Below are positions 1-64,000 of a stretch of 64,000 nucleotides of DNA, one piece after another. Location of the stretch: the NCBI GenBank assembly GCA_003164335.1, contig PLTF01000010.1, positions 37,049 to 101,048 of the forward strand, given 5' to 3'. The translations under genes and the position numbers were made by a program. This stretch comes from Fibrobacterota bacterium. GTDB lineage: Bacteria > Fibrobacterota > Chitinivibrionia > Chitinivibrionales > Chitinispirillaceae. The notes beneath the pieces were generated by a model. It did not search any database. It was not told where the DNA came from and saw only the letters and a list, made by a program, of their open reading frames with translations. Every line of letters starts with the position of its first letter. The stretch's first letter is position 1.

Positions 1-22
1 TGCCTTTCGCGGCTTTAGGCCA

Positions 23-48
23 GGGAGAACCGCCTAAGCGGTTCCCCC
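23..48. repeat. Palindromic hairpin, GGGAGAACCGC family, copy 1
   Basis: A stem-loop beginning GGGAGAACCGC, with loop CTAA and right arm GCGGTTCCCCC. It lies just beyond the 3' end of rseP, so it could end minus-strand transcription, but no clear T-run follows on that strand. A second hairpin with the same first 11 bases is at 24997-25024. Function is not established. Confidence 0.5.
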
Positions 49-75
49 AACAGAGTATTATGGATTTCTGCCTGT

Positions 76-1422
76 CTACTTCCCGAATAACTTGAAAATT
101 TCGGGCAGTTTGTGGAAATCATTCATCGAAACATAGAAGAAGAAGAGAATAAAGAAGATAATCGCAAACCGGTTGATTGACAGTTGTGTTTTAAGAGATA
201 GCGGCTTGCGGCGGATGGCTTCGAGGAGGAGAAAAAGAAGAAGACCCCCGTCGGTAATAATAAGCGGGAAAAGGTTGAGCACCCCCAGATTGATACTGAT
301 AAGCGCCATGAAATTGAGCAACGGCGAGAGACCCTGGAGGGCGATGATTCCCGATGCCGGGATGATACCGACCGGTCCGGAAAGCTCGGTCGTCGAAACT
401 TTTCGTGAGATCAATTTACCCAGGACATCGAATATCATGGTGGTATAATCCCAGGATTTTCGCAGGCAGCGATCGACTGCCGGCAGTGCGCCATAGCGAA
501 CTTTTCGAGCTTCCGGGCTTTTGATCTCTATCCCCAGGACAAAGCGGCTGTCGGTCCGATCGAAAAAGGGCTGGATTGAGAGTGTTTCCCGTAACCCGGT
601 CCTGGCAATGCCGACCATGCGGGTCTCACCGGGCCTGCCTTCCTTTAATACACCGCTAATTTGAAACCAGGAGTAAATCCGGACACTGTCGATGGAAAGA
701 ACGGTATCGCCGGGCCTCATGCCCGCCTTTGCCGCCGGGAGAGTATCCCGCACCTTTCCCACGACCGGGGGAAGCGCCGGCTCCATGCCGAAGGGGGCCG
801 TATACTCCTCCCCCTTTGCGGGGTTTCGATCGATATTCCGCCGCAGGCTCGCTCCATCCCGGACAAGCGAAAGGATAACCGGATTTTCGGGAGTCATGAA
901 ACGATCTTCAATGTCATTCCATGAGGCAATCGCCGTGCCGTTCATGGCAACGACGCTGTCGCCGGCGCGGATACCGGCGTCATGCGCCGCAGAGCTGTCG
1001 GCAACGTACCCGATGACGGGACGGTCAAGGTATTGCGGACGCTCGACCCCTACTTGATACATGATCCACAGCATGAGAATTGCGGAAAGGAAATTTGCTA
1101 CCGGTCCGGCAACCGCCACGACCGCGCGCTGCCACTTCGGTTTGACCATGAACTCATAGGACTCGCCGGTCTGCTCGTCGTCGGGTTGCTCCCCTGCCAT
1201 CTTGACATAACCGCCGAACGGGATGGCACTCAACCGGTACTCGGTCTCCCCTGCGGTTTTTTTAAGGAGCACCTTGCCGAACCCGATTGAAAACGCCAGA
1301 ACCTTGAAGCGCAGGGCCTTGGCTGCAACAAAATGGCCGAGCTCGTGGATGATGACCATGACCCCGAGAATGAAGATGCCGATAATTACTGCCAGGAGAC
1401 TTTTAGCGACCATCAGGATCAT
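76..1422 (-). CDS. rseP: RIP metalloprotease RseP (site-2 protease)
   Basis: Membrane-embedded zinc protease of the S2P/M50 family, which in other bacteria cuts anti-sigma factors within the membrane. The 448-residue product has the zinc-binding HELGH motif near residue 27 in the first membrane segment, two central PDZ domains (roughly 120-200 and 210-290), and a C-terminal membrane region with the second-site motif seen here as NLFPLIITDGG, where many homologues have a Leu-Asp-Gly. The ATG at 1422 is preceded by GAGGTG at good spacing. It starts 4 nt after the dxr stop, so it is the last gene of a uppS-cdsA-dxr-rseP run. The substrate is not evident from the window. Confidence 0.95.
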   Translation of the reverse strand: MILMVAKSLLAVIIGIFILGVMVIIHELGHFVAAKALRFKVLAFSIGFGKVLLKKTAGETEYRLSAIPFGGYVKMAGEQPDDEQTGESYEFMVKPKWQRAVVAVAGPVANFLSAILMLWIMYQVGVERPQYLDRPVIGYVADSSAAHDAGIRAGDSVVAMNGTAIASWNDIEDRFMTPENPVILSLVRDGASLRRNIDRNPAKGEEYTAPFGMEPALPPVVGKVRDTLPAAKAGMRPGDTVLSIDSVRIYSWFQISGVLKEGRPGETRMVGIARTGLRETLSIQPFFDRTDSRFVLGIEIKSPEARKVRYGALPAVDRCLRKSWDYTTMIFDVLGKLISRKVSTTELSGPVGIIPASGIIALQGLSPLLNFMALISINLGVLNLFPLIITDGGLLLFLLLEAIRRKPLSLKTQLSINRFAIIFFILFFFYVSMNDFHKLPEIFKLFGK

Positions 1423-1426
1423 CGTT

Positions 1427-2578
1427 TCACCTCGGGTTGGTATGTTCTCGGCGAACCATTTCCCGCGTCAGCCGGTCGGCTTCTTCGATGGCTTCAAGCG
1501 AATCGGCAGCCATCGGCTTGTGGTATTCCAGGGCGCGGGCAACCGTCCCGGCAATGGCAGGAAACGGAATCGCCCCCGCAAGGAATGCTTCGACGGCAAC
1601 CTCGTTTGCAGCATTGGCGACCGCCGGGGCAACGCCTCCCTGCCTGCCGGCTTCGATACAGAGACGGAGGCAGGGGAAACGGCCGAAGTCGGGTTCGAAA
1701 AATTCGAGACGGCCGATTTCCGGAAGAGAAAGCCTCCTGCCGGCAAGGGGGAGCCTTTCGGGATAGGAGAGGGCATACTGGATCGGCAGTTCCATGTCCG
1801 GCAGTCCGAGCTGGGCCATCACCGCGCCGTCATGCAATTCGACAAGCGAGTGAATGATCGATTGCGGATGGATCCAGACGCGAAGCCGATCGTAGGAGAC
1901 GCGAAACAGGTGATGCGCCTCCACCACTTCGAACCCCTTGTTCATCAGCGTCGCAGCGTCGATCGTGATTTTTTTTCCCATCGACCAGGTCGGGTGGTTG
2001 AGCGCCTCCTCTGCGGTGACGCCGGCAAACCGGTCGGCCGGCAGATCGCGGAACGGGCCGCCCGATGCGGTCAGGATGATGCTCTCGACCGCATCGTTCC
2101 GGACGCCGGCAAGGCATTGCATGATGGCGCTGTGCTCGCTGTCGATCGGAACGATCGAGCCTCGTCCCGCATCGAGAAGCGGCCGCAGGAAGTCGCCGCC
2201 GATGACCAGGGTTTCCTTATTGGCAAGCGCGACCCGCTTATTGCGCAGAAGCCCGGCAACGGTGGGACGCAGGCCAACGGCGCCGACCAGCGCATTGAGC
2301 ATGATATCGAAATCCCGGTCGTTGACAAGCTCTTCAAGCCCCGGGCGACCGGAAAAAACCGCTACGCCGGGGAAGAGCTCCCGGAGCCGCTCCGCGGCGG
2401 CGGGAGCAGCGACGCAGACTGCCTTTGGCCCGAACTCCCGGATCTGGGCGATGAGCAGGTCGATATTATTTCCTGCCGAGAGCCCGGCAATCGAGAAGCG
2501 ATCCGGCAGGCGGCGAACGCAGTTGAGCGCGCTCCTTCCGATGGAGCCGGTTGATCCGAGGAGAAGAATGGATGCCAT
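1427..2578 (-). CDS. dxr: 1-deoxy-D-xylulose 5-phosphate reductoisomerase
   Basis: Second enzyme of the methylerythritol phosphate isoprenoid pathway: NADPH-dependent rearrangement and reduction of DXP to MEP in the cytoplasm. The 383-residue length is normal. Visible family motifs are the N-terminal dinucleotide site GSTGSIGRSA, the metal/substrate motif IDSEHSAI, GGPFRD, the HPTWSMGKKI segment and VEAHHLF. The ATG at 2578 has AAAGGA upstream. It lies 9 nt after cdsA and 4 nt before rseP, so the genes are very likely cotranscribed. The adjacent uppS uses isoprenoid product for the lipid carrier, so the cluster links isoprenoid supply to envelope synthesis. Confidence 0.97.
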   Translation of the reverse strand: MASILLLGSTGSIGRSALNCVRRLPDRFSIAGLSAGNNIDLLIAQIREFGPKAVCVAAPAAAERLRELFPGVAVFSGRPGLEELVNDRDFDIMLNALVGAVGLRPTVAGLLRNKRVALANKETLVIGGDFLRPLLDAGRGSIVPIDSEHSAIMQCLAGVRNDAVESIILTASGGPFRDLPADRFAGVTAEEALNHPTWSMGKKITIDAATLMNKGFEVVEAHHLFRVSYDRLRVWIHPQSIIHSLVELHDGAVMAQLGLPDMELPIQYALSYPERLPLAGRRLSLPEIGRLEFFEPDFGRFPCLRLCIEAGRQGGVAPAVANAANEVAVEAFLAGAIPFPAIAGTVARALEYHKPMAADSLEAIEEADRLTREMVRREHTNPR

Positions 2579-2587
2579 CGGGATCCT

Positions 2588-3478
2588 TTACAGGTGAACC
2601 AGCCTGCCGACGATCCAGGAGAAGATCGAGATTGCCGGTGCCGTGAAAAAAAGACTGCCGAATCGATCGAGGATTCCCCCGTGTCCGGGTATGAGCGCCG
2701 ATGAATCCTTGACCCGGAAATACCGTTTCATGAGCGAGACGAACAGGTCGCCGATCTGGGCGAAGATGCCGATGAGAACGCCGAGCAGGATGCCGAGCCC
2801 CCGCGGCAGGACCGGGTTTGCAAGGAACCACCAGCCGATGCTTGCCGTGATGACCGCGGCGGCGAAACCGCCGATCGCCCCTTCGATCGTTTTGTGGGGA
2901 CTTATAATGCTGAGGCGATGCTTCCCGAGCGAGCTGCCGACAAAATAGGCCGCGCTGTCGCACAGGCAAACCGCAAGAACCACCAGGCAGATGCCGAGCT
3001 GCGAGAGCATGGGTGGCCTGAATATGCGGAACAGGTGCTGAAAGGCATCGTTGTAAAGGTTCAGGAGTGCGGCGGCGCACATGTAAATAATAGCGACGCC
3101 TGAGAAGAGCAGGCTCGCCCGCATCCACCGGCGGGTTTTTTTGAGGCGTCCCCAGCGGAATGCCTCGATCGCCACAAGCAGCAGGAGAACCCAGAAGGCG
3201 GCGTAATGCGGGAGCTGGATGTCGCAGAAATACATGACAAAGTGGAGTGCAAGCCAGATATAGCAGATCCAGAACCCGTTCTTCGGGTACAGGAGCCCGA
3301 GCATGCCGATATATTCCCAGGCTGCAAGGATGGCGAGCACGACGATGAGGAGATGGCCGGGACGGATGATGGCGATCCACGTCGGCGTGATGGAGAAGGG
3401 AGCATTGATGATCCACCAGGCGACAGGAATGGCGGGAATGACGAAGAGAAGGCGCTTTCCGATATTCGGGAAGGTCAT
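2588..3478 (-). CDS. cdsA: Phosphatidate cytidylyltransferase
   Basis: Makes CDP-diacylglycerol from phosphatidic acid and CTP at the inner membrane, the branch point of phospholipid synthesis. About eight hydrophobic segments are visible. The C-terminal family signature is present as KDSSALIPGHGGILDRFGS (usually KD...PGHGGILDR). I place the start at the ATG at 3478, giving MTFPNIGKR and 296 residues. It overlaps the uppS stop by four bases (ATGA), a standard translational-coupling arrangement. A longer frame reaching back to 3565 would lie entirely inside uppS and is unlikely. Confidence 0.95.
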   Translation of the reverse strand: MTFPNIGKRLLFVIPAIPVAWWIINAPFSITPTWIAIIRPGHLLIVVLAILAAWEYIGMLGLLYPKNGFWICYIWLALHFVMYFCDIQLPHYAAFWVLLLLVAIEAFRWGRLKKTRRWMRASLLFSGVAIIYMCAAALLNLYNDAFQHLFRIFRPPMLSQLGICLVVLAVCLCDSAAYFVGSSLGKHRLSIISPHKTIEGAIGGFAAAVITASIGWWFLANPVLPRGLGILLGVLIGIFAQIGDLFVSLMKRYFRVKDSSALIPGHGGILDRFGSLFFTAPAISIFSWIVGRLVHL

Positions 3479-4182
3479 GACTCCTTGACCTTTCCAAAAC
3501 GGCGATCGCGCCGGTTGAAATCCTCGATTGCCTTCACCATTTCCGCCTTGTCGAAATCGGGCCACAATACATCGGTAATGTAAAGTTCGGCATAGGCAGA
3601 CTGCCAGAGCAGAAAATTTGAGATGCGCGAATCGCCGCCGGTCCGGATAATGAGCTCGGGGTCGGGAATGTCTTTTGTATAGAGGTACCCGCCGAAGGTC
3701 TTTTCATCGAGCCCGTCGAGAATCGAAGGGTTCCGGATTGCCTCCTCTGCAATGCGTCGCGCGGCGGCGACAATTTCGGCCCTTCCGCCGTAGCTGATGG
3801 CAAGGTTGAGCGTCAGCCCGGTATTGCCGTCGAGCCGCTTAATGCCGTCTTCAAGAGCAGTGCGGGTTTTGGGCGGGAGCTTCGACAGGTCGCCGATCAC
3901 CCTGAGGCGGACATTATTCTCGTGCAGGTTATCGATCTCGCGTTGCACCATTTCAACCAGGAGGTCCATGAGCATGCGAACCTCAATGCGGGGCCGCTTC
4001 CAGTTTTCCGTTGAGAAGGTATAGATGGTGAGGTAGGAAATCCGGAGTTCGCCGCAGGCCCGCACGATGGTACGCGTGGCATCGGTGCCGGCACGATGGC
4101 CGGCGGTGCGGGGAAGCCCCCGTTTTTTTGCCCACCTGCCGTTGCCGTCCATGATGATGCCGATATGGCGAGGAATATTCAT
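3475..4182 (-). CDS. uppS: Undecaprenyl (isoprenyl) diphosphate synthase
   Basis: cis-Prenyltransferase that condenses isopentenyl diphosphate onto farnesyl diphosphate to make the C55 carrier for peptidoglycan and surface polysaccharide. The 235-residue protein has the catalytic N-terminal motif IIMDGNGRWAKKRGLPR followed by GHRAG, the YTFSTENWKRP segment, and the C-terminal RTGGDSRISNFLLWQSAYAE motif. All are diagnostic of the family. It is the first gene of the minus-strand run and shares ATGA with cdsA. No strong Shine-Dalgarno is visible just before the ATG at 4182. Confidence 0.97.
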   Translation of the reverse strand: MNIPRHIGIIMDGNGRWAKKRGLPRTAGHRAGTDATRTIVRACGELRISYLTIYTFSTENWKRPRIEVRMLMDLLVEMVQREIDNLHENNVRLRVIGDLSKLPPKTRTALEDGIKRLDGNTGLTLNLAISYGGRAEIVAAARRIAEEAIRNPSILDGLDEKTFGGYLYTKDIPDPELIIRTGGDSRISNFLLWQSAYAELYITDVLWPDFDKAEMVKAIEDFNRRDRRFGKVKES

Positions 4183-4597
4183 AGGCGTCGCATTTTAAGG
4201 GAGCTCCCCCACAAAGAGGCGAGTGGAAATGGCAGGAGACCGCTTCCCAATCTACTATAATAGAATATGGAATGAAGCCAAAAAAATATACATTACCCGC
4301 TAATGATTAAATCCGTTCGCCCTGAGCCTGTCGAAGGGCGACCGGCAAAGACGCGCCGTTCATGGTTCGACAAGCTCACCACGAACGGCTTCTTGAAACC
4401 ATACTTACAAACTGCTTAGTAATTGCCGGAAAACAATATCCGGAGTTTTTGCATACTAACGCGGAAAAGATGTGTCCCTGTTATGATGGGCGGGATTGCA
4501 GGACTAATTTATATTAGTTTCATATCGAAATTATACTAACACACTATGCACTTCGGGTAAGAACATTATCCTGAGGCGGCACGGGGGAATTTCGGAA
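4183..4597. other. Divergent intergenic region between uppS and thiF
   Basis: A 415-bp gap between divergent genes. It carries the dispersed inverted repeat at 4313-4388. Closer to thiF is an AT-rich stretch (about 4505-4540) with a TTAGT...ACTAA dyad and a possible -10 TATACT at 4532-4537, but no convincing -35. No open frame with coding character was seen. Promoters for both uppS and thiF should lie here. Confidence 0.4.
4313..4388. repeat. Dispersed inverted-repeat element, full copy
   Basis: An imperfect palindromic element whose left arm starts CCGTTCGCCCTGAGCCTGTC and whose right arm is nearly its reverse complement, ending ACCACGAACGG. A second, partly degraded copy is at 24837-24912, and a single arm is at 8272-8289. 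From memory, near-identical elements occur between genes in many unrelated environmental bacteria. It is noncoding and REP-like. Confidence 0.75.
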
Positions 4598-5383
4598 GTG
4601 TTCTCTGATAATCAGATAGAGCGTTACAGCAGGCACATCCTCCTGAAGCAGCTCGGCACGACAGGACAGCAAAAACTTTGCGATGGCAGGGTGCTCATAG
4701 TCGGAGCCGGTGGACTCGGCTCTCCCGCCGCGCTCTATTGCGCCGCCGCAGGTGTCGGCACCATCGGGATCATAGATTATGACCGCGTTGAGCTTTCCAA
4801 CCTTCAGCGCCAGATCATTCACGCGGAGGGGGACATAGGCAGACTGAAAGCCGAATCGGCGGCGGATTCGATTCGCGCGATCAATGCCGATGTCTGCGTA
4901 CAGGCCTATACCGAGAAGTTTGCCGTTGAGAATGCCCGGTTGATTGTCCGGGAGTATGATTTCGTCATCGACGGAACCGACAACTTCGGCTCGAAATTCC
5001 TCGTTAATGATGCCTGTGTCCACGAAGGCAAACCGTTTTCACATGCCGGAGTGCTCCAATTCTCAGGACAGACCCTGACCGTTGTTCCCGGCAAGTCCGC
5101 ATGTTACCGATGCGTTTTTGAAGATCTCCCGCCTAAAGACGCCGTACCTTCATGTTCCCAGGCAGGCGTACTGAGTTCTGTTGTCGGCATCCTTGGTTCG
5201 ATCCAGGCGACCGAGGCTCTTAAGTACCTGGCTCAAATCGGCGAGCTCCTGACCGACTGCATTCTCACCTTCGATGCCCTGTCGATGGAATTCAGGAAAA
5301 TTACCGTTCGCAGAAATCCCGAGTGCCTGGCCTGCGGATCGAACGGTAAATGGCCGCTGCTGTATGGAGATCACTGTAACTGA
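4598..5383 (+). CDS. thiF: ThiS adenylyltransferase ThiF (MoeB/HesA/E1-like)
   Basis: E1-like enzyme that adenylates the C-terminal glycine of the sulfur carrier ThiS, preparing it for sulfur loading in thiazole synthesis. The 261-residue protein has the nucleotide-binding motif GAGGLGSPAALYCA, the RQIIH segment, the DGTDNF motif, and two zinc-type Cys pairs (CYRC near residue 168 and CLAC near 247). The start is GTG at 4598. MoeB is the closest alternative, but the neighbouring thiE-S-G-H genes favour ThiF. It lies upstream of the TPP riboswitch, so it may be made without TPP control. Confidence 0.85.
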   Translation: MFSDNQIERYSRHILLKQLGTTGQQKLCDGRVLIVGAGGLGSPAALYCAAAGVGTIGIIDYDRVELSNLQRQIIHAEGDIGRLKAESAADSIRAINADVCVQAYTEKFAVENARLIVREYDFVIDGTDNFGSKFLVNDACVHEGKPFSHAGVLQFSGQTLTVVPGKSACYRCVFEDLPPKDAVPSCSQAGVLSSVVGILGSIQATEALKYLAQIGELLTDCILTFDALSMEFRKITVRRNPECLACGSNGKWPLLYGDHCN

Positions 5384-5416
5384 TTCTGCTGCAAAGGGCC
5401 GAAGCAAATTGTATAT

Positions 5417-5512
5417 TGCTGATGGGGAGCCCGTATAACGGCGCTGAGAGTTCTGATGTTATCAGATAACCCGCATAACCTGATCCGGATAATGCCGGCG
5501 GAGGGAATGAGA
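5417..5512 (+). promoter_or_regulatory. TPP riboswitch (THI element) aptamer
   Basis: The conserved thi-box pieces occur in order: GGGGAGCC (5424-5431), a short P3 hairpin, CTGAGAG (5444-5450), a P3a hairpin with arms TCTGAT/ATCAGA, ACCC, then AACCTGATCCGGATAATGCC and GGCGGAGGGAA. Known members bind thiamin diphosphate and switch off downstream thi genes. It sits between thiF and thiE, so it should control thiE-thiS-thiG-thiH. The likely expression platform is the hairpin at 5528-5550. Confidence 0.93.
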
Positions 5513-5527
5513 TATGCCCGCATCCTT

Positions 5528-5550
5528 CCTTCCCGGATTTTACGGGAAGG
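5528..5550 (+). promoter_or_regulatory. Shine-Dalgarno-sequestering hairpin of the TPP riboswitch
   Basis: A perfect 8-bp stem, CCTTCCCG / CGGGAAGG, with a 7-nt loop. The right arm is the only good Shine-Dalgarno sequence before thiE. No T-run follows, so this looks like translational control and not a terminator. The aptamer 3' segment GGAGGGAA (5500-5507) can pair, with one G-U, to TTCCTTCC (5526-5533). That would free the ribosome site when TPP is absent. Confidence 0.6.
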
Positions 5551-5577
5551 GTCTCTATCAAAACCACAAATTTATAC

Positions 5578-6177
5578 TTGGTTCTCTGCAGCGAATGCTG
5601 CAATAATCGAGATCCGCTCATGGTGGCCAAAGATGCCATTAATGCCGGAATCGACATGTTGCAGATGCGCGAAAAAAACAGGTCCCGCAAGGAATTGCTG
5701 GTGCTGGGGACGGCCCTGGCTTCTTTGTGCAAAAAGAATAGCATCTTATTTATTGTCAATGACGATCCTCTGTTGGCCAAAAAGCTTAACGCCGATGGTG
5801 TTCATCTGGGCCAGGAAGACCTCCTCAGGTTTCCCTTGCTGGAAACACGAAACCTTTTAGGTAAAGATAAGATTATCGGATTGTCGACCCATTCGCCGGA
5901 GCAGTTTAAAATTGCCCAGGATCAGGATTTCGATTATTGTGCCTTTGGTCCGGTATTTTTTACCAAAACGAAAAGTTATTATATCGGCACAAATGATCTC
6001 GGAGAAGTATTCCAAATGGCTAAAAAGCCGGTGATCTGCATCGGCGGCATTACCTTGCGTAATGTGAAGAAATTAGTTGCACTGGGAGCAACCAACATTG
6101 CGGTGATTCGCGCCATAACCGAGGCCGGCGATATCGGTATGGCCGTGAAAAGTTTGAAGGATGCCTTATGTACATAA
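5578..6177 (+). CDS. thiE: Thiamin phosphate synthase ThiE
   Basis: Joins hydroxymethylpyrimidine diphosphate and thiazole phosphate to form thiamin phosphate. A small TIM-barrel enzyme of about 200 residues. Motifs: QMREK near residue 28, INDD-like VNDDPLLAKK, DGVHLGQEDL, the GPVFFTKTK phosphate loop and CIGGI. The coordinate uses a TTG start at 5578, but the frame is open upstream and encodes NLYLV, which matches the first strand of the family. TTG would cut that strand. The Shine-Dalgarno at 5544-5550 is best spaced for an ATC codon at 5557, so the true start is uncertain. The gene overlaps thiS by 10 nt and is more AT-rich than flanking regions. Confidence 0.88.
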   Translation: MVLCSECCNNRDPLMVAKDAINAGIDMLQMREKNRSRKELLVLGTALASLCKKNSILFIVNDDPLLAKKLNADGVHLGQEDLLRFPLLETRNLLGKDKIIGLSTHSPEQFKIAQDQDFDYCAFGPVFFTKTKSYYIGTNDLGEVFQMAKKPVICIGGITLRNVKKLVALGATNIAVIRAITEAGDIGMAVKSLKDALCT

Positions 6178-6368
6178 AGATTAACGGCAAAGATCAGGAA
6201 TTAAGCGGCGCATGCACCTTGGAAGAATTAGTGGTAAATAAAAATCTGATGAGAAATACTATCGTTATCGAGCAGAACGGCCTGATAATTCCGAAGAAGC
6301 AATGGGGCCGCGCGGCTATAGGGGAAGGTGATGTTATCGAAATCATTGGTTTTGTCGGAGGAGGTTAA
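6168..6368 (+). CDS. thiS: Sulfur carrier protein ThiS
   Basis: A 66-residue ubiquitin-like carrier. ThiF adenylates its C-terminus, which then becomes a thiocarboxylate and donates sulfur to ThiG. The protein ends in GFVGGG, with the obligatory terminal Gly-Gly, and has the expected short beta-grasp pattern. The ATG lies inside the end of thiE, and the stop abuts the thiG start, so translation is tightly coupled. Confidence 0.93.
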   Translation: MYIKINGKDQELSGACTLEELVVNKNLMRNTIVIEQNGLIIPKKQWGRAAIGEGDVIEIIGFVGGG

Positions 6369-7145
6369 ATGGATGATGTTTTAATGATCGGCGGGAGAAT
6401 GATTTCCAGCCGTTTATTTATTGGAACGGGAAAATTCGGCGATAACCGCCTGATCAAACCGGCATTGGAAAAATCCGGGGCAGCCGTGGTGACCGTCGCC
6501 CTGCGCCGTATAGACGATTCAGCCGGGGACGAAAATATCCTGAATTTTATTCCGAAAGACTGTATTCTGATGCCGAATACATCCGGTGCCCGTAATGCCG
6601 AAGAAGCAATAAGGATTGCCCGGCTTGCCAAAGCGTGCGGTATGGGAAATTGGATCAAGATCGAAGTTATCAATGACAATAAATATTTGTTACCGGATAA
6701 CCAGGAGACCTTGAAAGCGGTAGACATTTTGGCTAAAGAAGAGTTTGTCGTGTTACCGTATATGGTGCCGGATCTTTATGCGGCAAGGCGTATGGTTGAC
6801 GCCGGAGCAGCGGCAATAATGCCGCTTGGATCACCGATCGGATCCAACCGTGGATTAAAAACGAAAGAACTGGTCAGGATAATGATTAACGACAGCAGCG
6901 TTCCGGTGATCGTCGATGCCGGGTTAGGTATGCCTTCGGAAGCTGCCGAGTGCATGGAAATGGGGTGCGGAGCCGTCCTGGTAAATACCGCCATAGCCAC
7001 GGCGAAGGATCCCGTGGAGATGGCAATTGCCTTTAGTGAAGCGGTCCGCGGCAGCAGGCGGGCGTTTTTTGCCTCATCCGGCTATATCGGCGAAACGGCC
7101 GGAGCGTCATCGCCATTAACAGGTTTTCTGCGTGGAACTAACTAA
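6369..7145 (+). CDS. thiG: Thiazole synthase ThiG
   Basis: Forms the thiazole phosphate ring from deoxyxylulose 5-phosphate, dehydroglycine and ThiS thiocarboxylate. The 258-residue TIM barrel has the family segments RLFIGTGKF near the start, [28 protein letters not shown] with the Schiff-base lysine, [13 protein letters not shown], and the C-terminal [11 protein letters not shown] motif. The ATG follows the thiS stop directly and is preceded by GGAGGAGG within thiS. DXP is also the substrate of Dxr, encoded nearby. Confidence 0.96.
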
Positions 7146-7146
7146 T

Positions 7147-8244
7147 ATGGATTTTTATGATATTATCTTAAATTATCGGGAATTTGATTTTAAGCAGGCG
7201 CTATGCAGCGTGACGGCGCGTGACGTTTCTGTCGCTATCGATTCCGATGCTTCTGCCGATAAAAGGTTATTGGCGCTATTGTCTCCTGCCGCGGGCGAGC
7301 TGTTGGAAGATATGGCGCAGGAATCTCAAGCGCAGACCTTGCGCTATTTCGGGAGATCGATACAATTATATACACCGATGTATTTATCGAACTACTGCGA
7401 AAATCAATGTGTATATTGCGGGTACCAGACCAGGAACCCCATGGCGCGGAAAAAGCTTTCTTTAGAAGAAGTGGATAAAGAGGCTGCGCATATAGCGGGT
7501 TTAGGGTTCAGGCATATTTTGATATTGACAGGCGAGTCTCATACCATGAGCCCTGTTGCATATATTAAAGATTGCGTAAAGATCCTGCAAAAATATTTCA
7601 GTTCGATATCCGTTGAAATCTATCCCTTACAGCTGCCGGAGTACCGCGAGTTGGTAGCCGCCGGTATCGATGGCCTGACGTTATATCAAGAAACCTATGA
7701 CCGGATTCTGTATGATGCATTGCATGTGCGCGGTCCGAAAAAAGATTATAAAAATCGACTGGATGCGCCGGATCGCGGCGCATGGGCAGGCGTTCATTTT
7801 ATTAATATCGGTGCATTACTCGGGTTAAGCGATTGGCGTGTTGAAGCGTTTTTCATGGGAATGCATGCAAAATACCTGCAGGATAAATTCCCAGGCAGCG
7901 AAATAGGAATTTCGGTGCCTCGTATCCAGCCGCATGAGGGCTGCTATAAACCGGAATCAATTGTTCGTGACAGTGAATTGGTTCAGATCGTTACTGCGAT
8001 GCGGCTGTTTATGCCGCGCGCCTCAATTGCCCTTTCAACAAGGGAAAATCGTGAACTGCGCGACAATCTTATGCCGCTTGGGATCACCCGGATGTCGGCA
8101 TCGTCAAGCACTGCGGTGGGCGGTCATACCATTAACCAGAACGGTTTTAAGCAATTCGAAATATCGGACAAAAGAGACCTTGAGCAGGTAAAACTGGCTA
8201 TACGTTCGGCCGGTTATCAGCCGGTTCTGAAAGATTGGGTATGA
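7147..8244 (+). CDS. thiH: 2-iminoacetate synthase ThiH (radical SAM tyrosine lyase)
   Basis: Radical S-adenosylmethionine enzyme that splits tyrosine into p-cresol and dehydroglycine for ThiG. It is the oxygen-sensitive alternative to the glycine oxidase ThiO and fits an anaerobe. The 365-residue protein carries the cluster motif CENQCVYC (Cx3Cx2C) near residue 80, then YCGYQTRN, the HILILTGESH segment and GISVPRIQPH. I chose ATG 7147, one base after the thiG stop. An in-frame GTG at 7132 would overlap thiG. It is the last gene of the riboswitch-controlled group. Confidence 0.94.
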   Translation: MDFYDIILNYREFDFKQALCSVTARDVSVAIDSDASADKRLLALLSPAAGELLEDMAQESQAQTLRYFGRSIQLYTPMYLSNYCENQCVYCGYQTRNPMARKKLSLEEVDKEAAHIAGLGFRHILILTGESHTMSPVAYIKDCVKILQKYFSSISVEIYPLQLPEYRELVAAGIDGLTLYQETYDRILYDALHVRGPKKDYKNRLDAPDRGAWAGVHFINIGALLGLSDWRVEAFFMGMHAKYLQDKFPGSEIGISVPRIQPHEGCYKPESIVRDSELVQIVTAMRLFMPRASIALSTRENRELRDNLMPLGITRMSASSSTAVGGHTINQNGFKQFEISDKRDLEQVKLAIRSAGYQPVLKDWV

Positions 8245-8271
8245 ACAACTATGATCTGACGTGTCTTCAAT

Positions 8272-8289
8272 CAGGCTCAGGGCGAACGA
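8272..8289. repeat. Single arm of the dispersed inverted repeat
   Basis: CAGGCTCAGGGCGAACGA is the reverse complement of the left arm of the element at 4313-4388, with one mismatch. Only one arm is present, so this is a remnant or partial insertion downstream of thiH. Confidence 0.55.
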
Positions 8290-8357
8290 CGAATGCTGAA
8301 ACTTACCCATGAACTGATTGGTAATCCGCAATTTCAAAACAGGTTCATAAATACCTC

Positions 8358-8409
8358 TTGAATGGAGTGGACGCCCGCTGTATTTTATAATCGATAATAT
8401 TATATCGAA
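8358..8409 (+). promoter_or_regulatory. Promoter and probable Rex operator upstream of rex1
   Basis: A possible -35 TTGAAT (8358-8363) and -10 TATTTT (8381-8386) lie 17 bp apart. Immediately downstream is TAATCGATAA (8388-8397) and TTATATCGAA (8400-8409), giving two TCGA cores whose centres are 14 bp apart. The same core spacing occurs before rex2 at 12084-12109. Autoregulation by Rex is inferred. Confidence 0.55.
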
Positions 8410-8421
8410 TCCAGGGGTCTC

Positions 8422-9069
8422 ATGGCATTAACTCCCGACAGGCGTTTTTCTATCCCGACCATCCGCCGGTTGCCCGGCTACTACGCCTGTCTCGAACATG
8501 CTGCAGCGCAGGGAATTGCGGCGATATCCTCCACCACCATTGCCGGGCACCTCAACCTCGATCCGATAATGGTACGCAAGGATCTCGAAAGCATCGGCGC
8601 GGCGGGACGTCCCAAGATAGGTTTCAATGTCGCCGAGCTTCTGGCCGTTATCAAAGAGTTTATGGGCTGGGGAAGGCTCGATGAGCTTATCATTGCCGGA
8701 TGCGGCGATCTCGGCGCCGCGCTTATGGGGTACAAGGGCTTCCCTCGTCGGGGATTCCGCATCGTCGCCGGGTTTGACAGGGACCCGGTATTGGAAGGCG
8801 TGACGATTCACGGCATCCAGATATTTCCCATGGAAAAAATGGCGAACCTGATAGCCCGATTGCACATCGAAATAGGCCTCATTGCCGTTCCGGCCAAGGC
8901 CGCACAGCAGGTCGCCGACCAGATGATCACCGGGGGTGTGCGGGGCATCTGGAACTTCTCTTCCGCTGCGCTCAAGGTGCCTGCAAGGGTCATCGTGCAG
9001 CAGGAAGACCTGACCGCCTCACTGGTTATCCTGCAGAAGAATCTTTTGAAAGAGACGGTACCATCATGA
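8422..9069 (+). CDS. rex: Redox-sensing transcriptional repressor Rex (copy 1)
   Basis: Rex repressors bind DNA when NAD+ is high and release it on NADH binding. The 215-residue protein has the N-terminal winged helix (LPGYYACLEH..., then MVRKDLESIGAAGRPKIGF near residues 50-70) and a Rossmann domain with the glycine-rich motif AGCGDLGAAL and GFDRDP. Length is typical. It overlaps the hydS start by four bases, placing it at the head of a three-gene operon with the sensory hydrogenase and a PP2C phosphatase. The operator-like twin site just upstream suggests autoregulation. A second Rex, clearly divergent, heads the next operon. Confidence 0.95.
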   Translation: MALTPDRRFSIPTIRRLPGYYACLEHAAAQGIAAISSTTIAGHLNLDPIMVRKDLESIGAAGRPKIGFNVAELLAVIKEFMGWGRLDELIIAGCGDLGAALMGYKGFPRRGFRIVAGFDRDPVLEGVTIHGIQIFPMEKMANLIARLHIEIGLIAVPAKAAQQVADQMITGGVRGIWNFSSAALKVPARVIVQQEDLTASLVILQKNLLKETVPS

Positions 9070-10787
9070 ATCCGCAGCAGCCGATATTTACCGAAAAAGC
9101 CCATTGCCAGGACTGTTACCGCTGTCTCCGGGGGTGCCCGGTAAAGGCGATAAAGATCGAGGAGGGCAGCGCGTCGGTGGTCGACGAACTCTGCATCCAT
9201 TGCGGTTCCTGCGTCAACACCTGTCCCGGCGGAGCCAAGCGGGTGCGTGACGACCGCACCCGGGTCCGCGAGCTTCTGGCCTCGGGAAAGCGGGTCATCG
9301 CATCGCTTGCTCCCTCGTATGTTGCCGAGTTCAGGGACCGGGACCCCGCAACGATCATCGCGGCACTGCGCAGGCGGGGGTTTTACGGTGTCTCGGAAAC
9401 CGCCCTCGGTGCGGAAGAGGTTTCCGCCCATGTTGCCGACCTCATCGACAACCGGGAACCGGGGCTGTGGATATCCAGCGCCTGCCCCGTTGTCGTACGG
9501 TACATCCGTAATTACCGCCCGGCTCTGGCCCGGTCGCTGACCCCGTTCCTGTCGCCGCTCCTCGCTCACTGCAAACTGCTGAAAAGAGAGTTCGGCCGGG
9601 ATACCTACGTGGTGTTTTACGGTCCCTGTATTGCCAAGAAGGACGAGGCATACGAGCATCCGGACCTGCTCGAAGCTGCCTTGACCTTTGAAGACCTTCG
9701 GGAACTTATCGATGCCGCCGCTATTGACGGCGGCGCCGTCTCGCCGGCTGAAAGATTCATCCCTCATGCTGCCGAAGAGGGGGCGCTGTATCCCATCGAC
9801 GGCGGTATGGTCGCCTCGCTCCGGAAGCAGTGCCCGGTCTGCGATCACCGGACCCAGCATTTTTCCGGACTGGAAGAAATCTGCGCCATCCTTGATTGCA
9901 TTGAGAAAGAAAGGCCCGACCGGCCCCTGTTCCTGGAGCTCCTGTCATGTTCCGGCGGATGCATCAACGGGCCTCGGACCAGGAAAGAGGGCGGCACCCT
10001 GGTCAGGCGGCTTGGTGTGCTGGAACGCAGCGTCATCGACGGCGCCGAGATTCCCCGTCCGGTGTCCATCGATATCCCTGCCGCCTATCACTCCCGGGAG
10101 CTGTCCGCACCGATCTTTTCCGAGGAAGAGATCGGCTCCGTTCTTGCGAAAACCGGAAAGCTGTCGCGCGGCGACGAGCTGAATTGCGGCGGGTGCGGCT
10201 ACGGCAACTGCCGCGATTTTGCCCAGGCGGTGCTCAGCGGAAAAGCCGAGACCGCCATGTGCGTGTCGTATCTGAGGAAGCTGGCCACCAAGAAGGCAAA
10301 CAAACTGATTATGACCATGCCCTCCGGAGTGGTGATTGTCGATAAAAACCTTCGCATCATCGAATGCAATGCCCGCTTCGCGGCACTGGCAGGCAAGGAT
10401 GCCGTTACTATTTATAAGCAGCGCCCCGGCATGGGAGGAGCGGTGCTCGAAAAAATCCTGCCGGTTTCGAACCTGTTCCGCCACATCATCGAAGCCGACG
10501 ACGATATCCTCGACCGGGACCTGCACCTCGGAACAAGGGTAATCCATTGCAGCATTTTTTCCATTGAGCCCGGCACGATCGCCGGAGGGGTATTCAACGA
10601 TGTTACGGCCCCGGAATTGCAGCGGGAGGAGGTCATCGACCGCGTCCAGAACGTCATCCGCAACAATCTGACCACGGTTCAGAAGATCGCCTATCTTCTC
10701 GGGGAGAACGCCTCGGAGACCGAAATGCTGCTTTCGACGATCATCGAAAGCTTCAAACCGTTGCAGCCCGGAGACGACGATGTCTGA
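9066..10787 (+). CDS. hydS: Putative sensory [FeFe]-hydrogenase (HydS, group C type) with PAS domain
   Basis: A 573-residue protein: two [4Fe-4S] ferredoxin motifs at the N-terminus (CQDCYRCLRGCP; CIHCGSCVNTCP), an H-cluster domain (about 75-350), a further four-Cys domain (CGGCGYGNC near 373-380, with AMC later), then a PAS domain (about 415-520) and a helical tail. The three H-cluster motifs are present but modified: SSACP in place of T/SCCP, GPCIAKK, and CSGGCINGP. Replacement of the first Cys of the CC pair by Ala removes the proton-relay cysteine, as described for HydS-type enzymes. This argues for H2 sensing over fast catalysis. It overlaps both neighbours and probably signals through the downstream phosphatase. 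Maturases hydEFG are not in the window. Confidence 0.9.
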   Translation: MNPQQPIFTEKAHCQDCYRCLRGCPVKAIKIEEGSASVVDELCIHCGSCVNTCPGGAKRVRDDRTRVRELLASGKRVIASLAPSYVAEFRDRDPATIIAALRRRGFYGVSETALGAEEVSAHVADLIDNREPGLWISSACPVVVRYIRNYRPALARSLTPFLSPLLAHCKLLKREFGRDTYVVFYGPCIAKKDEAYEHPDLLEAALTFEDLRELIDAAAIDGGAVSPAERFIPHAAEEGALYPIDGGMVASLRKQCPVCDHRTQHFSGLEEICAILDCIEKERPDRPLFLELLSCSGGCINGPRTRKEGGTLVRRLGVLERSVIDGAEIPRPVSIDIPAAYHSRELSAPIFSEEEIGSVLAKTGKLSRGDELNCGGCGYGNCRDFAQAVLSGKAETAMCVSYLRKLATKKANKLIMTMPSGVVIVDKNLRIIECNARFAALAGKDAVTIYKQRPGMGGAVLEKILPVSNLFRHIIEADDDILDRDLHLGTRVIHCSIFSIEPGTIAGGVFNDVTAPELQREEVIDRVQNVIRNNLTTVQKIAYLLGENASETEMLLSTIIESFKPLQPGDDDV

Positions 10788-11976
10788 TGAACCGGGCCTG
10801 CCGGCGTTTGCACTTGACATAAAGGCTTTCCAGCGGCATAAGCGGAAGCAGCGCATCTGCGGCGATACCTTCGTCTTCAGGCGCCTGCGCGAAGAGAAAC
10901 GGTCCATTGCCGTGCTCTCCGACGGCCTGGGCAGCGGCATAAAGGCCAATGTTCTGTCCGCGCTCACGGCAACCATGGCGCTGCGGTTTACCGCCGGGTT
11001 TCGCGACCTGCAGAAGACCGCTGAAATCATCATGGAGACGCTGCCCGTCTGCAGCGTGAGGAAAATCAGCTACGCCACCTTCTGCATCATCGACATCGAT
11101 GCCCTCGGTGATGTGCGCCTCATCAACTACGACAGCCCAGCGCCGATCCTGATACGCAACGGCGTGCCGGTCGCAATCGAGAGTTCGTCGATTTCGGGAC
11201 GCAACGCTGAGCGAGAGTATCAACTCAGTTACAGCAAATTCCCCCTCTCCTTCAACGACCGGATCGTGTTCTTTACCGATGGGGTGACGCAGGCGGGAAT
11301 CGGTTCCACCATGTATCCCATGGGCTGGGGTGTATCCGAGCCGGCAAGGTTCGCCGCCGGGATCGTAACCGCAACCGCCGACTGCCCTGCCCGGACCCTG
11401 GCCCGCAGAATCGTCCAGGAAGCCTATTCGATCGACGCCGGCAGCGCCGGCGACGACATGACCTGCGCCGTCATTCACTACCGTAAGCCCCGCGAGCTGC
11501 TCATCGCCTCGGGCCCGCCTGTGCTGCCGCAAAACGATGTTGCCTATGTGAAGGCTGTCGATAGCTTTGCCGGCAGGAAGATCATCTGCGGCGGGACAAC
11601 CTCCAAAATAGTGGCGCGCGAACTTGGCAGATCCATCACCATCAACCTGAGCGATTTGAATCCGGTACTCCCCCCGCAATCATCCATCGACGGCATCGAC
11701 CTGGTGACCGAGGGCATCATTACGCTGCACGCCCTGGCCAAACTGCTCGAATCGCCGAAGGATCTCGACGACATAAAGCCCTCGCCTGCCAAGTCGATCC
11801 TTGAACGGATGCTCGAAAGCGATATCGTTCATTTTCTTATCGGAACCCGCATTAACGCGGCCTGGCAGGACCCTTCGATTCCCGCTGAAATGGGTCTCCG
11901 CCGAACGATAATCAGTCAGATCGTTACCTCTCTCGAACGACGCCACCAGAAAGAGACCAAGCTTCGGTACCTGTGA
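10780..11976 (+). CDS. SpoIIE/PP2C-type serine/threonine phosphatase
   Basis: A 398-residue protein whose first ~230 residues form a SpoIIE-type PP2C domain. Metal-binding motifs are visible: SDGLGSG near residue 47, FFTDGVTQAG near 165 and GDDMTCAVIHY near 225. The remaining ~160 residues are not recognised. There is no N-terminal sensor domain, so it presumably receives input from HydS, whose frame it overlaps by 8 nt. HydS genes in other anaerobes are commonly next to such phosphatases or Ser/Thr kinases. The substrate is unknown; no kinase or STAS gene is adjacent, though a STAS protein is encoded at 26376-26690. Confidence 0.88.
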   Translation: MSDEPGLPAFALDIKAFQRHKRKQRICGDTFVFRRLREEKRSIAVLSDGLGSGIKANVLSALTATMALRFTAGFRDLQKTAEIIMETLPVCSVRKISYATFCIIDIDALGDVRLINYDSPAPILIRNGVPVAIESSSISGRNAEREYQLSYSKFPLSFNDRIVFFTDGVTQAGIGSTMYPMGWGVSEPARFAAGIVTATADCPARTLARRIVQEAYSIDAGSAGDDMTCAVIHYRKPRELLIASGPPVLPQNDVAYVKAVDSFAGRKIICGGTTSKIVARELGRSITINLSDLNPVLPPQSSIDGIDLVTEGIITLHALAKLLESPKDLDDIKPSPAKSILERMLESDIVHFLIGTRINAAWQDPSIPAEMGLRRTIISQIVTSLERRHQKETKLRYL

Positions 11977-12054
11977 AACCGGGCGTTTGCCTTCACCGGC
12001 ACGATCCTGGATAAGACCCTCCGCTCATCTTAAACCGGCCTCCACAAAAAAGTA

Positions 12055-12109
12055 TTGACACGCTTCCGGCCTTTTGGTATATTCTTATCGATAAATAATT
12101 ATCGATAAG
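12055..12109 (+). promoter_or_regulatory. Sigma-70-type promoter with twin palindromic operator upstream of rex2-hydCBA
   Basis: TTGACA (12055-12060) and TATATT (12078-12083) are separated by exactly 17 bp. The next bases form CTTATCGATAA, a 4-bp spacer, then TTATCGATAAG (12084-12109): an 11-bp perfect inverted repeat in which each TTATCGATAA is itself a palindrome. The site covers the expected transcription start, ideal for repression. Rex is the likely ligand because the next gene is rex and a similar site precedes rex1. Confidence 0.8.
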
Positions 12110-12139
12110 CTTTGAACTATTAACAACTGCCGAAAACTT

Positions 12140-12811
12140 ATGTTCAACGATTCCATTTCAACCGCCGCACTGAGAAGATTGCCGCTCTATCTCCAGTACC
12201 TTCTCGAAATCAGGCCGGGAAAACACGAATTTGTCTCGGCGGCCCGCATGGCCACCGCCCTCGGCATCCATCATACCTTGGTAAGGCAGGACCTCGATGT
12301 TGTCGGCGCCAAGGGGTTCCCGAAGAAGGGGCATCCGCTCGAAGAGACGATCGCGGCCATCGAAACCTATTTCCAGTGGAACAGCCGTCCATCCGCATTC
12401 ATTCTGGGTGCGGGCAACCTGGCGCGGGTACTCATCGGCTATCGGCAGTTCGATCGGGCCGGTGTCGATCTTCTGGCGGCGTTCGACCAGGACAGCCGCA
12501 AGGTGGGCACCTCGATCTTCGGCATCGAAGTGCTTTCGGTAACCAAGTTCGTCGACCTGGTTCGTCGCATGCACGTGGCCATCGTAATCCTGACACTCCC
12601 GCCGTCGGCTGCGGAAGAATCGGTGAAGCTCATTACCGAATCCGGCGTTGCGGCGGTATGGAACTTCATGCCGGCAACCCTGCAGTTCCCCGACCGGGTC
12701 GTCGTAGAAAACGTCAATCTGTTCGCAGGCCTTTCCATCCTGAAAAAAAAATTAACCGAATCGCTCAACCGTAAGGAGCCAGCAAATGAACACGGCAACG
12801 GCAGTACATAA
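12140..12811 (+). CDS. rex: Redox-sensing transcriptional repressor Rex (copy 2)
   Basis: A 223-residue Rex paralogue with winged-helix segment LRRLPLYLQYL and LVRQDLDVVGAKGFPKKG, a Rossmann motif ILGAGNLARVL, and AFDQDS at the end of the second strand. It differs widely from copy 1 in sequence, so this is not a recent duplication. It lies behind a strong promoter and twin operator and overlaps hydC by about 26 nt, so NADH-responsive control of the bifurcating hydrogenase is a sound inference. Whether each Rex reads its own site or both is unknown. The Shine-Dalgarno before ATG 12140 is weak. Confidence 0.94.
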   Translation: MFNDSISTAALRRLPLYLQYLLEIRPGKHEFVSAARMATALGIHHTLVRQDLDVVGAKGFPKKGHPLEETIAAIETYFQWNSRPSAFILGAGNLARVLIGYRQFDRAGVDLLAAFDQDSRKVGTSIFGIEVLSVTKFVDLVRRMHVAIVILTLPPSAAEESVKLITESGVAAVWNFMPATLQFPDRVVVENVNLFAGLSILKKKLTESLNRKEPANEHGNGST

Positions 12812-13295
12812 ACAGACGCGCCAGTTCACCGCCGTTTGTGAAATCCTGAAGAAACACCGGAACGACCGCCGGCAGCTGATACCCATCCTCCAGCAGGTCC
12901 AGGAGGTCTACCGGTATCTTCCGCCGACGATCATGTCCTTCATCGCCTCCACCCTGCGCATCCCGGCCTCCCGGGTCTACGGGGCGGCAACATTCTACCG
13001 GCATTTCGCCCTCAAGCCGAAAGGAAAGCATGTCATACGGGTCTGTGACGGCACCGCCTGCCACGTCAAGGGAAGCGGCGCGATAGCAGAGACGCTGCGC
13101 TCCCACCTGAAGCTCAACAGCGGCGAGGACACCACCTCGGACATGCTCTTTACTCTAGAAACAGTATCCTGCCTGGGTGCCTGCGGCATTGCGCCGGTCA
13201 TGGTCGTCAACGAAACGGTGCACGGACAACTGTCGCCGGCCCATGCCTGTACCATCATCGATTCCATTAAGAAAAGCGAGGTCCGTCATGATTAA
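12786..13295 (+). CDS. hydC: Bifurcating [FeFe]-hydrogenase gamma subunit (NuoE-like)
   Basis: A 169-residue NuoE/HoxE-like thioredoxin-fold protein carrying one [2Fe-2S] cluster. The four Cys ligands are in CDGTACHVKGS (near 86-91) and CLGACGIAP (near 129-133). The N-terminal helical half (LIPILQQVQEVYRYLPP) is typical. It is the small electron-transfer subunit of the HydABC complex that couples NADH and reduced ferredoxin to H2. It overlaps rex2 upstream and hydB downstream, so the order is rex2-hydC-hydB-hydA. Confidence 0.94.
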   Translation: MNTATAVHKQTRQFTAVCEILKKHRNDRRQLIPILQQVQEVYRYLPPTIMSFIASTLRIPASRVYGAATFYRHFALKPKGKHVIRVCDGTACHVKGSGAIAETLRSHLKLNSGEDTTSDMLFTLETVSCLGACGIAPVMVVNETVHGQLSPAHACTIIDSIKKSEVRHD

Positions 13296-15192
13296 TGATA
13301 CCGCCTGCCCCGTCGCGACCGATCGGCAGGGCCACTACCGGTCCGTTCTCGACTCCGTCAAAAAGCGCGTCATCCTGTGCGCCGGAACCGGCTGCATCGC
13401 CAATGGCTCGCTCAAGGTAATGGAAGCCATGGAAGCGGCCTGCCGGCTGCATGGAACCCCGGTTTCCGTCGAACTCCGCTACGAAGACGATGTAACCGCC
13501 ACGCCGCTCTACCTTTCACGAAGCGGCTGCCAGGGATTCTGCCAGATGGGACCGCTCGTCACCATTGAGCCCGACGGCATTCTCTACACCAGCGTCAAGC
13601 CCGAAGACTGCGATGAGATCGTCCTGCGGACTATAATCAAGGGCGAGCGCATCGAACGGCTCCTCTTCAAGGATCCTGCGTCGGGTGTCATCTGCCGCGG
13701 GGTCGGTGAAATACCTTTCTATACGCGCCAGGCACGTTCGGTGCTCGCGCCCTGCGGATCGATTGACCCGGAGTGCATCGAAGAATACCTGGCAGCGGGC
13801 GGTTACCAGGCGGCACGACATGCGATCGAGGCCATGGCTCCCGAAGAGATCTGCCGTCTCATTCTCGAATCCGGGCTGCGCGGGCGCGGCGGCGGCGGCT
13901 TTCCAACCGGCAAGAAATGGGAACTCACCCGCATTGCCGCCGGGAACATTAAATACATCATCTGTAACGGCGACGAAGGGGACCCGGGGGCGTTCATGGA
14001 CCGGTCGGTGATGGAGGGAAATCCGCACAGCGTGGTCGAGGGAATGATGATCGCCGCAAAGGCGGTCGGTGCAAACCAGGGCTATGTTTACGTCCGCATG
14101 GAGTATCCACTGGCGGTCAAACACATGCGCAAGGCGGTGGAGGATGCCCGCAGTCAGGGGCTTCTCGGCGACGCCGTCTTCGGCAGCGAGTTTTCTTTCG
14201 ACATCATCATCATGGAAGGGGCCGGAGCCTTCGTCTGCGGCGAGGAGACCGCGCTTATCGCCTCGATCGAGGGACGGCGCGGCATGCCCGACCCGAAACC
14301 GCCGTTTCCGGCCCAGAAGGGGCTCATGGGATGTCCCACGGTCATTAATAATGTTGAAACCTTCAGCACCGTGCCGCTCATTGTCAGGGGCGGACCCGGA
14401 ACGCTGCGAAAGGTGGGTACGCCCGCCTCCCCGGGAACCAAGACCTTTGCCCTGACCGGACATGTGGTCAATACCGGACTCATCGAAGTGCCGTTCGGCA
14501 CGACGCTCCGCACCATCATTTACGACATCGGCGGCGGCGTAACCGGCGCAGACGGAAAGATCGATCCGGACGGTTTCAAGGCCGTGCAGATAGGCGGACC
14601 CTCGGGTGCGTGCCTGACACGGGAACATCTCGACCTGCCGCTCGATTTCGATTCGCTCAGGAGCATCGGCGCGATGATCGGTTCCGGCGGCCTGGTGGTC
14701 ATGAACCATACGACCTGCATGGTGCGCATTGCGCGCTACTTCATGCAGTTCGCGCAGAACGAGTCGTGCGGGAAATGCATCACCTGCCGCGAGGGAACGC
14801 GGCAGATGCTGGCCCTGCTCGACGATATCGTTGAGGGGAACGGCAATGCCGGAACGCTCGAACTGCTGCAGATCACGGCGCGGGTCGTTGCAAAAGCATC
14901 GCTCTGCGGCCTCGGCAAGAGCGCGCCCAGCCCGGTCATTTCGACCCTGCGGCACTTTGCCGACGAGTACCGGGCCCATATTGTCGACAAACGGTGTCCT
15001 GCAGGCGAGTGCCAGGCGCTCAGCCGCCCGGCAATCAAGGCCGACCAGTGCATCGGTTGCGCCCTTTGTGTCAAGAGCTGTCCGGTGGGGGCGATCACCG
15101 GGGAACGCCGTCAACCCCACAGCATCGATGCCGATCGCTGCATCAACTGCCGCGCCTGTGTCGCGGTCTGCAAACTTCACGCTATAGCATAA
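13288..15192 (+). CDS. hydB: Bifurcating [FeFe]-hydrogenase beta subunit (NuoF-like, NADH-binding)
   Basis: A 634-residue flavoprotein that binds NAD(H) and FMN, the presumed bifurcation site. Order: N-terminal thioredoxin-like [2Fe-2S] domain (CAGTGCIANGS; SGCQGFCQMGP), NuoF core with GLRGRGGGGFPTGKKW near residue 195 and the NGDEGDPGAFMDR segment, an SLBB region, the ESCGKCITCREG [4Fe-4S] motif near 495, and two C-terminal ferredoxin clusters (CIGCALCVKSCP; CINCRACVAVC). The ATG at 13288 lies in the last codons of hydC with GAGG upstream. A longer frame upstream is entirely inside hydC and is rejected. Confidence 0.95.
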   Translation: MINDTACPVATDRQGHYRSVLDSVKKRVILCAGTGCIANGSLKVMEAMEAACRLHGTPVSVELRYEDDVTATPLYLSRSGCQGFCQMGPLVTIEPDGILYTSVKPEDCDEIVLRTIIKGERIERLLFKDPASGVICRGVGEIPFYTRQARSVLAPCGSIDPECIEEYLAAGGYQAARHAIEAMAPEEICRLILESGLRGRGGGGFPTGKKWELTRIAAGNIKYIICNGDEGDPGAFMDRSVMEGNPHSVVEGMMIAAKAVGANQGYVYVRMEYPLAVKHMRKAVEDARSQGLLGDAVFGSEFSFDIIIMEGAGAFVCGEETALIASIEGRRGMPDPKPPFPAQKGLMGCPTVINNVETFSTVPLIVRGGPGTLRKVGTPASPGTKTFALTGHVVNTGLIEVPFGTTLRTIIYDIGGGVTGADGKIDPDGFKAVQIGGPSGACLTREHLDLPLDFDSLRSIGAMIGSGGLVVMNHTTCMVRIARYFMQFAQNESCGKCITCREGTRQMLALLDDIVEGNGNAGTLELLQITARVVAKASLCGLGKSAPSPVISTLRHFADEYRAHIVDKRCPAGECQALSRPAIKADQCIGCALCVKSCPVGAITGERRQPHSIDADRCINCRACVAVCKLHAIA

Positions 15193-15203
15193 GGAGAGAG
15201 ACC

Positions 15204-17240
15204 ATGACTGCTACCGCTCAGATAACGGTCGACGGGATGCGGGTCGCCCTCAACGGCGAACGCAACCTGCTCGAAGTAATCCGCAAGGCGCATATCGATA
15301 TCCCGACATTCTGCTATCACAGTGAGCTTTCGATCTATGGGGCCTGCCGCCTCTGCATGGTCGATGTGGAAGGCCGCGGCCTGGTCGCATCGTGTGCGGC
15401 GATTCCCGAAGACGGCATGGTCGTGCACACGACCACCGACGAGATCCGGGAGATCCGCCGCGTCAATCTTGAAATGCTCCTCGCCAACCATGATTCAGAC
15501 TGTCCTTCGTGTCCGAAGAACGAAACCTGCAAACTGCGGGCTCTTGCCGCACGGCTCGGGGTCAGGGAGATACGGTACCGGAACATCGCCGTCAAGGGGC
15601 AGCGCGACACGACCTCGCCGTCACTGGTGCGCGACCCCAGCAAATGCATTCTCTGCGGCGACTGCGTCCGCTACTGCGAGGAAGTCCAGGGAATCGGGGC
15701 AATCGGGTTCTGCGGACGGGGATCGCATTCCACGGTCAGCCCGCCCTTTGAAAAGGGCCTCGGCAATGTTGAATGTGTCAATTGCGGCGGTTGCGCCACC
15801 GTGTGCCCGACCGGTGCCATTACGCCTGCCGACGATACCGCCCCGGTATGGAAACTCCTGCGCGACCCGTCCGTCACCGTCGTTGCCCAGATCGCCCCTG
15901 CAGTCCGCGTGGCGCTCGGGGAGGTGTTCGGTCTCGAGCCCGGCGAAGTGGTGACCGGAAGAATCATCGCGGCAATGAAGCGGCTCGGGTTCAACCAGGT
16001 TTTCGATACCGGCTTTGCCGCGGACCTTACCGTCGTGGAGGAAGCGCACGAGCTGCTGCCGATCGTCACGCGCGGGGGACATAACTTCCCGCTCCTGAGC
16101 TCCTGCTGCCCCGCATGGGTCAAGAAGGCGGAGTATTTTGACAGCGACCTGCACGACCACCTCTCGAGCTGCCGCTCTCCGCAGCAGATGTTCGGATCGC
16201 TGGCGCGGGTGCAACTCGGTCCGACCCTCCCACCGGGAAAAAAACTTGCCGTGATTTCCATAATGCCCTGCACCGCGAAAAAATTCGAAGCCTCGCGACC
16301 CGAGTTCTCGAAAGACGGCGTGAGGGATGTCGATGTCGTCCTGACGACCCAGGAACTGGCCGGAATGATCCGCGAAGCCGGGATACAACTCGAAGAGCTG
16401 GAACCCGCCTCCTTCGATCTTCCCCTTGGATTTGCAACCGGGGCCGGATTGATTTTCGGCACATCGGGCGGCGTCTCCGAAGCGGTGGTCCGTTACCTTG
16501 CGGCAGAGCTGAAGGTACCGACGCCGGCCGTCGCCTTTACCGAAGTGGATGGCAACAGCGGCATCCGTGAGGCATCGGTCACCCTGGGCGAGCACACGGT
16601 CTCGATCGCGGTTGTCCAGGGGCTGAAGAATGCCGACCTGGTGCTCGATACCATACGCAAAAAGACCTGCCGTTACGATTTCGTCGAGATCATGGCCTGC
16701 CCCGGCGGCTGCATCGGAGGCGCGGGCCAGCCGGTCCCGCAAAAGAAAGAGACACGGATGCAGCGATCGGCCGGACTGCGGCAGATCGATTCCGTGCTGC
16801 CGGTCCACAAGGCGCAGGACAACCCGTTTGTCACCGATTGCTATGCCCGGCTTCTCAAGCATCCCGGAAGCCAGGAAGCGCGCAGCCTGCTGCATACCTC
16901 GTACTTCTCCCGCAAACGGGAAGAGGAAGACGGCATTGAACTCGGCGACCAGGATCGTTCGTCGACCGCGCTGCGCGTGCGCGTCTGCGTCGGGACGAGC
17001 TGCTACCTGCGGGGCGCCCACAACCTGCTGCAGAAAATCCTGGCGGGAATCGAGGAGCACGAACTTCAGGACGCGGTGAATGTCCAAGCTACGTTCTGCA
17101 TGGAAACCTGCGAACTCGGCCCGAGTGTTGCAATAGGAAACCGGTGGCTCCGCTCCGCCACCTATGAAAAAGTGATGGAAGAGATCAACGGCACCCTGGA
17201 GGAACAGAAGAAGCATGATGCCCGTGTCACCGCATCTTAA
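15204..17240 (+). CDS. hydA: Bifurcating [FeFe]-hydrogenase catalytic alpha subunit
   Basis: A 678-residue catalytic subunit that holds the H-cluster. N-terminal NuoG-like part: [2Fe-2S] (CYHSELSIYGACRLC), His-Cys [4Fe-4S] (HDSDCPSCPKNETC), and two [4Fe-4S] motifs (CILCGDCVRYC; CVNCGGCATVCP). The H-cluster domain has full motifs SSCCPAW, MPCTAKKFE and MACPGGCIGGAGQP, so it should be catalytically competent, unlike HydS. The C-terminal ~110 residues form an extra thioredoxin-like [2Fe-2S] domain (CVGTSCYLRG; CMETCELGP), typical of trimeric bifurcating enzymes. ATG 15204 is preceded by AAGGAGAGAG. Confidence 0.96.
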   Translation: MTATAQITVDGMRVALNGERNLLEVIRKAHIDIPTFCYHSELSIYGACRLCMVDVEGRGLVASCAAIPEDGMVVHTTTDEIREIRRVNLEMLLANHDSDCPSCPKNETCKLRALAARLGVREIRYRNIAVKGQRDTTSPSLVRDPSKCILCGDCVRYCEEVQGIGAIGFCGRGSHSTVSPPFEKGLGNVECVNCGGCATVCPTGAITPADDTAPVWKLLRDPSVTVVAQIAPAVRVALGEVFGLEPGEVVTGRIIAAMKRLGFNQVFDTGFAADLTVVEEAHELLPIVTRGGHNFPLLSSCCPAWVKKAEYFDSDLHDHLSSCRSPQQMFGSLARVQLGPTLPPGKKLAVISIMPCTAKKFEASRPEFSKDGVRDVDVVLTTQELAGMIREAGIQLEELEPASFDLPLGFATGAGLIFGTSGGVSEAVVRYLAAELKVPTPAVAFTEVDGNSGIREASVTLGEHTVSIAVVQGLKNADLVLDTIRKKTCRYDFVEIMACPGGCIGGAGQPVPQKKETRMQRSAGLRQIDSVLPVHKAQDNPFVTDCYARLLKHPGSQEARSLLHTSYFSRKREEEDGIELGDQDRSSTALRVRVCVGTSCYLRGAHNLLQKILAGIEEHELQDAVNVQATFCMETCELGPSVAIGNRWLRSATYEKVMEEINGTLEEQKKHDARVTAS

Positions 17241-17499
17241 TATTGAGCTCTGCCTCGGCAGTTCCTGTTACTGCCGGGGCAACGGCGGCATCCGAGCCGG
17301 TCTGCCCGATCTGATTGCACGGCGCGGTTGGCACGAGTCGGTAAGCATCAAAGGCTGCCTGTGCCGTGAATCGTGTGCAAAGGGGCCGATGGTATTCCTG
17401 AACGGCGTCGCGAATGTCGTGCATAACATAAGCGAGCTGGAGAAGCTCATTGAAATCGAGCTTCGCCGGACGCCTTGCCCTATGCAGGAAGAGGGGTAG
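17215..17499 (+). CDS. Small [2Fe-2S] thioredoxin-like ferredoxin
   Basis: A 94-residue stand-alone thioredoxin-like ferredoxin with Cys ligands in CLGSSCYCRGN and CLCRESCAKGP. It overlaps the end of hydA and resembles the C-terminal domain of HydA and the N-terminal domain of HydB, so it probably arose from the same domain family. It may act as an additional electron carrier or subunit of the hydrogenase. The start may be 17215 or the next ATG at 17218. Specific partner unknown. Confidence 0.8.
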   Translation: MMPVSPHLNIELCLGSSCYCRGNGGIRAGLPDLIARRGWHESVSIKGCLCRESCAKGPMVFLNGVANVVHNISELEKLIEIELRRTPCPMQEEG

Positions 17500-18363
17500 G
17501 GGGGCATCCGGGTCGCGAAGAGTTGCAGCGGCGGACCGTTCAGGCGGTCGCCGCCATCCATATAGTGCTTGCTAAGAATGACATATCCTTCCAGCGCTAC
17601 CGCTGGCCCAAGCTGCAGCAGGTGACCTTCCACTTTCCACTTTTCTAACCACGTGGCCTGGATCTTTGATCCAGGTGCTTTTGATCTCTCAGAGGTTATC
17701 GCAAGGATTTTGCAGAGACGAAGCGCGCTCTGTCTCTTCGACCGGGGTGAGCCATAGTTCCCTATTTTTATTATTTTAAAAGACCTCCCGGCTCCATGCC
17801 GATCTCGATGCAACAATCCGGGTCCGCTGATGGAGCACTTGCTCGCAACGGCAAAAAATCTGCCGCCTTGCTTCGCGGGAGATTATTTTTGATTGTTCCG
17901 GATGCGAAGGTAAAATCACCGTTACCGAAAATCTGCGGGACCGGCTCAAAATTGAACTGAAACACTTGAATGTAAGCGAACCGACCGCTGAAAAAGCCTT
18001 TTCGAAGCCCAGGAAAAAATCGACAGTGAAAAGAACGAACTGATGCGGGATATTGAGCGCCGGCTGCGTCAGACAGCAAAGGTCAGGGTAGGATAAAAAA
18101 AGGAAGCAACGCTTTTGGGGCCACCATAGAAATCGGAGCCACCCCTTGGCCGAGCTTCCAGTAATAAAGATACGATATTGTCCGGTTTGGCACAAGCCGC
18201 TTGCGCGAACCAATTAACGTGCATACCCCGCTTAAACCAGAACTCGATGCGTACGAATATTGATTTACGGTAACATTTACGCGGACACCGGGAAAAATTA
18301 CCGGTAAGAATGCGGGCGACAATCATAGGGTGAAACCAGGAGTAAAAACTATGAGAGATACTC
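17500..18363. other. Decayed intergenic stretch with coding relics
   Basis: About 860 bp without an intact gene. Short plus-strand frames look like broken genes: one around 17510-17650, one at 17887-18094 interrupted by a frameshift, and one around 18190-18300 reading REPINVHTPLKPELDAYEY before a stop. The last weakly recalls the C-terminus of AlbA/divergent-AAA ATP-binding proteins. Together with the truncated rhuM that follows, this suggests a degraded accessory or defence-type island. Confidence 0.45.
17887..18094 (+). pseudogene. Frameshifted gene relic, family not identified
   Basis: Two overlapping frames join into one plausible protein: LRDRLKIELKHLNVSEPTAE in one frame and EAQEKIDSEKNELMRDIERR in another, with the shift near 18000 at a run of A and T. 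The charged helical pattern is like the C-terminal tails of prokaryotic helicase-type proteins, but this is not a secure match. No start is visible and the frame ends at a TAA near 18094. Confidence 0.35.
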
Positions 18364-18762
18364 TTGGCAAAGAAAAATATTAAAAAGAGCCTACAAACCC
18401 AGGAATCCAATTTCCTGCTCTATAAAACGGACGACGGAGCGATCAAAGTCGAGGTCGTATTCCACGGCGAGACCATCTGGCTGACCCAGATAAAAATGGC
18501 TGAGCTGTTTGATGTAGATATCCGGACGGTCAGCGAACACCTGCAAAATGTTTTTAAAGCCCAAGAACTTTCCCAGGAATCAGTTATCCGGAAATTCCGG
18601 AATACTGCCGAAGATGGGAAATCATATGAAACTCAATTTTATAATCTCGATGCGATAATCTCCGTCGGCTACCGGGTAAATTCCGTCCGTGCCACGCAGT
18701 TTCGAATCTGGGCGATGAAAGTTTTATCTAAATCATGTTTTGCTGCGGGACGGGCTGCCTGA
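18364..18762 (+). pseudogene. Truncated RhuM-family protein
   Basis: The first ~118 residues match the RhuM family: SNFLLYKTDDGAIKVEV, WLTQIKMAELFDVDIRTVSE (helix-turn-helix-like), FRNTAEDGKSYETQFYNLDA, and VGYRVNSVRATQFRIWAMKV. Full-length members are more than 300 residues. Here the frame shifts after KVL and ends in unrelated residues, with the catalytic/Fic-like remainder missing. The start would be TTG at 18364. A further frame after the break (about 18730-18843) is a relic of unknown origin. A short second copy of the N-terminal coding sequence is at 21499-21545. Confidence 0.7.
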
Positions 18763-19006
18763 AAGCCCCTGCGAAGCCCTCTCTCTGCTGATGCGAAATT
18801 TTCAGGGCGAAGCATCCGAAGTTTTCGTTGAACAGCCATAGCGAACACCTTAAAGGCTGCGCCTGCTCATCCCTGTTTTCCGATTGATGCCCGATTCCCC
18901 CGAAAGTATATTGCTAGCGATATTCCGTCTTACGTCCCTGCAGGCGGCTGCCCGTGTGGCAGCAGCCGATCTGACTGCATTCTGCAGCTCGAATGAGAGG
19001 AGATTT

Positions 19007-21427
19007 ATGCGCACTATTTTCAGCAGACTATTTTTCCGCGCCCCTATTGCACTGCTTGGACTGGCCGTTGCCGTTAATGCCTATACGCCGCTTGCGCTGC
19101 GATGGGTTCAAGCCATTAACCCGGGCTGGAAGTTTATCAAACAGGATATCTCCGGAGCGTCGGCTGTTAATTATTCGGAAACCGGGATGCGTTCCGTGAA
19201 CCTGCCGCACTCATTCGACATACCATACTGGCGCGCGAACGCGCCCGTCGCTCCATATGTCGGGTGGTATCGGAAACATTTTACCCTGTCGCAGGCGGAA
19301 ATCAATGCGAAATTGCGGTATTTCATCGAGTTCGAGGGCGTGTACAATTTATCGAGCGTGTACGTGAACGGAACGTACATCGGGATGCATAAAGGAGGGT
19401 TTACCGGCTTTTCGCTCGACATCACCTCCGCGGTTCATGCGAATGACAACGTACTTGCGGTACGGGTAGATGGAACCCTGGTCGATACCATTGCTCCCAC
19501 GACCGGCGAATTCATCTTTATCGGCGGAATATATCGGAACGTGTATCTGGTAAAAACAAGCCCGCTGCATGTGACGTGGTACGGCACGTTTGCGTCCACG
19601 CCGCAGGTCACCACCTCTCCCGCCTCGGCCACGATAAAGATGAAGACCGAGATACGGAATGACGGCATTGCGGCGGCAAGCTGCACGGTTAATAATGTTG
19701 TCGTCGATTCGGCAGGGAACGAAGTAACCTCATTCCAGTCCACGCAAAATGTCGCCGCCGGCACGACCGATACGTTCGTGCAAACGAGCGGGACAATTTC
19801 AAACGTACGGCTTTGGAGTCCGTCGTCGCCCTATATGTACACCGTATATACCGAGGTGTATTCCGGCGCGACTGCGGTAGACAATTTCCAGACCCCGCTC
19901 GGTATCAGGACAATCCAATGGACAACAACCAACGGCTTTGTATTGAACGGCCAGCGACTCTGGCTGCAGGGGGCCAACGTGCACCAGGATCACGCCGGAT
20001 GGGCCTATGCTTCGACAAACACCGGATGCTACCGTGATGTTAAGCTTATCCATGATTGCGGCATGAATTTCATTCGCGGTTCCCATTATCCGCACGCGCC
20101 GGCGTTTGCCGACGCCTGCGACAAACTTGGCGTCTGCTTGTGGTCGGAGTCCGTTTTCTGGGGTTATACAAATGGGGGATACGCTGAAAATGCGTCCTTT
20201 AAACGGAGCCTTCTCGACGAAACCAGAGAGATGATACGGATCCATCGTAATCATCCCTCCATCATTATGTGGAGCATGGGAAATGAGGTTTTTTTCTGCT
20301 CGCCTCTGGATTCGGTTGTTGCCAATCTCACGCGAATGATTGCTGTCGCCCATACTGAGGATTCGACCCGGCCTGCAGGAGTCGGTGGGGCACAGTCTCA
20401 AACTTCCTCTTTGGCGCCGCCTTGCGACGTGCTGGGATTTAATGGGGGAAGCAACACCTACAGCAGCAAACCCCAGATGTGCACGGAATATGGAAGCTGC
20501 CTCGATACTGCATGGGTCGATAATAGCGGCAGCAACTACTGCTGGAACGGTGAGGGAGACGGGAGCCACATAACCATGAACGGTACCAACAACCCGGCGC
20601 TGCCGGTATACAGCGGAGGAATTTCCCTGTGGTGCGCTTTTGATCATGGGAGTGTTGCGGACCATTTCGGAACCTCGGGGATTTACAATTATTCGGGCCT
20701 GATGGGGATGATCGACCACGCAAGGCTTCCGCTGCAGCGCTGGTATGCGTACCGGAATAAATACCTTGGTGTGCCGCTTCCGACCTGGCCGGTAAACGGA
20801 ACCCCGGCGAAGCTCAAATTGACTACCGATAGGGATACCATCACGGACGACGGTACATCCGACGCCTTGCTCGCCGTCCAGGTGCAGGACTCTTCGGGCA
20901 ACTGGCTGTTGAATTCACCCGGCATTACCCTTACAGACGAGTCGGGTCTGGGATCATTCCCCGATACATCGCCGAACCTCGCTACGACCAACGTTACCAC
21001 GATCACCTTCAGGAACGGACCTAATGTCACCGATGTATTGGACAAAGGTGTCCGTAACGGCCAGGCGAGCATTGAATTCCGCAGCTATAGTTCAGGAACC
21101 GCGAAAATCGTGGCGAGCTCGGGTACTCTTGCAAAGGACTCGGTGACCATCACCGTGCTCGACGTGCCCGCCCCCATCCTTAACCTTACCCATACGGTGC
21201 ATGCTCCGGCTTTTTTATCGATTGCCGGGCCGCAGGAAATGATTTTGAAATGTTACGGAAACCGGATTACCCTGCCGAAAAGCCTGTGGGGGAAAAAGGT
21301 CGTCGTATCGCTATTTGATATCGGCGGAAGGCTGATTGACCAGCGACCGGCCGGACTTGCCAGCGCGTTTACCGCGCCCCATGAGGCAAACGGGGTCATT
21401 ATTGTAAAAGTAAAGGTTGTCAGGTAG
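19007..21427 (+). CDS. Secreted glycoside hydrolase family 2 protein (beta-galactosidase-like)
   Basis: An 806-residue exported glycosidase. It begins with a signal peptide (RTIFSRLF, then a hydrophobic core ending near VNA). Next come the GH2 sugar-binding domain (NPGWKFI... to ~190), an immunoglobulin-like domain (~200-300), and a TIM barrel with the acid/base Glu in WSMGNEV (residue 427) and the probable nucleophile Glu in MCTEYG (residue 494). An Ig-like domain (~605-720) follows, then a C-terminal ~70-residue domain with VVVSLFDIGGRLIDQ that resembles type IX-type sorting tails. ATG 19007 has GAGAGGAGA upstream. Substrate not determinable. It is flanked on both sides by rhuM fragments. 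Confidence 0.88.
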   Translation: MRTIFSRLFFRAPIALLGLAVAVNAYTPLALRWVQAINPGWKFIKQDISGASAVNYSETGMRSVNLPHSFDIPYWRANAPVAPYVGWYRKHFTLSQAEINAKLRYFIEFEGVYNLSSVYVNGTYIGMHKGGFTGFSLDITSAVHANDNVLAVRVDGTLVDTIAPTTGEFIFIGGIYRNVYLVKTSPLHVTWYGTFASTPQVTTSPASATIKMKTEIRNDGIAAASCTVNNVVVDSAGNEVTSFQSTQNVAAGTTDTFVQTSGTISNVRLWSPSSPYMYTVYTEVYSGATAVDNFQTPLGIRTIQWTTTNGFVLNGQRLWLQGANVHQDHAGWAYASTNTGCYRDVKLIHDCGMNFIRGSHYPHAPAFADACDKLGVCLWSESVFWGYTNGGYAENASFKRSLLDETREMIRIHRNHPSIIMWSMGNEVFFCSPLDSVVANLTRMIAVAHTEDSTRPAGVGGAQSQTSSLAPPCDVLGFNGGSNTYSSKPQMCTEYGSCLDTAWVDNSGSNYCWNGEGDGSHITMNGTNNPALPVYSGGISLWCAFDHGSVADHFGTSGIYNYSGLMGMIDHARLPLQRWYAYRNKYLGVPLPTWPVNGTPAKLKLTTDRDTITDDGTSDALLAVQVQDSSGNWLLNSPGITLTDESGLGSFPDTSPNLATTNVTTITFRNGPNVTDVLDKGVRNGQASIEFRSYSSGTAKIVASSGTLAKDSVTITVLDVPAPILNLTHTVHAPAFLSIAGPQEMILKCYGNRITLPKSLWGKKVVVSLFDIGGRLIDQRPAGLASAFTAPHEANGVIIVKVKVVR

Positions 21428-21498
21428 CGGAATCAGATCTCGGCCATGAGGTTCGCCATGGAACCCCAACAGGTCTTATGTCAATTACCTTCCCATCC

Positions 21499-21545
21499 TC
21501 TTTTCTGCTCTATAAAACTGACGAAGGAGCAATTAAAGTCGAGGG
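21499..21545 (+). pseudogene. Short rhuM N-terminal fragment
   Basis: The bases encode SFLLYKTDEGAIKVE, nearly identical to SNFLLYKTDDGAIKVE in the truncated rhuM at 18364. The DNA is also closely similar, for example TCTGCTCTATAAAAC-like runs in both. The match ends abruptly after about 47 bp. It is a remnant on the far side of the GH2 gene. Confidence 0.6.
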
Positions 21546-21550
21546 AGAGG

Positions 21551-23413
21551 TCACCCCGAAAACCTCACCAAAGCATAGGGCGGCAGATCTATCGTTATCG
21601 CACTTTGCCTATTTTGTACCGCAACCTCCGGAATCGCCGCAACCGGATCGTCCAGTCCCATTACTCTCTCAAACGTTTCGTCGTCAAGAATTGCATAGCG
21701 GCAGCCCTGGATCCCGGTGAAGGTCATTGGCAAAGTTTCCGCGGTTATGTTCGCCGCGATCCCGACGAATGATTTTTCTTTTGCAAATTCGAGGCCGATT
21801 ATCCGGCCAGGGTCGGTCGAAAAGCGGCACTGCGCCGGATGCTCCCCGGCCTGCAGCAGCCACGAGGCAAGAATGCCGGAAGGGAAGATATCCGCGCCAT
21901 CCGATAAAATGCCATCCTCGCCGCTTAACGCGCCGAGGGTAAGCGAATCCAGCCCGCCTTCGATGCAATAGGCAATTGAGCCGAGCATCCAGGCGGCGGC
22001 GAAGAGGGTACCCCGGCGCTCGTCGGGCCCACCGTCTTTAAGAGGCAGGAGAGGTTTTTTTCGCGGCCGCAAGGTAAGGGGAGAGATCGCCAGTTTCCTG
22101 CCCGGCGCAATTGCATGCGCCGAAACAAGGATATCGAGGAGCCCCGGCAGGTTCTCCATGATCGCCGGTTCATCGAAGGTATGGACCTGCGGAGTCGCGT
22201 ACCAGCAAAGCCCATCGACCGGGCTGAGCGGTGGGCGCGCCCGGTTGATTTCAACGAAGTACCCGTCCGTGCCGGCGCACAGTTCCGCCAGCGGGAAGGC
22301 AGTGCGCAGCAGCGAGGCGCAGGACCATTGCAGGGATTCCGGAATATCGGGACCCGTTGCATGGTAGAGGAGAATGCGGACAACGGGGAGGGCGATGGCT
22401 TTGAGAGCCTCGGCAACAGCTGCTGCCTCGGATTCCGCTTTTTCGGTAAAATGGATTGCGCATTCGATCGGCGCAGCCTGCCGCAGGGCAGTCGATACGG
22501 CCTGCCGCACCGCTTCGTCGATGCCCTGGCCGGAAGGCCGGATATCGATTCGCGCATGGGCAAACCTCAGGTTCTGTAGAAATCGTTCTATCCGGTTGCC
22601 CGCCGGACCCGCGGGCATTGTCCTGCGATCTGCCGAAGGGTCTGCCGTGAACCCGAGCAGCGGCGGTCTGCCCGTTACCGGGCCGGAGCGAAAATCAAGC
22701 CGGAGTCCGGACACGGAGCGCAGCGCAGAACCGTGGACCGGTTGCACCAGCGAAATGGTGACAGTCTGCCTGACCATGGTTCCCGCCTCGATCAGGTCGG
22801 GAGGTGCGTTCCCGATGGTCGGTCCGTAGGTTTTAAAACTTGCATCGGTCCAATTCCGCTGGTCTTCGGTCTCGAAGATTTCGCCCAGAAAGCGGATCTG
22901 CGCCGACTGCCCCTCCGCAGTCTTCCAGGTCATGGAACGAATGTCGGTAAAGGTTTGCCATGGTGCAATAAGCAGCGGAAAGGCGGCAGGCGTCGTGGTA
23001 CCGTCGTCATGCTCCACAATGCACGGCATCCCCTTGCAGAGCGCTGCCGCATGCAGCACGCAGAAACCGATCCGCTTGCGCTTGAAGGCGGCGAGAGCCC
23101 TGCCCTCCATGGAAAAGACGATTTCACCCAGCGGCGTGCCGGTGATGCTGCCGTGCCAGAGGAAATCGAGGAGCCCCCTCCGGTGGCGCGAGTCAAAGGC
23201 GATTCGGCAGGAATCGGGGGTCTTTACGATCGAGAGATTCGAGATCTCGCCCGGAATGGTGTTCCAGAACTCATCGCGAATCGCGGGGTAGACACGCCGG
23301 ACGAGTTCGCCGCCGCAGGTACCGATGCTCCGGATCCGGTTCGATTCGAACAGGAAGGAGAGTTGGCCCGCGTGAAGCCGGGTGACAGCCGGTGAAGAGG
23401 AGCGATTGCCCAT
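21551..23413 (-). CDS. D-apionate lactonase-like protein
   Basis: A 620-residue protein with no signal peptide. The N-terminal half resembles the ApnL/D-apionate lactonase family as I remember it: a beta-rich region with VYPAIRDEFWNTIPGEIS, IGFCVLHAAALCKG, VEHDDG and the highly characteristic EDQRNWTDASFKTYGP near residue 200. The C-terminal half looks like an alpha/beta barrel followed by a beta domain, and the length fits. No other apiose-catabolism genes (transporter, aldolase, kinase) are nearby, so the substrate is unproven. It lies 13 nt after the yihY stop on the same strand and may be cotranscribed. Confidence 0.6.
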   Translation of the reverse strand: MGNRSSSPAVTRLHAGQLSFLFESNRIRSIGTCGGELVRRVYPAIRDEFWNTIPGEISNLSIVKTPDSCRIAFDSRHRRGLLDFLWHGSITGTPLGEIVFSMEGRALAAFKRKRIGFCVLHAAALCKGMPCIVEHDDGTTTPAAFPLLIAPWQTFTDIRSMTWKTAEGQSAQIRFLGEIFETEDQRNWTDASFKTYGPTIGNAPPDLIEAGTMVRQTVTISLVQPVHGSALRSVSGLRLDFRSGPVTGRPPLLGFTADPSADRRTMPAGPAGNRIERFLQNLRFAHARIDIRPSGQGIDEAVRQAVSTALRQAAPIECAIHFTEKAESEAAAVAEALKAIALPVVRILLYHATGPDIPESLQWSCASLLRTAFPLAELCAGTDGYFVEINRARPPLSPVDGLCWYATPQVHTFDEPAIMENLPGLLDILVSAHAIAPGRKLAISPLTLRPRKKPLLPLKDGGPDERRGTLFAAAWMLGSIAYCIEGGLDSLTLGALSGEDGILSDGADIFPSGILASWLLQAGEHPAQCRFSTDPGRIIGLEFAKEKSFVGIAANITAETLPMTFTGIQGCRYAILDDETFERVMGLDDPVAAIPEVAVQNRQSAITIDLPPYALVRFSG

Positions 23414-23426
23414 GCCGGACCCCGTT

Positions 23427-24764
23427 TCAGGCCGATGCGGCGGCCTTCGAGAACTGCAGTTCGCCCTGCTGAAGGTTCAGGATCATCTCCCCGAAGGTAA
23501 TATGCGCCTCCGGGGAACCGGTCCGCTTCCGGCTGTTATTAATAAGCGAAGCGATAAATTCGCGGGTGTAATCCGCAGGGGTCGGCGGCACATGGAGATC
23601 CTGGGCCTGGATATCGTCAAGTACCTCGAAAACCGGGGTTGCCGAAAAGTCGCGGGTGGGAAGGAAGTGATCCTTGTCGCCGGTGCTGTGCAGGTAGCCC
23701 GCATGGACCATCCCATTGAGCAGCCCGACCGCCTGCTGTTCGGTAAGTTCGTAGGTCGCCATGTAATAGGAAAGGCTCGGGGGATTTTTTTCCAGCATGA
23801 ATGCCGCCACCGCGTCGAGAAACATGCGGAGAGAAAGATAGGTCTTATAGTCGCCGACCCGCCGGTCCCACCGTTGCACCGCGCGCAGGAGCGGACGGAA
23901 GTTCTGGTTTACGTAGGCCACCTCTGCGCCGAATAGCACGAAGATGGAGACGAAAAACAACGAAACCAGGAAGAGCGGAAGGATGCCGAAGGTGCCGTAA
24001 ATAGTCTGCGTCTGCATTGAAAGCTGCACGTACAGGCCGAATCCCCGCCTTTCGATTTCGAAGAGGACTCCGGCCACGAGACCGCCGAGGAAGGCCGACC
24101 GGAATCGCACCTTCGTGTTCGGCACCAGCCAGATAAGCGAGGTAAAGGCAAGGACCATGAGCAAAAAAGGCAACAGGAAGTCGAGGACTTTGAAATCGCC
24201 GGAGAGATGCGTCAGCCAGGCGCTTTTCCTGAAGTTGTGGGAGAGATAAAACAGGAGCGGACTGTAGACCAGGACCATGGTAAAGGCGCGGAGACGCATC
24301 AGGAACGACCGCGGCTTCGCGACTTTCCATATAGTATTAAATGCCTCTTCCGCGGCTCCGAACAGCCCGACCGCCACCACCACGAGCCCCCCGATACCCC
24401 AGCCGCGAAGCCGCTGCGCGTTGACAAAAAAGGTTGAGATGTAATCGAGCACGGTCGGCGGCGCAAAGGGGAGGAGAACTGAAAAAAACTGCTCCACCTC
24501 ATGCGGCCGCACCTCTACCATATAGGCCAGCATGAATGCCGTTGTTACCACCAGCGGAATGAGCGTCAGGAGAAGCGCAAAGGCCAGGGCCGAAGCACGG
24601 GTCAGGCAGTGATTGAGCACATACTCGGAAAAAACCAGGCGCCAGAAGGTAAGAGTCCTGATTATCGGATACCAGAACCTGCTGCCCCGGGATTTGAGCG
24701 TGTCCAGGGCACCGCGGGGATCGTAAATAATATCATCAAGAAATTTTCGGGTGAAGAGATACAT
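23427..24764 (-). CDS. YihY/BrkB (virulence factor BrkB, RNase BN-like) family membrane protein
   Basis: An integral inner-membrane protein with about six transmembrane segments. Family landmarks: LTRASALAFALLLTLIPLV in the first segments, the WGIGGLVVVAVGLFGAAEEA region, and the conserved late segments IYGTFGILPLFLVSLF and VLFGAEVAYVNQNF. The C-terminal ~150 residues are soluble and winged-helix-like, as in several members. Function of the family is unsettled (early RNase BN claims were withdrawn). I use ATG 24764; an in-frame GTG at 24821 would add 19 residues. Confidence 0.85.
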   Translation of the reverse strand: MYLFTRKFLDDIIYDPRGALDTLKSRGSRFWYPIIRTLTFWRLVFSEYVLNHCLTRASALAFALLLTLIPLVVTTAFMLAYMVEVRPHEVEQFFSVLLPFAPPTVLDYISTFFVNAQRLRGWGIGGLVVVAVGLFGAAEEAFNTIWKVAKPRSFLMRLRAFTMVLVYSPLLFYLSHNFRKSAWLTHLSGDFKVLDFLLPFLLMVLAFTSLIWLVPNTKVRFRSAFLGGLVAGVLFEIERRGFGLYVQLSMQTQTIYGTFGILPLFLVSLFFVSIFVLFGAEVAYVNQNFRPLLRAVQRWDRRVGDYKTYLSLRMFLDAVAAFMLEKNPPSLSYYMATYELTEQQAVGLLNGMVHAGYLHSTGDKDHFLPTRDFSATPVFEVLDDIQAQDLHVPPTPADYTREFIASLINNSRKRTGSPEAHITFGEMILNLQQGELQFSKAAASA

Positions 24765-24836
24765 GGCTCCTGCGTCCTGCAAAAAGCAATCGCTTCCTGC
24801 TTTACTAATCAGTCCATACACCCATTACCGCAAACC

Positions 24837-24912
24837 CCGTTCGCCCTGAGCCTGTCGAAGGGCGAGTACCGGAAATTCGGATGCTCATGGTTCGACAGGC
24901 TCACCAGGGGAA
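24837..24912. repeat. Dispersed inverted-repeat element, degraded copy
   Basis: Begins CCGTTCGCCCTGAGCCTGTC as in the copy at 4313-4388. It retains the right-arm core GGTTCGACAGGCTCACCA but then diverges (AGGGGAATT in place of CGAACGG). The interior differs from copy 1, as expected for a hairpin-conserved element. Confidence 0.7.
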
Positions 24913-24996
24913 TTTGGAGTTCAGGCACAGCGTAATAAAATAATTAAGGGGCCTGCTATGAGGAGAGCTTTGGTGAGTATAGCAAGCTTTTTTTGT

Positions 24997-25024
24997 GGGA
25001 GAACCGCGCTTCGCGGGTTCCCTC
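24997..25024. repeat. Palindromic hairpin, GGGAGAACCGC family, copy 2
   Basis: Stem-loop starting GGGAGAACCGCG, loop CTT, right arm CGCGGGTTCCCTC. Its first 11 bases match the hairpin at 23-48. A run of eight T lies just upstream (24988-24995), which would follow the hairpin in minus-strand RNA, but the nearest minus-strand gene starts to its left, so no terminator role is clear. Confidence 0.45.
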
Positions 25025-25125
25025 TGGTCGGAGCCGAGCGAGGCTAAGCCTTTATCCCTCCAAAAAATACCTGCCTGCCTGATCATTCCGGTCCTTATGC
25101 ACCTTCTGCCGGACCAATACAACCA

Positions 25126-25154
25126 TTGACATTTTGGGGTTTAAACAGTACAGT
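25126..25154 (+). promoter_or_regulatory. Candidate sigma-70 promoter for the RsbU-like regulator
   Basis: TTGACA at 25126-25131 and TACAGT at 25149-25154 are 17 bp apart, 57 bp before the start of the response-regulator phosphatase gene. The -35 is perfect and the -10 fair. Confidence 0.5.
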
Positions 25155-25210
25155 ATATGAGAGCTATCCTCCCGGATCGATCCGGCTGAGCACGGAAGAG
25201 GAGCAGGTTA

Positions 25211-26314
25211 ATGAACAAACCATCGTTGATCCTTATAGTCGATGACGATGTAACAACGGTTGCCATGCTCCAGGGCATTCTGGAAAGCGCAGGCTTTCTT
25301 ACCTGTACCGCTTTTGACGGCGCAGGTACCATTGCGATGCTTCTTCAGGAAAGTCCGGAGCTGATTCTTCTCGATGTGGGTTTGCCCGATGCCACCGGGA
25401 TCGAGATCTGCGGCCGGATTCGCAAAGAGCCCGCCGCCTCGCGGATCCCGATCATCTTCATATCGGCCAATGATGATGTAGCAACCAAGGTAAGAGGATT
25501 CGAAGCGGGCGGCGTGGATTACATCACCAAACCCCTCTATGGCGTCGAGGTCCTGGCTCGCGTCGGCACGCACCTCCGTCTCAAGCACGCTTACGACAAA
25601 CTAGCCGAGCTGCAATCCGAGCGTGTCTGGAAACTGGCGGTCACCCAGGAAGCGGTTATGCCCCGTCCCGAGGATTTTCCTGAAGCGAAATTCCAGGTCG
25701 TTCTGAATCAGATCCTTAAGGCCGGCGGGGATTTTTTCGACGTCATCCCCTATGGCAACCGGATTGTTGACTATGTGGTGGCCGACGCAGCGGGACACGA
25801 CCTCTCGGCTTCGTACTGGACCGCCGCCTTGAAAACGCTCCTGACCATGTATGCCGACCCGGTTGTCCCGGTCGAAGAGATTCTTTCCTCAATCAATAAT
25901 GCATTGCGAAGGATCCTGCCCGGCGATGTTTTCTTTACCGTTTTGTACACCCGGCTCAACAGGAATTCCGGAACATTCTGCTGTGCCAATGCAGGGAATC
26001 CGCCGGCAATCCTTTGCCGGAAGGGAAGGCTTCCTGAAATCGTGGAACAAAACAGCGATGTAATCGGCGCATTTCCCGACCCGATATTCGGCATAGCCGA
26101 AATGCAAGTGGATCCCGGCGACCGGTTTTTGCTGTATTCGGACGGCCTTGTTGAAATCGGCCGGGACCGCGAAGCGGGAATCCGGAAGCTGGCATTGGAG
26201 TGCACGGAATATGGTAATGAACCGCTTGGCGGCATGCTGGAGTCTATAAGGGCATCGCTGGCCGATAACCAGGAAATCCGGGATGATATCCTGCTTATGG
26301 GCGTCCAGGTTTAA
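25211..26314 (+). CDS. Response regulator with PP2C/SpoIIE phosphatase output (RsbU-like)
   Basis: A 367-residue two-domain protein. The receiver (1-120) has the acidic pair VDDD, phospho-acceptor Asp in LILLDVGLPD (residue ~55), and Lys in YITKP. After a helical linker, a PP2C domain (150-367) has ADAAGHDLSA, FLLYSDGLVEI and EIRDDILL metal-binding motifs. Such proteins dephosphorylate STAS-domain anti-anti-sigma factors. The next gene encodes a STAS protein, so this is a likely partner-switching pair controlled by phosphorylation. ATG 25211 follows GAGGAGCAGG. Confidence 0.93.
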   Translation: MNKPSLILIVDDDVTTVAMLQGILESAGFLTCTAFDGAGTIAMLLQESPELILLDVGLPDATGIEICGRIRKEPAASRIPIIFISANDDVATKVRGFEAGGVDYITKPLYGVEVLARVGTHLRLKHAYDKLAELQSERVWKLAVTQEAVMPRPEDFPEAKFQVVLNQILKAGGDFFDVIPYGNRIVDYVVADAAGHDLSASYWTAALKTLLTMYADPVVPVEEILSSINNALRRILPGDVFFTVLYTRLNRNSGTFCCANAGNPPAILCRKGRLPEIVEQNSDVIGAFPDPIFGIAEMQVDPGDRFLLYSDGLVEIGRDREAGIRKLALECTEYGNEPLGGMLESIRASLADNQEIRDDILLMGVQV

Positions 26315-26375
26315 GTGCGAAGGTCTCTCTCCGCCATGAGGGTTTAGACTCAACTAAAGGGGGCATGCGAAAAGT

Positions 26376-26690
26376 ATGTCGAATTACACCATCGAGAGCA
26401 ACGGTGCCGAGTGCAGAATAGTGGTTTGCGGCGATTTTGAAGTTTCCATGATTGCCGAACTCCAGCCTGTCCTGCGGCAGGAGCTGGAAAAGGGCGCAAT
26501 GTCAATCATCTTTGACTTTCTGCGAACGACCCTTCTCGATTCAAGCGGCATCGGCCTTCTCATCGCCACCGGCAATTCGCTTGCCAAAAAGTGCGGCAAA
26601 ATAGGCATCATTAATGTATCGCCGGAAATCATGCGGGTTCTCGCGAGCATGCGACTTGTCCCCCGCCTCAACGCAACCGGCAAGGCATAG
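26376..26690 (+). CDS. STAS-domain anti-anti-sigma factor
   Basis: A 104-residue single STAS domain with the phosphorylatable Ser in LLDSSGIGLLIATG, the expected position for SpoIIAA/RsbV-like proteins. Between an RsbU-like phosphatase (61 bp upstream) and cheA (9 bp downstream), it probably is the switch protein of the locus. No anti-sigma kinase (RsbW-like) or sigma factor is in the window, so the final target is unknown. ATG 26376 has GGGGGC upstream. Confidence 0.9.
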   Translation: MSNYTIESNGAECRIVVCGDFEVSMIAELQPVLRQELEKGAMSIIFDFLRTTLLDSSGIGLLIATGNSLAKKCGKIGIINVSPEIMRVLASMRLVPRLNATGKA

Positions 26691-26699
26691 GGGAACGAC

Positions 26700-29600
26700 A
26701 TGGACGACGATATCCTGAAGGAATTCATCAACGAATCGCGCGAGCACCTTTCCACCATCGAAGCCGACCTGCTCACCATCGAAGAGGGCGGCGTCAACAT
26801 CGATGAAGAACTTGTCAACAAGGTATTCAGGGCTGCGCATTCGATAAAAGGCGGAAGCGGGTTCTTCGGCCTCAATCGCGTCAAGGAGCTTGCCCATAAG
26901 GCGGAGACCGTGCTCGACATGCTCCGTTGCCGACGCATGGCGCCGAATCCCGAGATCATCAACTCCCTGCTTAACGCGTTCGATAAGCTGCGCGACATGA
27001 TCAATAATGCCGGTGAGAGCGAGACAGCCGATATTACCGACCTGGTGGCCATCCTTACCACTCTGGCGACCTCCTGCATGCCGGTTGACCAGAAGGCGAC
27101 GCTCTCGCAGACCACGGAGCTCCCGATTCCCGGCGGGGGCAGCATAACCCTGCCGACGACCGCTTACGAACGCTCCCGGCGATCCGCCCAGTATATCTAC
27201 CACCTTTCCTACGACCTGATCCATGATATCGAGCGCAAGGGAAAGAACATCCTCGATCTCTTCCGCGACCTCGGCGAGACCGGCGAAGTGCTGGATTGCA
27301 TCATCGATTTCGAAGCTTCGGGAACGCTCAACGACCCGGTGACCAACACCCTGCCGCTGACGCTCATTTTCGCGAGCGTCATGGAGCCGGACCTCATCGA
27401 TCCGGTTGTTGCGGTCCCGCAGAATAAAGTCAAGGTGCTCTACAGCCCCTCATCGCGCACCGCTGCGGCCCTACCCCAGCCGGCACCTTCCCAGCCGGAG
27501 ACGAGGGTTGTGGAGCCTTCGCCGGCCATGGCAGAGCCTGCACAGCGCACGGAAGAAACCAAACCCGCAGGAGGACCCAAGGCCGCCGTCGAACATAAAG
27601 TTACCGCGGACGATACGCTTCGTGTCAATGTAGGGCTTCTCGAAACGCTCATGAACCTGGCAGGGGAACTGGTACTTGGCCGAAACCAGCTCCATGCGGC
27701 CATCGGGAATAACAATGCGGAAACGCTCGCCGCTGCAGACGGACGGCTCAACCAGATAACCGCCGAATTGCAGGATGCGATCATGCGCACGCGGCTCCAG
27801 CCCATCGGCAATGTGTTTGCAAAATTTCCCCGCGTCGTGCGCGACATGGCTGCGGCCCTGCACAAGGAGATCCAGCTCGAAATCGAAGGGAAGGACGTCG
27901 CACTCGACAGGAGCCTCATCGAAGGGCTTTCGGACCCGCTGACGCACATGATCCGCAATGCGGTGGATCACGGCATTGAAACGCCCGACGAACGGAAACG
28001 CCGCGGAAAGAAACCGATCGGCACGGTACGCATCGATGCCCGGCATGAGGCCGGACAGGTGGTCGTCGAAATCGCCGACGACGGCAAAGGCATCGACGGC
28101 CGTAAGATCGCCGAGGCGGCACTCAAAAAAGGGCTCATCCGTCCCGAGAAGCTGCAGGGCATGTCGGACCAGGATAAAATAGCCCTGATCTTCCTCCCGG
28201 GGCTGTCAACCGCCGAAAAAGTGACCGACATTTCCGGACGCGGCGTAGGCATGGATGTTGTCAAGACCAATCTCGACCTGCTCGGCGGGAAGGTTGAAAT
28301 CAAATCCGAGATCGGCAAGGGATCGCTCTTCCGCATCAAACTGCCGCTCACGCTGGCCATTATCCCCTCGCTCATCGTCTCGGTTGAAAAGGAGCGGTTT
28401 GCCGTTCCGCAGATCAATGTCGAGGAGCTGCTGCGCATACGGCCCGAAGAGGTCAAGCGCCGCATCGAGGTGGTGGGCAACGCCGAGGTTCTGCTGCTGC
28501 GCGACCGGATCATTCCGCTTGTCCGGTTCGCCGATCTTCTGGGCATGGTCACGACCTATGTCGATCCATCGACGCAGAGCACTGAAATCGACCGCCGAAC
28601 CTCGATCGCCGACCGCCGGTCGCCCCGGCAATCCCTTGACACCATTGCAGGATCGTACCATGAAGAGAAGAACAGCGGCGCTCCGCTGCGCGGAGCACAG
28701 GACCGCCGGACCTCCCCAACCGACGCACTCGAAATAGTCGTGGTGACTACCGGCACCATGCAGTATGGCCTGGTGGTGGGAGCCTTCCACAACACCGAGG
28801 AGATCGTCGTCAAGCCGCTCGGGCGCCATCTCAAACTGCTGCGGGAGTATGCTGGGGCCACGATTCTCGGTGACGGCACCATTGCGCTCATCATCGATAT
28901 CGGCGGGCTCGCGAACAAGGCCGACCTGGCAGCGGTTTCCGGCAGCGCCCGGGCCATCAAGCAGGCGGAAGCGGCGGCGGCGGAACAATTTGACGATGTC
29001 CATTCGCTGCTCCTCTTCCATAACGCCGAAGACGAGGTCTGCGCCATGCCCCTTGATACGGTCATGCGCGTCGAGCGGGCAACCCCTTCGCAGATCGAAA
29101 CGGCCGGCAGCCGCAGGACCATCCAGTACCGCGGCGAGTCGCTGCCGCTGGTCACGCTGTCCGATGCCGCCCAGGTCAAGCAGATCGGCGATACGAAGGA
29201 CCTTGTCGTCATCGTTTCGAGCGTTCACGGCCGCGAGGTGGGCCTTCTGGGCGCCATGCCGGTCGATGTTATCGAAATAAAAGCCAAAATCGACCAGGTG
29301 ACCCATCGCCAGATGGGTATCTCCGGCTCGACCATCATCCGCGACAAAACAACGCTCCTTGCCGATGTTTACGAACTCGTGGACTCGATCTACCCGGAGT
29401 GGGGACAGAGGCGGATTGCCCAGCGGCAGGAGCCGGCAGGAGCGTCCGGCGAGGCGGGTCTTGAGCCGCAACCGGAACCGGACGGCAGCGCGCAGGCGGC
29501 GAAGATCACCGTGCTTCTTGCCGAGGATTCGGACTTTTTCCGTTCGCAGGTCAAACGCTACCTCCAGGATGCCGGATACGCGGTTCTTGACGCACCCGAC

Positions 29601-29867
29601 GGCGAGGCGGCCTGGGAGCTCCTGCAGCAGCATGTGGGCGAAGTCCGCGTCGTGGTGACCGACATCGAAATGCCCCGGCTCGACGGCCTCGGGCTGACAA
29701 AGCGGATAAGGGCCGACGAACGGACCGCCGCCCTGCCGATCATCGCGGTCACCTCCCTTGCCGGGGACGAGGAAGTTGCAAAGGGGAAAGCTGCGGGCGT
29801 AACCGCGTATCATATAAAACTCGATCGCGACAAACTTATCGAATCCGTCCAGGCAATGGCGGCCTGA
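26700..29867 (+). CDS. cheA: Hybrid chemotaxis histidine kinase CheA (HPt-CheA-CheW-CheW-REC)
   Basis: A 1055-residue CheA. Order: HPt with phospho-His in FRAAHSIKGGSG (residue ~47); a long linker; a Pro-rich stretch (~245-300); P3 dimerisation helices (VNVGLLETLMNLAGELVLGR); ATPase domain with HMIRNAVDHGIE (~417) and DISGRGVGMDVV; a CheW-like domain interrupted by a low-complexity insert (~620-675); a second CheW-like domain (~760-900); and a C-terminal receiver (ILLAEDS-type VLLAEDSDFF, Asp in VVVTDIEMP). The receiver may act as a phosphate sink or output. It sits directly after the STAS gene and before an MCP. This is the main che cluster (cheA, MCP, cheW, cheB, cheR). Confidence 0.95.
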   Translation: MDDDILKEFINESREHLSTIEADLLTIEEGGVNIDEELVNKVFRAAHSIKGGSGFFGLNRVKELAHKAETVLDMLRCRRMAPNPEIINSLLNAFDKLRDMINNAGESETADITDLVAILTTLATSCMPVDQKATLSQTTELPIPGGGSITLPTTAYERSRRSAQYIYHLSYDLIHDIERKGKNILDLFRDLGETGEVLDCIIDFEASGTLNDPVTNTLPLTLIFASVMEPDLIDPVVAVPQNKVKVLYSPSSRTAAALPQPAPSQPETRVVEPSPAMAEPAQRTEETKPAGGPKAAVEHKVTADDTLRVNVGLLETLMNLAGELVLGRNQLHAAIGNNNAETLAAADGRLNQITAELQDAIMRTRLQPIGNVFAKFPRVVRDMAAALHKEIQLEIEGKDVALDRSLIEGLSDPLTHMIRNAVDHGIETPDERKRRGKKPIGTVRIDARHEAGQVVVEIADDGKGIDGRKIAEAALKKGLIRPEKLQGMSDQDKIALIFLPGLSTAEKVTDISGRGVGMDVVKTNLDLLGGKVEIKSEIGKGSLFRIKLPLTLAIIPSLIVSVEKERFAVPQINVEELLRIRPEEVKRRIEVVGNAEVLLLRDRIIPLVRFADLLGMVTTYVDPSTQSTEIDRRTSIADRRSPRQSLDTIAGSYHEEKNSGAPLRGAQDRRTSPTDALEIVVVTTGTMQYGLVVGAFHNTEEIVVKPLGRHLKLLREYAGATILGDGTIALIIDIGGLANKADLAAVSGSARAIKQAEAAAAEQFDDVHSLLLFHNAEDEVCAMPLDTVMRVERATPSQIETAGSRRTIQYRGESLPLVTLSDAAQVKQIGDTKDLVVIVSSVHGREVGLLGAMPVDVIEIKAKIDQVTHRQMGISGSTIIRDKTTLLADVYELVDSIYPEWGQRRIAQRQEPAGASGEAGLEPQPEPDGSAQAAKITVLLAEDSDFFRSQVKRYLQDAGYAVLDAPDGEAAWELLQQHVGEVRVVVTDIEMPRLDGLGLTKRIRADERTAALPIIAVTSLAGDEEVAKGKAAGVTAYHIKLDRDKLIESVQAMAA

Positions 29868-29927
29868 CACGCAGAAATGAGGAACTATATAATGCTTCAA
29901 AAAAGAGTTACCACTCAGGGAGGTACC

Positions 29928-30251
29928 ATGAAGAACTGCAATGCCGCTCCTGAGCCCCCGGCAATCGGCGTATTCCCGGTCAGCAAGGAAATCACACCGC
30001 TGATGAACGGCCGCCTTCCCTGCAGAGAGGTTTTATGGTGCGAAGGATGGTATCGGCGTAACAATAATAAAGCAACCGGAGTGAACCGTATTCCGGATTC
30101 GACGGTTATTGAAATCGGAAAAAGAATTGGACAGGGTATCGGAACGGCCCTGATGTTCCTGGCAGTCCTTACGGCACTTGGCTGGGAGGGTTTGTTTCCG
30201 GCTGCCGGTCCGAAAGGCCGTACCCTTGCAGAGCGATTATCGGAAAATTGA
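29928..30251 (+). CDS. Small hypothetical protein with one membrane segment
   Basis: A 107-residue product, not recognised. I place the start at ATG 29928 because AGGGAGG lies at ideal spacing; longer versions start at 29877 or 29892. It has two Cys (NCNAAP, LPCREVLWCEGW adds two more), a basic middle and one hydrophobic segment GTALMFLAVLTALGWEGLF near the C-terminus. It lies between cheA and an MCP on the same strand and may be a small membrane accessory of the chemosensory complex, but this is only positional. Confidence 0.5.
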   Translation: MKNCNAAPEPPAIGVFPVSKEITPLMNGRLPCREVLWCEGWYRRNNNKATGVNRIPDSTVIEIGKRIGQGIGTALMFLAVLTALGWEGLFPAAGPKGRTLAERLSEN

Positions 30252-30329
30252 CCAAAAGGGCCCGGGGTTCGCGCGAGCGGCCTCCGGAAGCCTCGCCCCG
30301 CATCATAAAATTAAGAAGGGAGATTTGCC

Positions 30330-32006
30330 ATGTTGAAAATGACCGATATGAAAATCGGCACCCGTATGCAGGCAGGTTTTGGAATAGTCAATATTTTGCT
30401 TGTCGTTTTGGTGGGAATCGCGTTCTGGGGAGTGGGGTCTTTACTGACAAAGTCCAATGAGCTACAAGCGCAAGACCATATGACTACCCTGACACGGGGC
30501 GTCTCCACCGATATAAGCAGAATATTCCTCGATATCGCGAAAATATCCGAAGCAAAAGACATGGGAATGAAACAAACCTTCAGGGAAGATCTCGACCAGC
30601 AGCGCATTGCCTATAAGGCAAAGCTCGATGAACTGGATGCGACGGTGAACTCTGAAACCGGTAGAAAGCTTGTCCAGGATATTCATGAAAAGGCTGCATC
30701 GTTGACCGATGTCGACAACAGGGTTCTTGAACTTTCCATGGCGGGAAAGGAGAGTGAGGCGGCTGATATTTTCCTCTCTCGGAGCGACAGGGGAATTCAG
30801 GAAGTAATGCAAGCCTGCAACGACCTGATTTCGTGGCAAGAGAAACGAATCGACGAGGCAAAGGCTGCACTCGCAGCAGAGGTAGCCGGCGTGCGCACGA
30901 TGATTATTATCAACGGTATTATCGCCTTCCTTCTCGCCTTCCTGATCGGAATGATCATTACTCGCAGTGTGGCGGGTGTCCTTGGCGCAGCAACCGCCCA
31001 TGCTCAGGAAATCGCAAAGGGCGATGTTTCAAGAGAAGTGCCGGAATTTTTTCTCGTTCGCAAGGATGAGGGGGGCGATCTCGCAAGAGCTTTTAAGGGT
31101 ATGACCGACAATCTGCGCAATTTGATCCGCAATGTTTCAGGTGGAATTCAGACGCTCGCCTCATCATCGACCGAATTGTCCGCTATTGCCAGCCAGACAA
31201 CCGGCGGCGTCAAGGCTATTTCGGCCCAGACCACCGCGGTTGCCGCGGCGGCCGAGGAGTCGAGCGCCAATACCCTGTCGGTAGCGACAAGCATGGAAGA
31301 AGCGTCTGCAAATCTGGGCTCGGTTGCGAGCGCGACCGAGGAGATGAGCGCTACGGTGGGCGAGATCGCCTCGAATTCCGAGAAGGCGCGGTCGATCAGC
31401 GAGCAGGCGATGTCGCAGGCGCAAACCATATCGTCCATGATGCAGCAGCTTGGGGCCGCGGCGCAGGAGATCGGGCAGGTGACCGAGACCATTACCGACA
31501 TATCGTCGCAGACCAACCTTTTAGCCCTCAACGCGACCATCGAAGCGGCGCGTGCAGGCGCGGCGGGCAAGGGTTTTGCCGTGGTGGCCAACGAGATCAA
31601 GGAGCTGGCGCGGCAGACCGCGGCCGCAACCGAGGATATAAAGGCCAAGATAGGCGGCGTCCAGAGCTCGACCGGCAGCGCCATCGCGGATATCGACAAG
31701 ATCGTGGATGTCATCAAGGAGGTGGGAACCATCGTTTCGAGCATTGCGGCGGCCATCGAGGAGCAATCGACGGTGACGCGCGACGTTGCCGGAAACATCG
31801 CGCAGGCTTCGAGCGGGGTCCAGGAAGCAAACGAGCGGATCAGCCAGACCGCTGCGGTGTCCAAGACGATTGCAACGGATATTGCCGGGATAAGCGCTGG
31901 TGTCAGCGAAATCAGCCAGGGTGGGGAGCAAGTGCAGACAAGCGCAGTCGAGCTGTCGAAACTTTCGGAGCAACTTAAGGAAATGGTGGGCCGGTTCAAG
32001 GTATAG
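30330..32006 (+). CDS. Methyl-accepting chemotaxis protein
   Basis: A 558-residue transmembrane receptor. TM1 at ~16-36, a periplasmic four-helix-bundle sensor (~40-190), TM2 ([19 protein letters not shown], ~192-212), HAMP (~213-270), and a signalling domain with an intact hairpin tip [20 protein letters not shown] (~391-410) and [18 protein letters not shown]. The C-terminus has no tethering pentapeptide. It is the receptor of the main che cluster, with AGGGAG before ATG 30330. The ligand is unknown. Confidence 0.95.
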
Positions 32007-32042
32007 GGAGGAATTTGCATTACTACATTTAAGGGAGAGTTT

Positions 32043-32447
32043 ATGCTTATTAATTGGACACCGGTCCTGAGCGTCAACATCGAACAGATCGACGGCGAGC
32101 ACAAAAAGCTTGTCGATATGATCAACGGCCTGAACGACGCGATGAAAACCGGTAAAAGCAAGGAGCGGCTGGGATGGCTGCTCAATGAACTCGTTGGCTA
32201 CGCCGGGGTCCATTTCGGCACCGAAGAGAAGCTCATGGACCGGCATGCCTACCCGTCTGCAGTCTTGCACAAACTGGAGCACAAGAAGTTTGTCGGCCAG
32301 GTCGGCGAATTCAAGAAGCTGTTCGACTCCGGCAAGGCCATGCTCTCGATGGAGGTGATGTCGTTCCTGAGCGACTGGCTGAAAAACCATATCATGAAAA
32401 CCGACAAGCAGTACGGGCCGTTTTTTAATGGTAAAGGCGTCAAATAA
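32043..32447 (+). CDS. Bacteriohemerythrin 1
   Basis: A 134-residue single-domain hemerythrin, a non-heme di-iron O2-binding protein. Ligand pattern intact: His in DGEHKKL, HFGTEE (HxxxE), HKLEH (HxxxH) and HIMKTD (HxxxxD). Located between an MCP and a second hemerythrin, so it may deliver or buffer O2 for chemosensory signalling. AAGGGAGAG precedes ATG 32043. Confidence 0.95.
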   Translation: MLINWTPVLSVNIEQIDGEHKKLVDMINGLNDAMKTGKSKERLGWLLNELVGYAGVHFGTEEKLMDRHAYPSAVLHKLEHKKFVGQVGEFKKLFDSGKAMLSMEVMSFLSDWLKNHIMKTDKQYGPFFNGKGVK

Positions 32448-32481
32448 GGTTTCCTTAACCTATTTACCGAATTGGAGCAGT

Positions 32482-32892
32482 ATGCTGATCGAATGGACAG
32501 ACAGCCTGAGCGTTAAGATTGCCGAAATCGATATGCAGCATAAAAAGCTCGTCTCACTTTTGAACGGGCTGCACGAGGCGACCCAGGACGGCAGGCGCGC
32601 GGTGCCGCTCGCCCCGCTCTTTGGCGAACTGCTCGCCTATGCCGCGGTCCACTTCGAAACCGAGGAAAGGCTCATGGAAAAGTACCGCTTCCCGGACCTT
32701 CCCGCTCACCGGTCGGAGCATGAACGGTTCGTGAGACAGGTGGTCGGATTTAAAGAGCTGCAGGAATTTGAGTTCTACTCGCAGATTCTTTCCCTGGACC
32801 TGTTGACATTTCTCAAAAACTGGCTTCAAAACCATATATTAAAAACCGATATGCTCTATGGCCCCTATCTCAATGCGCGTGGAGTCAATTAG
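32482..32892 (+). CDS. Bacteriohemerythrin 2
   Basis: A 136-residue hemerythrin paralogue with intact ligands: DMQHKKL, HFETEE, HRSEH and HILKTD. I use ATG 32482, which has GGAG just upstream and aligns with the other copies; an in-frame start at 32428 would overlap hemerythrin 1. The two genes are adjacent and share the MLI-W-T start, suggesting tandem duplication followed by divergence. Confidence 0.94.
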   Translation: MLIEWTDSLSVKIAEIDMQHKKLVSLLNGLHEATQDGRRAVPLAPLFGELLAYAAVHFETEERLMEKYRFPDLPAHRSEHERFVRQVVGFKELQEFEFYSQILSLDLLTFLKNWLQNHILKTDMLYGPYLNARGVN

Positions 32893-32942
32893 ACGGGGAA
32901 TGGCCCGCAATGCCTTTTGCAGCGTGAATCTCTAGGTAAAGG

Positions 32943-33449
32943 ATGGAGTACATGACGGAACCCGATGAAAAAACATCTGAAGACACCAGGCTGGTTGCCA
33001 CCTTTCTTCTCGCCGGCGGCCTGTTCGGCATCGATACCGCGCTCATCCAGGAGGTGTCGAAGGTCGGGGCAATAACCCCGGTCCGGCATGCGCCGGCGTA
33101 TGTCATGGGCATCCGGAATCTTCGCGGCAAAATTGTCACCGTCATCGACCTGCAGGCGCGCCTGGACCTTGGAGCTGCCGACTTGACCGGGGAGAGCCGG
33201 ATCCTCATCGTGGAAAACGCGGGCGAGCCGGTCGGTCTCGTCGTCGACGGCGTATCGGATACTATTTCCATTAATCAGGCCGACATTAAACCGCCGCCCC
33301 CGGGACTCCACGGCATCCAGGCTCATAACCTCCTTGGCGTACACAGGACCGGCGAACGTATCGTATCCCTCCTCGACCCCGCCATCGTACTGAAGGCCGA
33401 AGAGGAACATGCCGGCGAAATGGCCATCAAAGAGCGGGTTGCTTCGTGA
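32943..33449 (+). CDS. cheW: Chemotaxis coupling protein CheW
   Basis: A 168-residue CheW that links receptors to CheA. Landmarks: FLLAGGLFGIDTALIQEVSK, VRHAPAYVMGIRNLRGKIVT, VIDLQARLDL, GLVVDGVSD. The start is 32943 or ATG 32952, which has GGAG close by. It overlaps cheB by 4 nt (GTGA), so cheW-cheB-cheR form one translationally coupled unit. Confidence 0.94.
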   Translation: MEYMTEPDEKTSEDTRLVATFLLAGGLFGIDTALIQEVSKVGAITPVRHAPAYVMGIRNLRGKIVTVIDLQARLDLGAADLTGESRILIVENAGEPVGLVVDGVSDTISINQADIKPPPPGLHGIQAHNLLGVHRTGERIVSLLDPAIVLKAEEEHAGEMAIKERVAS

Positions 33450-34570
33450 AACCGCTCAGGGTTCTTGTCGCCGACGATTCCGTTCTGTTCCGCCGTGTTC
33501 TGACCGAGGTTCTCGGATCGCTCCCGCAAGTAGAAGTTGTGGGTACGGCCTCGAACGGAAAAGTCGCGCTTGCCAAAATCCGTGAGATGCGCCCGGATCT
33601 CCTGACTCTTGACCTGGAAATGCCGGAGCTGGATGGGCTTGCCGTGCTCGATGAACTGCGCCGGACAAGGGACCGGACATCCGTCATTGTCGTGAGTGCA
33701 TTGACAAAACACGGGGGACAAATCACGATGAAGGCGCTCGATAAAGGCGCCTTCGATTTTATTACCAAGCCCGAATCGGCATCAGCGGAGGAGAGCCGCG
33801 AATCGATACGCAAAGAGCTTGCCCCGCGACTGCGCGCACTCATGCATAGGCTCGAAATCCGGGATATCCTGAAGGCCGGGCCGGTAGACGGGGGTGCGAA
33901 AAACAAGGCCCCGGTCAAGGCTTCGCCGAAAGCGGAGGATCTGGCGGCAATATCGGGACGCATGGCCCGGCTTGCCTCGCCGTCCAGGGCGGATATGGTT
34001 CTCATCGGCGTCTCGACCGGGGGCCCGAGCGCCCTCTCCCGGGTGATCCCGGCCATCCCTGCCGACATCGGCGTGCCGATTCTTATCGTGCAGCACATGC
34101 CGCCGATATTCACCCAGTCGCTTGCCGAGAGCCTCGCAGCGCGAAGCGCCATTGCGGTGCGCGAAGCGGCCGACAGCGAGGTGCTCAAACCGAACACGGC
34201 GTACATTGCGCCGGGCGGGCGCCACATGAAGATTATCGCAGGATTTCAGGGCGACCGGGCTATCCAGATTACCGACGATCCGCCGGAGAATAACTGCAGG
34301 CCGGCGGTCGACTATCTTTTCCGTTCGGCGGCTTCGAATTTCCCCGGCCGCGCCCTGGCGGTGATCCTGACGGGCATGGGCAGCGACGGAACCATCGGAC
34401 TGAAGCTCCTCAAGCGCCATGGCTGCTATGTAATAGCCCAGGACGAGGCAACCAGCGTCGTTTACGGTATGCCGAAGGCGGCCCTGGATGCCGGGACGGT
34501 TGACGTGGTCCTGCCCCTCGACAATATTGCCGGCCGGATTACCTCATCGCTCCGGGGAATCGCCGGATGA
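33446..34570 (+). CDS. cheB: Chemotaxis methylesterase CheB
   Basis: A 374-residue receptor methylesterase/deamidase. Receiver domain (1-120) with VADDS and phospho-Asp in LTLDLEMPELDG. Catalytic domain (~185-370) with the Ser-His-Asp triad in VSTGGPSAL, IVQHMPPIF and LTGMGSDG. Start codon is GTG at 33446, overlapping the cheW stop; the stop overlaps the cheR ATG. Phosphorylation by CheA is expected to activate demethylation of the neighbouring MCPs. Confidence 0.96.
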   Translation: MKPLRVLVADDSVLFRRVLTEVLGSLPQVEVVGTASNGKVALAKIREMRPDLLTLDLEMPELDGLAVLDELRRTRDRTSVIVVSALTKHGGQITMKALDKGAFDFITKPESASAEESRESIRKELAPRLRALMHRLEIRDILKAGPVDGGAKNKAPVKASPKAEDLAAISGRMARLASPSRADMVLIGVSTGGPSALSRVIPAIPADIGVPILIVQHMPPIFTQSLAESLAARSAIAVREAADSEVLKPNTAYIAPGGRHMKIIAGFQGDRAIQITDDPPENNCRPAVDYLFRSAASNFPGRALAVILTGMGSDGTIGLKLLKRHGCYVIAQDEATSVVYGMPKAALDAGTVDVVLPLDNIAGRITSSLRGIAG

Positions 34571-35409
34571 GCGTTTCGCCGACTGCCGGGGAAGTGGTCG
34601 CCTGGGGCTCCTATATCAAGGAGATCTGCGGCATTAACCTTGACACGACAAAAGGGTATCTCCTCGAAACCCGTCTTGCACCGCTCATCAGGGAAACCGG
34701 TGCCGCCGGGTTTTCCGAGCTGCTGGCAAAGGTCAAGGCCGATTTCTCCAAAGGATTCCGGCGGAAGGTCATCGACAGCATTACCACCAACGAGACCTCC
34801 TTTTTTCGCGATGCATCGCCCTTCGAGCTCCTCCGGCATAAACTCCTTCCCGAGTGCATCGACCGGAAGAACCGCGCGGGCTTGAGGCCGGTTCCGATCC
34901 GTATCTGGAGCGCGGCCTGCTCTACGGGCCAGGAGGCATACAGCACCGGGATCGTTTTGACCGAGCTCCTCGGCAATCTACGCGGGTACGATGTGCGAAT
35001 CCTCGGAACCGATATTTCGGATAAGGCGGTCGCAGCCGCAAGTTACGCCATGTACGGCAACTTCGACCTGGGGCGGGGAATGCCGGCTGACAGGATCGCC
35101 CGCCACTTCACTCCTCAATCCGACAGCCGGTGGAAGGTCCGCGACGAGATACGCGCTCTCGCAACCTTCAAAACCATGAACCTTCTCGAACCGTTTTCAT
35201 TCCCCCACCCCTTCGACATCATTTTCTGCCGGAATGTCGCCATATATTTCACCGAAGCCGATAAAATACGCCTGTTCAAGAATATCGCACGGTGTCTTGC
35301 AAAGGACGGATGCCTCATCATCGGCTCGACGGAGTCTATTGCCGGCATCTGCCCGGAATTCGAACCGAAGCGCCATCTGCGGTCGGTGTATTACCAGCTT
35401 AAAGGCTGA
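34567..35409 (+). CDS. cheR: Chemotaxis methyltransferase CheR
   Basis: A 280-residue SAM-dependent glutamate methyltransferase acting on MCPs. Small N-terminal helical domain, then a Rossmann domain with [24 protein letters not shown] (SAM site), ILGTDIS and [13 protein letters not shown]. Overlaps cheB by ATGA. No TPR extension is present. Confidence 0.96.
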
Positions 35410-35420
35410 GGGGGTTTTCC

Positions 35421-37958
35421 ATGCTCATGACAACGCATTGGTGGATTCCGGCCCTGTGCGGCAGCGCAGCACTGCTCGGGTTTCTTGTCCGCAGATTTCA
35501 TCGTTTTGCAAAAAGGCTCCGGCATGAGCTTGCGGAGATGCGTGCCATCGAATCCTTCCAGCATACGCTCCTGGACAACCTCACCGCCGGGGTGGTGGTG
35601 ATCGACGCGCATACCCGTATCATAGAAAGGGTAAACCACGCAGTCGTCGCCATGTTCGGCGCCCCCCCCGAGCGGATCATCGGGAACCGGTGCCATGAGT
35701 TTCTCTGCCCGTGGCCCGAAGGGAAGTGCCCGGTCCTTGATTTCGGAAAGGATATCGACCATGCGGCGTGCTCCCTGCTGCGCGCCGACGGCGGCAGCCT
35801 TCCCATCCAGAAATCGGTCAAGCGGGTCAGGATAGGCGGCCAGGAGAAGCTGATTGAAAATTTTGTCGATTACAGCCAGCAGCAAAGGGCCGAGGAGGAG
35901 ATGTGCCGCTATGCCGGTGAAGTCACCCGTGAGCGGGAAAACCTGCAACTGATCTTCGACTCGGTCCAGATAGGGCTCCTTCTCATCGACCGGGACTATA
36001 TCATCAGGAAGGTCAACTCCGGATTTGCCGCCATGACCGACCGGCCGGCCGCCGATTATATCGACCATCGCCTCGGCGAGGGAATCTCCTGCGCCTATCT
36101 CAGCCTCACCGGTAAACCGTGCGGGGAAACGCCGTACTGCGGCGAGTGCTCTATACAGAATCTTATCGAACGGGTCCTGAAGGAAAATGTCAATGTACGG
36201 GATATCGAAACCAACAAGGTAATTCTGGTGCAGGGCAAGCATAAATCGATATGGCTCTCGATCAACGGTTCGCCGCTCATTCTCAACGGCGGGATCCACG
36301 CGCTGCTTGCTTTTGTGGACAGCACTGCGCGAAAGCACCTTGAAGACAGCCTCAACCATGCAAAAAATATCGCCGAAGAGGCCGACCGCGCAAAAAGTGA
36401 ATTCCTTGCCAACATGAGCCACGAAATCCGGACGCCGATGACCGCCCTGCTCGGGCTTACCGGGCTTCTTCTCGAAACGCCCCTAAACGGCGAACAGCGG
36501 CGGTACCTCGAAATACTGCGCGGGAGCGGCGAATCGCTCCTTAAAATTCTCAACGATATCCTTGACTATTCAAAAATATGCGCCGACCGGCTCGCTCTTG
36601 AGACGGTCGATTTTGACCTGCGCGAGACCATGGGCAGCGTGGTCGAGATGCTCCGGGTCACCGCGGCGGCAAAAGGCGTCGGTGTCACGTGCACGGTATC
36701 GCCCGAGGTCCCGGAATTCGTCGCGGGCGATCCGTTGCGGCTTCGTCAAATACTCATGAACCTCGGCGGGAATGCGGTGAAATTTACCCAGTACGGCGAA
36801 ATTCGTCTCAGCGCCGGGATAATTGAAAAAGACGACCAGCACATCATGATGGGCTTTGAAGTCGCCGACTCCGGCATCGGCATCCCGGAAGGAAAGCTGA
36901 CAAGCCTGTTCGCTCCCTTTACGCAGGCGGACGGTTCCACGGCAAGGCGCTTTGGCGGCACCGGTCTCGGTCTCGTCATTTCGCGCCGGCTTGCCGAACT
37001 CATGGGCGGAAAAATAGGGGTCGAAAGCCGGGAAGGGATAGGCTCTACCTTCAGGTTTACCGCTGTTTTCGAAATCCGGCAGGCCGCCCTGGCAGACCAG
37101 GAACCGCACCGCAATACTCAAAAAATCGCGTCAACCATCGACGGGAAGGCGCATTTTCAGGGGGCGCGCATCCTGCTCGCCGAGGACACCCTGACCAACC
37201 AGATAATAACCATCAAAATCCTCGAACGGTTCGGGATTGCCGTCAATCTGGTTGAAAACGGAAAAGATGCGCTTGACCGCCTTCGCCGGGAGCGCTACGA
37301 CCTTGTCCTGATGGATTGCCAGATGCCGGAAATGGACGGGCTGGAAGCCTCGCGCCGCATTCGCCAGGGCGAGGCAGGCGAGCAGAGCGCGCAGGTGCCG
37401 ATCATCGCCCTCACCGCCCATGCCTCGAAAACCGACGAAGATCGTTGCCGCGCGGCAGGCATGAACGATTATTGTTCCAAGCCTATCGTGATGGACCTTT
37501 TTACGGCTATGCTTGGGCGGTGGCTGGGCGCCACACCGGCGACCGGAAGATCCGCAATAGATAGTGTCAACAGTTCGGCCGGACCGGAGCCTGCACAGTC
37601 CGGGGAGAAGCCGGAAGCTGCCCTCGCTTTCGATAAGAGCGGATTGCTGGTCAGGCTGGGCGGGGACCGGGCAATGGCAAAGCAGCTGGCGATTGCGTTC
37701 CTCGGCGATATGGTCGAGCAGATACGGTCCTTCAAAGAAACGTCCTCCTCGGACGATGCCGCCGCCTGCGCCCGGCAGGCGCACCGGATCAAGGGTGCCG
37801 CGGCAAATATCGGCTGCGAAGCCCTGCGGGAAACGGCCCTGGCCATGGAACTTGCCGGTAAAAAGGGAGACCTGCAGGGAATCCGCAAAATGGTGCCGCG
37901 GCTCGAGCGCGATTTTTCGCGCGCAAAAGAGATGCTGGAGAAAGAGACATGGGCGTAA
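35421..37958 (+). CDS. Hybrid histidine kinase, PAS-PAS-HisKA-HATPase-REC-HPt, with Cys-rich PAS domains
   Basis: An 845-residue membrane-anchored kinase with one N-terminal segment ([17 protein letters not shown]). PAS1 (~40-150) carries [20 protein letters not shown]2 (~170-310) carries [10 protein letters not shown]. Both Cys sets could bind metal or sense redox. HisKA with His in [10 protein letters not shown] (~335), ATPase with N and G boxes ([20 protein letters not shown]), receiver (~580-695; [20 protein letters not shown]) and HPt with His in [12 protein letters not shown] (~787). A complete phosphorelay in one chain. It begins 11 nt after cheR. Confidence 0.92.
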
Positions 37959-37986
37959 TTAAATGATATAATCGGTATCATTTAAT
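37944..37986 (+). promoter_or_regulatory. Extended -10 promoter overlapped by an 11-bp palindrome
   Basis: ATTAAATGATA (37958-37968) and TATCATTTAAT (37976-37986) are exact inverted repeats with a 7-bp spacer. The left arm contains TGATATAAT, a consensus extended -10 (37964-37972), and GAGACA lies 17 bp upstream of the TATAAT. A regulator binding the dyad would block this promoter, which faces the 1510-residue kinase gene. There is no T-tract as for a terminator. Confidence 0.55.
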
Positions 37987-38123
37987 AGATCGGATGCTGT
38001 TTTAGCCTATCAGCCTGTTTTGAATGCAGAGCAGCGCGATCTTGCAATAAAGAAAAGTCGTTTTCCGGGTTTTTTTTCGAAAGGTGAATACTATCTGATT
38101 TCAGAGCCGTTGCCGGAGACCGG

Positions 38124-41100
38124 ATGATGTTTAAAAATCAAAAATTGAGGAGAACCCAACTCCCGGCCTTTGGCATTGCCCTGGGCTTTTTGATTGCCGG
38201 AGCGTTATTTACCTGGTGGTCGGTGGCGCAGGCCAACCGCGATATTCGCGCCGATCTTAAGCTCCAGGCGCAGCTCGTAGCTCAAGCGGTAAACATTGAC
38301 CACATCAAGAATCTTGCCGGCTCGGATGCCGACTTGACCAATCCGGAGTATCTGCGGCTTAAATCACAGCTCGCCGCCTTTCGTTTTGCCAACCCGCAAT
38401 ACCGTGACATCTATCTGCTTGGTCGACGGCAGACAACCGGAACCCTGTTTTTTTTCATGAACAGCGATTCAACAGGCTCACGATATTATGCCTCGCCCGG
38501 ACAGGCATATACGGCGGATACGGAAAAATGCCGGTGCGTTTTCTGCACCAATGTCGGTATTACCGACGGACCGGCCACGGACCTCAGGGGCACCTGGATT
38601 TCGGCAATGGAACCCCTGATAGACCGGCAGATGGCCACGTACGGCCTCGCTACTCCCCGGGATGCCAGGGATATGGTGCGCAAGTGCGTGGATTTCTATC
38701 GAAAAAAAGGCCGCGAGATTTTTTTGAAAGAAATCAATAATCCGCAGGGTGAATTCTGCAAGGGAGACCTCTACGCCTGTGTCTATGATAGCGGCATGAC
38801 CCTTCTGGCTCACCCGGCGCGACCGGAACTGGTAGGCCGCAATTTGCGCAATGCAAAGGATTGGGCGGGTGGGAAATATTTTCGCCGGGAGATCCGGCAG
38901 GTCGCACTCACCAGGGGCAGCGGGTGGGTAGATTATGAATACGTCAATCCGGTTAATCAGCAACTCGAGCCCAAGTCGACCTTTTCCCAGCGGGTCGACG
39001 ACCTGATCATATCCTCAGGTGCTTACAATGGAACCGGGCTCATTCGCGCCGTCCTGGTCCTCGATTTTGACAGTCACTATTGGAGCGGGACGCTTGCGCG
39101 AGCGGCTCTGCTGCCCGTCCTCTTCACCCTGGCGCTTGCGGCAATTCTTTTCATTATGCTCATTTTACTGGAAAAGCGTTCCCGGTTCACAACATCACCG
39201 CCTCGCTGGATGCAACATCTTGAGTCTGCCCTGGCACTCACGGTCGGGCTCGCCGTGACCGTTTTTGCAGCCTGGATGGCGCATTCGGCCGAGACTCGCC
39301 ATCGAATCGATGCTTTTAAACAATTATCGGCAAGCCAGTCTGAACAGATAGCGCGGAAAATTCATGACATAAAGAATATAGAGCTGGAAAGCCTGGCCCG
39401 CTATTACGATGAAAACGGAGCGATCACTTCGGAGGATTTTCAGCGGTTTACATCATTTTTAACGAAGGATCCGACGGTTGCTGCCTGGGAGTGGATACCG
39501 GCTGTGCCTGCCGGAGACCGGGACCGTTTCGAAGCGTCGGCCCGTGCCGCAGGGCTTCCGGATTACGCCATCTGGCAAATGGATGCGCAGGGAAAGCGGA
39601 CCTCGCTCCCGGAACGCCCGGTATATTATCCCGTTTTCAGGGTGGCCCCCCTGGTTGGGAACGAAAAGGCATTGGGTTATGATCTTGGCTCGGAACCATT
39701 GCGACGCGCGGCCCTCGAAGAATCGATGCGGACCGGCCTTATTGCCGGCACGAATCCACTAAACCTGGTGCAGGAAGCAGGGAGCCAGAAAGGAATGCTC
39801 ATTTTCAGGCCGGTTTTCAGCCGTGACAAACCGGAACACCTGCGCGGTTTCGCGGTGGCGGCATTAAAAATGGGAACATTTCTTCTAAATGGATCTCCCG
39901 ACAAATCGGCGCTCATGGAGCTGTCTCTCCTTGATAAAAACAAGGAGCCTGAACTGCTGGCTGAAACCTGGGGTGCCGACAGCCCTCCCGCTTCCACTCT
40001 CTCGTCAATGCGTCCGATTTTTGCCTTTGGGAAAGTATACGCCATTAAAACCTATGCAAGTCCTGAGTTCCTGCGGATGCATCCAAGACGGGCCCTCGGG
40101 TTCGTTCTTCTTATGGGCTTATTGCTTACCGCCATGCTGCTGGTAACCTTTCGTAGTATCCGCCGTCGGCGGGAAGAGCTGGAGCGGCAGGTCGCTGAAC
40201 GGACCGCCGAGTTGCTTGAAAGCGAAGCATTGCAGCGTATTTTGCTCGAAAACCTGCCCGCCGGAGTTATTATCGTTGATCCGGTGACTCGGATCATTGA
40301 GAGGGCCAACGCCCATGTAGGACTTCTCTTTGGAGCCCCTGTTTCGCATCTCATTGGAAAGGTTTGTCACGCGTTGATATGTCCCGCAAACCAATCTTCG
40401 TGCCCGGTATGCGACCTGGGGCAAACGGTAGACAAGTCCGATCGCCAGATGCTGCGGGTGGACGGCAGCCGCCTTGCCGTTTTAAAAACGGTGACAAAGG
40501 TAAAATTCAGCGGTAAGGATAAATTAATTGAATGCTTCGTCGATGTTTCCGATCGCAAACTGGCCGAAAACAAGCTCATTGAGGCGAACCTCGCGCTGGA
40601 AAAAACAACCTCTCAGGCACAAAGCCTGGCACTTCAGGCGCAAAGTGCCACCATTGCAAAGAGTGAATTCCTTGCCAATATGAGTCACGAAATTCGCACG
40701 CCCATGAACGGCGTCATCGGCATGACCGGGCTTTTGCTCGATACCAATCTGGACCCGAAGCAGCGACGCTTCGCAACGATGGCGCTCAGCAGCGCGGAAT
40801 CCCTCCTGGCACTGCTCAATGATATACTGGACTATTCAAAAATTGAAGCGAAAAAGCTTGAGCTTGAGATAATAAATTTCGACCTGCGTGCCCTGCTCGA
40901 CGATGTCGCTTCCATGCTTTCGGTGCGCGCCCAGGAAAAGGGTCTCGAATTAATCTGTTCGGCCGCGCCCGATGTGCCCGCCCTCCTGTGCGGCGATCCG
41001 GTCCGGCTGCGACAGATAGTGGTCAATATTGCGGGCAATGCCATAAAATTTACGGCAAAAGGTGAAATTGCCATTAAGGTAACCCTGCAGGAGGAAACAG

Positions 41101-42656
41101 GCAACGAGATCGTTGTTCGTTTTTCGATTAAGGATACCGGCATTGGAATTCCTCTGGAAAGGCAGAACATTCTATTTAAGGAGTTCACGCAGGTTGACGC
41201 CTCCGTTACGCGTAAATATGGCGGAACCGGCCTCGGCCTCGCTATTTCAAAACAGCTGACTGAATTGATGGGCGGTGAGATCGGCGTCAATAGCGAAGAT
41301 GGCCGGGGTGCGGAGTTCTGGTTCACTGCCCGTTTTACCAAACAGGCTGAAGCGGCCGCTCCGGTCGTTATTCCGGCAGATCTTACCGGGCTCCCGATTC
41401 TCGTGGTGGATGACAACGCCACGAACCGCGAAGTACTCCTTGCGCAGCTTAAGTCCTGGGGTATCAGTGCGGAAGCGGCGGAAAATGGTCCTGCAGCCCT
41501 TTTACAATTGTATCATGCGCACAGCGAGGGGAACCCTTTTATCGGAGCGGTTCTGGACATGCAGATGCCCGGGATGAGCGGCGTAATGCTGGCCAGGACT
41601 ATAAAGGAGGATGATACGCTTCGGGATATTCGATTGATCTTCATGACCTCCCTGGCCGATACGGATGATTCAAAACACCTGCAGGAAATCGGATTTGATG
41701 CCTGCCTGACCAAACCCGTGAAGCAATCGGACCTCTATAATTGCCTGCTGACGGCGTTTGAGGGAAGCGCATCGCCGCAAGCCGTTGAAAACCCGCGCAC
41801 CGGCAATGCTATCCCGGAATTTAATCGGAATTCATTTCGCATTTTACTTGCCGAAGATAATCCTGTTAACCAGCAGGTTGCACTGAGCCTGCTCGACAAG
41901 CTGGGCCTGACTGCGGACCCGGTATCGAACGGTGCTGAAGCACTAACCGCTCTCAATGCCGTATCGTATGACCTTGTGTTCATGGATGTACAAATGCCGC
42001 ACATGGATGGGTACGAGGCAACGCAGTACATTCGTAATCCACTATCTGAGGTACCCAATCACGAGGTCCCCATAATTGCCATGACCGCCAACGCCATGCA
42101 GGGTGACCGGGAGAAATGCCTGGACGCCGGAATGAGTGATTATATTTCCAAGCCGCTCAGCTATAAAGCACTATCGGCCGTGCTTAAGAAGTTCCTGGTG
42201 CCCGGCAATCCCGAAAAGATTTCCGACGAGGCGAATATGGCCAAACCGGAATCGGTTTGCGTTTTTGATTATTCGGGAATGATGGAACGACTCGATGGAA
42301 ACATCGGCCTGGCTGAAAAGATCGTCGAAACCTTCATTGAAGATATACCGAAGCAACTAGGTGCCTTGAAGCTGGAATTGCAAAAGGGTAATGCGAGGAG
42401 TGTTGAGATCCTCTCACACGGCATGAAGGGTGCCGGTTTAAATGCAGGCGTCCAGCAATTCCGCATAATTGCCGCAACCATTGAAGAAGCCGGGAAAAAG
42501 GGTGATTTGTCCGCCATTGTACCTCTCCTCACCGAGTTGGAGAGGCAATTCGCCCTGGCAACTTTAGAAATCAAGAAAGCATTACCCACCCTATCTCTCA
42601 ATGATGAATTGCCTGGTAATTGCCGGGAAAGAGTTGTAAATGAGCAGGAAATATAG
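38124..42656 (+). CDS. Giant hybrid histidine kinase, Cache-CHASE-PAS-HisKA-HATPase-REC-REC-HPt
   Basis: A 1510-residue kinase with four membrane segments (~15-33, ~327-350, ~365-390, ~655-675) enclosing two extracytoplasmic sensors: a Cache-like domain (~35-320) with a Cys cluster CRCVFC near 136, and a CHASE domain (~395-645; YYPVFRVAP, GYDLGSEP). A PAS domain (~700-810) has CHALICPANQSSCPVCD, the same motif as the upstream kinase. Then HisKA ([10 protein letters not shown]), ATPase (~960-1075), two receivers (~1090-1210 and ~1238-1355; LLAEDNPVNQQ) and an HPt with His in SHGMKGAGLN (~1431). The complete relay implies a separate downstream regulator. Confidence 0.92.
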   Translation: MMFKNQKLRRTQLPAFGIALGFLIAGALFTWWSVAQANRDIRADLKLQAQLVAQAVNIDHIKNLAGSDADLTNPEYLRLKSQLAAFRFANPQYRDIYLLGRRQTTGTLFFFMNSDSTGSRYYASPGQAYTADTEKCRCVFCTNVGITDGPATDLRGTWISAMEPLIDRQMATYGLATPRDARDMVRKCVDFYRKKGREIFLKEINNPQGEFCKGDLYACVYDSGMTLLAHPARPELVGRNLRNAKDWAGGKYFRREIRQVALTRGSGWVDYEYVNPVNQQLEPKSTFSQRVDDLIISSGAYNGTGLIRAVLVLDFDSHYWSGTLARAALLPVLFTLALAAILFIMLILLEKRSRFTTSPPRWMQHLESALALTVGLAVTVFAAWMAHSAETRHRIDAFKQLSASQSEQIARKIHDIKNIELESLARYYDENGAITSEDFQRFTSFLTKDPTVAAWEWIPAVPAGDRDRFEASARAAGLPDYAIWQMDAQGKRTSLPERPVYYPVFRVAPLVGNEKALGYDLGSEPLRRAALEESMRTGLIAGTNPLNLVQEAGSQKGMLIFRPVFSRDKPEHLRGFAVAALKMGTFLLNGSPDKSALMELSLLDKNKEPELLAETWGADSPPASTLSSMRPIFAFGKVYAIKTYASPEFLRMHPRRALGFVLLMGLLLTAMLLVTFRSIRRRREELERQVAERTAELLESEALQRILLENLPAGVIIVDPVTRIIERANAHVGLLFGAPVSHLIGKVCHALICPANQSSCPVCDLGQTVDKSDRQMLRVDGSRLAVLKTVTKVKFSGKDKLIECFVDVSDRKLAENKLIEANLALEKTTSQAQSLALQAQSATIAKSEFLANMSHEIRTPMNGVIGMTGLLLDTNLDPKQRRFATMALSSAESLLALLNDILDYSKIEAKKLELEIINFDLRALLDDVASMLSVRAQEKGLELICSAAPDVPALLCGDPVRLRQIVVNIAGNAIKFTAKGEIAIKVTLQEETGNEIVVRFSIKDTGIGIPLERQNILFKEFTQVDASVTRKYGGTGLGLAISKQLTELMGGEIGVNSEDGRGAEFWFTARFTKQAEAAAPVVIPADLTGLPILVVDDNATNREVLLAQLKSWGISAEAAENGPAALLQLYHAHSEGNPFIGAVLDMQMPGMSGVMLARTIKEDDTLRDIRLIFMTSLADTDDSKHLQEIGFDACLTKPVKQSDLYNCLLTAFEGSASPQAVENPRTGNAIPEFNRNSFRILLAEDNPVNQQVALSLLDKLGLTADPVSNGAEALTALNAVSYDLVFMDVQMPHMDGYEATQYIRNPLSEVPNHEVPIIAMTANAMQGDREKCLDAGMSDYISKPLSYKALSAVLKKFLVPGNPEKISDEANMAKPESVCVFDYSGMMERLDGNIGLAEKIVETFIEDIPKQLGALKLELQKGNARSVEILSHGMKGAGLNAGVQQFRIIAATIEEAGKKGDLSAIVPLLTELERQFALATLEIKKALPTLSLNDELPGNCRERVVNEQEI

Positions 42657-42723
42657 GAAAATTAGAAGAGAAAACTGAAAAGAGCCTTTCATGGAACCAT
42701 GCACCCGGACGGAGGATTGATTT

Positions 42724-43131
42724 ATGGCGCTTATCGAATGGACCCCGGCGCTTTCAGTCGGCGTAGCCGAACTGGACGGCCAGCACAGGAAGCTCATCGA
42801 TATCATCAACCGCTTCAACGATGCAATGAAATCGGGAAAGGGCAGCGTTGCGCTCTCCGGTGCGCTCAAGGAAGTAGCGGATTACACCATCTATCATTTC
42901 GGGTACGAAGAAAAAAAGCTTGTGGAAATCGGCTATGCCGGACTGCTGAAGCAGAAGACCGAACATAAACTATTCGCGGATAAACTGCATAATCTGCAGA
43001 AGGACCTGGATGCTAAAAAGGTCATGCTTTCCATAGAATTCATGGACTTCCTGAAGAAATGGCTGACTTCGCATATTGCGGTGAATGATAAGCAGTACAT
43101 GGCTGCCTTCAATGCAAAAGGGATCCATTAG
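42724..43131 (+). CDS. Bacteriohemerythrin 3, one iron ligand changed
   Basis: A 135-residue hemerythrin related to copies 1 and 2. Ligands in DGQHRKL, HFGYEE and HIAVND are kept, but the HxxxH motif reads QKTEH, so the first His is Gln. This could alter or prevent a normal di-iron site. Start ATG 42724 has GGACGGAGG upstream. It is followed 36 nt later by a CheY-like regulator. Confidence 0.9.
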   Translation: MALIEWTPALSVGVAELDGQHRKLIDIINRFNDAMKSGKGSVALSGALKEVADYTIYHFGYEEKKLVEIGYAGLLKQKTEHKLFADKLHNLQKDLDAKKVMLSIEFMDFLKKWLTSHIAVNDKQYMAAFNAKGIH

Positions 43132-43167
43132 CAAAACCGGGAGTTTAAACATTAAAAGAAAGATGCC

Positions 43168-43566
43168 ATGAAAGCACTTATTGTTGAAGACGATATGTCC
43201 TGCACCATAATTCTACACAAGATGCTGCAAAAATATGGAAACTGCACTACTGCGCAAAATGGGAAGCAGGCAATCCGCGCTATTGCGCAGGCGCTGCTGG
43301 ACCAAGACCCTTTCGACCTCATCTGCCTGGACATCATGATGCCGGAGATGGACGGACACGATGCGCTCCGAAAAATACGGGCCGCTGAGGGGGTTGCTTC
43401 CGTTGGGCCGGAAAATGCTTCGAGAATTGTCATGATGACCGCGCTTAACGACATCAAAAATGTGGCCCGGGCCTTCGGGGAGTTCGCGGATGCCTACCTT
43501 GTCAAGCCGATCGACCCGGCAAAACTTGAGACCCTTCTGGCGACCTTTGGGATTGTGCCGGTTTAA
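43168..43566 (+). CDS. CheY-like response regulator
   Basis: A 132-residue single receiver domain with acidic pair VEDD, phospho-Asp in LICLDIMMPEMDG and Lys in YLVKP. No output domain. It may be the diffusible target of the neighbouring kinases with HPt domains or a CheY. It follows hemerythrin 3 closely, so the two are probably cotranscribed. Confidence 0.92.
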   Translation: MKALIVEDDMSCTIILHKMLQKYGNCTTAQNGKQAIRAIAQALLDQDPFDLICLDIMMPEMDGHDALRKIRAAEGVASVGPENASRIVMMTALNDIKNVARAFGEFADAYLVKPIDPAKLETLLATFGIVPV

Positions 43567-43792
43567 AGCTTTTTCTGCATTGTTTATTCTCTGGTGGGGG
43601 AACCGATCTGTTACCGCTATAGAATCTCTATCTGGCCTGAAAAAGCATTGCCCGAGTCGCCATCGAATGACATAATCACCCTATAATAATCATGTTAGCT
43701 CCTGTCGGCTAAACTCCCGTTTATCCCGAACAGGGTTGCCGTCCGGTTTACCCGGCCCATCGGCTACTTTTTCCTATCAAGGAGTTCCATAA

Positions 43793-45715
43793 ATGCCGAC
43801 CAGTCCTGAGGGTCGAGAACATCTTCTCGATCACATCCTTGACAATACCTCTCTGCTTGTCTACGTGTTTGACATTGCCGAGGCCCGCATGGTGTACTCG
43901 AACCGAACCACCTATGAATTCCTCGGCTATTTGGTCGAAGAGGCAGAGGCTATGGGCGCCGATTTTCCGAGACTCATCACTCACCCCGATGACTTCCCGG
44001 CCGTTATCGCGATGCATCGCGAACAGACGGCCGACATGACCGACCGGGAGGTGCGCGAATCGGAATATCGGGTAATGCATCACACGCTCGGCTACCGCTG
44101 GGTCCGGAACCGCCGGAGCGTTTTTGCAAGGGATGCCGAAGGCCGGGTTACGCAGGTGGTTAGTATCATCGACGACATCACTGACCAGAAGGAAATCATG
44201 GACCGGCTCCGCATGAGCGAGCAGCGCTACCGGTCTATAGTTAATAATATCAGCGACAGCGTCATCATTCATGACGCGAAAGGCACCATCCTTGACTGCA
44301 ATGAAGAGGCATGCCGTCAACGCGGCTACTCGCTCGAAGAGATGCTCAGCGCCAACCTCAGCATGATAAACGCCCCGGATTCGGCAGCGTCGATCGAAGG
44401 GAATATACGGGATGTTACCCGTACGGGAAGCAAAATATTCGACGCTGAAGGACTCTGCAAAGATGGAACGCGCATCCCCATAAATGTCAATGTCCGCCTC
44501 ATCTCCGGCGGCGGCGATACCGCCATTTTCCAGGCAGTGGTCCGGGATCTCACCGAACATAACAAAGTCCGGGATTCCCTGGCAAAGATGGAAAAACTCG
44601 AATCGCTCGGTCGCCTTGCGGCAGGGATCGCTCATGAGTTCAATAATCTCTTCGGCGGTATTTTCGGGTTCATCGACCTGGCACGGGAAAAGGCCGGGGA
44701 GCCCGCTGCTGTCAAGCTGTTTCTCGAACGGGCCATTGGTATGATGGACCGGGCAAAATACATGACCCGCTATCTCCTCACTTTTGCAAGGGGCGGAGCG
44801 CCCTCGAAGAAAATCGCCGCTCTGGGGCCGATTATCCTTGATACCGGCCGGGCCGCTCTCGATGGGAAGAATGCGGCATTCCTGGCCGATGTGGCGCCCG
44901 ACCTCCGGCATTGCAACTACGATAAGGACCAGATAGAACAGGTCCTCCGGAATATTCTCGCCAACGCCGCCGAAGCTATGCCGCGCGGCGGAACCGTTTC
45001 CGCTACTGCGACCAACTATATTGCGAAGCAAGGGGAAATCGGCAATCTGGCCGAAGGGAATTATGTGCGGATCGTTATCGCCGATACCGGACCGGGTATT
45101 GATGCCGAATCCCTTACCCGCATTTTCGATCCGTTTTTTACCACGCGTCCGGGCCGCTCCGGCATCGGGCTCACGGTTGCCCTTTCGATAATATCGCACC
45201 ACGGCGGCACAATAGAGGTTACTTCGGAAAAAGGCAGGGGAACCGCCTTCACCATCTACCTCCCGGCTTCCGAGGCGGCGGCTCCTGCGCCAGGAAGGAT
45301 GCCGGTACTTCCGGCAAGGAAGCCGATCAGCATGGGCGGCATTCTTCTGATGGACGATGAGGCGGTCATTCTCGAATCTTTGTCTGCCGGCCTTGGCAAT
45401 TTCGGGTATACGGTCGAATGTGCGAAAGACGGGAAGAAGGCGCTGGAGGTGTTCCGGAAACGGCTCGCTGCGGGCAATCCCTTCGATGCGGCAGTGCTCG
45501 ACCTGCTGGTGCCCGGCGACTTGGACGGCAAGGCGGTCGCCAGTGAGCTGCGAAAACTCAGCCCGGACATGCCGATTATTGCGGCAAGCGGCTACTCCGA
45601 CGACCCGGCGATTACCGATCCGGAAGCGTACGGCTTTTCAGCAAGCGTCTGCAAGCCGTTCAGGATAGCCGAGCTGGTTGGAAAGATTGAAAAGCCGGGA
45701 CGGGTAAAAGCATGA
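43793..45715 (+). CDS. Hybrid histidine kinase, PAS-PAS-HisKA-HATPase-REC
   Basis: A 640-residue soluble kinase without membrane segments. PAS1 (~10-135), PAS2 (~142-260), HisKA-type dimerisation with His in AAGIAHEFNNLFGG (~280), ATPase domain with NAAEAMPRGG and DTGPGID, FFTTRPGRSGIGL, and a C-terminal receiver (~515-635; LLMDDEAV, AVLDLLVPGDLDG, VCKPF). The GIAHEFNN type is shared with the next gene. ATG 43793 has AAGGAG upstream. Confidence 0.92.
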   Translation: MPTSPEGREHLLDHILDNTSLLVYVFDIAEARMVYSNRTTYEFLGYLVEEAEAMGADFPRLITHPDDFPAVIAMHREQTADMTDREVRESEYRVMHHTLGYRWVRNRRSVFARDAEGRVTQVVSIIDDITDQKEIMDRLRMSEQRYRSIVNNISDSVIIHDAKGTILDCNEEACRQRGYSLEEMLSANLSMINAPDSAASIEGNIRDVTRTGSKIFDAEGLCKDGTRIPINVNVRLISGGGDTAIFQAVVRDLTEHNKVRDSLAKMEKLESLGRLAAGIAHEFNNLFGGIFGFIDLAREKAGEPAAVKLFLERAIGMMDRAKYMTRYLLTFARGGAPSKKIAALGPIILDTGRAALDGKNAAFLADVAPDLRHCNYDKDQIEQVLRNILANAAEAMPRGGTVSATATNYIAKQGEIGNLAEGNYVRIVIADTGPGIDAESLTRIFDPFFTTRPGRSGIGLTVALSIISHHGGTIEVTSEKGRGTAFTIYLPASEAAAPAPGRMPVLPARKPISMGGILLMDDEAVILESLSAGLGNFGYTVECAKDGKKALEVFRKRLAAGNPFDAAVLDLLVPGDLDGKAVASELRKLSPDMPIIAASGYSDDPAITDPEAYGFSASVCKPFRIAELVGKIEKPGRVKA

Positions 45716-45805
45716 GCTTATCTTACATTGGCAATCCGGTTGACCGGGTAAATATGCTTCGGTGATGATAACCTGGTACTCCTAAAGTAGTATCCAGGAG
45801 GAAGA

Positions 45806-48800
45806 GTGGGCATGGTGATTCAAACCGAACACTCAAAGCAATTAATTGCAGCCGAAGTGTCATTTAAGAAGGAAGCGCTTGCTCTTGGCGTTATCGGTTG
45901 CCTCTATTTTCTTGCCCATGAAGTGTCTTTTCTCTTTCCCGATACCCAGCGGATTCTTATGGCAGTCTGGCCGGCAGGAGGGATCGGCCTTGGCGCGCTT
46001 CTTCTCTACCGCAAGCGGTTGTGGCCGGCTATTGTCGCGACGCTCTTCATAACCGGCAATGTTGCCGATCTCCTTGCAGGCAGGCCGGCATCGGGAGGAC
46101 TCGGCTTCATGACCGGGAATGTCCTCGAATCGCTTTGCAGCGCCTGGGTAATAACCCGGATTTGCGGTAAGGGACCCCTGCGATTTACCAGCGTTAAAGA
46201 GATCGTGGCGCTCGTGCTCTGCGCAGTGGGAGTCAATTCCCTTACGGCATGCGTCGGTGCCTTCACCGCGCTGCTGCTCTCCCCCTCCATCTCCTTCTGG
46301 ATCTTCTGGAGAGACTGGTGGATCTCCGACGGCCTCGGCATCCTTCTCGTGACACCCTTCGTCATTACCTGGGTGGATTTCCGGGCAATTATTGCGAGAG
46401 CCCGCCGCGCCCGGCTCCTTGAAATTGCCGTATTATCGGGCCTATGGATTTTTACCGTCTGGTACGCCTTCTGCCCGGTCGGTACTAAAATCCTTTTTAT
46501 ACCGCAGCCCTACCCCTACCTCATCGTCGCGCTTCTCGCCTGGGCCGCTTTACGGTTCGAACAGGCAGTGGTGACAACTCTGCTTCTCGCCTTCGCCATC
46601 CTTGCGATCACGAGTGCCGGGATTCGAAACGGTCCGTATTGGTGGGGAGGAGCCGACGCCGCGGTCCGGTTGTGGTCGGCGCAGATTTTTATCGGCGTCA
46701 TCACCCTTGTCGGATTACTGCACGCCGCAAGCTGGTCGGAAACGAGGCGGGCGCGAAAGCATGCCGAGGAGGAACGGGTCCGTCTGGTCTCCCTGGCAGA
46801 CAAGATTCCCAACGCGGCAATCTATCAACTGGTGCGGAACCACGACGGAACCATCCATATTACCTATCTCAGTTCAGGACTCGAAGAACTCACCGGTATC
46901 CCTGCTGCAGCAGCCATTGAGGATTCTTCCCGCTTCTATGGCCTGGTCCCGGAGAAGGATCGTGAATCGCTTGCCGCTCTCCACCACGCCTCGCAGGAAA
47001 CGATGACCACGGTTCAGGGGGTTATTCCCCTCCGTCACACAAACGGCGCAATCCGCTGGGTGAACCTCTCCTCTACCCCCCGCACCCTCCCGGACGGCAG
47101 GGTAGCCTGGGACGGCCTGATGATGGATGTGACCGAAAGCAAAGACCTGATCCGGTCTCTTGCCGCAAGCGAGGCCAAATACCGCACCATTGTTGAAAAC
47201 ATCACCGATCAGCTCATCATCCACGATTTCGACGGGCAAATTTTAGACGTCAATGAAAGCGCAGCCGCCATGCTGGGCTATTCGCGTGACGAACTGGTGG
47301 GAGCGCAGCTGGAAAAAATAATGCCGCCCCGGCATGCATCGCTCCTCCCGGAAAGATTACGTTGGATGCTCGATCGGGATATCATTGAATTCGAATCGGC
47401 GCGCCTGCGGAAGGACGGCTCAATCTTTTTATGCGAGGTGCACTGCAAGGTAGTTTCGCGGGAGGGGAAGGGCGTCATCCAGTCCTTCTGGCGGGACATC
47501 TCGGTCCGCAAAAAAGTCGAGAAGACCCTGCGCGAGAGTGAAGATAAATTTTTCAAGCTCTTCCATATGAGTCCTTTCGGACTGATCCTTACCGATGCTC
47601 CGGATCTTGAGGAGGGAGCCATTGCCGACATCAATACGGAATTTCTCAGGATTATCGAGCGCTCACGGGCTGAGGTGATCGGACGGACGCTGGACGAGCT
47701 GGATGTGTGGGACGATGAAGAGGTCCGGCGATCCTTTTACCATGAATTCAGGATAAATGGCAGGGCCAGGAATGCCGAATGCCCCTACCGGTCGAAATCC
47801 GGAAGAAAAGGCATTCTCCTGGTTTCGTTCGATAAGGTGATCATCAATGACGAACCCTGCAGGATCGGATCCATCATGGATATCACCGAACTGCGCCGCA
47901 TGCAGGAGATAGCTGCCAAGAACGACCGGCTCGAATCGATCGGTGTGCTTGCCGGCGGCATCGCGCACGATTTCAATAACCTGCTCGGCGGGATGTACGG
48001 GTACATCGAGATGGCGCAGATGCAGCTGGAGGGCTCCGGGAATGAAAAACCCCTGGTGTATCTTGACAAAGCCCTCGGCATCTTCGAGAGGACCCGCGAC
48101 CTTACACGGCAGCTGCTCACCTTTGCCAAGGGAGGCTCGCCGGTCAAAAAAGCCGGTTCCCTCGAAGCGGTCGTCAGGGGAAATGCCGAATTCATGCTGA
48201 CGGGAACCCCGGTCACCTGCACGTTTACCATTCCGGAGCCGTCATGGACCTGTGAATTCGATGAAAACATGATCGGCCAGGTGATCGACAATATGGTGAT
48301 AAATGCCAAGCAGGCAATGCCGGAGGGCGGCACCATCGCCATTGATTTACTCAATGTCCGCCTGGGAACCGAGGAGATCCCGCTCCTTAAGAAGGGGAGT
48401 TATGTCCGGATTTCGATCCGGGATTCGGGCCATGGGATTCCCCCCGACGTACTTCCAAAAATATTCGATCCGTTCTTTACCACCAAGACGACCGGGAGCG
48501 GCCTGGGTCTCGCAACCTGCTATTCGGTAATCAAGAAACACAAGGGACTCATTACCGTCGAATCTGCTGAGGGAGCGGGAACAACGTTCCATATTTTCCT
48601 TCCTGCCGCACCGGTGAACGCCGAAGCGGTCGTTTCCGACGCACCGGCACCAGGCAATACGGAATTGGGGGTCCTTCGCATCGGCATCAGCCGGGTTCTC
48701 ATCATGGACGATGAGGAGTACATGCGTGAGGTGGTCGGCACCATGCTTGCCTCCTTTGCCTGCTCGTATGCGGGCGTCGGCAATGGGAACGATGCGCTCA

Positions 48801-49060
48801 AGATGCTTCAGGAGGCCAAAGACCGGCAGCAACCCTTTGACGCCGTTATCATGGACCTCACCATTCCGGGCGGCATGGGAGGCAGGGAAACGATCGGAAA
48901 GCTCCGGATCATCGATAAAACCATCCTGGCCATCGCCATGAGCGGCTACTCCGAGGACCCGGTGATGGCCGATCCCCTGCGATACGGTTTTGACGGCTGC
49001 CTCGCCAAGCCCTTGCGGAAAGCCGACCTGGAGCGGGAGCTGCGCAAGGGGCGGGCCTGA
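45806..49060 (+). CDS. Hybrid histidine kinase, MASE1-PAS-PAS-PAS-HisKA-HATPase-REC
   Basis: A 1084-residue membrane kinase. The N-terminal ~310 residues form a MASE1-type multi-pass sensor (FPDTQRILMAVWPAGGIGLG, the RDWWISDGLGILLVTPFV segment). Three PAS domains (~330-450, ~455-570, ~585-705) follow, then HisKA with His in GGIAHDFNNLLGG (~715), ATPase (FDPFFTTKTTGSGLGLA) and a receiver (~965-1080; LIMDDEEYM, IMDLTIPGGMGG, LAKPL). AGGAGG precedes GTG 45806; ATG 45812 is an alternative start. Its catalytic part is a close paralogue of the preceding kinase. Confidence 0.92.
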   Translation: MGMVIQTEHSKQLIAAEVSFKKEALALGVIGCLYFLAHEVSFLFPDTQRILMAVWPAGGIGLGALLLYRKRLWPAIVATLFITGNVADLLAGRPASGGLGFMTGNVLESLCSAWVITRICGKGPLRFTSVKEIVALVLCAVGVNSLTACVGAFTALLLSPSISFWIFWRDWWISDGLGILLVTPFVITWVDFRAIIARARRARLLEIAVLSGLWIFTVWYAFCPVGTKILFIPQPYPYLIVALLAWAALRFEQAVVTTLLLAFAILAITSAGIRNGPYWWGGADAAVRLWSAQIFIGVITLVGLLHAASWSETRRARKHAEEERVRLVSLADKIPNAAIYQLVRNHDGTIHITYLSSGLEELTGIPAAAAIEDSSRFYGLVPEKDRESLAALHHASQETMTTVQGVIPLRHTNGAIRWVNLSSTPRTLPDGRVAWDGLMMDVTESKDLIRSLAASEAKYRTIVENITDQLIIHDFDGQILDVNESAAAMLGYSRDELVGAQLEKIMPPRHASLLPERLRWMLDRDIIEFESARLRKDGSIFLCEVHCKVVSREGKGVIQSFWRDISVRKKVEKTLRESEDKFFKLFHMSPFGLILTDAPDLEEGAIADINTEFLRIIERSRAEVIGRTLDELDVWDDEEVRRSFYHEFRINGRARNAECPYRSKSGRKGILLVSFDKVIINDEPCRIGSIMDITELRRMQEIAAKNDRLESIGVLAGGIAHDFNNLLGGMYGYIEMAQMQLEGSGNEKPLVYLDKALGIFERTRDLTRQLLTFAKGGSPVKKAGSLEAVVRGNAEFMLTGTPVTCTFTIPEPSWTCEFDENMIGQVIDNMVINAKQAMPEGGTIAIDLLNVRLGTEEIPLLKKGSYVRISIRDSGHGIPPDVLPKIFDPFFTTKTTGSGLGLATCYSVIKKHKGLITVESAEGAGTTFHIFLPAAPVNAEAVVSDAPAPGNTELGVLRIGISRVLIMDDEEYMREVVGTMLASFACSYAGVGNGNDALKMLQEAKDRQQPFDAVIMDLTIPGGMGGRETIGKLRIIDKTILAIAMSGYSEDPVMADPLRYGFDGCLAKPLRKADLERELRKGRA

Positions 49061-49095
49061 AGCGGACCGCATTTCCCCGGCCGTATTGAAGAGTA

Positions 49096-49124
49096 GTGAC
49101 AATTTGCGTGGTCGATGGTACACT
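49096..49124 (+). promoter_or_regulatory. Candidate sigma-70 promoter for hemerythrin 4 and the NtrC-type regulator
   Basis: GTGACA (49096-49101) and TACACT (49119-49124) are 17 bp apart and 50 bp before ATG 49175. The spacing and near-consensus hexamers support a promoter inside the short gap after the MASE1 kinase. Confidence 0.45.
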
Positions 49125-49174
49125 AGTGGCACGATCGGTTCCAGGTGAAAGCACTTTTCAAAGGGCGGCATTTC

Positions 49175-49645
49175 ATGGGAGTTCTTTTTTTATGGAATAA
49201 AGAGTACTCGATCGGCAATGCGGAGATCGACAACCAGCACCGGCGAATATTTACCCTTGCCAACCTTGTATCGGCAAACCTTGACACCAGGGGTATCAAT
49301 GCCGCGATCATGACGCTTTTCCGCTATGTCCGGGAGCATTTTACTGCGGAAGAATCGATGATGCAGGAGATCGGGTTTCCGGAAACCGCTTCGCATCGGG
49401 AATTGCATGAGGCGCTCATTACCAGGCTCAGTGAGGTCGCAACCCTTTCATTTCAGAACGAGGAGACGGTCACCGAGTTCAAACAGTTTGTCTATACCTG
49501 GGTCATCGATCACATCCTGAATCGCGACATGAAATATTTCCGCTTTGCACAGGCTAACCTGCCGGGCACCACGTTGCCCATGCCCGCTCTTTGTCTCGAT
49601 GCCGACGCTGTTCCGGATACAGAAACGGTATCCACCATACGGTAA
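49175..49645 (+). CDS. Bacteriohemerythrin 4
   Basis: A 156-residue hemerythrin with an unrelated ~25-residue C-terminal tail. All ligands present: DNQHRRI, HFTAEE, HRELH and HILNRD. ATG 49175 has GGGCGG upstream and fits the family N-terminus (FLWNKEYSIG); an in-frame GTG at 49145 is the alternative. It ends 8 nt before the NtrC-type gene, suggesting an O2-linked input to that regulator. Confidence 0.92.
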   Translation: MGVLFLWNKEYSIGNAEIDNQHRRIFTLANLVSANLDTRGINAAIMTLFRYVREHFTAEESMMQEIGFPETASHRELHEALITRLSEVATLSFQNEETVTEFKQFVYTWVIDHILNRDMKYFRFAQANLPGTTLPMPALCLDADAVPDTETVSTIR

Positions 49646-49653
49646 GCGCTGCC

Positions 49654-51057
49654 ATGGAAAAAACCGATACGCTTCCCGAACTGTCCCGCGCCCGCATCCT
49701 GGTGGTTGACGACGACAAGGATATGGGAGGGATGATCGATGCAATGCTGAAGCCGCACGTGGGATCCCTGCGCCTCGCCGCAAGTTGCGGGGAGGCGATG
49801 GAATTGAGCGCCCGGGGAGTCTTCGACATTGCAGTAGTGGATATCAACCTTCCCGACGGCAGCGGATTCGACCTTATCAGGAACCTGCAGGAACAAACCG
49901 AAGCGCTTTCCTTCATTATCATTTCCGGAGAAGCGGAATCGTCTATGGCCTGGCGCCTCGAACGGATGGGCATCCAGTCGCTCCTGACCAAGCCGTTCAG
50001 TTCGACGCAGCTCCGGTTCTCCCTTGGCCGGGAGTTGGTGCACAGGTACCATTCCGCAAAGAAAGGGCTCACCGTCTCCGGAATAAAAAAACCGGTTGAG
50101 CTGGTCGGAACCTCTTCCTATATGAAAGATTTGCGGAGGAAGATCCGGGAGTTTGCCGAGAGCGAACTGCCGGTCCTCATACTCGGTCCCACCGGAACCG
50201 GCAAGGAGATCGTGGCGCAGTCGATCCACAGCCGATCATCACGGGGCAATAAGCCGATGATGACGGTCAACAGTTCGGCCATCCCGGAACACCTCGAAGA
50301 GGCAGAGTTTTTCGGGTATGCAAAGGGAGCCTTTACCGGGGCGTTGCAGGCTAAGGACGGCATCCTGAAGTGCGCCGACGGGTCGTCCCTGTTTCTCGAT
50401 GAGGTGGGCGAGCTCTCCCTGAGGATGCAGGCAAAGCTGCTCCGCGTCCTTGATGGACACGATTTCCTGCGCGTCGGCGATACCGATCCCCAGTCGGTGA
50501 ATTTCCGGCTCATAAGCGCCACGAACCGTCCGCTTGCAGCAATGATCCGCAGCGGCATGTTCAGGGAGGATCTTTTCTACCGGCTTCGGGCGAGAAGTAT
50601 TGTGACGCAGCCGCTCACCGGCCATAAAGAAGATATCCCATCTCTTACCGATTACTTCATGCGCACCATGGGCGCCGCAAAAGGCCGGGAGTTCCGGTTA
50701 CACGAAGACGCCCTAGACGTTCTCCGCCACTATGCGTGGCCGGGCAACATTCGCGAACTCAGGAATGCCGTAGTCGCCCTCTTCGAGGGAGCGCTCGATA
50801 CCGGCACCATTACCAGGCAGAATGTCCTCTGGGTACTTTCGGAAGCAGTGCACGACGGAACCGTACCGGTGCGGCCCTTTGCAGAGGCAAAAATGGATTT
50901 CGAACGGGACTACTACCGGGCGCTGCTCCTGAAATTCGACGGCAACATCTCCGGCGCCGCGCGGGCGGGCGGCATCGAGCGGGCCTATTTCTCGAAGCGC
51001 ATCAGGGCGCTCGGCCTCGAAAACGAAATTTTCCGCGTCTGCAAGACCTCTGCGTAA
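49654..51057 (+). CDS. Sigma-54-dependent response regulator (NtrC family)
   Basis: A 467-residue enhancer-binding protein. Receiver (~10-125; VVDDDKD, VVDINLPDGSG, LTKPF), AAA+ domain with Walker A GPTGTGKE (~177-184), the sigma-54-contacting GAFTGA motif (~226-231) and Walker B SLFLDEVGEL, then a Fis-type helix-turn-helix (NISGAARAGGIERAYFSKRI, ~432-452). ATG 49654 lies just after the hemerythrin stop. It could be the output of the phosphorelay kinases upstream. No good -24/-12 promoter was found in the window. Confidence 0.94.
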   Translation: MEKTDTLPELSRARILVVDDDKDMGGMIDAMLKPHVGSLRLAASCGEAMELSARGVFDIAVVDINLPDGSGFDLIRNLQEQTEALSFIIISGEAESSMAWRLERMGIQSLLTKPFSSTQLRFSLGRELVHRYHSAKKGLTVSGIKKPVELVGTSSYMKDLRRKIREFAESELPVLILGPTGTGKEIVAQSIHSRSSRGNKPMMTVNSSAIPEHLEEAEFFGYAKGAFTGALQAKDGILKCADGSSLFLDEVGELSLRMQAKLLRVLDGHDFLRVGDTDPQSVNFRLISATNRPLAAMIRSGMFREDLFYRLRARSIVTQPLTGHKEDIPSLTDYFMRTMGAAKGREFRLHEDALDVLRHYAWPGNIRELRNAVVALFEGALDTGTITRQNVLWVLSEAVHDGTVPVRPFAEAKMDFERDYYRALLLKFDGNISGAARAGGIERAYFSKRIRALGLENEIFRVCKTSA

Positions 51058-51352
51058 ATAACTACTCGGTCGCAACTCTCTCCGGGTGTTTTCCAAGATG
51101 TTGAGTTTAACTACGATAAGAACTTCCTTCCCGAAACAGCCGGCCTCCTGTGTAGTTTGATCCCCCTTTACGCTGCGCCTTTCTCCGGTTTGTGTGGTTT
51201 TCTACACGATCGGTCAATAATCCACCTCCTGGGTATAATTCGATTCCCCTTATTTTTCAGCTGGTTACCGTATCCGGAGAGCCATGGCATGGATTTCGCA
51301 TTGGGACCCTTTCCCTGGCGGATCCTTCACGATGCGAAAGTGAGTTGCTTAA

Positions 51353-51928
51353 ATGCCGAACACCGTTCTTATCGTTACAGGTTGCAAAGAGTGGGGATCA
51401 TCGCTGGTCCGCTATTTTGAAAAGAAAGAGTTCATGGTGACCGGATGTTCGAACTACCGGGAAGCGGAACGCATCGCCGCCTCGGAGTGGTTCTCCATCG
51501 CCATTATCGATTATTTCATCGGCGGAGCCGACGGCGGGGCGCTTTGCGACACCCTGGCACGGCAGCAGGCCGCAGACACCGCGCTCATCATCGTCAGCGG
51601 CAGACAGTCCGCCGGTATCGAGCGGGCCATCCGCCGCCACTCCCCGGCATATTACTTTGTTAAGCCGTGCTCCTTTGAAAATCTTCATGCCGTCGCGCTC
51701 AGGATCTGCTGTGAGCGCGATAAAAAGGAGCTGCAGAAAAATACGCAGCGCCAGTCGATAGTCAAGGTAGTGCACTCCCCGCGCGGAAGTACCCGTGGAA
51801 GAAAAGGCCGAAAAATTCCTGTCAACGGCAAGGGCGGGATGCCGTCCGCCGGGCGAAAAGCGTCATTGGAAAATCGGCCAGCAGGCAAGTACGTGCCGGG
51901 CTCAGCCATGGCAGGGAAGCAGCAATGA
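51353..51928 (+). CDS. Degenerate receiver-domain protein with basic tail
   Basis: A 191-residue protein. The first ~120 residues are a receiver fold with a candidate phospho-Asp (AIIDYFIGG), Ser in IIVSGRQS and Lys in YFVKP, but the metal-binding acidic pair is replaced (VTGCKEW). It may therefore not be phosphorylated normally. The last ~60 residues are Arg/Lys/Gly-rich and probably disordered. Its stop overlaps the ATG of the next cheA by four bases, implying coupled production and perhaps a direct partner. Confidence 0.8.
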   Translation: MPNTVLIVTGCKEWGSSLVRYFEKKEFMVTGCSNYREAERIAASEWFSIAIIDYFIGGADGGALCDTLARQQAADTALIIVSGRQSAGIERAIRRHSPAYYFVKPCSFENLHAVALRICCERDKKELQKNTQRQSIVKVVHSPRGSTRGRKGRKIPVNGKGGMPSAGRKASLENRPAGKYVPGSAMAGKQQ

Positions 51929-54117
51929 CAAACCACTATGCCGCCATCGAAGGGCACTTGAACTCAATTGCCGCAAGGATTCCGCTGCTTGAAAATTCGG
52001 ATTTGTCCCCATTTGCCCTCATTATCAACAGCCTCAACGCAATCCCGGGCATCATGGAGCTTCCTCCTGCTTTCAAGGCGCAGATCCAGCGAACGGTTTC
52101 GCTCATCGAAAACATCATTCTTGGAGCAGTTGACTTCGGCGCGGGGTGCAGGAAGCTGGGACAGAGCTGCGAAAAAATGATAAAAGCAACTTCCGCATTA
52201 GGCGGAAAAAAAGGGGAAAAGAATGCCGAGGAGTTTTTTCCTCTTGAAGACGAAGATACCGGAAACGACAACAGGGTACCGGACACCGGCACGACCCCGA
52301 CGATTGCAGCGCCGACCATTGCAGGCGATCCCTCGCTGCTGGCGGATTTTATCACCGAGGCGTCGGAGCATATTCATACCGCAGAAAGGGTGCTGCTCGA
52401 ACTCGAAATAAACCCTGCGGACGAGGAGCGGATCAACGCGGTCTTCCGCGCCTGGCATACCATCAAGGGAGTTGCGGGATTTCTTAACCTGAAAGAGATA
52501 CAGAGCTTTGCGCATGGCATGGAGAGCGCAATGGACCGGGTCCGCAGGGGCGAAAGCACGCTCAACGCAGCCCGGATCGATGTGCTGCTCGAATCCAACG
52601 ACTGCCTGAAGGCATTCATGAAAAATGTCGAGAATACCCTTTCCGGTGGTTCTTTCGAGATCCCGGATAATTATGAGGCGCTGGTGGACCGCTTGATGGA
52701 GCTTGATGCTCAGCCGTTCCCCGATGACGCTGCCACCATCGCCTGTCCGGAAAAAAAGATCGGCGAACTTCTCGTCGAGCAGGGCATGGTATCCCGGGAA
52801 TCGGTTGACGAATCCCTTAAATTCCAGGAGCAGGGCGACAAGCGGAAAATCGGCGAAATACTCATCGAAGACCGGGCGGTGCCGGCGCGCGCGGTTGCAG
52901 GAGCTCTCGCTGCCCAGACTGCCGGAAAATCCGGCAGTGCGATCGAGGAAACCATCCGCGTGCCGGTAAGCCGCATCGACCAGATTGTCGACATCATCGG
53001 CGAGGCAGTCATCGCGCAATCCATGATTTATGCGGACAAGACCATAAAGGCGATCGACGACCAGGGCATCAACACCAAAATCAGCCACGCGGCGATGATC
53101 ATGCGGCAGATGCAGGAAATGGCCATGTCGCTGCGAATGGTATCGGTAAAGGCCACCTTCCAGAAAATGGCGCGACTGGCCCGAGATCTTTCGAAAAAGT
53201 GCGGCCGGGAGATCGATTTCGTCACCGAAGGCGAGGAGACCGAAATCGATAAATCGGTCGTCGAAAAGATCGGCGACCCTCTGGTGCACATGGTGCGCAA
53301 TGCGGTCGATCACGGCATCGAACCGCCGGAGGAACGCGTTGCCGCCGGCAAGCCGCAGAAGGCGACGGTCCGCCTCCGGGCATACCACCGTGCCGGTAAT
53401 ATGTACATTGACGTAGCGGACGACGGCCGCGGGCTCGACCGGGACGCGATCTTCGCCAAAGCGGTCGAGCGCGGGCTCTGCAAAGCCGATGCACGATTGA
53501 CCGACAGCGAAATATTCGGCTTTATTTTCCTGCCCGGCCTCTCGACGGCAAAGCAGGTCACGGATGTATCGGGCCGCGGCGTGGGTATGGATGTGGTGCG
53601 GCGCAACATAGAGGCGCTCCGCGGCTCGGTGGAAATCATGTCGACCCGGGGCCGGGGTACCACGTTCTCCATCCGCCTTCCCCTGACGCTCGCCATAGTG
53701 GACGGTATGATCGTTGCCGCAGGAAGCGAGGAATACATTATCCCTACCCTCGCCATCCTCGAATCGCTCAAGCCCGGCGAGCACCAGATTGAAACAGTCA
53801 TGGGCAAAGGACAGGTCATCAAGGTGCGTACCGACCTTATTCCTCTGGTGAACCTTGCCTCCCTTTTCAGCGGTAACCGTTGCGCCGGAGCGGCGGCCGG
53901 TCGGGAGGGCGTCGTCATGATTGTGGAAGATATGCTGGGCAAAAAAATAGGGCTGCACCTCGACGAAATCATCGGGCAGCAGCAGGTGGTGATCAAGAGC
54001 CTCGGGGAAGAACTCGGTGAAATACCCGGCGTCACGGGAGGTGCGATCATGAATGACGGAGGGGTAAGCCTGATACTCGATATCGGCGGAATTGTCAAGC
54101 TGGCGCACGGAGGGTAA
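51925..54117 (+). CDS. cheA: CheA-type histidine kinase, module copy 1
   Basis: A 730-residue CheA. It has an unusual ~100-residue N-terminal helical region (PPAFKAQIQRTVSLIENI), then HPt with His in AWHTIKGVAGFL (~178). After this comes a ~60-residue segment with two repeats of the form IGELLVEQGMVSRESV / IGEILIEDRAVPARAV, similar to GspE/MshE N-terminal domains. P3 dimerisation, ATPase (HMVRNAVDHGIEPPEER; DVSGRGVGMDVV) and one CheW-like domain to the end follow. No receiver. A close paralogue is encoded at 58574-60745. The cognate CheW, MCP and response regulator follow directly. Confidence 0.94.
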   Translation: MTNHYAAIEGHLNSIAARIPLLENSDLSPFALIINSLNAIPGIMELPPAFKAQIQRTVSLIENIILGAVDFGAGCRKLGQSCEKMIKATSALGGKKGEKNAEEFFPLEDEDTGNDNRVPDTGTTPTIAAPTIAGDPSLLADFITEASEHIHTAERVLLELEINPADEERINAVFRAWHTIKGVAGFLNLKEIQSFAHGMESAMDRVRRGESTLNAARIDVLLESNDCLKAFMKNVENTLSGGSFEIPDNYEALVDRLMELDAQPFPDDAATIACPEKKIGELLVEQGMVSRESVDESLKFQEQGDKRKIGEILIEDRAVPARAVAGALAAQTAGKSGSAIEETIRVPVSRIDQIVDIIGEAVIAQSMIYADKTIKAIDDQGINTKISHAAMIMRQMQEMAMSLRMVSVKATFQKMARLARDLSKKCGREIDFVTEGEETEIDKSVVEKIGDPLVHMVRNAVDHGIEPPEERVAAGKPQKATVRLRAYHRAGNMYIDVADDGRGLDRDAIFAKAVERGLCKADARLTDSEIFGFIFLPGLSTAKQVTDVSGRGVGMDVVRRNIEALRGSVEIMSTRGRGTTFSIRLPLTLAIVDGMIVAAGSEEYIIPTLAILESLKPGEHQIETVMGKGQVIKVRTDLIPLVNLASLFSGNRCAGAAAGREGVVMIVEDMLGKKIGLHLDEIIGQQQVVIKSLGEELGEIPGVTGGAIMNDGGVSLILDIGGIVKLAHGG

Positions 54118-54173
54118 TTGGGGGTGGCTTTGATCTGTCACTTTTCCAGCTTATTCTCCTGCCCGGAGCATGA

Positions 54174-54368
54174 ATGAAGAGCAGTAAAATGAAGGAGCGC
54201 AAAGAGGTGCTGATACTGGACCTGCGGTTCGCAGACAGGGTGCGCCCCCTGCCGCAACCTTCCCGGTACTATATGCAATCCCTCCAGAAGGATCGGGAAG
54301 GGAAGAGGTTCTTCAGGAAGTTGCAGCATTGGATTATCCGGTTTACGAAGGCATACCACAAACCCTAA
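54174..54368 (+). CDS. Possible small basic protein between cheA and cheW
   Basis: A 64-residue frame, very rich in Lys/Arg (KSSKMKERKEV...; QHWIIRFTKAYHKP). Not recognised. The start ATG 54174 has GGAG about 10 nt upstream. The matching gap in the duplicated module (60746-60872) has no equivalent frame, so the sequence is either specific to this copy or noncoding. Confidence 0.3.
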   Translation: MKSSKMKERKEVLILDLRFADRVRPLPQPSRYYMQSLQKDREGKRFFRKLQHWIIRFTKAYHKP

Positions 54369-54385
54369 AGAAAGGAATGTTTCGC

Positions 54386-54904
54386 ATGTCCCACACATTG
54401 GAAAGCGGAACGGCGGTCGCCGAACAGAGCAATGTCGGCGAAAAACTTGCCGGTAAATACCTCACCTTCAGGCTTACCGAGGAGGAGTACGGCCTCGAAA
54501 TCCTCAAGGTACAGGAGATCATCCAGATGCAGGCGGTGACAAGGGTTCCCCGCACCCCGGACTATGTCCGCGGCGTCATCAACCTTCGCGGCAAAGTGAT
54601 TCCGGTTGTCGACCTGCGCGCCAAATTCGGCTTTGAGAATGTCGCCGATACCGAGCGGACCTGCATCATCGTGGTCCAGATCGCCCACGCGACCGCAACC
54701 ATCGTCATGGGGGTCATTATCGACGAGGTGAAGGAGGTGCTCGATATCCATGCCGAAAATATCGAGGAGACGCCGTCGTTCGGGGCTACCATCGATACGG
54801 AATTCATTCTCGGCATGGGCAAGATCGGGCAGAGCGTCAAGATACTGCTCGATATCGATAAGGTTCTTTCGGCCGAGGAGATTGCTGCGCTGCAACCGGC
54901 ATAG
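54386..54904 (+). CDS. cheW: CheW coupling protein, module copy 1
   Basis: A 172-residue CheW with LTFRLTEEEYGLEILKVQEI, RTPDYVRGVINLRGKVIPVV, DLRAKFG and GVIIDEVKEVLDI. ATG 54386 has AAGGA at 9 nt; ATG 54377 is an alternative. It is the partner of the adjacent CheA and MCP. In the second module copy only about the first 25 codons of its homologue survive (60873-60947). Confidence 0.94.
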   Translation: MSHTLESGTAVAEQSNVGEKLAGKYLTFRLTEEEYGLEILKVQEIIQMQAVTRVPRTPDYVRGVINLRGKVIPVVDLRAKFGFENVADTERTCIIVVQIAHATATIVMGVIIDEVKEVLDIHAENIEETPSFGATIDTEFILGMGKIGQSVKILLDIDKVLSAEEIAALQPA

Positions 54905-54968
54905 CAGTAATAACACATGAACAATCAACGGCAGTCCTATATATCACCATCAAATACCAGGAGGTGCT

Positions 54969-57722
54969 ATGCTTAACAGTATTAAATTGGGGCCCAAAAT
55001 GATTGGCGGGTTCATTCTCGTCGCCCTCATATCAGCCTTTGTCGGAACGCACGCGGCAGGCAGCGTTCAAAATATGGTCATCGGTTTCACGATCGCCGTA
55101 GCGCTTGGCCTTGCGATCGGGATTTCCCTTACTGTCTCCATTGCCGGCCCCCTCGCAAAGGGTGTTGCCATGATGCAGGAGATGGTGAAGGGACACTTGA
55201 GTACACGCCTCAAGATGAACCGGAAGGACGAAATAGGCGCCCTGGCGAATTGCATGGACGAGTTCGCCGAGGATCTCCAGAAAAAAGTAGTCGCTGCGGT
55301 AGTGACAATCGGTGAGGGCGACCTCTCCGTTGACATCAAGGCAAAGGACGGCCAGGATGAGATTGCACCGGCGATCATGAAGACGGTGCTATCCCTTCGT
55401 ACACTGGTGGCCGATATGAATACGATGAGCAAGCAGCACGACCTCGGCGATATCGACGTCGTCATGGATGGCACCCGGTTCAGCGGAGCCTATCGCGAAA
55501 TGGCCGAGGGAGTCAACAAAATGGTCAATGGTCACATCGCTGTCAAGAAAAAGGCTATGGCCTGCATTGCAGAATTCGGCAAAGGTAATTTCGAAGCACC
55601 TCTTGAAAAATTCCCGGGCAAAAAAGCTTTCATCAATGATAATATCGAAGCGCTGAGAACCAATCTCTTGAAAGTAAATGTCGAATTAGGTAAACTGATC
55701 CAGGGGGCAGCCGACGGCGACCTCGATAAGCGCGCGAATCCGGACCTGTTCCTCGGCGGCTGGAAGCAGCTGGTTTCCGGCGTCAACGATACGATTACCA
55801 ACATCGTCAATCCTCTCATGGTGACCGCAGAGTATGTGGAAAAAGTATCCAAGGGAGTCATTCCCCCCGAAATAACAACGGTGTACAAGGGCCAGTATAA
55901 CCTTATCAAGAACAACCTCAATGCAGTGGTAAAAATGATGAGTGACCTGCTCAAGGAAACGGACATCATCATAAAGGCAGCGGCCGACGGCGAGCTCGAT
56001 AAGCGGGCGAACCCGGACCTGTTTCTCGGCGGATGGAGGCAACTTGTTGCCGGTGTCAACGAGACGATAACGAATATGGTCAATCCGCTCATGGTGACCG
56101 CGGACTATGTGGAAAAGATCTCAAAAGGGATAATTCCGCCCGAAATAACCACGGTATACAAAGGCCAGTATAATCTTATCAAGACCAACCTCAATGCCGT
56201 TGTCAGGATGATGAGCGAATTACTCAAGGAAACGGACATCATTATAAAGGCCGCCGCAGACGGCGAACTCGATAAGCGCGCCAATCCGGACCTGTTCGCC
56301 GGTGGCTGGAAGCAGCTGGTGTCCGGCGTCAACGATACGATCACCAACATAGTCAACCCCCTCATGGTGACGGCCGGCTATGTGGAAAAAGTTTCAAACG
56401 GTGTCATCCCGCCCGAAATAACCGATGTTTATAAAGGGCAGTATAACCTCATCAAGAACAACCTCAATGCGGTCGTTACGATGATGAGCTCCCTGCTGCG
56501 GGAAACTAACCTCCTCGTCCAGGCCGCGATAGGGGGCCAGCTGGGAACACGGGCAAACGCAGGACTGTTCGTGGGAGGGTGGAACGAGCTGGTCGCCGGA
56601 GTCAACAAGACGCTCGACTCGGTTCTGGAGCCCATCAACGAGGCCGCCGCGGTCCTCGAAAAGGTTGCGGGCCGCGATCTGACTGTCCGCGTCAAGGGTG
56701 ATTACAAGGGCGACCATGCAAAGATCAAGCAGGCGCTCAATTCCGCCGTCGATAATCTCGACCAGGCCCTCACTCAGGCGGCTGAGTCGGCCGAGCAGGT
56801 GGCTGGAGCAAGTACGCAGATTTCCGAAGGCAGCCAGTCGCTGGCGCAGGGCGCCAACGAGCAGGCATCGAGCCTCGAAGAGGTATCGTCGAGCCTCGAA
56901 GAAATGTCGTCCATGACCAAACAGAATGCCGAGAACGCCAACCAGGCCAAAACCCTCGCAGCCGAGGCGAACGGCAACGCAGCCCAGGGCGCTGAGGCAA
57001 TGGGGAACATGAGTATCGCCATCAATAAGATCAAGGAGTCCTCGGACCAGACAGCGAAAATCGTCAAGACGATCGATGAGATCGCGATGCAGACCAACCT
57101 TCTTGCGCTCAATGCCGCGGTCGAAGCGGCCCGGGCCGGGGAGGCGGGCAGAGGATTTGCCGTGGTCGCGGAGGAGGTGCGTAACCTTGCGCAGCGATCG
57201 GCGCAGGCCGCTAAAAACACCGCCGATATGATCAGCGAATCGGTCAAGAATGCGGAGGATGGAGTCAAGATCTCCGGCGAAGTTTCCAAGTCGTTCGAAT
57301 CTATTGCCGTGAGCTCGAAAAAGGTGAACGACCTGATCAATGAGATCGCTGCAGCCTCATCGGAACAGTCGACCGGCATCGATCAACTCAATACCGCGGT
57401 TGCACAGATGGATAAGGTGACACAGCAGAATGCGGCCAACAGCGAGGAGTCTGCAGGGGCCTCGGAGGAGATGAGTTCACAGGCCGAAGAGCTGCAAAGC
57501 ATGATCGCGCAATTCAGCCTGACCTCCTCGATGGGCAAGCGGGATAGAGCTCCCCGCCCGGCTCACGCCATGAAAACCGTACAGCACGATGAAGACCATG
57601 GCTATTCAGGAAAGGCCAGGCCGGCGCCCGTGGTAACGGTTCGGTCCAGGAAATCGGGTAACGGTAAAGTTGATCCTGAGGAGGTCATCCCGATGAAGAG
57701 TGAAGTTCTCAGGGAGTTTTAG
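54969..57722 (+). CDS. Methyl-accepting chemotaxis protein with poly-HAMP region, module copy 1
   Basis: A 917-residue receptor. Two membrane segments near the start (~13-30 and ~36-56) are separated by only a few residues, so there is no periplasmic sensor. Then HAMP (~57-110) and a long series of HAMP-like units, including three tandem 91-residue repeats (unit key residues DLFLGGW, NPLMVTA, PPEITTVYKGQYNLIK). The signalling domain has an intact tip [20 protein letters not shown] (~709-728). After a variable linker the protein ends IPMKSEVLREF, a peptide shared with the second-copy MCP. Signals are probably intracellular. Confidence 0.93.
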   Translation: MLNSIKLGPKMIGGFILVALISAFVGTHAAGSVQNMVIGFTIAVALGLAIGISLTVSIAGPLAKGVAMMQEMVKGHLSTRLKMNRKDEIGALANCMDEFAEDLQKKVVAAVVTIGEGDLSVDIKAKDGQDEIAPAIMKTVLSLRTLVADMNTMSKQHDLGDIDVVMDGTRFSGAYREMAEGVNKMVNGHIAVKKKAMACIAEFGKGNFEAPLEKFPGKKAFINDNIEALRTNLLKVNVELGKLIQGAADGDLDKRANPDLFLGGWKQLVSGVNDTITNIVNPLMVTAEYVEKVSKGVIPPEITTVYKGQYNLIKNNLNAVVKMMSDLLKETDIIIKAAADGELDKRANPDLFLGGWRQLVAGVNETITNMVNPLMVTADYVEKISKGIIPPEITTVYKGQYNLIKTNLNAVVRMMSELLKETDIIIKAAADGELDKRANPDLFAGGWKQLVSGVNDTITNIVNPLMVTAGYVEKVSNGVIPPEITDVYKGQYNLIKNNLNAVVTMMSSLLRETNLLVQAAIGGQLGTRANAGLFVGGWNELVAGVNKTLDSVLEPINEAAAVLEKVAGRDLTVRVKGDYKGDHAKIKQALNSAVDNLDQALTQAAESAEQVAGASTQISEGSQSLAQGANEQASSLEEVSSSLEEMSSMTKQNAENANQAKTLAAEANGNAAQGAEAMGNMSIAINKIKESSDQTAKIVKTIDEIAMQTNLLALNAAVEAARAGEAGRGFAVVAEEVRNLAQRSAQAAKNTADMISESVKNAEDGVKISGEVSKSFESIAVSSKKVNDLINEIAAASSEQSTGIDQLNTAVAQMDKVTQQNAANSEESAGASEEMSSQAEELQSMIAQFSLTSSMGKRDRAPRPAHAMKTVQHDEDHGYSGKARPAPVVTVRSRKSGNGKVDPEEVIPMKSEVLREF
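55741..56559 (+). repeat. Tandem 273-bp coding repeat, three units
   Basis: Units start at 55741, 56014 and 56287, each 273 bp (91 codons) and in frame within the MCP gene. Units 1 and 2 are nearly the same at protein level; unit 3 diverges in its last ~30 residues, and a partial, more divergent unit follows. They encode paired HAMP-like helices. Confidence 0.85.
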
Positions 57723-57734
57723 TCAACCGACGGC

Positions 57735-57783
57735 CCGGGCGGCCTCCTGCCTGCAAGGCAGGGGAGCCGCCCGGAATTCTTTT
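57735..57783 (+). terminator. Rho-independent terminator after the module-1 MCP
   Basis: Outer stem CCGGGCGGC / GCCGCCCGG (57735-57743, 57766-57774), inner stem CCTGCCT / AGGCAGG with loop GCA, followed by AATTCTTTT. It lies 13 nt after the MCP stop and 30 nt before the response regulator start, so that gene may depend on read-through or its own promoter. Confidence 0.75.
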
Positions 57784-57813
57784 ACGATCCTTTCACCCCA
57801 TGACGAGGCATTT

Positions 57814-58248
57814 ATGAAAGGCCGGATGCTGATTATCGACGATGAGATGGCATTCTGCTCTTTTCTGCGATGCCTCTTTAACCAGGACGGCTTTGCCGTG
57901 GAAACGGCCCGCAACGGCACAGACGGTCTGGCGCTTGCGCGGACCCGGCAATTTGACGTGATCATCACCGACCTGATGATGCCGAACCTTGATGGTATGG
58001 AGGTCATCGCGCGTCTCCGGGCAGACGGTAACGACGTTCCGATCATCGCGATAACCGCCTATACTCCCTTCGAAATAAATCTCAATGCCGCCCGGAACGA
58101 CCAGGTTGACATTGTCATCTATAAGCCGTTCTCCTCACAGGAGATCAGGGATGTCGTCGAATCGGTACTGGTAAAAAAAAGCGGGGGTGAGGGAACCCGC
58201 AAGTCGGCCGGAGAGCGGTTCTTTCCCTTCAACAATCAAGGCTTATAG
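57814..58248 (+). CDS. Response regulator, module copy 1
   Basis: A 144-residue receiver with LIIDDEMAF, phospho-Asp in VIITDLMMPNLDG and Lys in IVIYKPF, plus a short basic tail. ATG 57814 has GAGG upstream. It is the probable phosphoacceptor of the module CheA. The start of a close paralogue (KGRLLVIDDEKAF) is at the window end after the second MCP. Confidence 0.92.
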   Translation: MKGRMLIIDDEMAFCSFLRCLFNQDGFAVETARNGTDGLALARTRQFDVIITDLMMPNLDGMEVIARLRADGNDVPIIAITAYTPFEINLNAARNDQVDIVIYKPFSSQEIRDVVESVLVKKSGGEGTRKSAGERFFPFNNQGL

Positions 58249-58573
58249 AAGAAGATCTATTTCTTCTCACCGATTTGGCACGATGCAGGGGTTACGTGCG
58301 CCCTGCGCACTAAACGCCTGCCCTCTCCGAAGTTCCGGCCGATACGGCTCGCGGTTGTCCGGATCCCTCTCCCGGAACAGACCCGGACGGATATTGCTTT
58401 ATGCTGCAAATCCCCCATTTATCGTGCATGGCAAATGAAAAAGTGATATAATTAGCATAATCGGGATAATTCGCGCATCCGGTCTCCGGAGTGCCGCCGG
58501 AATCGAACTCCGCGGCATCACCCTCAAGGGCGCGAAGATCGCCGGTAAACGGTAGCTTCCGCACGAGAGCCTT
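58249..58573 (+). promoter_or_regulatory. Intergenic region with extended -10 promoter before cheA copy 2
   Basis: A 325-bp gap. TGATATAAT at 58444-58452 is a perfect extended -10, identical to that at 37964-37972, but no good -35 was found. A short frame just before cheA reads through GIELRGITLKGAKIAG without a clear start. It might be the end of a lost upstream gene, since copy 1 has a receiver-like gene here. Confidence 0.45.
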
Positions 58574-60745
58574 ATGCCACACGATTTTGGATTGGTCGAA
58601 GAGCGGCTCAATACGGTCGCGGCAGAAATTCTGCTGCTTGAAAAAACCAATCTTGCCCTGCTTAACCCGATTCTCGGCGTTCTTACCGGTCTTTCTGAAG
58701 GAGGCACGCTGCCTCCGGCATTTACTACCCAGATTCAGCGTACCGTATCGCTCATTGAGAAAATGATTCTCGGGGAGGTCGATTTCGTTGCGGGAAGCAA
58801 AAAACTCGGCATAAGTATTGAAAAAATGCTCAGGGTGGCCGGGAACCTGAAACGGGGAGAAGGGCCGTTGCCCGAGGAGGGGGAAGACCCGGAGCAGGAG
58901 CCGGAATCGAGCGAAGCGGGCGATACCGGAAAGACGCAAGCCGGAGCCCCTTTGTCCATCGGGGGAGACCGGTCGCTCTTGACCGATTTCGTCAATGAAG
59001 CCCGCGATCATATTTCTGCGGCGGAAACACAGCTCCTCGATCTGGAAACAAACCCGGCCGATTCGGCACGCATCGACGGGGTCTTCAGGGCATGGCATAC
59101 CGTGAAGGGGGTAGCGGGCTTTCTCAATCTGAAGGAGATCCAGAAACTGGCGCATACCATGGAAAGCGTCATGGACCGTACACGGAAGGGTGAGCATGCC
59201 CTCTCTCCCGTCACCATCGACACGCTTCTGGAATCCAACGACTGCCTGAAAGCTTTTATCGATAATGTCGAGGAGTCGATCGGCGGAGCACACCCGGCGA
59301 TTCCCGGGCAATACGAGGCGGTGCTCATCCGGCTGGCCTCGCTCGAATCGCAAAAAGGTCCCCAGCCTCCTGAGGGAAAGATACGGATCGGGGATCTGCT
59401 TGTCCGGCAGGGGATCGTTTCCCGTGAGGTGGTCGAGGAAGCCCTCATGAAACAGAAGCAGGGCGATACCAGAAAGATCGGCGAAATACTTATTGAAGAC
59501 AAGCGGGTATCCGCCAGTGAAATCGGCAGCGCCATAGCCGCGCAATCGTCCGCCCGGTCGTCAATTACCATAGAGGAAACCATCCGGGTCCCGGTGGGCC
59601 GCATCGACCAGCTGGTCGATGCGGTCGGTGAGGCGGTAATCGCCCAGTCCATGATTTATGCCGATAAGCTGGTCATGGGAATCGCCGACCAGGCGGTTCA
59701 GACAAAAATCGGCCATGCCGCGATGATCATGCGGCAGATCCAGGAAATGGCCATGTCGCTCCGGATGGTTTCGGTACTGGCGACCTTCCAGAAAATGGCC
59801 CGCCTTGCAAGGGATCTGGCGAAAAAATGCGGTCGGGAAATCGACTTCATTACCGAAGGAGAAGATACGGAACTCGACAAATCGGTCGTCGAGAAAATCG
59901 GGGATCCGCTGATCCATATGATCCGCAACTCGGTCGATCACGGTATCGAACCTCCCGATGAGCGCGAAAAAACCGGGAAACCATCCAGGGCAACGGTAAA
60001 GCTCCGCGCGTATCACCGGGCCGGCAATATTTACATTGAGGTATCGGATGACGGCAGGGGTCTCGATCGGGCGGCAATCCTTCGCAAGGCGGTCGAAAAG
60101 GGCCTGTGCAAGCCGGAGGAACGCCTGACGGATGATGCCGTTTACCGGTTCATTTTTCTCCCCGGATTTTCAACGGCAAAGCAGGTGACCGATATTTCCG
60201 GACGTGGAGTCGGCATGGATGTCGTACTCCGCAATATCGAGGCGCTGCGTGGGTCGGTGGAGATAGTCTCGACCCCCGGAAAAGGCACAACCTTTTCTAT
60301 CCGCCTGCCGCTGACACTGGCCATTGTCGACGGCATGATCGTCCGCGCCGCAGGAGAGCAATACATTGTGCCGACCCTGGCGATCGTCGAATCGCTCCGC
60401 CCTGCAGAGGGTCAGATCGAGCGGGTAATGCAGCGCGGCGCCATGATCAAAGTACGAAGGGACCTTATCCCGCTTATAAATCTTGAATCGCTGTTCGGCA
60501 GGAACACCCCTTCGCAAACAGATGCCGCCGGTGACGGCGTAGTCATGATCGTCGAAGACATGCTGGGGAAAAAAATAGGCCTTCACCTCGATGACATCGT
60601 CGGCCAGCAGCAGGTGGTGATCAAGAGCCTCGGCGAGGAGATGGGCGAAATTGCCGGCATTGCCGGCGGAGCGATCATGAGCGACGGATCGGTAAGCCTG
60701 ATTCTCGATGTCGGCGGCATCGTCAAGCTGGCGCAGGGAGGATAA
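58574..60745 (+). CDS. cheA: CheA-type histidine kinase, module copy 2
   Basis: A 723-residue paralogue of the CheA at 51925, same domain order: N-terminal helical region (PPAFTTQIQRTVSLIEKM), HPt with His in AWHTVKGVAGFL (~174), GspE-N-like repeats (IGDLLVRQGIVSREVV / IGEILIEDKRVSASEI), P3, ATPase (HMIRNSVDHGIEPPDER; DISGRGVGMDVV) and a CheW-like domain. All catalytic motifs are kept, so it should be active, yet its own cheW is reduced to a relic and its MCP lacks a CheA-binding tip. It may use CheW and receptor from copy 1. Confidence 0.94.
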   Translation: MPHDFGLVEERLNTVAAEILLLEKTNLALLNPILGVLTGLSEGGTLPPAFTTQIQRTVSLIEKMILGEVDFVAGSKKLGISIEKMLRVAGNLKRGEGPLPEEGEDPEQEPESSEAGDTGKTQAGAPLSIGGDRSLLTDFVNEARDHISAAETQLLDLETNPADSARIDGVFRAWHTVKGVAGFLNLKEIQKLAHTMESVMDRTRKGEHALSPVTIDTLLESNDCLKAFIDNVEESIGGAHPAIPGQYEAVLIRLASLESQKGPQPPEGKIRIGDLLVRQGIVSREVVEEALMKQKQGDTRKIGEILIEDKRVSASEIGSAIAAQSSARSSITIEETIRVPVGRIDQLVDAVGEAVIAQSMIYADKLVMGIADQAVQTKIGHAAMIMRQIQEMAMSLRMVSVLATFQKMARLARDLAKKCGREIDFITEGEDTELDKSVVEKIGDPLIHMIRNSVDHGIEPPDEREKTGKPSRATVKLRAYHRAGNIYIEVSDDGRGLDRAAILRKAVEKGLCKPEERLTDDAVYRFIFLPGFSTAKQVTDISGRGVGMDVVLRNIEALRGSVEIVSTPGKGTTFSIRLPLTLAIVDGMIVRAAGEQYIVPTLAIVESLRPAEGQIERVMQRGAMIKVRRDLIPLINLESLFGRNTPSQTDAAGDGVVMIVEDMLGKKIGLHLDDIVGQQQVVIKSLGEEMGEIAGIAGGAIMSDGSVSLILDVGGIVKLAQGG

Positions 60746-60872
60746 GGAAGAGGTCGGACAAGTCGGACAGGGGCGACAGGTCAAAGCAGGGGAAATCGGT
60801 TGCCCTGCTCATGCAATGATTTTTTTCTCTGTCACTTTGTCACTTTTAGCCTTTTACCGAGGAGCACAATGC

Positions 60873-60947
60873 ATGTCCCCTAGCCTCGAAAGGGAAGCTT
60901 TTGTTGCCGGGTCGGGCGGGCTCGGAGAAAAGCTGGCCGGAGGAGTA
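60873..60947 (+). pseudogene. cheW relic, module copy 2
   Basis: ATG 60873 begins MSPSLEREAFVAGSG...LGEKLAG, which matches the N-terminus of the CheW at 54386 (MSHTLESGTAVAEQSNVGEKLAG) over ~23 residues. The rest is missing; just after LAG the bases GGAGGAGTAC resemble a later part of the intact gene (EEEYG), suggesting an internal deletion. The position between cheA and MCP is that of cheW in copy 1. Confidence 0.65.
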
Positions 60948-61020
60948 CCATCGGGATATGGAAAAACAGATACTAAAGCGAATAATGATCATAAACATTA
61001 AAGCATTCAAGGGGTGAGGC

Positions 61021-63864
61021 ATGCTTAATAGGATCAAAATTGGAACAAAATTGCAGGTTGGGTTTCTCATTGTTTCGGCAATAGCCTCGATAAATGCAAT
61101 CCAGGCGGTTTTCAACTTTGCCTCTCTCGAAAAAAGCAGTCGCTATCTCTATGAGAAATGCACCCTGCCGCTTGCAGAGATCGGAAGCATTGCATCCCGG
61201 TTCGAACTGACCAGGGTTTCGATGCGCGACATGCTCCAGGCCGCCGATCCCGCAACTATCCGGACCTGCATTGACAATATGAGGGAATGCCGGGAGCTTC
61301 TTGTAAAGGCTACGGAAGATTACAAAGGGACGCTTTCCGGGGAAGCCGACAAAGGGAACTATAAAACGTTCTGCAGGACAAATGCGGATTACTTCGCATT
61401 GCTCGATGCCGTGGAAGCGCTTGCCGGGCAGCGCAAAACCGGTGAGGCGTGGAAGATCGTCCATACACGAGGACCGCAAATTGTAAAGAACGAGCAGGAT
61501 GCCATTGCCGCCGTTACGGATGAAGTTCTCGAAAATTCAAAACGTTCGGCAGAAAATAACGCGAAGGAAGCGCATACCGCCACGGTCATGATGATCATCA
61601 TCCTCATCGCCGGATCGGGCATCGGCATCGCCATCGGCATTTTCCTCACCCGCAGCATTGCCGGGCCGCTTTCGAAATGCGTCGCCATGATGCGGGAACT
61701 CGGCAGGGGTCATCTCCGGAACCGCCTGCACGTGGGCGACCGCCAGGACGAAATCGGGATCATGGCCAATGCCATGGATCGATTCGCCGACGATTTGCAG
61801 AAAAATGTCGTCACCACGATCCAGAAAATCGGGGATGGAGAATTGACGGTCGATATCGCCGCCATGGACGATAAGGATGAAATCGCCCCGGCCCTGGAAA
61901 AAACTGCGGCTTCGCTCAAGGGATTGATCGAAGAGATGGAATCCATGAGCCGGAAGCACGACCGGGGCGAAACCGATGCGTCAATCGATGCCGGCAAATT
62001 TCATGGAGCCTACCGGGAGATGGCCGAGGGAGTCAATGCGATGGTTGCCGGGCACCTGGCGGTCAACCGGAAGGCGATGGCCTGCGTGGCCGAATTCGGC
62101 AAGGGGAACTTTGAGACGGCACTCGAAAAATTTCCGGGCAACCTTGCCCATATCAATGAAACCGTGGAACAGGTCCGCAACAACCTCAAGGCGCTTATCA
62201 CCGATACCCGGATGCTGACCGGCGTCGCAGCCGAGGGAAGGCTTTCGGTCCGTGCCGATGCGTCAAAGCACGAGGGCGATTTCCGGACCATCATCCAGGG
62301 ATTCAACGACACGCTCGATGCGGTGATCGGCCCGCTCAACATTGCAGCCGAATATGTCGACCGGATAAGCCGCGGAGAAATCCCGGAGAAAATCACCGAG
62401 AATTACAACGGCGATTTCAATACCATCAAGAACAATCTCAACCGGTGTATCGAAGCCCTGAGCGGCCTCCTGGAAGCCCGCGCCGAAATGAGCAAACTGC
62501 ATGACCGGGGAAAAATCGATGCCGTCATGCCGGTTGACAAATTTCAGGGGGCCTATGCCGAAATGGCGGAAGGCATCAACTCCCTGGTGCAGTCGCATAT
62601 CGCGGTCACCTTGAAAATCGTGCAGGTGGTCGGCCAGTATGCGCAGGGCGACCTGTCCGTCGACATGGATCGGCTTCCCGGTGAGAAGGCGATGATAACC
62701 GATGCCATCGATAAGGTAAAAAGCCAGCTATTGTCGGTCAATGAGGAGATCATGGTCCTGGTGGAAGCAGCTACGCAGGGGAGGCTCGGCGTCCGTGCAG
62801 ACGACTCCCGGTTCAATTTCCGCTTCAAGGAGATGGTCAAGGGCTTAAACGAGGTGATGGATGCGGTGGTCGGTCCCCTGAATGTTGCGGCGAAATGCAT
62901 CGACGATATCAGCAAGGGTGCCGTTCCGCCGAAGATCGCCGAATCGTTCCAGGGAGATTACAGCCTTCTCATCAATAACCTGAATACCTGCATCGATGCG
63001 GTTAACCTGCTTGCAACCGATACCCGCATGCTCAGCAGCGCCGCCTCCGAGGGCAGGCTGTCGATCCGGGCCGATGCCTCCAGGCACGAGGGCGATTTCC
63101 GGAAAATCGTTCAGGGCGTGAACGACACGCTCGATGCGGTAATCGAACCGGTCAATGAGGCTTCGGCGGTTCTCGAACAGGTAGCGGCCCGGAATATGAC
63201 GGTGCGCATGCAGGGACAGTACAAGGGCGATCTTGCCAAAATCAAAAATGCTCTCAATGCGGCGGTTGAAAACCTCCAGGTCGTGCTTGCCCGGGCGGCA
63301 GATTCGGCCAGGCTGGTAGCTGGCGCAAGCCGGCAGATTTCTGCGGGGAGCCAGTCGCTCGCCCAGGGTGCCAATGAGCAGGCATCGAGTCTCGAGGAGG
63401 TGTCGTCGAACCTTGAAGAGATGTCGTCAATGACCAAGCAGAATGCCGAGCACGGGGTGCGTATATCCGGGGAAGTGGCAAACTCGTTCGAGGCCATCGC
63501 GGTCAGCTCTAAAAAAGTCAACGATCTGATAGCCGAAATTGCCGCGGCCTCGAAGGAACAGTCGCAGGGAATCGACCAGTTGAACAATGCGGTCGCGCAA
63601 ATGGACAAAGTGACGCAGCAGAATGCGGCGAACAGCGAAGAGTCCGCCGGTTCAGCCGAAGAATTGAGCACGCAGGCGGAGGAGTTGCAAAAAGTGATCG
63701 CACAGTTTACTCTGAGCGCTACCGGCGAAGGATCGCGCCCGATCCGCCGGGAAAAGACGCTCCGGCTCGACGATGGGCATCGCCGGTACGGTACAACGAA
63801 ACCCGTATATGCAGATCCCGAAACGATTATTCCGATGAAGAGTGAGGTTCTCGGGGAATTTTAG
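61021..63864 (+). CDS. MCP-like receptor lacking the signalling hairpin tip, module copy 2
   Basis: A 947-residue receptor. TM1 (~8-30), periplasmic helical-bundle sensor (~35-180), TM2 (~185-207), HAMP and a long HAMP-like series with units such as GRLSVRADASKHEGDF...VQGVNDTLDAVI. The signalling region runs SLEEVSSNLEEMSSMTKQ, NAE, then directly HGVRISGEV. Relative to the copy-1 MCP, 108 residues are missing, including the whole CheA/CheW-binding tip. The frame is kept, and the rest of the descending helix and the C-terminal peptide IPMKSEVLGEF are intact. Likely unable to control a kinase in the usual way; possibly a decoy or heterologous array component, or a decaying gene. Confidence 0.9.
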   Translation: MLNRIKIGTKLQVGFLIVSAIASINAIQAVFNFASLEKSSRYLYEKCTLPLAEIGSIASRFELTRVSMRDMLQAADPATIRTCIDNMRECRELLVKATEDYKGTLSGEADKGNYKTFCRTNADYFALLDAVEALAGQRKTGEAWKIVHTRGPQIVKNEQDAIAAVTDEVLENSKRSAENNAKEAHTATVMMIIILIAGSGIGIAIGIFLTRSIAGPLSKCVAMMRELGRGHLRNRLHVGDRQDEIGIMANAMDRFADDLQKNVVTTIQKIGDGELTVDIAAMDDKDEIAPALEKTAASLKGLIEEMESMSRKHDRGETDASIDAGKFHGAYREMAEGVNAMVAGHLAVNRKAMACVAEFGKGNFETALEKFPGNLAHINETVEQVRNNLKALITDTRMLTGVAAEGRLSVRADASKHEGDFRTIIQGFNDTLDAVIGPLNIAAEYVDRISRGEIPEKITENYNGDFNTIKNNLNRCIEALSGLLEARAEMSKLHDRGKIDAVMPVDKFQGAYAEMAEGINSLVQSHIAVTLKIVQVVGQYAQGDLSVDMDRLPGEKAMITDAIDKVKSQLLSVNEEIMVLVEAATQGRLGVRADDSRFNFRFKEMVKGLNEVMDAVVGPLNVAAKCIDDISKGAVPPKIAESFQGDYSLLINNLNTCIDAVNLLATDTRMLSSAASEGRLSIRADASRHEGDFRKIVQGVNDTLDAVIEPVNEASAVLEQVAARNMTVRMQGQYKGDLAKIKNALNAAVENLQVVLARAADSARLVAGASRQISAGSQSLAQGANEQASSLEEVSSNLEEMSSMTKQNAEHGVRISGEVANSFEAIAVSSKKVNDLIAEIAAASKEQSQGIDQLNNAVAQMDKVTQQNAANSEESAGSAEELSTQAEELQKVIAQFTLSATGEGSRPIRREKTLRLDDGHRRYGTTKPVYADPETIIPMKSEVLGEF

Positions 63865-63958
63865 CTTTTTTTGGGCGCCGCGACCGGTACACTGCCTTCC
63901 GACAAGGGCAGGTTCAAAGTCACGGCGCAGTTACCTCAACCCAACGCGTGAGGATGCC

Positions 63959-64000
63959 ATGAAAGGCCGACTGCTGGTCATTGACGATGAAAAGGCGTTC
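63959..64000 (+). CDS. Response regulator, module copy 2 (partial, cut by window end)
   Basis: Only the first 14 codons are present: KGRLLVIDDEKAF after the ATG, with the receiver acidic pair. They match the start of the regulator at 57814 (KGRMLIIDDEMAF). GTGAGG lies upstream. Its presence completes the second cheA-(cheW)-MCP-regulator module. Confidence 0.8.
   Translation, partial: MKGRLLVIDDEKAF

Follow-up and report, generated by a model that had tools for sequence, protein, structure and literature searches.

The two rex genes described here, rex1 and rex2, belong with high confidence to a distinct branch of the Rex family that would recognize the operator TCGATA-N6-TATCGA and block its own hydrogenase operons when NADH is low. 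They are located within a 64,000-nucleotide stretch of DNA (the window) from a genome assigned to the Fibrobacterota by a kinship table and by the presence of the same genes in named relatives. An exact copy of this operator precedes each gene; the operator is rare in the genome and, in other bacteria, is associated with one branch of Rex proteins that carry changed DNA-contact residues and with genes of the type controlled by Rex.

In both operons, the rex gene comes first (Table 1). rex1 is followed by the genes for a HydS-like hydrogenase with a PAS domain and a SpoIIE phosphatase, and rex2 is followed by those for NuoE, NuoF, HydA, and a small ferredoxin-like protein of 94 aa. The latter ORF has no Pfam match and is also found in relatives as a neighbor of hydrogenase genes (tblastn). 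The assignment of both regulators to the Rex family, made in an earlier note on this DNA, is borne out by the presence in each of the N-terminal winged helix PF06971 (54 bits in rex1 and 42.9 bits in rex2, with a cutoff of 27) and the Rossmann NAD(H)-binding domain PF02629; the rex1 product also matches solved Rex structures with an E value of 4e-35. Both promoters named in that note were located, including the weaker one before rex1, and they share a common register, with the 18-bp operator core starting 5 nt past the end of the -10 hexamer. A search of window positions 8000-18500 against Rfam produced no matches, which ruled out an RNA element at the rex operons. Positions 4598-8244, which end just 5' of the rex1 promoter, likely encode thiamine synthesis (ThiF-, ThiE-, ThiG-, and ThiH-like products, recognized by eye).

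Table 1. Layout of the two rex operons (window coordinates)
Feature	Position	Strand	Basis
rex1 weak promoter, TTGAAT-17-TATTTT	8358..8386	+	sequence and register; below promoter-scan threshold
rex1 operator core TCGATAATATTATATCGA	8391..8408	.	exact match, 1 of 2 in genome
rex1, 215 aa, Rex family, Pro wing (GRPKIGF)	8422..9069	+	Pfam PF06971, PF02629
hydS-like sensory-type [FeFe] hydrogenase, Fe_hyd_lg_C + FeS + PAS, 573 aa	9066..10787	+	Pfam
SpoIIE-type phosphatase, 398 aa	10780..11976	+	Pfam
rex2 operon promoter, TTGACA-17-TATATT	12055..12083	+	promoter scan, 11/12 matches
rex2 operator core TCGATAAATAATTATCGA	12088..12105	.	exact match, 1 of 2 in genome
rex2, 223 aa, Rex family, Pro wing (GFPKKGH)	12140..12811	+	Pfam, alignment columns
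NuoE-like [2Fe-2S] subunit (electron-bifurcating hydrogenase)	12786..13295	+	Pfam
NuoF-like flavoprotein subunit	13288..15192	+	Pfam; start codon picked by eye
catalytic [FeFe] hydrogenase HydA	15204..17240	+	Pfam; approximate start
small ferredoxin-like ORF, 94 aa	17215..17499	+	ORF list, tblastn to relatives

The earlier note described the sites as a twin operator with fixed spacing, reading TAATCGATAATATTATATCGAA before rex1 (positions 8388-8409) and CTTATCGATAAATAATTATCGATAAG before rex2 (positions 12084-12109). Both sequences are as it gave them, the CG centers are indeed 14 bp apart at each site, and the two genes do share one operator type. However, the motif is best read not as a twin but as a single 18-bp inverted repeat, TCGATA-N6-TATCGA, of the normal Rex-site size, its half-sites having the same length and spacing as those of the canonical TTGTGA-N6-TCACAA. 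As in the canonical Rex operator (ROP), an 18-bp inverted repeat with a 6-bp spacer lies at each promoter. The half-sites themselves differ from TTGTGA and TTGTTA, as that note had maintained: positions 1, 3, and 6 (T, G, and A) are the same in both codes, whereas positions 2, 4, and 5 are not. No canonical site is visible 5' of rex1 or rex2, and none is scored there at up to one mismatch.

It could be argued that each TTATCGATAA palindrome is a separate operator that binds its own Rex dimer, with the 14-bp spacing marking a cooperative pair. Each half is indeed a near-perfect palindrome, and chains of three to five units at 14-bp spacing are present in 23 of the 93 promoters of the branch. 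Yet 14 bp is exactly the distance between half-site centers in the 18-bp canonical Rex site, which is spanned by a Rex dimer in a solved structure with a 22-bp duplex (PMC8836258); most of the promoters (65 of 93) contain exactly two units; in several (rex1, L048, and L054), only the inner TCGATA...TATCGA is preserved and the flanks outside it have decayed; and single palindromes in the source genome show no association with rex genes. Because the spacing equals that of one canonical Rex site, two independent operators per promoter were rejected, and this arrangement appears unlikely. At rex1, where the inner repeat is exact and the outer flanks are degenerate, the sequence favors a single 18-bp inverted repeat.

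TATCGATA, the half-site together with its flanking bases, is palindromic in itself, which allows sites to follow one another at 14-bp intervals. Among the promoters of the branch, ATCGAT units are separated by 14 bp in 98 pairs (a count that includes the pair required by the DNA scan in each of the loci L162-L279, longer chains not being required), by 28 bp in 16, and by 42 bp in 5. In L177, L196, L236, L333, L336, and L309, three or four TATCGATA units follow one another at exactly 14 bp within one promoter and so form overlapping operators; the promoter of L196, from Flexilinea flocculi, has four.

In the 3.8-Mb source genome, TCGATA-N6-TATCGA has only two exact copies, those before rex1 and rex2, and the same pattern read backwards has none. 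The genome scan proposed in the earlier note, for paired motifs upstream of redox genes, thus returned rex1 and rex2 only, with no exact site before any other redox gene. Allowing one mismatch yields 8 sites versus 3 backwards, and all six additional sites are within open reading frames, which ruled out a wider regulon in this genome. Random scatter of the motif, which that note had named as an argument against its own proposal, is not seen for the spaced pair but is seen for the single palindrome TTATCGATAA, with 15 genome copies versus 5 backwards. One such lone copy, at window positions 59256-59265, lies within a CheA-like ORF and exemplifies a single palindrome that is not an operator. Scattered copies of this kind are the one observation in favor of a chance or compositional motif. 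That explanation is refuted by the position of the spaced pairs, both of which precede rex genes, and by the location before rex of 71 of the 118 listed loci found by the DNA scan described below; its probability is negligible.

The source genome encodes, in addition to the two branch members, a canonical-type Rex (L101), a B-type Rex with a TTGTGA site (L073), and a truncated Rex ORF (L115). The last of these, 71 aa long and located on contig C129 near position 38502, has a canonical-looking GTGAAAGCTTTCAC upstream, precedes a second NuoE-NuoF-HydA set, and is perhaps a decaying rex. In the tree of NAD-binding domains, Rex1 groups with L080 and L084, and Rex2 is found elsewhere in the branch, so neither is a recent copy of the other. 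The L080 and L084 loci have a single rex followed by nuoE-nuoF-hydA-fd-hydS in one stretch; in the source genome, the same gene set is split into two operons that share one operator type.

A survey of Fibrobacterota revealed 70 Rex-like matches over the whole set, with 60 relatives. Ten of these are of the rex1 type and are mostly the first genes in hydrogenase operons; L050 is truncated at a contig end, L046 has its hydrogenase genes in divergent orientation, and the stretch retrieved around L052 contains no counterpart of the hydrogenase genes of the window. The exact site is located directly upstream of nine of the ten, and the tenth gene, L046 of genome G034, has one good half only. The 59 remaining full-length Rex genes all lack the site within 300 bp, even when one mismatch is allowed (L050 and L115, both shorter than 150 aa, were left out of this count, of the NAD-domain tree, and of the residue counts). 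Canonical sites are detectable in these genomes, given that their B-type Rex genes carry canonical TTGTGAAA-N-TTTCACAA adjoining the -10 box. Across 167 Fibrobacterota genomes, the exact motif occurs 30 times versus 20 backwards, which means that beyond the rex genes most exact sites are due to chance; the nine sites at rex genes make up most of the excess.

The operator is not peculiar to the source genome; it is a signature of a wide Rex branch and is found before branch rex genes and genes of hydrogen and alcohol fermentation in at least 12 bacterial phyla. A scan of ~85,000 genomes with the strict pattern TATCGATA-W6-TATCGATA produced at least 118 loci. Among the matches listed, a Rex ORF in the right direction lies directly downstream in 71 of 118, with a median distance of 59 bp from the operator to the chosen rex start codon. 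These 71 loci come (by NCBI ranks) from Bacillota (40), Spirochaetota (6), Ignavibacteriota (5), Chloroflexota and Thermodesulfobacteriota (3 each), and Omnitrophota, Planctomycetota, and Fibrobacterota (2 each), with single loci in Synergistota, Myxococcota, Bacteroidota, and Macinerneyibacteriota and four unplaced. A hydrogenase-operon gene is found within 5 kb downstream in 36 of the 71 listed Rex loci; all seven long ORFs tested after rex encode AdhE, and one other ORF encodes LDH.

Genes downstream of the operator other than rex are mostly classic Rex targets, including HydA. In 30 of the 47 listed loci without an adjacent Rex, one ORF near the operator was searched against Pfam (in L165, L166, L208, and L212, the scanned ORF was not the hydrogenase-side gene). 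By tally, the operator in 25 of these 47 loci is followed by a gene for a hydrogenase, Fe-ADH, LDH/MDH, thiolase, ALDH, or alanine dehydrogenase; the remaining ones look unrelated or gave no clear gene. Altogether, 96 of the 118 listed loci have a Rex (71), hydrogenase-type (11), Fe-ADH (8), LDH/MDH (2), ALDH (2), thiolase (1), or alanine dehydrogenase (1) gene; this tally leaves out L215, L261, and L265, and three of its hydrogenase-type loci (L208, L253, and L272) are represented by short ferredoxin-like matches only. A gene for a LysR-type regulator adjoins the operator in L182 and L200, which have no adjacent Rex, and follows rex in L183. A profile scan of the genome contigs found no conserved stretch.

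The same association was observed starting from the protein. When 196 Clostridia and 149 Spirochaetota genomes were searched with a profile built from 24 branch members, the 30 top-ranking loci of each set were inspected for a site with no more than one mismatch within 330 bp. Among the best 30 clostridial loci, the site accompanies 11 of 16 Rex genes with Pro in the wing (10 of 15 without L303, which, like L333, is itself a copy of a sequence in the profile) and none of the 14 others, for one of which (L319) the wing residue was not called. An exact triple site lies ~1.3 kb upstream of L309. Among the best 30 loci in Spirochaetota, the site is found at 3 of 14 Pro-wing Rex genes and at none of the 16 others. 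A Treponema-like group (L337-L345) encodes Pro-wing Rex proteins of the branch with no TCGATA operator upstream of any of them, which suggests that the operator has been lost or changed there. The exact AT-spaced pattern occurs 8 times in the 196 Clostridia genomes versus 4 times backwards; five of these sites are at rex genes, one at an Fe-ADH gene, one at a PFOR-like gene (the latter two named by eye from the translation), and one is unexplained.

Operator type follows the protein phylogeny. The NAD-domain tree (199 rows and 131 columns, quick search) places all 90 site-bearing Rex rows within a single group of 108 (SH-aLRT 91, not starred) and needs two changes of operator type; three of the 93 site-bearing rows were too short to be included. 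In the Thermotoga maritima Rex, Arg48 reads G5, Lys49 reads G7/A8, and Arg60 and Gly61 contact T4 and T3 in the minor groove (PMC8836258). This complete set is found in neither rex1 nor rex2: Arg48 is kept in both and Lys49 is kept in rex1 and replaced by Gln in rex2, while Arg60 and Gly61 are replaced by Pro and Lys, respectively, in both. Given that Arg60 is often absent also from A-type and B-type Rex proteins with canonical sites, the changed set marks the branch and does not exclude these proteins from the Rex family. In the 93 site-bearing Rex proteins, with the wing residue taken from alignment columns, residue 60 is Pro in 88, Ala in 4, and Ser in 1; residue 61 is Lys or Arg in 90; Ser45 is replaced by Val or Ile in 87; residue 48 is Arg in 87 and Lys in 6; and Lys49 is kept in 91.

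The loss of the minor-groove Arg and the T-to-C change at half-site position 2 fall at the same place. However, position 5 has changed from G to T even though its contact, Lys49, stays, so the contact logic is incomplete. Wing Pro as the sole determinant of specificity was ruled out by two Fibrobacterota proteins: L079, which combines a Pro-Lys wing with a TTGTGA site of the canonical type, and its sister L077, with a Pro wing, TGTGA-like repeats, and no called site. Both are Pro-wing Rex proteins outside the branch and are encoded first in nuoE-nuoF-hydA operons.

The NAD-binding site is retained in the branch, with GxGxxG in 92, Tyr100 in 89, and Asp115 in 92 of the 93 site-bearing proteins, so NADH sensing is likely. 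It consists of G-G-G, Tyr, and Asp in rex1 and of GxGxxA, Tyr, and Asp in rex2. Tyr100, which stacks on the nicotinamide, is kept in only 15 of 29 Rex proteins with canonical sites and is Ser in L073; NADH sensing may be different in such B-type proteins. Cross-talk between Rex1 and Rex2, suggested in the earlier note, is plausible because both belong to the branch; Rex2 deviates, by its Gln49, at one base-contacting residue.

These features are consistent with a model of regulation, predicted from sequence and from known Rex proteins. A Rex dimer would sit on the 18-bp inverted repeat as canonical Rex does on TTGTGA-N6-TCACAA, just downstream of the -10 box and overlapping the transcription start. 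At low NADH, bound Rex would block its own hydrogenase operon; a rise in NADH would release it, allowing the synthesis of H2-forming enzymes that could dispose of the electrons of NADH. Arg48, the predicted reader of the G at position 3, is kept by the branch protein, whereas the wing residues expected to make minor-groove contacts with positions 1 and 2 are swapped (Arg60 to Pro and Gly61 to Lys or Arg).

A very improbable alternative is that the Rex operons are controlled through these sites by a different regulator of hydrogen metabolism, e.g., one that receives its signal from HydS and the SpoIIE phosphatase. HydS and this phosphatase often share the operons in question, but the sites also precede lone rex genes and rex-adhE and rex-ldh operons, and an unsystematic look at the loci revealed no second DNA-binding gene that recurs. 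Moreover, the type of site goes with the Rex branch in the phylogeny and with the residues of the Rex-DNA interface, which another regulator would not explain.

The canonical ROP operator is TTGTGAANNNNTTCACAA, with the variant TTGTTAANNNNTTAACAA in Clostridiaceae, and TTGTGAA or TTGTTAA consensus sites are given in PMC6391272, PMC9600882, and PMC8457756. The branch shares with this system the protein family, the 18-bp inverted repeat with 6-bp half-sites 6 bp apart, the position by the -10 box, and the targets (rex, hydrogenase, adhE, ldh, and PFOR-like genes). It differs in the half-site TCGATA, which is self-palindromic and often arrayed at 14 bp, in the Pro-Lys/Arg wing in place of Arg60-Gly61, and in forming a separate branch of NAD domains. 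Among the papers listed from the open literature, here without the 2012 Rex survey, none ties a TCGATA/ATCGAT motif to Rex, in agreement with the new variant proposed in the earlier note. As far as seen, TCGATA-N6-TATCGA is new as a Rex operator, while the Rex family and the 18-bp site geometry are known.

A candidate member is Rex_1799 (Cthe_0422) of Clostridium thermocellum, described as a divergent second Rex with 36 and 34% identity to characterized clostridial Rex proteins; the available text of that paper gives no DNA motif for it (PMC8457756). Its locus number is near those of the hfs hydrogenase operon Clo1313_1793-1796 (PMC5707799). Rex_1799 may be a member of the TCGATA branch, a membership predicted from its description. 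In Ruminococcus albus, both Rex and HydS have been proposed as regulators of the bifurcating hydrogenase HydABC (cited in PMC10084766); no TCGATA-type operator is described for this system in the available text of that paper.

A further possibility, for and against which the chances are about even, is an early division of the Rex family into two lineages, one reading TTGTGA/TTGTTA and the other TCGATA; cells like that of the source genome, which have both kinds of Rex, could then run two separate NADH regulons in parallel. The same even chances apply jointly to a division of labor, in which one regulon would serve general metabolism and the other [FeFe] hydrogenase (in Clostridia, AdhE, LDH, and Fe-ADH), and to a role of the 14-bp phased arrays, on which repressor dimers might bind in overlapping registers and give a sharper response.

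Searches for Rex regulons that start from TTGTGA/TTGTTA, such as the one in PMC9600882, would overlook the branch together with the redox regulation of numerous hydrogenase and alcohol operons in anaerobes from gut, rumen, and sediment. The branch may also provide the connection between hydrogenase operons and adhE that the available text of PMC5707799 leaves open. The two codes pose a defined question of specificity, namely, which of the wing residues 60 and 61 and the helix residue 45 turns TTGTGA into TCGATA. With a second operator code, NADH regulons insulated from each other are predicted within one cell, and the TCGATA code offers an orthogonal NADH switch.

Follow-up and report, generated by a model that had tools for sequence, protein, structure and literature searches.

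Probable complementary degeneration of a duplicated chemosensory cassette in a Fibrobacterota genome, with a chemoreceptor that has lost its signalling tip

Organization of the Chemosensory Locus

The stretch of DNA analyzed here (64,000 bp; hereafter, the window) comes from a Fibrobacterota genome assembly of 164 contigs that is 98% complete with 5.5% estimated contamination. Two chemosensory cassettes are found in the window (Table 1). The gene order is cheA1-cheW1-mcp1-receiver in cassette 1 and cheA2-(cheW2 stub)-mcp2-receiver in cassette 2. On the same contig, genes for cheR, cheX, cheY, cheD, HDOD, and cheB lie 3' of RR2, past the end of the window. A third cheA-cheW-mcp set, of which the receptor is designated MCP3, is located on another contig (L024:514-6087, contig C27). 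On contig C51, a single 660-aa chain (L025:14029-16011) contains two MCP signalling stretches with no sensor domain detected, and it lies next to a 977-aa CheA-like protein and a 654-aa protein in which several CheW-like domains occur.

Table 1. Coordinates of the chemosensory genes and sequence features in the window.
Feature	Position	Strand	Description	Evidence
cheA1	51925..54117	+	kinase of cassette 1, 730 aa	Pfam Hpt, H-kinase_dim, HATPase_c, CheW
cheW1	54386..54904	+	intact stand-alone adaptor	Pfam CheW, 131 bits
MCP1	54969..57722	+	two TM segments, no periplasmic sensor, HAMP rod, tip, C-terminal VLREF	ORF, Pfam
Upstream direct repeat in MCP1	56923..56933	+	AGAATGCCGAG	motif search
324-bp MCP1 segment	56934..57257	+	tip and flanking helix parts on both sides; counterpart missing in MCP2	alignment
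Downstream direct repeat in MCP1	57247..57257	+	AGAATGCGGAG; 1 mismatch (GCGGAG), 324 bp further on	motif search
RR1	57814..58248	+	receiver-domain protein of cassette 1	ORF; sequence like RR2
cheA2	58574..60745	+	intact kinase of cassette 2, 723 aa	Pfam Hpt, H-kinase_dim, HATPase_c, CheW
cheW2 stub	60873..60944	+	first 24 codons (MSPSLEREAFVAGSGGLGEKLAGG)	tblastn E 7e-4; shuffle test
MCP2	61021..63864	+	4HB sensor, HAMP rod, both methylation helices, tip absent, C-terminal VLGEF	ORF, alignment, Pfam
4HB_MCP_1 sensor of MCP2	61033..61569	+	periplasmic sensor, residues 5-183	Pfam, 75.6 bits
Deletion junction in MCP2	63440..63450	+	one AGAATGCCGAG	motif search, alignment
RR2 (start)	63959..64000	+	receiver protein 3' of MCP2, extends past the window	contig C133 continuation (L022)

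For the kinases, CheA1 and CheA2 are sisters in the phylogeny. All domains are present in CheA2, and its branch length (0.37) shows no acceleration compared with its paralogues (0.29 and 0.36). Between cheA2 and mcp2, only a stub of cheW2 is left, in which 13 of 28 aligned residues are identical to those of CheW1 and for which the score of 47 exceeds the highest value (38) from 2000 dinucleotide-shuffled sequences. Past the stub, which lies directly upstream of mcp2, the reading frame goes through unrelated sequence to 61001. Stand-alone CheW1 and CheW3 are still present in the genome. Among the relatives, cheA, cheW, and a receptor with both sensor and tip are retained, and in most clusters cheW is intact and located close to cheA and the receptor gene.

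A 324-bp In-frame Deletion in MCP2

The MCP2 reading frame is uninterrupted over 947 codons (947 aa). Its TM1-sensor-TM2-HAMP input module is present (HAMP, 70.2 bits; two TM segments), and both methylation helices are kept, with EE pairs in a small-residue context (SSLEEVSS and NSEES). Protein and DNA alignments with MCP1 reveal a single gap of exactly 108 codons after TKQNAE, where MCP2 reads TKQNAE-HGVRISGEV and the additional residues of MCP1 include the hairpin tip NLLALNAAVEAARAGE. The PF00015 score of MCP2 (35.2 bits) is barely above the cut-off of 34.6 bits, compared with 155.7 bits for MCP1.

The first-pass annotation had attributed this gap to a deletion between short direct repeats that took the CheA/CheW-binding tip. 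Its coordinates and arithmetic for the two MCP1 repeats and the single junction copy are right, and the 108-codon gap together with the junction repeat supports the proposal. The motif AGAATGCSGAG has four matches in the window, compared with 0.15 expected by chance. The fourth match (52220-52230) is inside cheA1 and unrelated to the deletion. The MCP1 repeats suggest that the MCP2 ancestor also carried such a direct repeat before the deletion. Because cheW2 is reduced to a stub and the MCP2 tip is deleted, cassette 2 has neither an adaptor nor the receptor part to which an adaptor docks.

Asymmetry of the Deletion and Predicted Fold

Symmetric heptad insertions and deletions define receptor length classes in the Alexander and Zhulin scheme (described in PMC5907407), and these classes range from 12 to 32 paired heptads (PMC6628036). 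Arm lengths (from TKQNAE to the turn and from the turn to NSEES) were measured in 161 intact relatives and are 74/100 (n = 137), 67/93 (n = 20), 88/114 (n = 3), and 74/97 (n = 1). The two arms vary together by 7 or 14 residues, such that their difference is exactly 26 in 160 of the 161. In MCP1, the hairpin turn is located 69–70 residues past the start of the part missing from MCP2 and 38 residues before its end. The loss in MCP2 thus amounts to about 70 residues of the outgoing helix and 38 of the returning helix, and the total of 108 leaves a remainder of 3 on division by 7, and so divides evenly by neither 7 nor 14. Since the cut is asymmetric while 160 of the 161 relatives keep symmetric, 7-residue units per arm and the difference of 26, MCP2 does not represent a shorter receptor class.

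The signalling domains of MCP1 and MCP2 were modelled with AlphaFold as monomers of a coiled coil, using the same 31 relatives as the alignment (32 sequences). The MCP1 model, which served as the control, is an antiparallel hairpin that matches Tsr (1qu7_A; TM 0.79 over 224 columns) and 3zx6_A (0.88). DSSP had given the impression of a single helix for both models, and for MCP1 this was rejected after comparison with solved structures. The MCP2 counterpart is predicted as a single straight helix (residues 2–142; mean pLDDT 87.7, pTM 0.40), with no match among solved PDB structures at E values up to 10. Together with the 70/38 loss, these monomer predictions of a coiled coil support, without proving, that MCP2 has lost the antiparallel hairpin with matched heptads.

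Distribution of Tipless Receptors Among Relatives

Among 191 surveyed ORFs that contain the C-terminal arm of the receptor, of which overlapping loci contribute some, the tip is present in 185. Of the others, four are cut by contig ends, one is a C-terminal fragment (L086), and one is MCP2. Six candidates that failed the tip regular expression turned out to carry variant tips. This genome's other receptors with the same kind of arm all have tips. The tip had been described in the first-pass annotation as near-universal, and MCP2 is indeed the sole exception among the informative related receptor ORFs. Once duplicates had been removed, the comparison covered 161 distinct intact signalling domains, and no second tipless form was found beside them. 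The junction-spanning peptide, searched against 168 genomes of the phylum, matched only the returning arms of intact receptors, so that the search of related genomes suggested at first pass returned no tipless relative. A literature search, with many subscription papers outside its reach, also found no report of natural tipless receptors. For the 82%-complete genome of the same genus (G001), no match to CheA2 was found at E 1e-5, and hence no orthologue was available from it. The genus may vary in its possession of this chemosensory system, given this missing CheA2 match.

Loss of the Sensor in MCP1 and MCP3

While MCP2 lacks the tip, MCP1 and MCP3 have the tip and lack the 4HB domain. Their TM1-TM2 gap is only about 10–15 residues. 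In MCP1 (54969-55140), about 155 residues of periplasmic sensor are lost relative to MCP2, and a short loop joins the two TM segments. In all six relatives examined, by comparison, the cluster receptors combine a 4HB sensor with a tip-bearing signalling domain. Sensorless two-TM forms account for six of 143 ORFs in a simple hydropathy count, and two of these six are MCP1 and MCP3. In this genome (98% complete), sensor and tip do not occur together in any receptor of this class, and only MCP2 has the sensor. The genome's only other 4HB protein is a receptor of another chemosensory system (30330-32006 in the window).

The HAMP rod, measured from the HAMP start to methylation helix 1, has the same length in MCP1 and MCP2 (577 residues each) and is shorter in MCP3 (491 residues). 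The MCP1 and MCP2 rods align over 604 columns with two gap positions and 47% identity. Given that CheA1 and CheA2 are sisters and that MCP3 is more distant from MCP1 and MCP2 than these two are from one another in the tree, the sensor was either lost twice or regained once.

Age of the Deletion and Constraint on MCP2

Where the MCP2 signalling domain is retained, 23 alignment columns are at least 90% conserved, and MCP2 deviates at none of them. The frame is open and GC3 is still coding-like, such that MCP2 shows neither the broken frame nor the decayed conserved sites of a pseudogene. The terminal branch of MCP2 (0.223, compared with 0.136 for MCP1) is within the range of the other receptors. 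The pN/pS between MCP2 and MCP1 is 0.11–0.13 in both retained arms and mostly reflects the period preceding the deletion. The dN/dS ratio does not date the event, as synonymous sites are near saturation and most of the divergence is older than the deletion. In addition, 168 genomes of the phylum provided no tipless MCP2 orthologue by which to date the deletion or gauge later selection. These patterns suggest that constraint acted on MCP2 during most of its past, and point either to a recent deletion or to a product that is still of use. The first-pass view that the gene has not been long neglected agrees with the lack of change at the conserved retained columns. Near the junction, the outgoing arm (56784-56933 / 63301-63450) has a lower MCP1/MCP2 pS (0.51) than the returning arm (0.93), which may reflect gene conversion, with only 50 codons compared.

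Interpretation

The hairpin tip region holds the trimer contacts as well as the CheA and CheW binding determinants (PMC4692393). Because of these trimer contacts, a tipless MCP2 homodimer should not join trimers or arrays in the usual way. The locus is probably best explained by a duplicated signalling cassette whose copies are decaying in a complementary fashion, in the course of which MCP2 was recently uncoupled from its kinase. A cheA-cheW-mcp-receiver cassette may have been duplicated in tandem, after which the copies degenerated differently. In cassette 2, slippage or recombination between direct repeats of about 11 bp would have removed 324 bp of mcp2 and severed its signalling hairpin, and a separate deletion would have removed nearly all of cheW2. 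The MCP2 product is still expected to enter the membrane and to dimerize by way of the 4HB sensor and HAMP rod, and it may be methylated. Folding of the tip, with its CheA, CheW, and trimer contacts, is not expected, nor is control of CheA by the normal route. As tipless MCP2 should not enter core complexes, uncoupling is favoured, and CheA2 could still be used if served by CheW1 or CheW3 and the tip-bearing MCP1 and MCP3. Most likely, MCP2 lost its coupling not long ago and is on course to disappear. Of the roles proposed at first pass, "newly non-functional" is the best-supported, and the adjacent cheW loss, the asymmetric cut, and the absence of a hairpin from the predicted fold all strengthen it. 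The asymmetry about the turn, the cheW2 deletion, and the sensor loss in MCP1 and MCP3 extend that first account. Counting against uncoupling, the 4HB sensor, the 577-residue HAMP rod, the methylation helices, and the VLGEF motif of MCP2 are all intact and open. Since these modules are intact and MCP2 is the sole sensor-bearing receptor of its class in the genome, something in it is perhaps still selected.

An unlikely alternative is a receptor split by complementary loss, in which MCP2 supplies sensor and rod, MCP1 (and MCP3) supplies rod and tip, and the two jointly signal to CheA through a heterodimer or side-by-side contact of HAMP rods. The rarity of sensorless two-TM forms, the 4HB sensor and tip combined in the cluster receptors of all six relatives, the separation of sensor and tip among all receptors of this class in the genome, and the identical rod lengths of MCP1 and MCP2 are consistent with such a division. 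However, common descent also predicts equal rod length, a heterodimer tip would have one hairpin where two are needed, and the 4HB sensor is normally a homodimer. The CheW2 loss is better explained by decay, and the genomes searched contain no tipless orthologue that would point to long-term retention. The fuller version, in which duplication was followed by division of one receptor into a sensor half, MCP2, and a half that couples to the kinase, MCP1 and perhaps MCP3, with signals passing laterally through the equal-length MCP1/MCP2 rods, is quite unlikely.

An assembly or strain artefact, with the tip lost during metagenome assembly or the junction joining two strains, is very unlikely. The fragmented assembly and its estimated contamination leave room for it. 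Nevertheless, the sequence shared with MCP1 at the junction (about 12 bp) is far below usual assembly word sizes, the product is exactly in frame with a clean frame on both sides, and the genome has a single MCP2 locus.

The first-pass suggestion of a dominant-negative or spacer component of arrays found no support and appears highly improbable. Spoiling would be possible only through mixed MCP1/MCP2 dimers, which could form via the similar HAMP rods (47% identity), but array entry needs the trimer contacts and the CheA and CheW sites of the missing tip (PMC4692393), and no sequence feature points to a regulatory role. Finally, a new working short length class is barely credible; the 66 residues left between the arm anchors could in principle provide enough coil for helices that fold back as a short hairpin, but the cut is asymmetric and not a multiple of 14, the tip motif is absent, and AlphaFold predicts no turn.

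The tip is among the most conserved parts of chemoreceptors, and the receptors compared here change length almost only by paired heptads. MCP2 breaks both rules, beside a sensorless sister of equal rod length and a deleted cheW. The MCP2/MCP1 pair illustrates how a duplicated chemosensory cassette comes apart, and provides a natural test of sideways signal passing between the HAMP rods of different receptors.

Comparison With Known Chemoreceptors

Compared with MCPs that have a 4HB sensor and a poly-HAMP rod, MCP2 shares the TM1-4HB-TM2-HAMP arrangement, the HAMP_2/HAMP_N3 repeats, the methylation helices, and a C-terminal aromatic tether-like motif, and differs by having no signalling tip. 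Chemoreceptor pseudogenes reportedly include Tlp genes of Campylobacter. As in such cases, MCP2 is one copy of a family and has probably lost its receptor function, although its frame is fully open on either side of a precise deletion. Similar to the heptad length classes, MCP2 has lost coiled-coil length in frame within the signalling hairpin. In contrast to those classes, the loss differs between the arms, the turn is gone, and the 108 residues do not make up whole heptads. Receptors that lack an extracytoplasmic sensor form a known minority class (PMC6628036). MCP1 and MCP3 resemble this class in having two TM segments and almost no periplasmic loop, and differ from it in having a sister with a matching rod, MCP2, in which the sensor is kept and the tip is missing.
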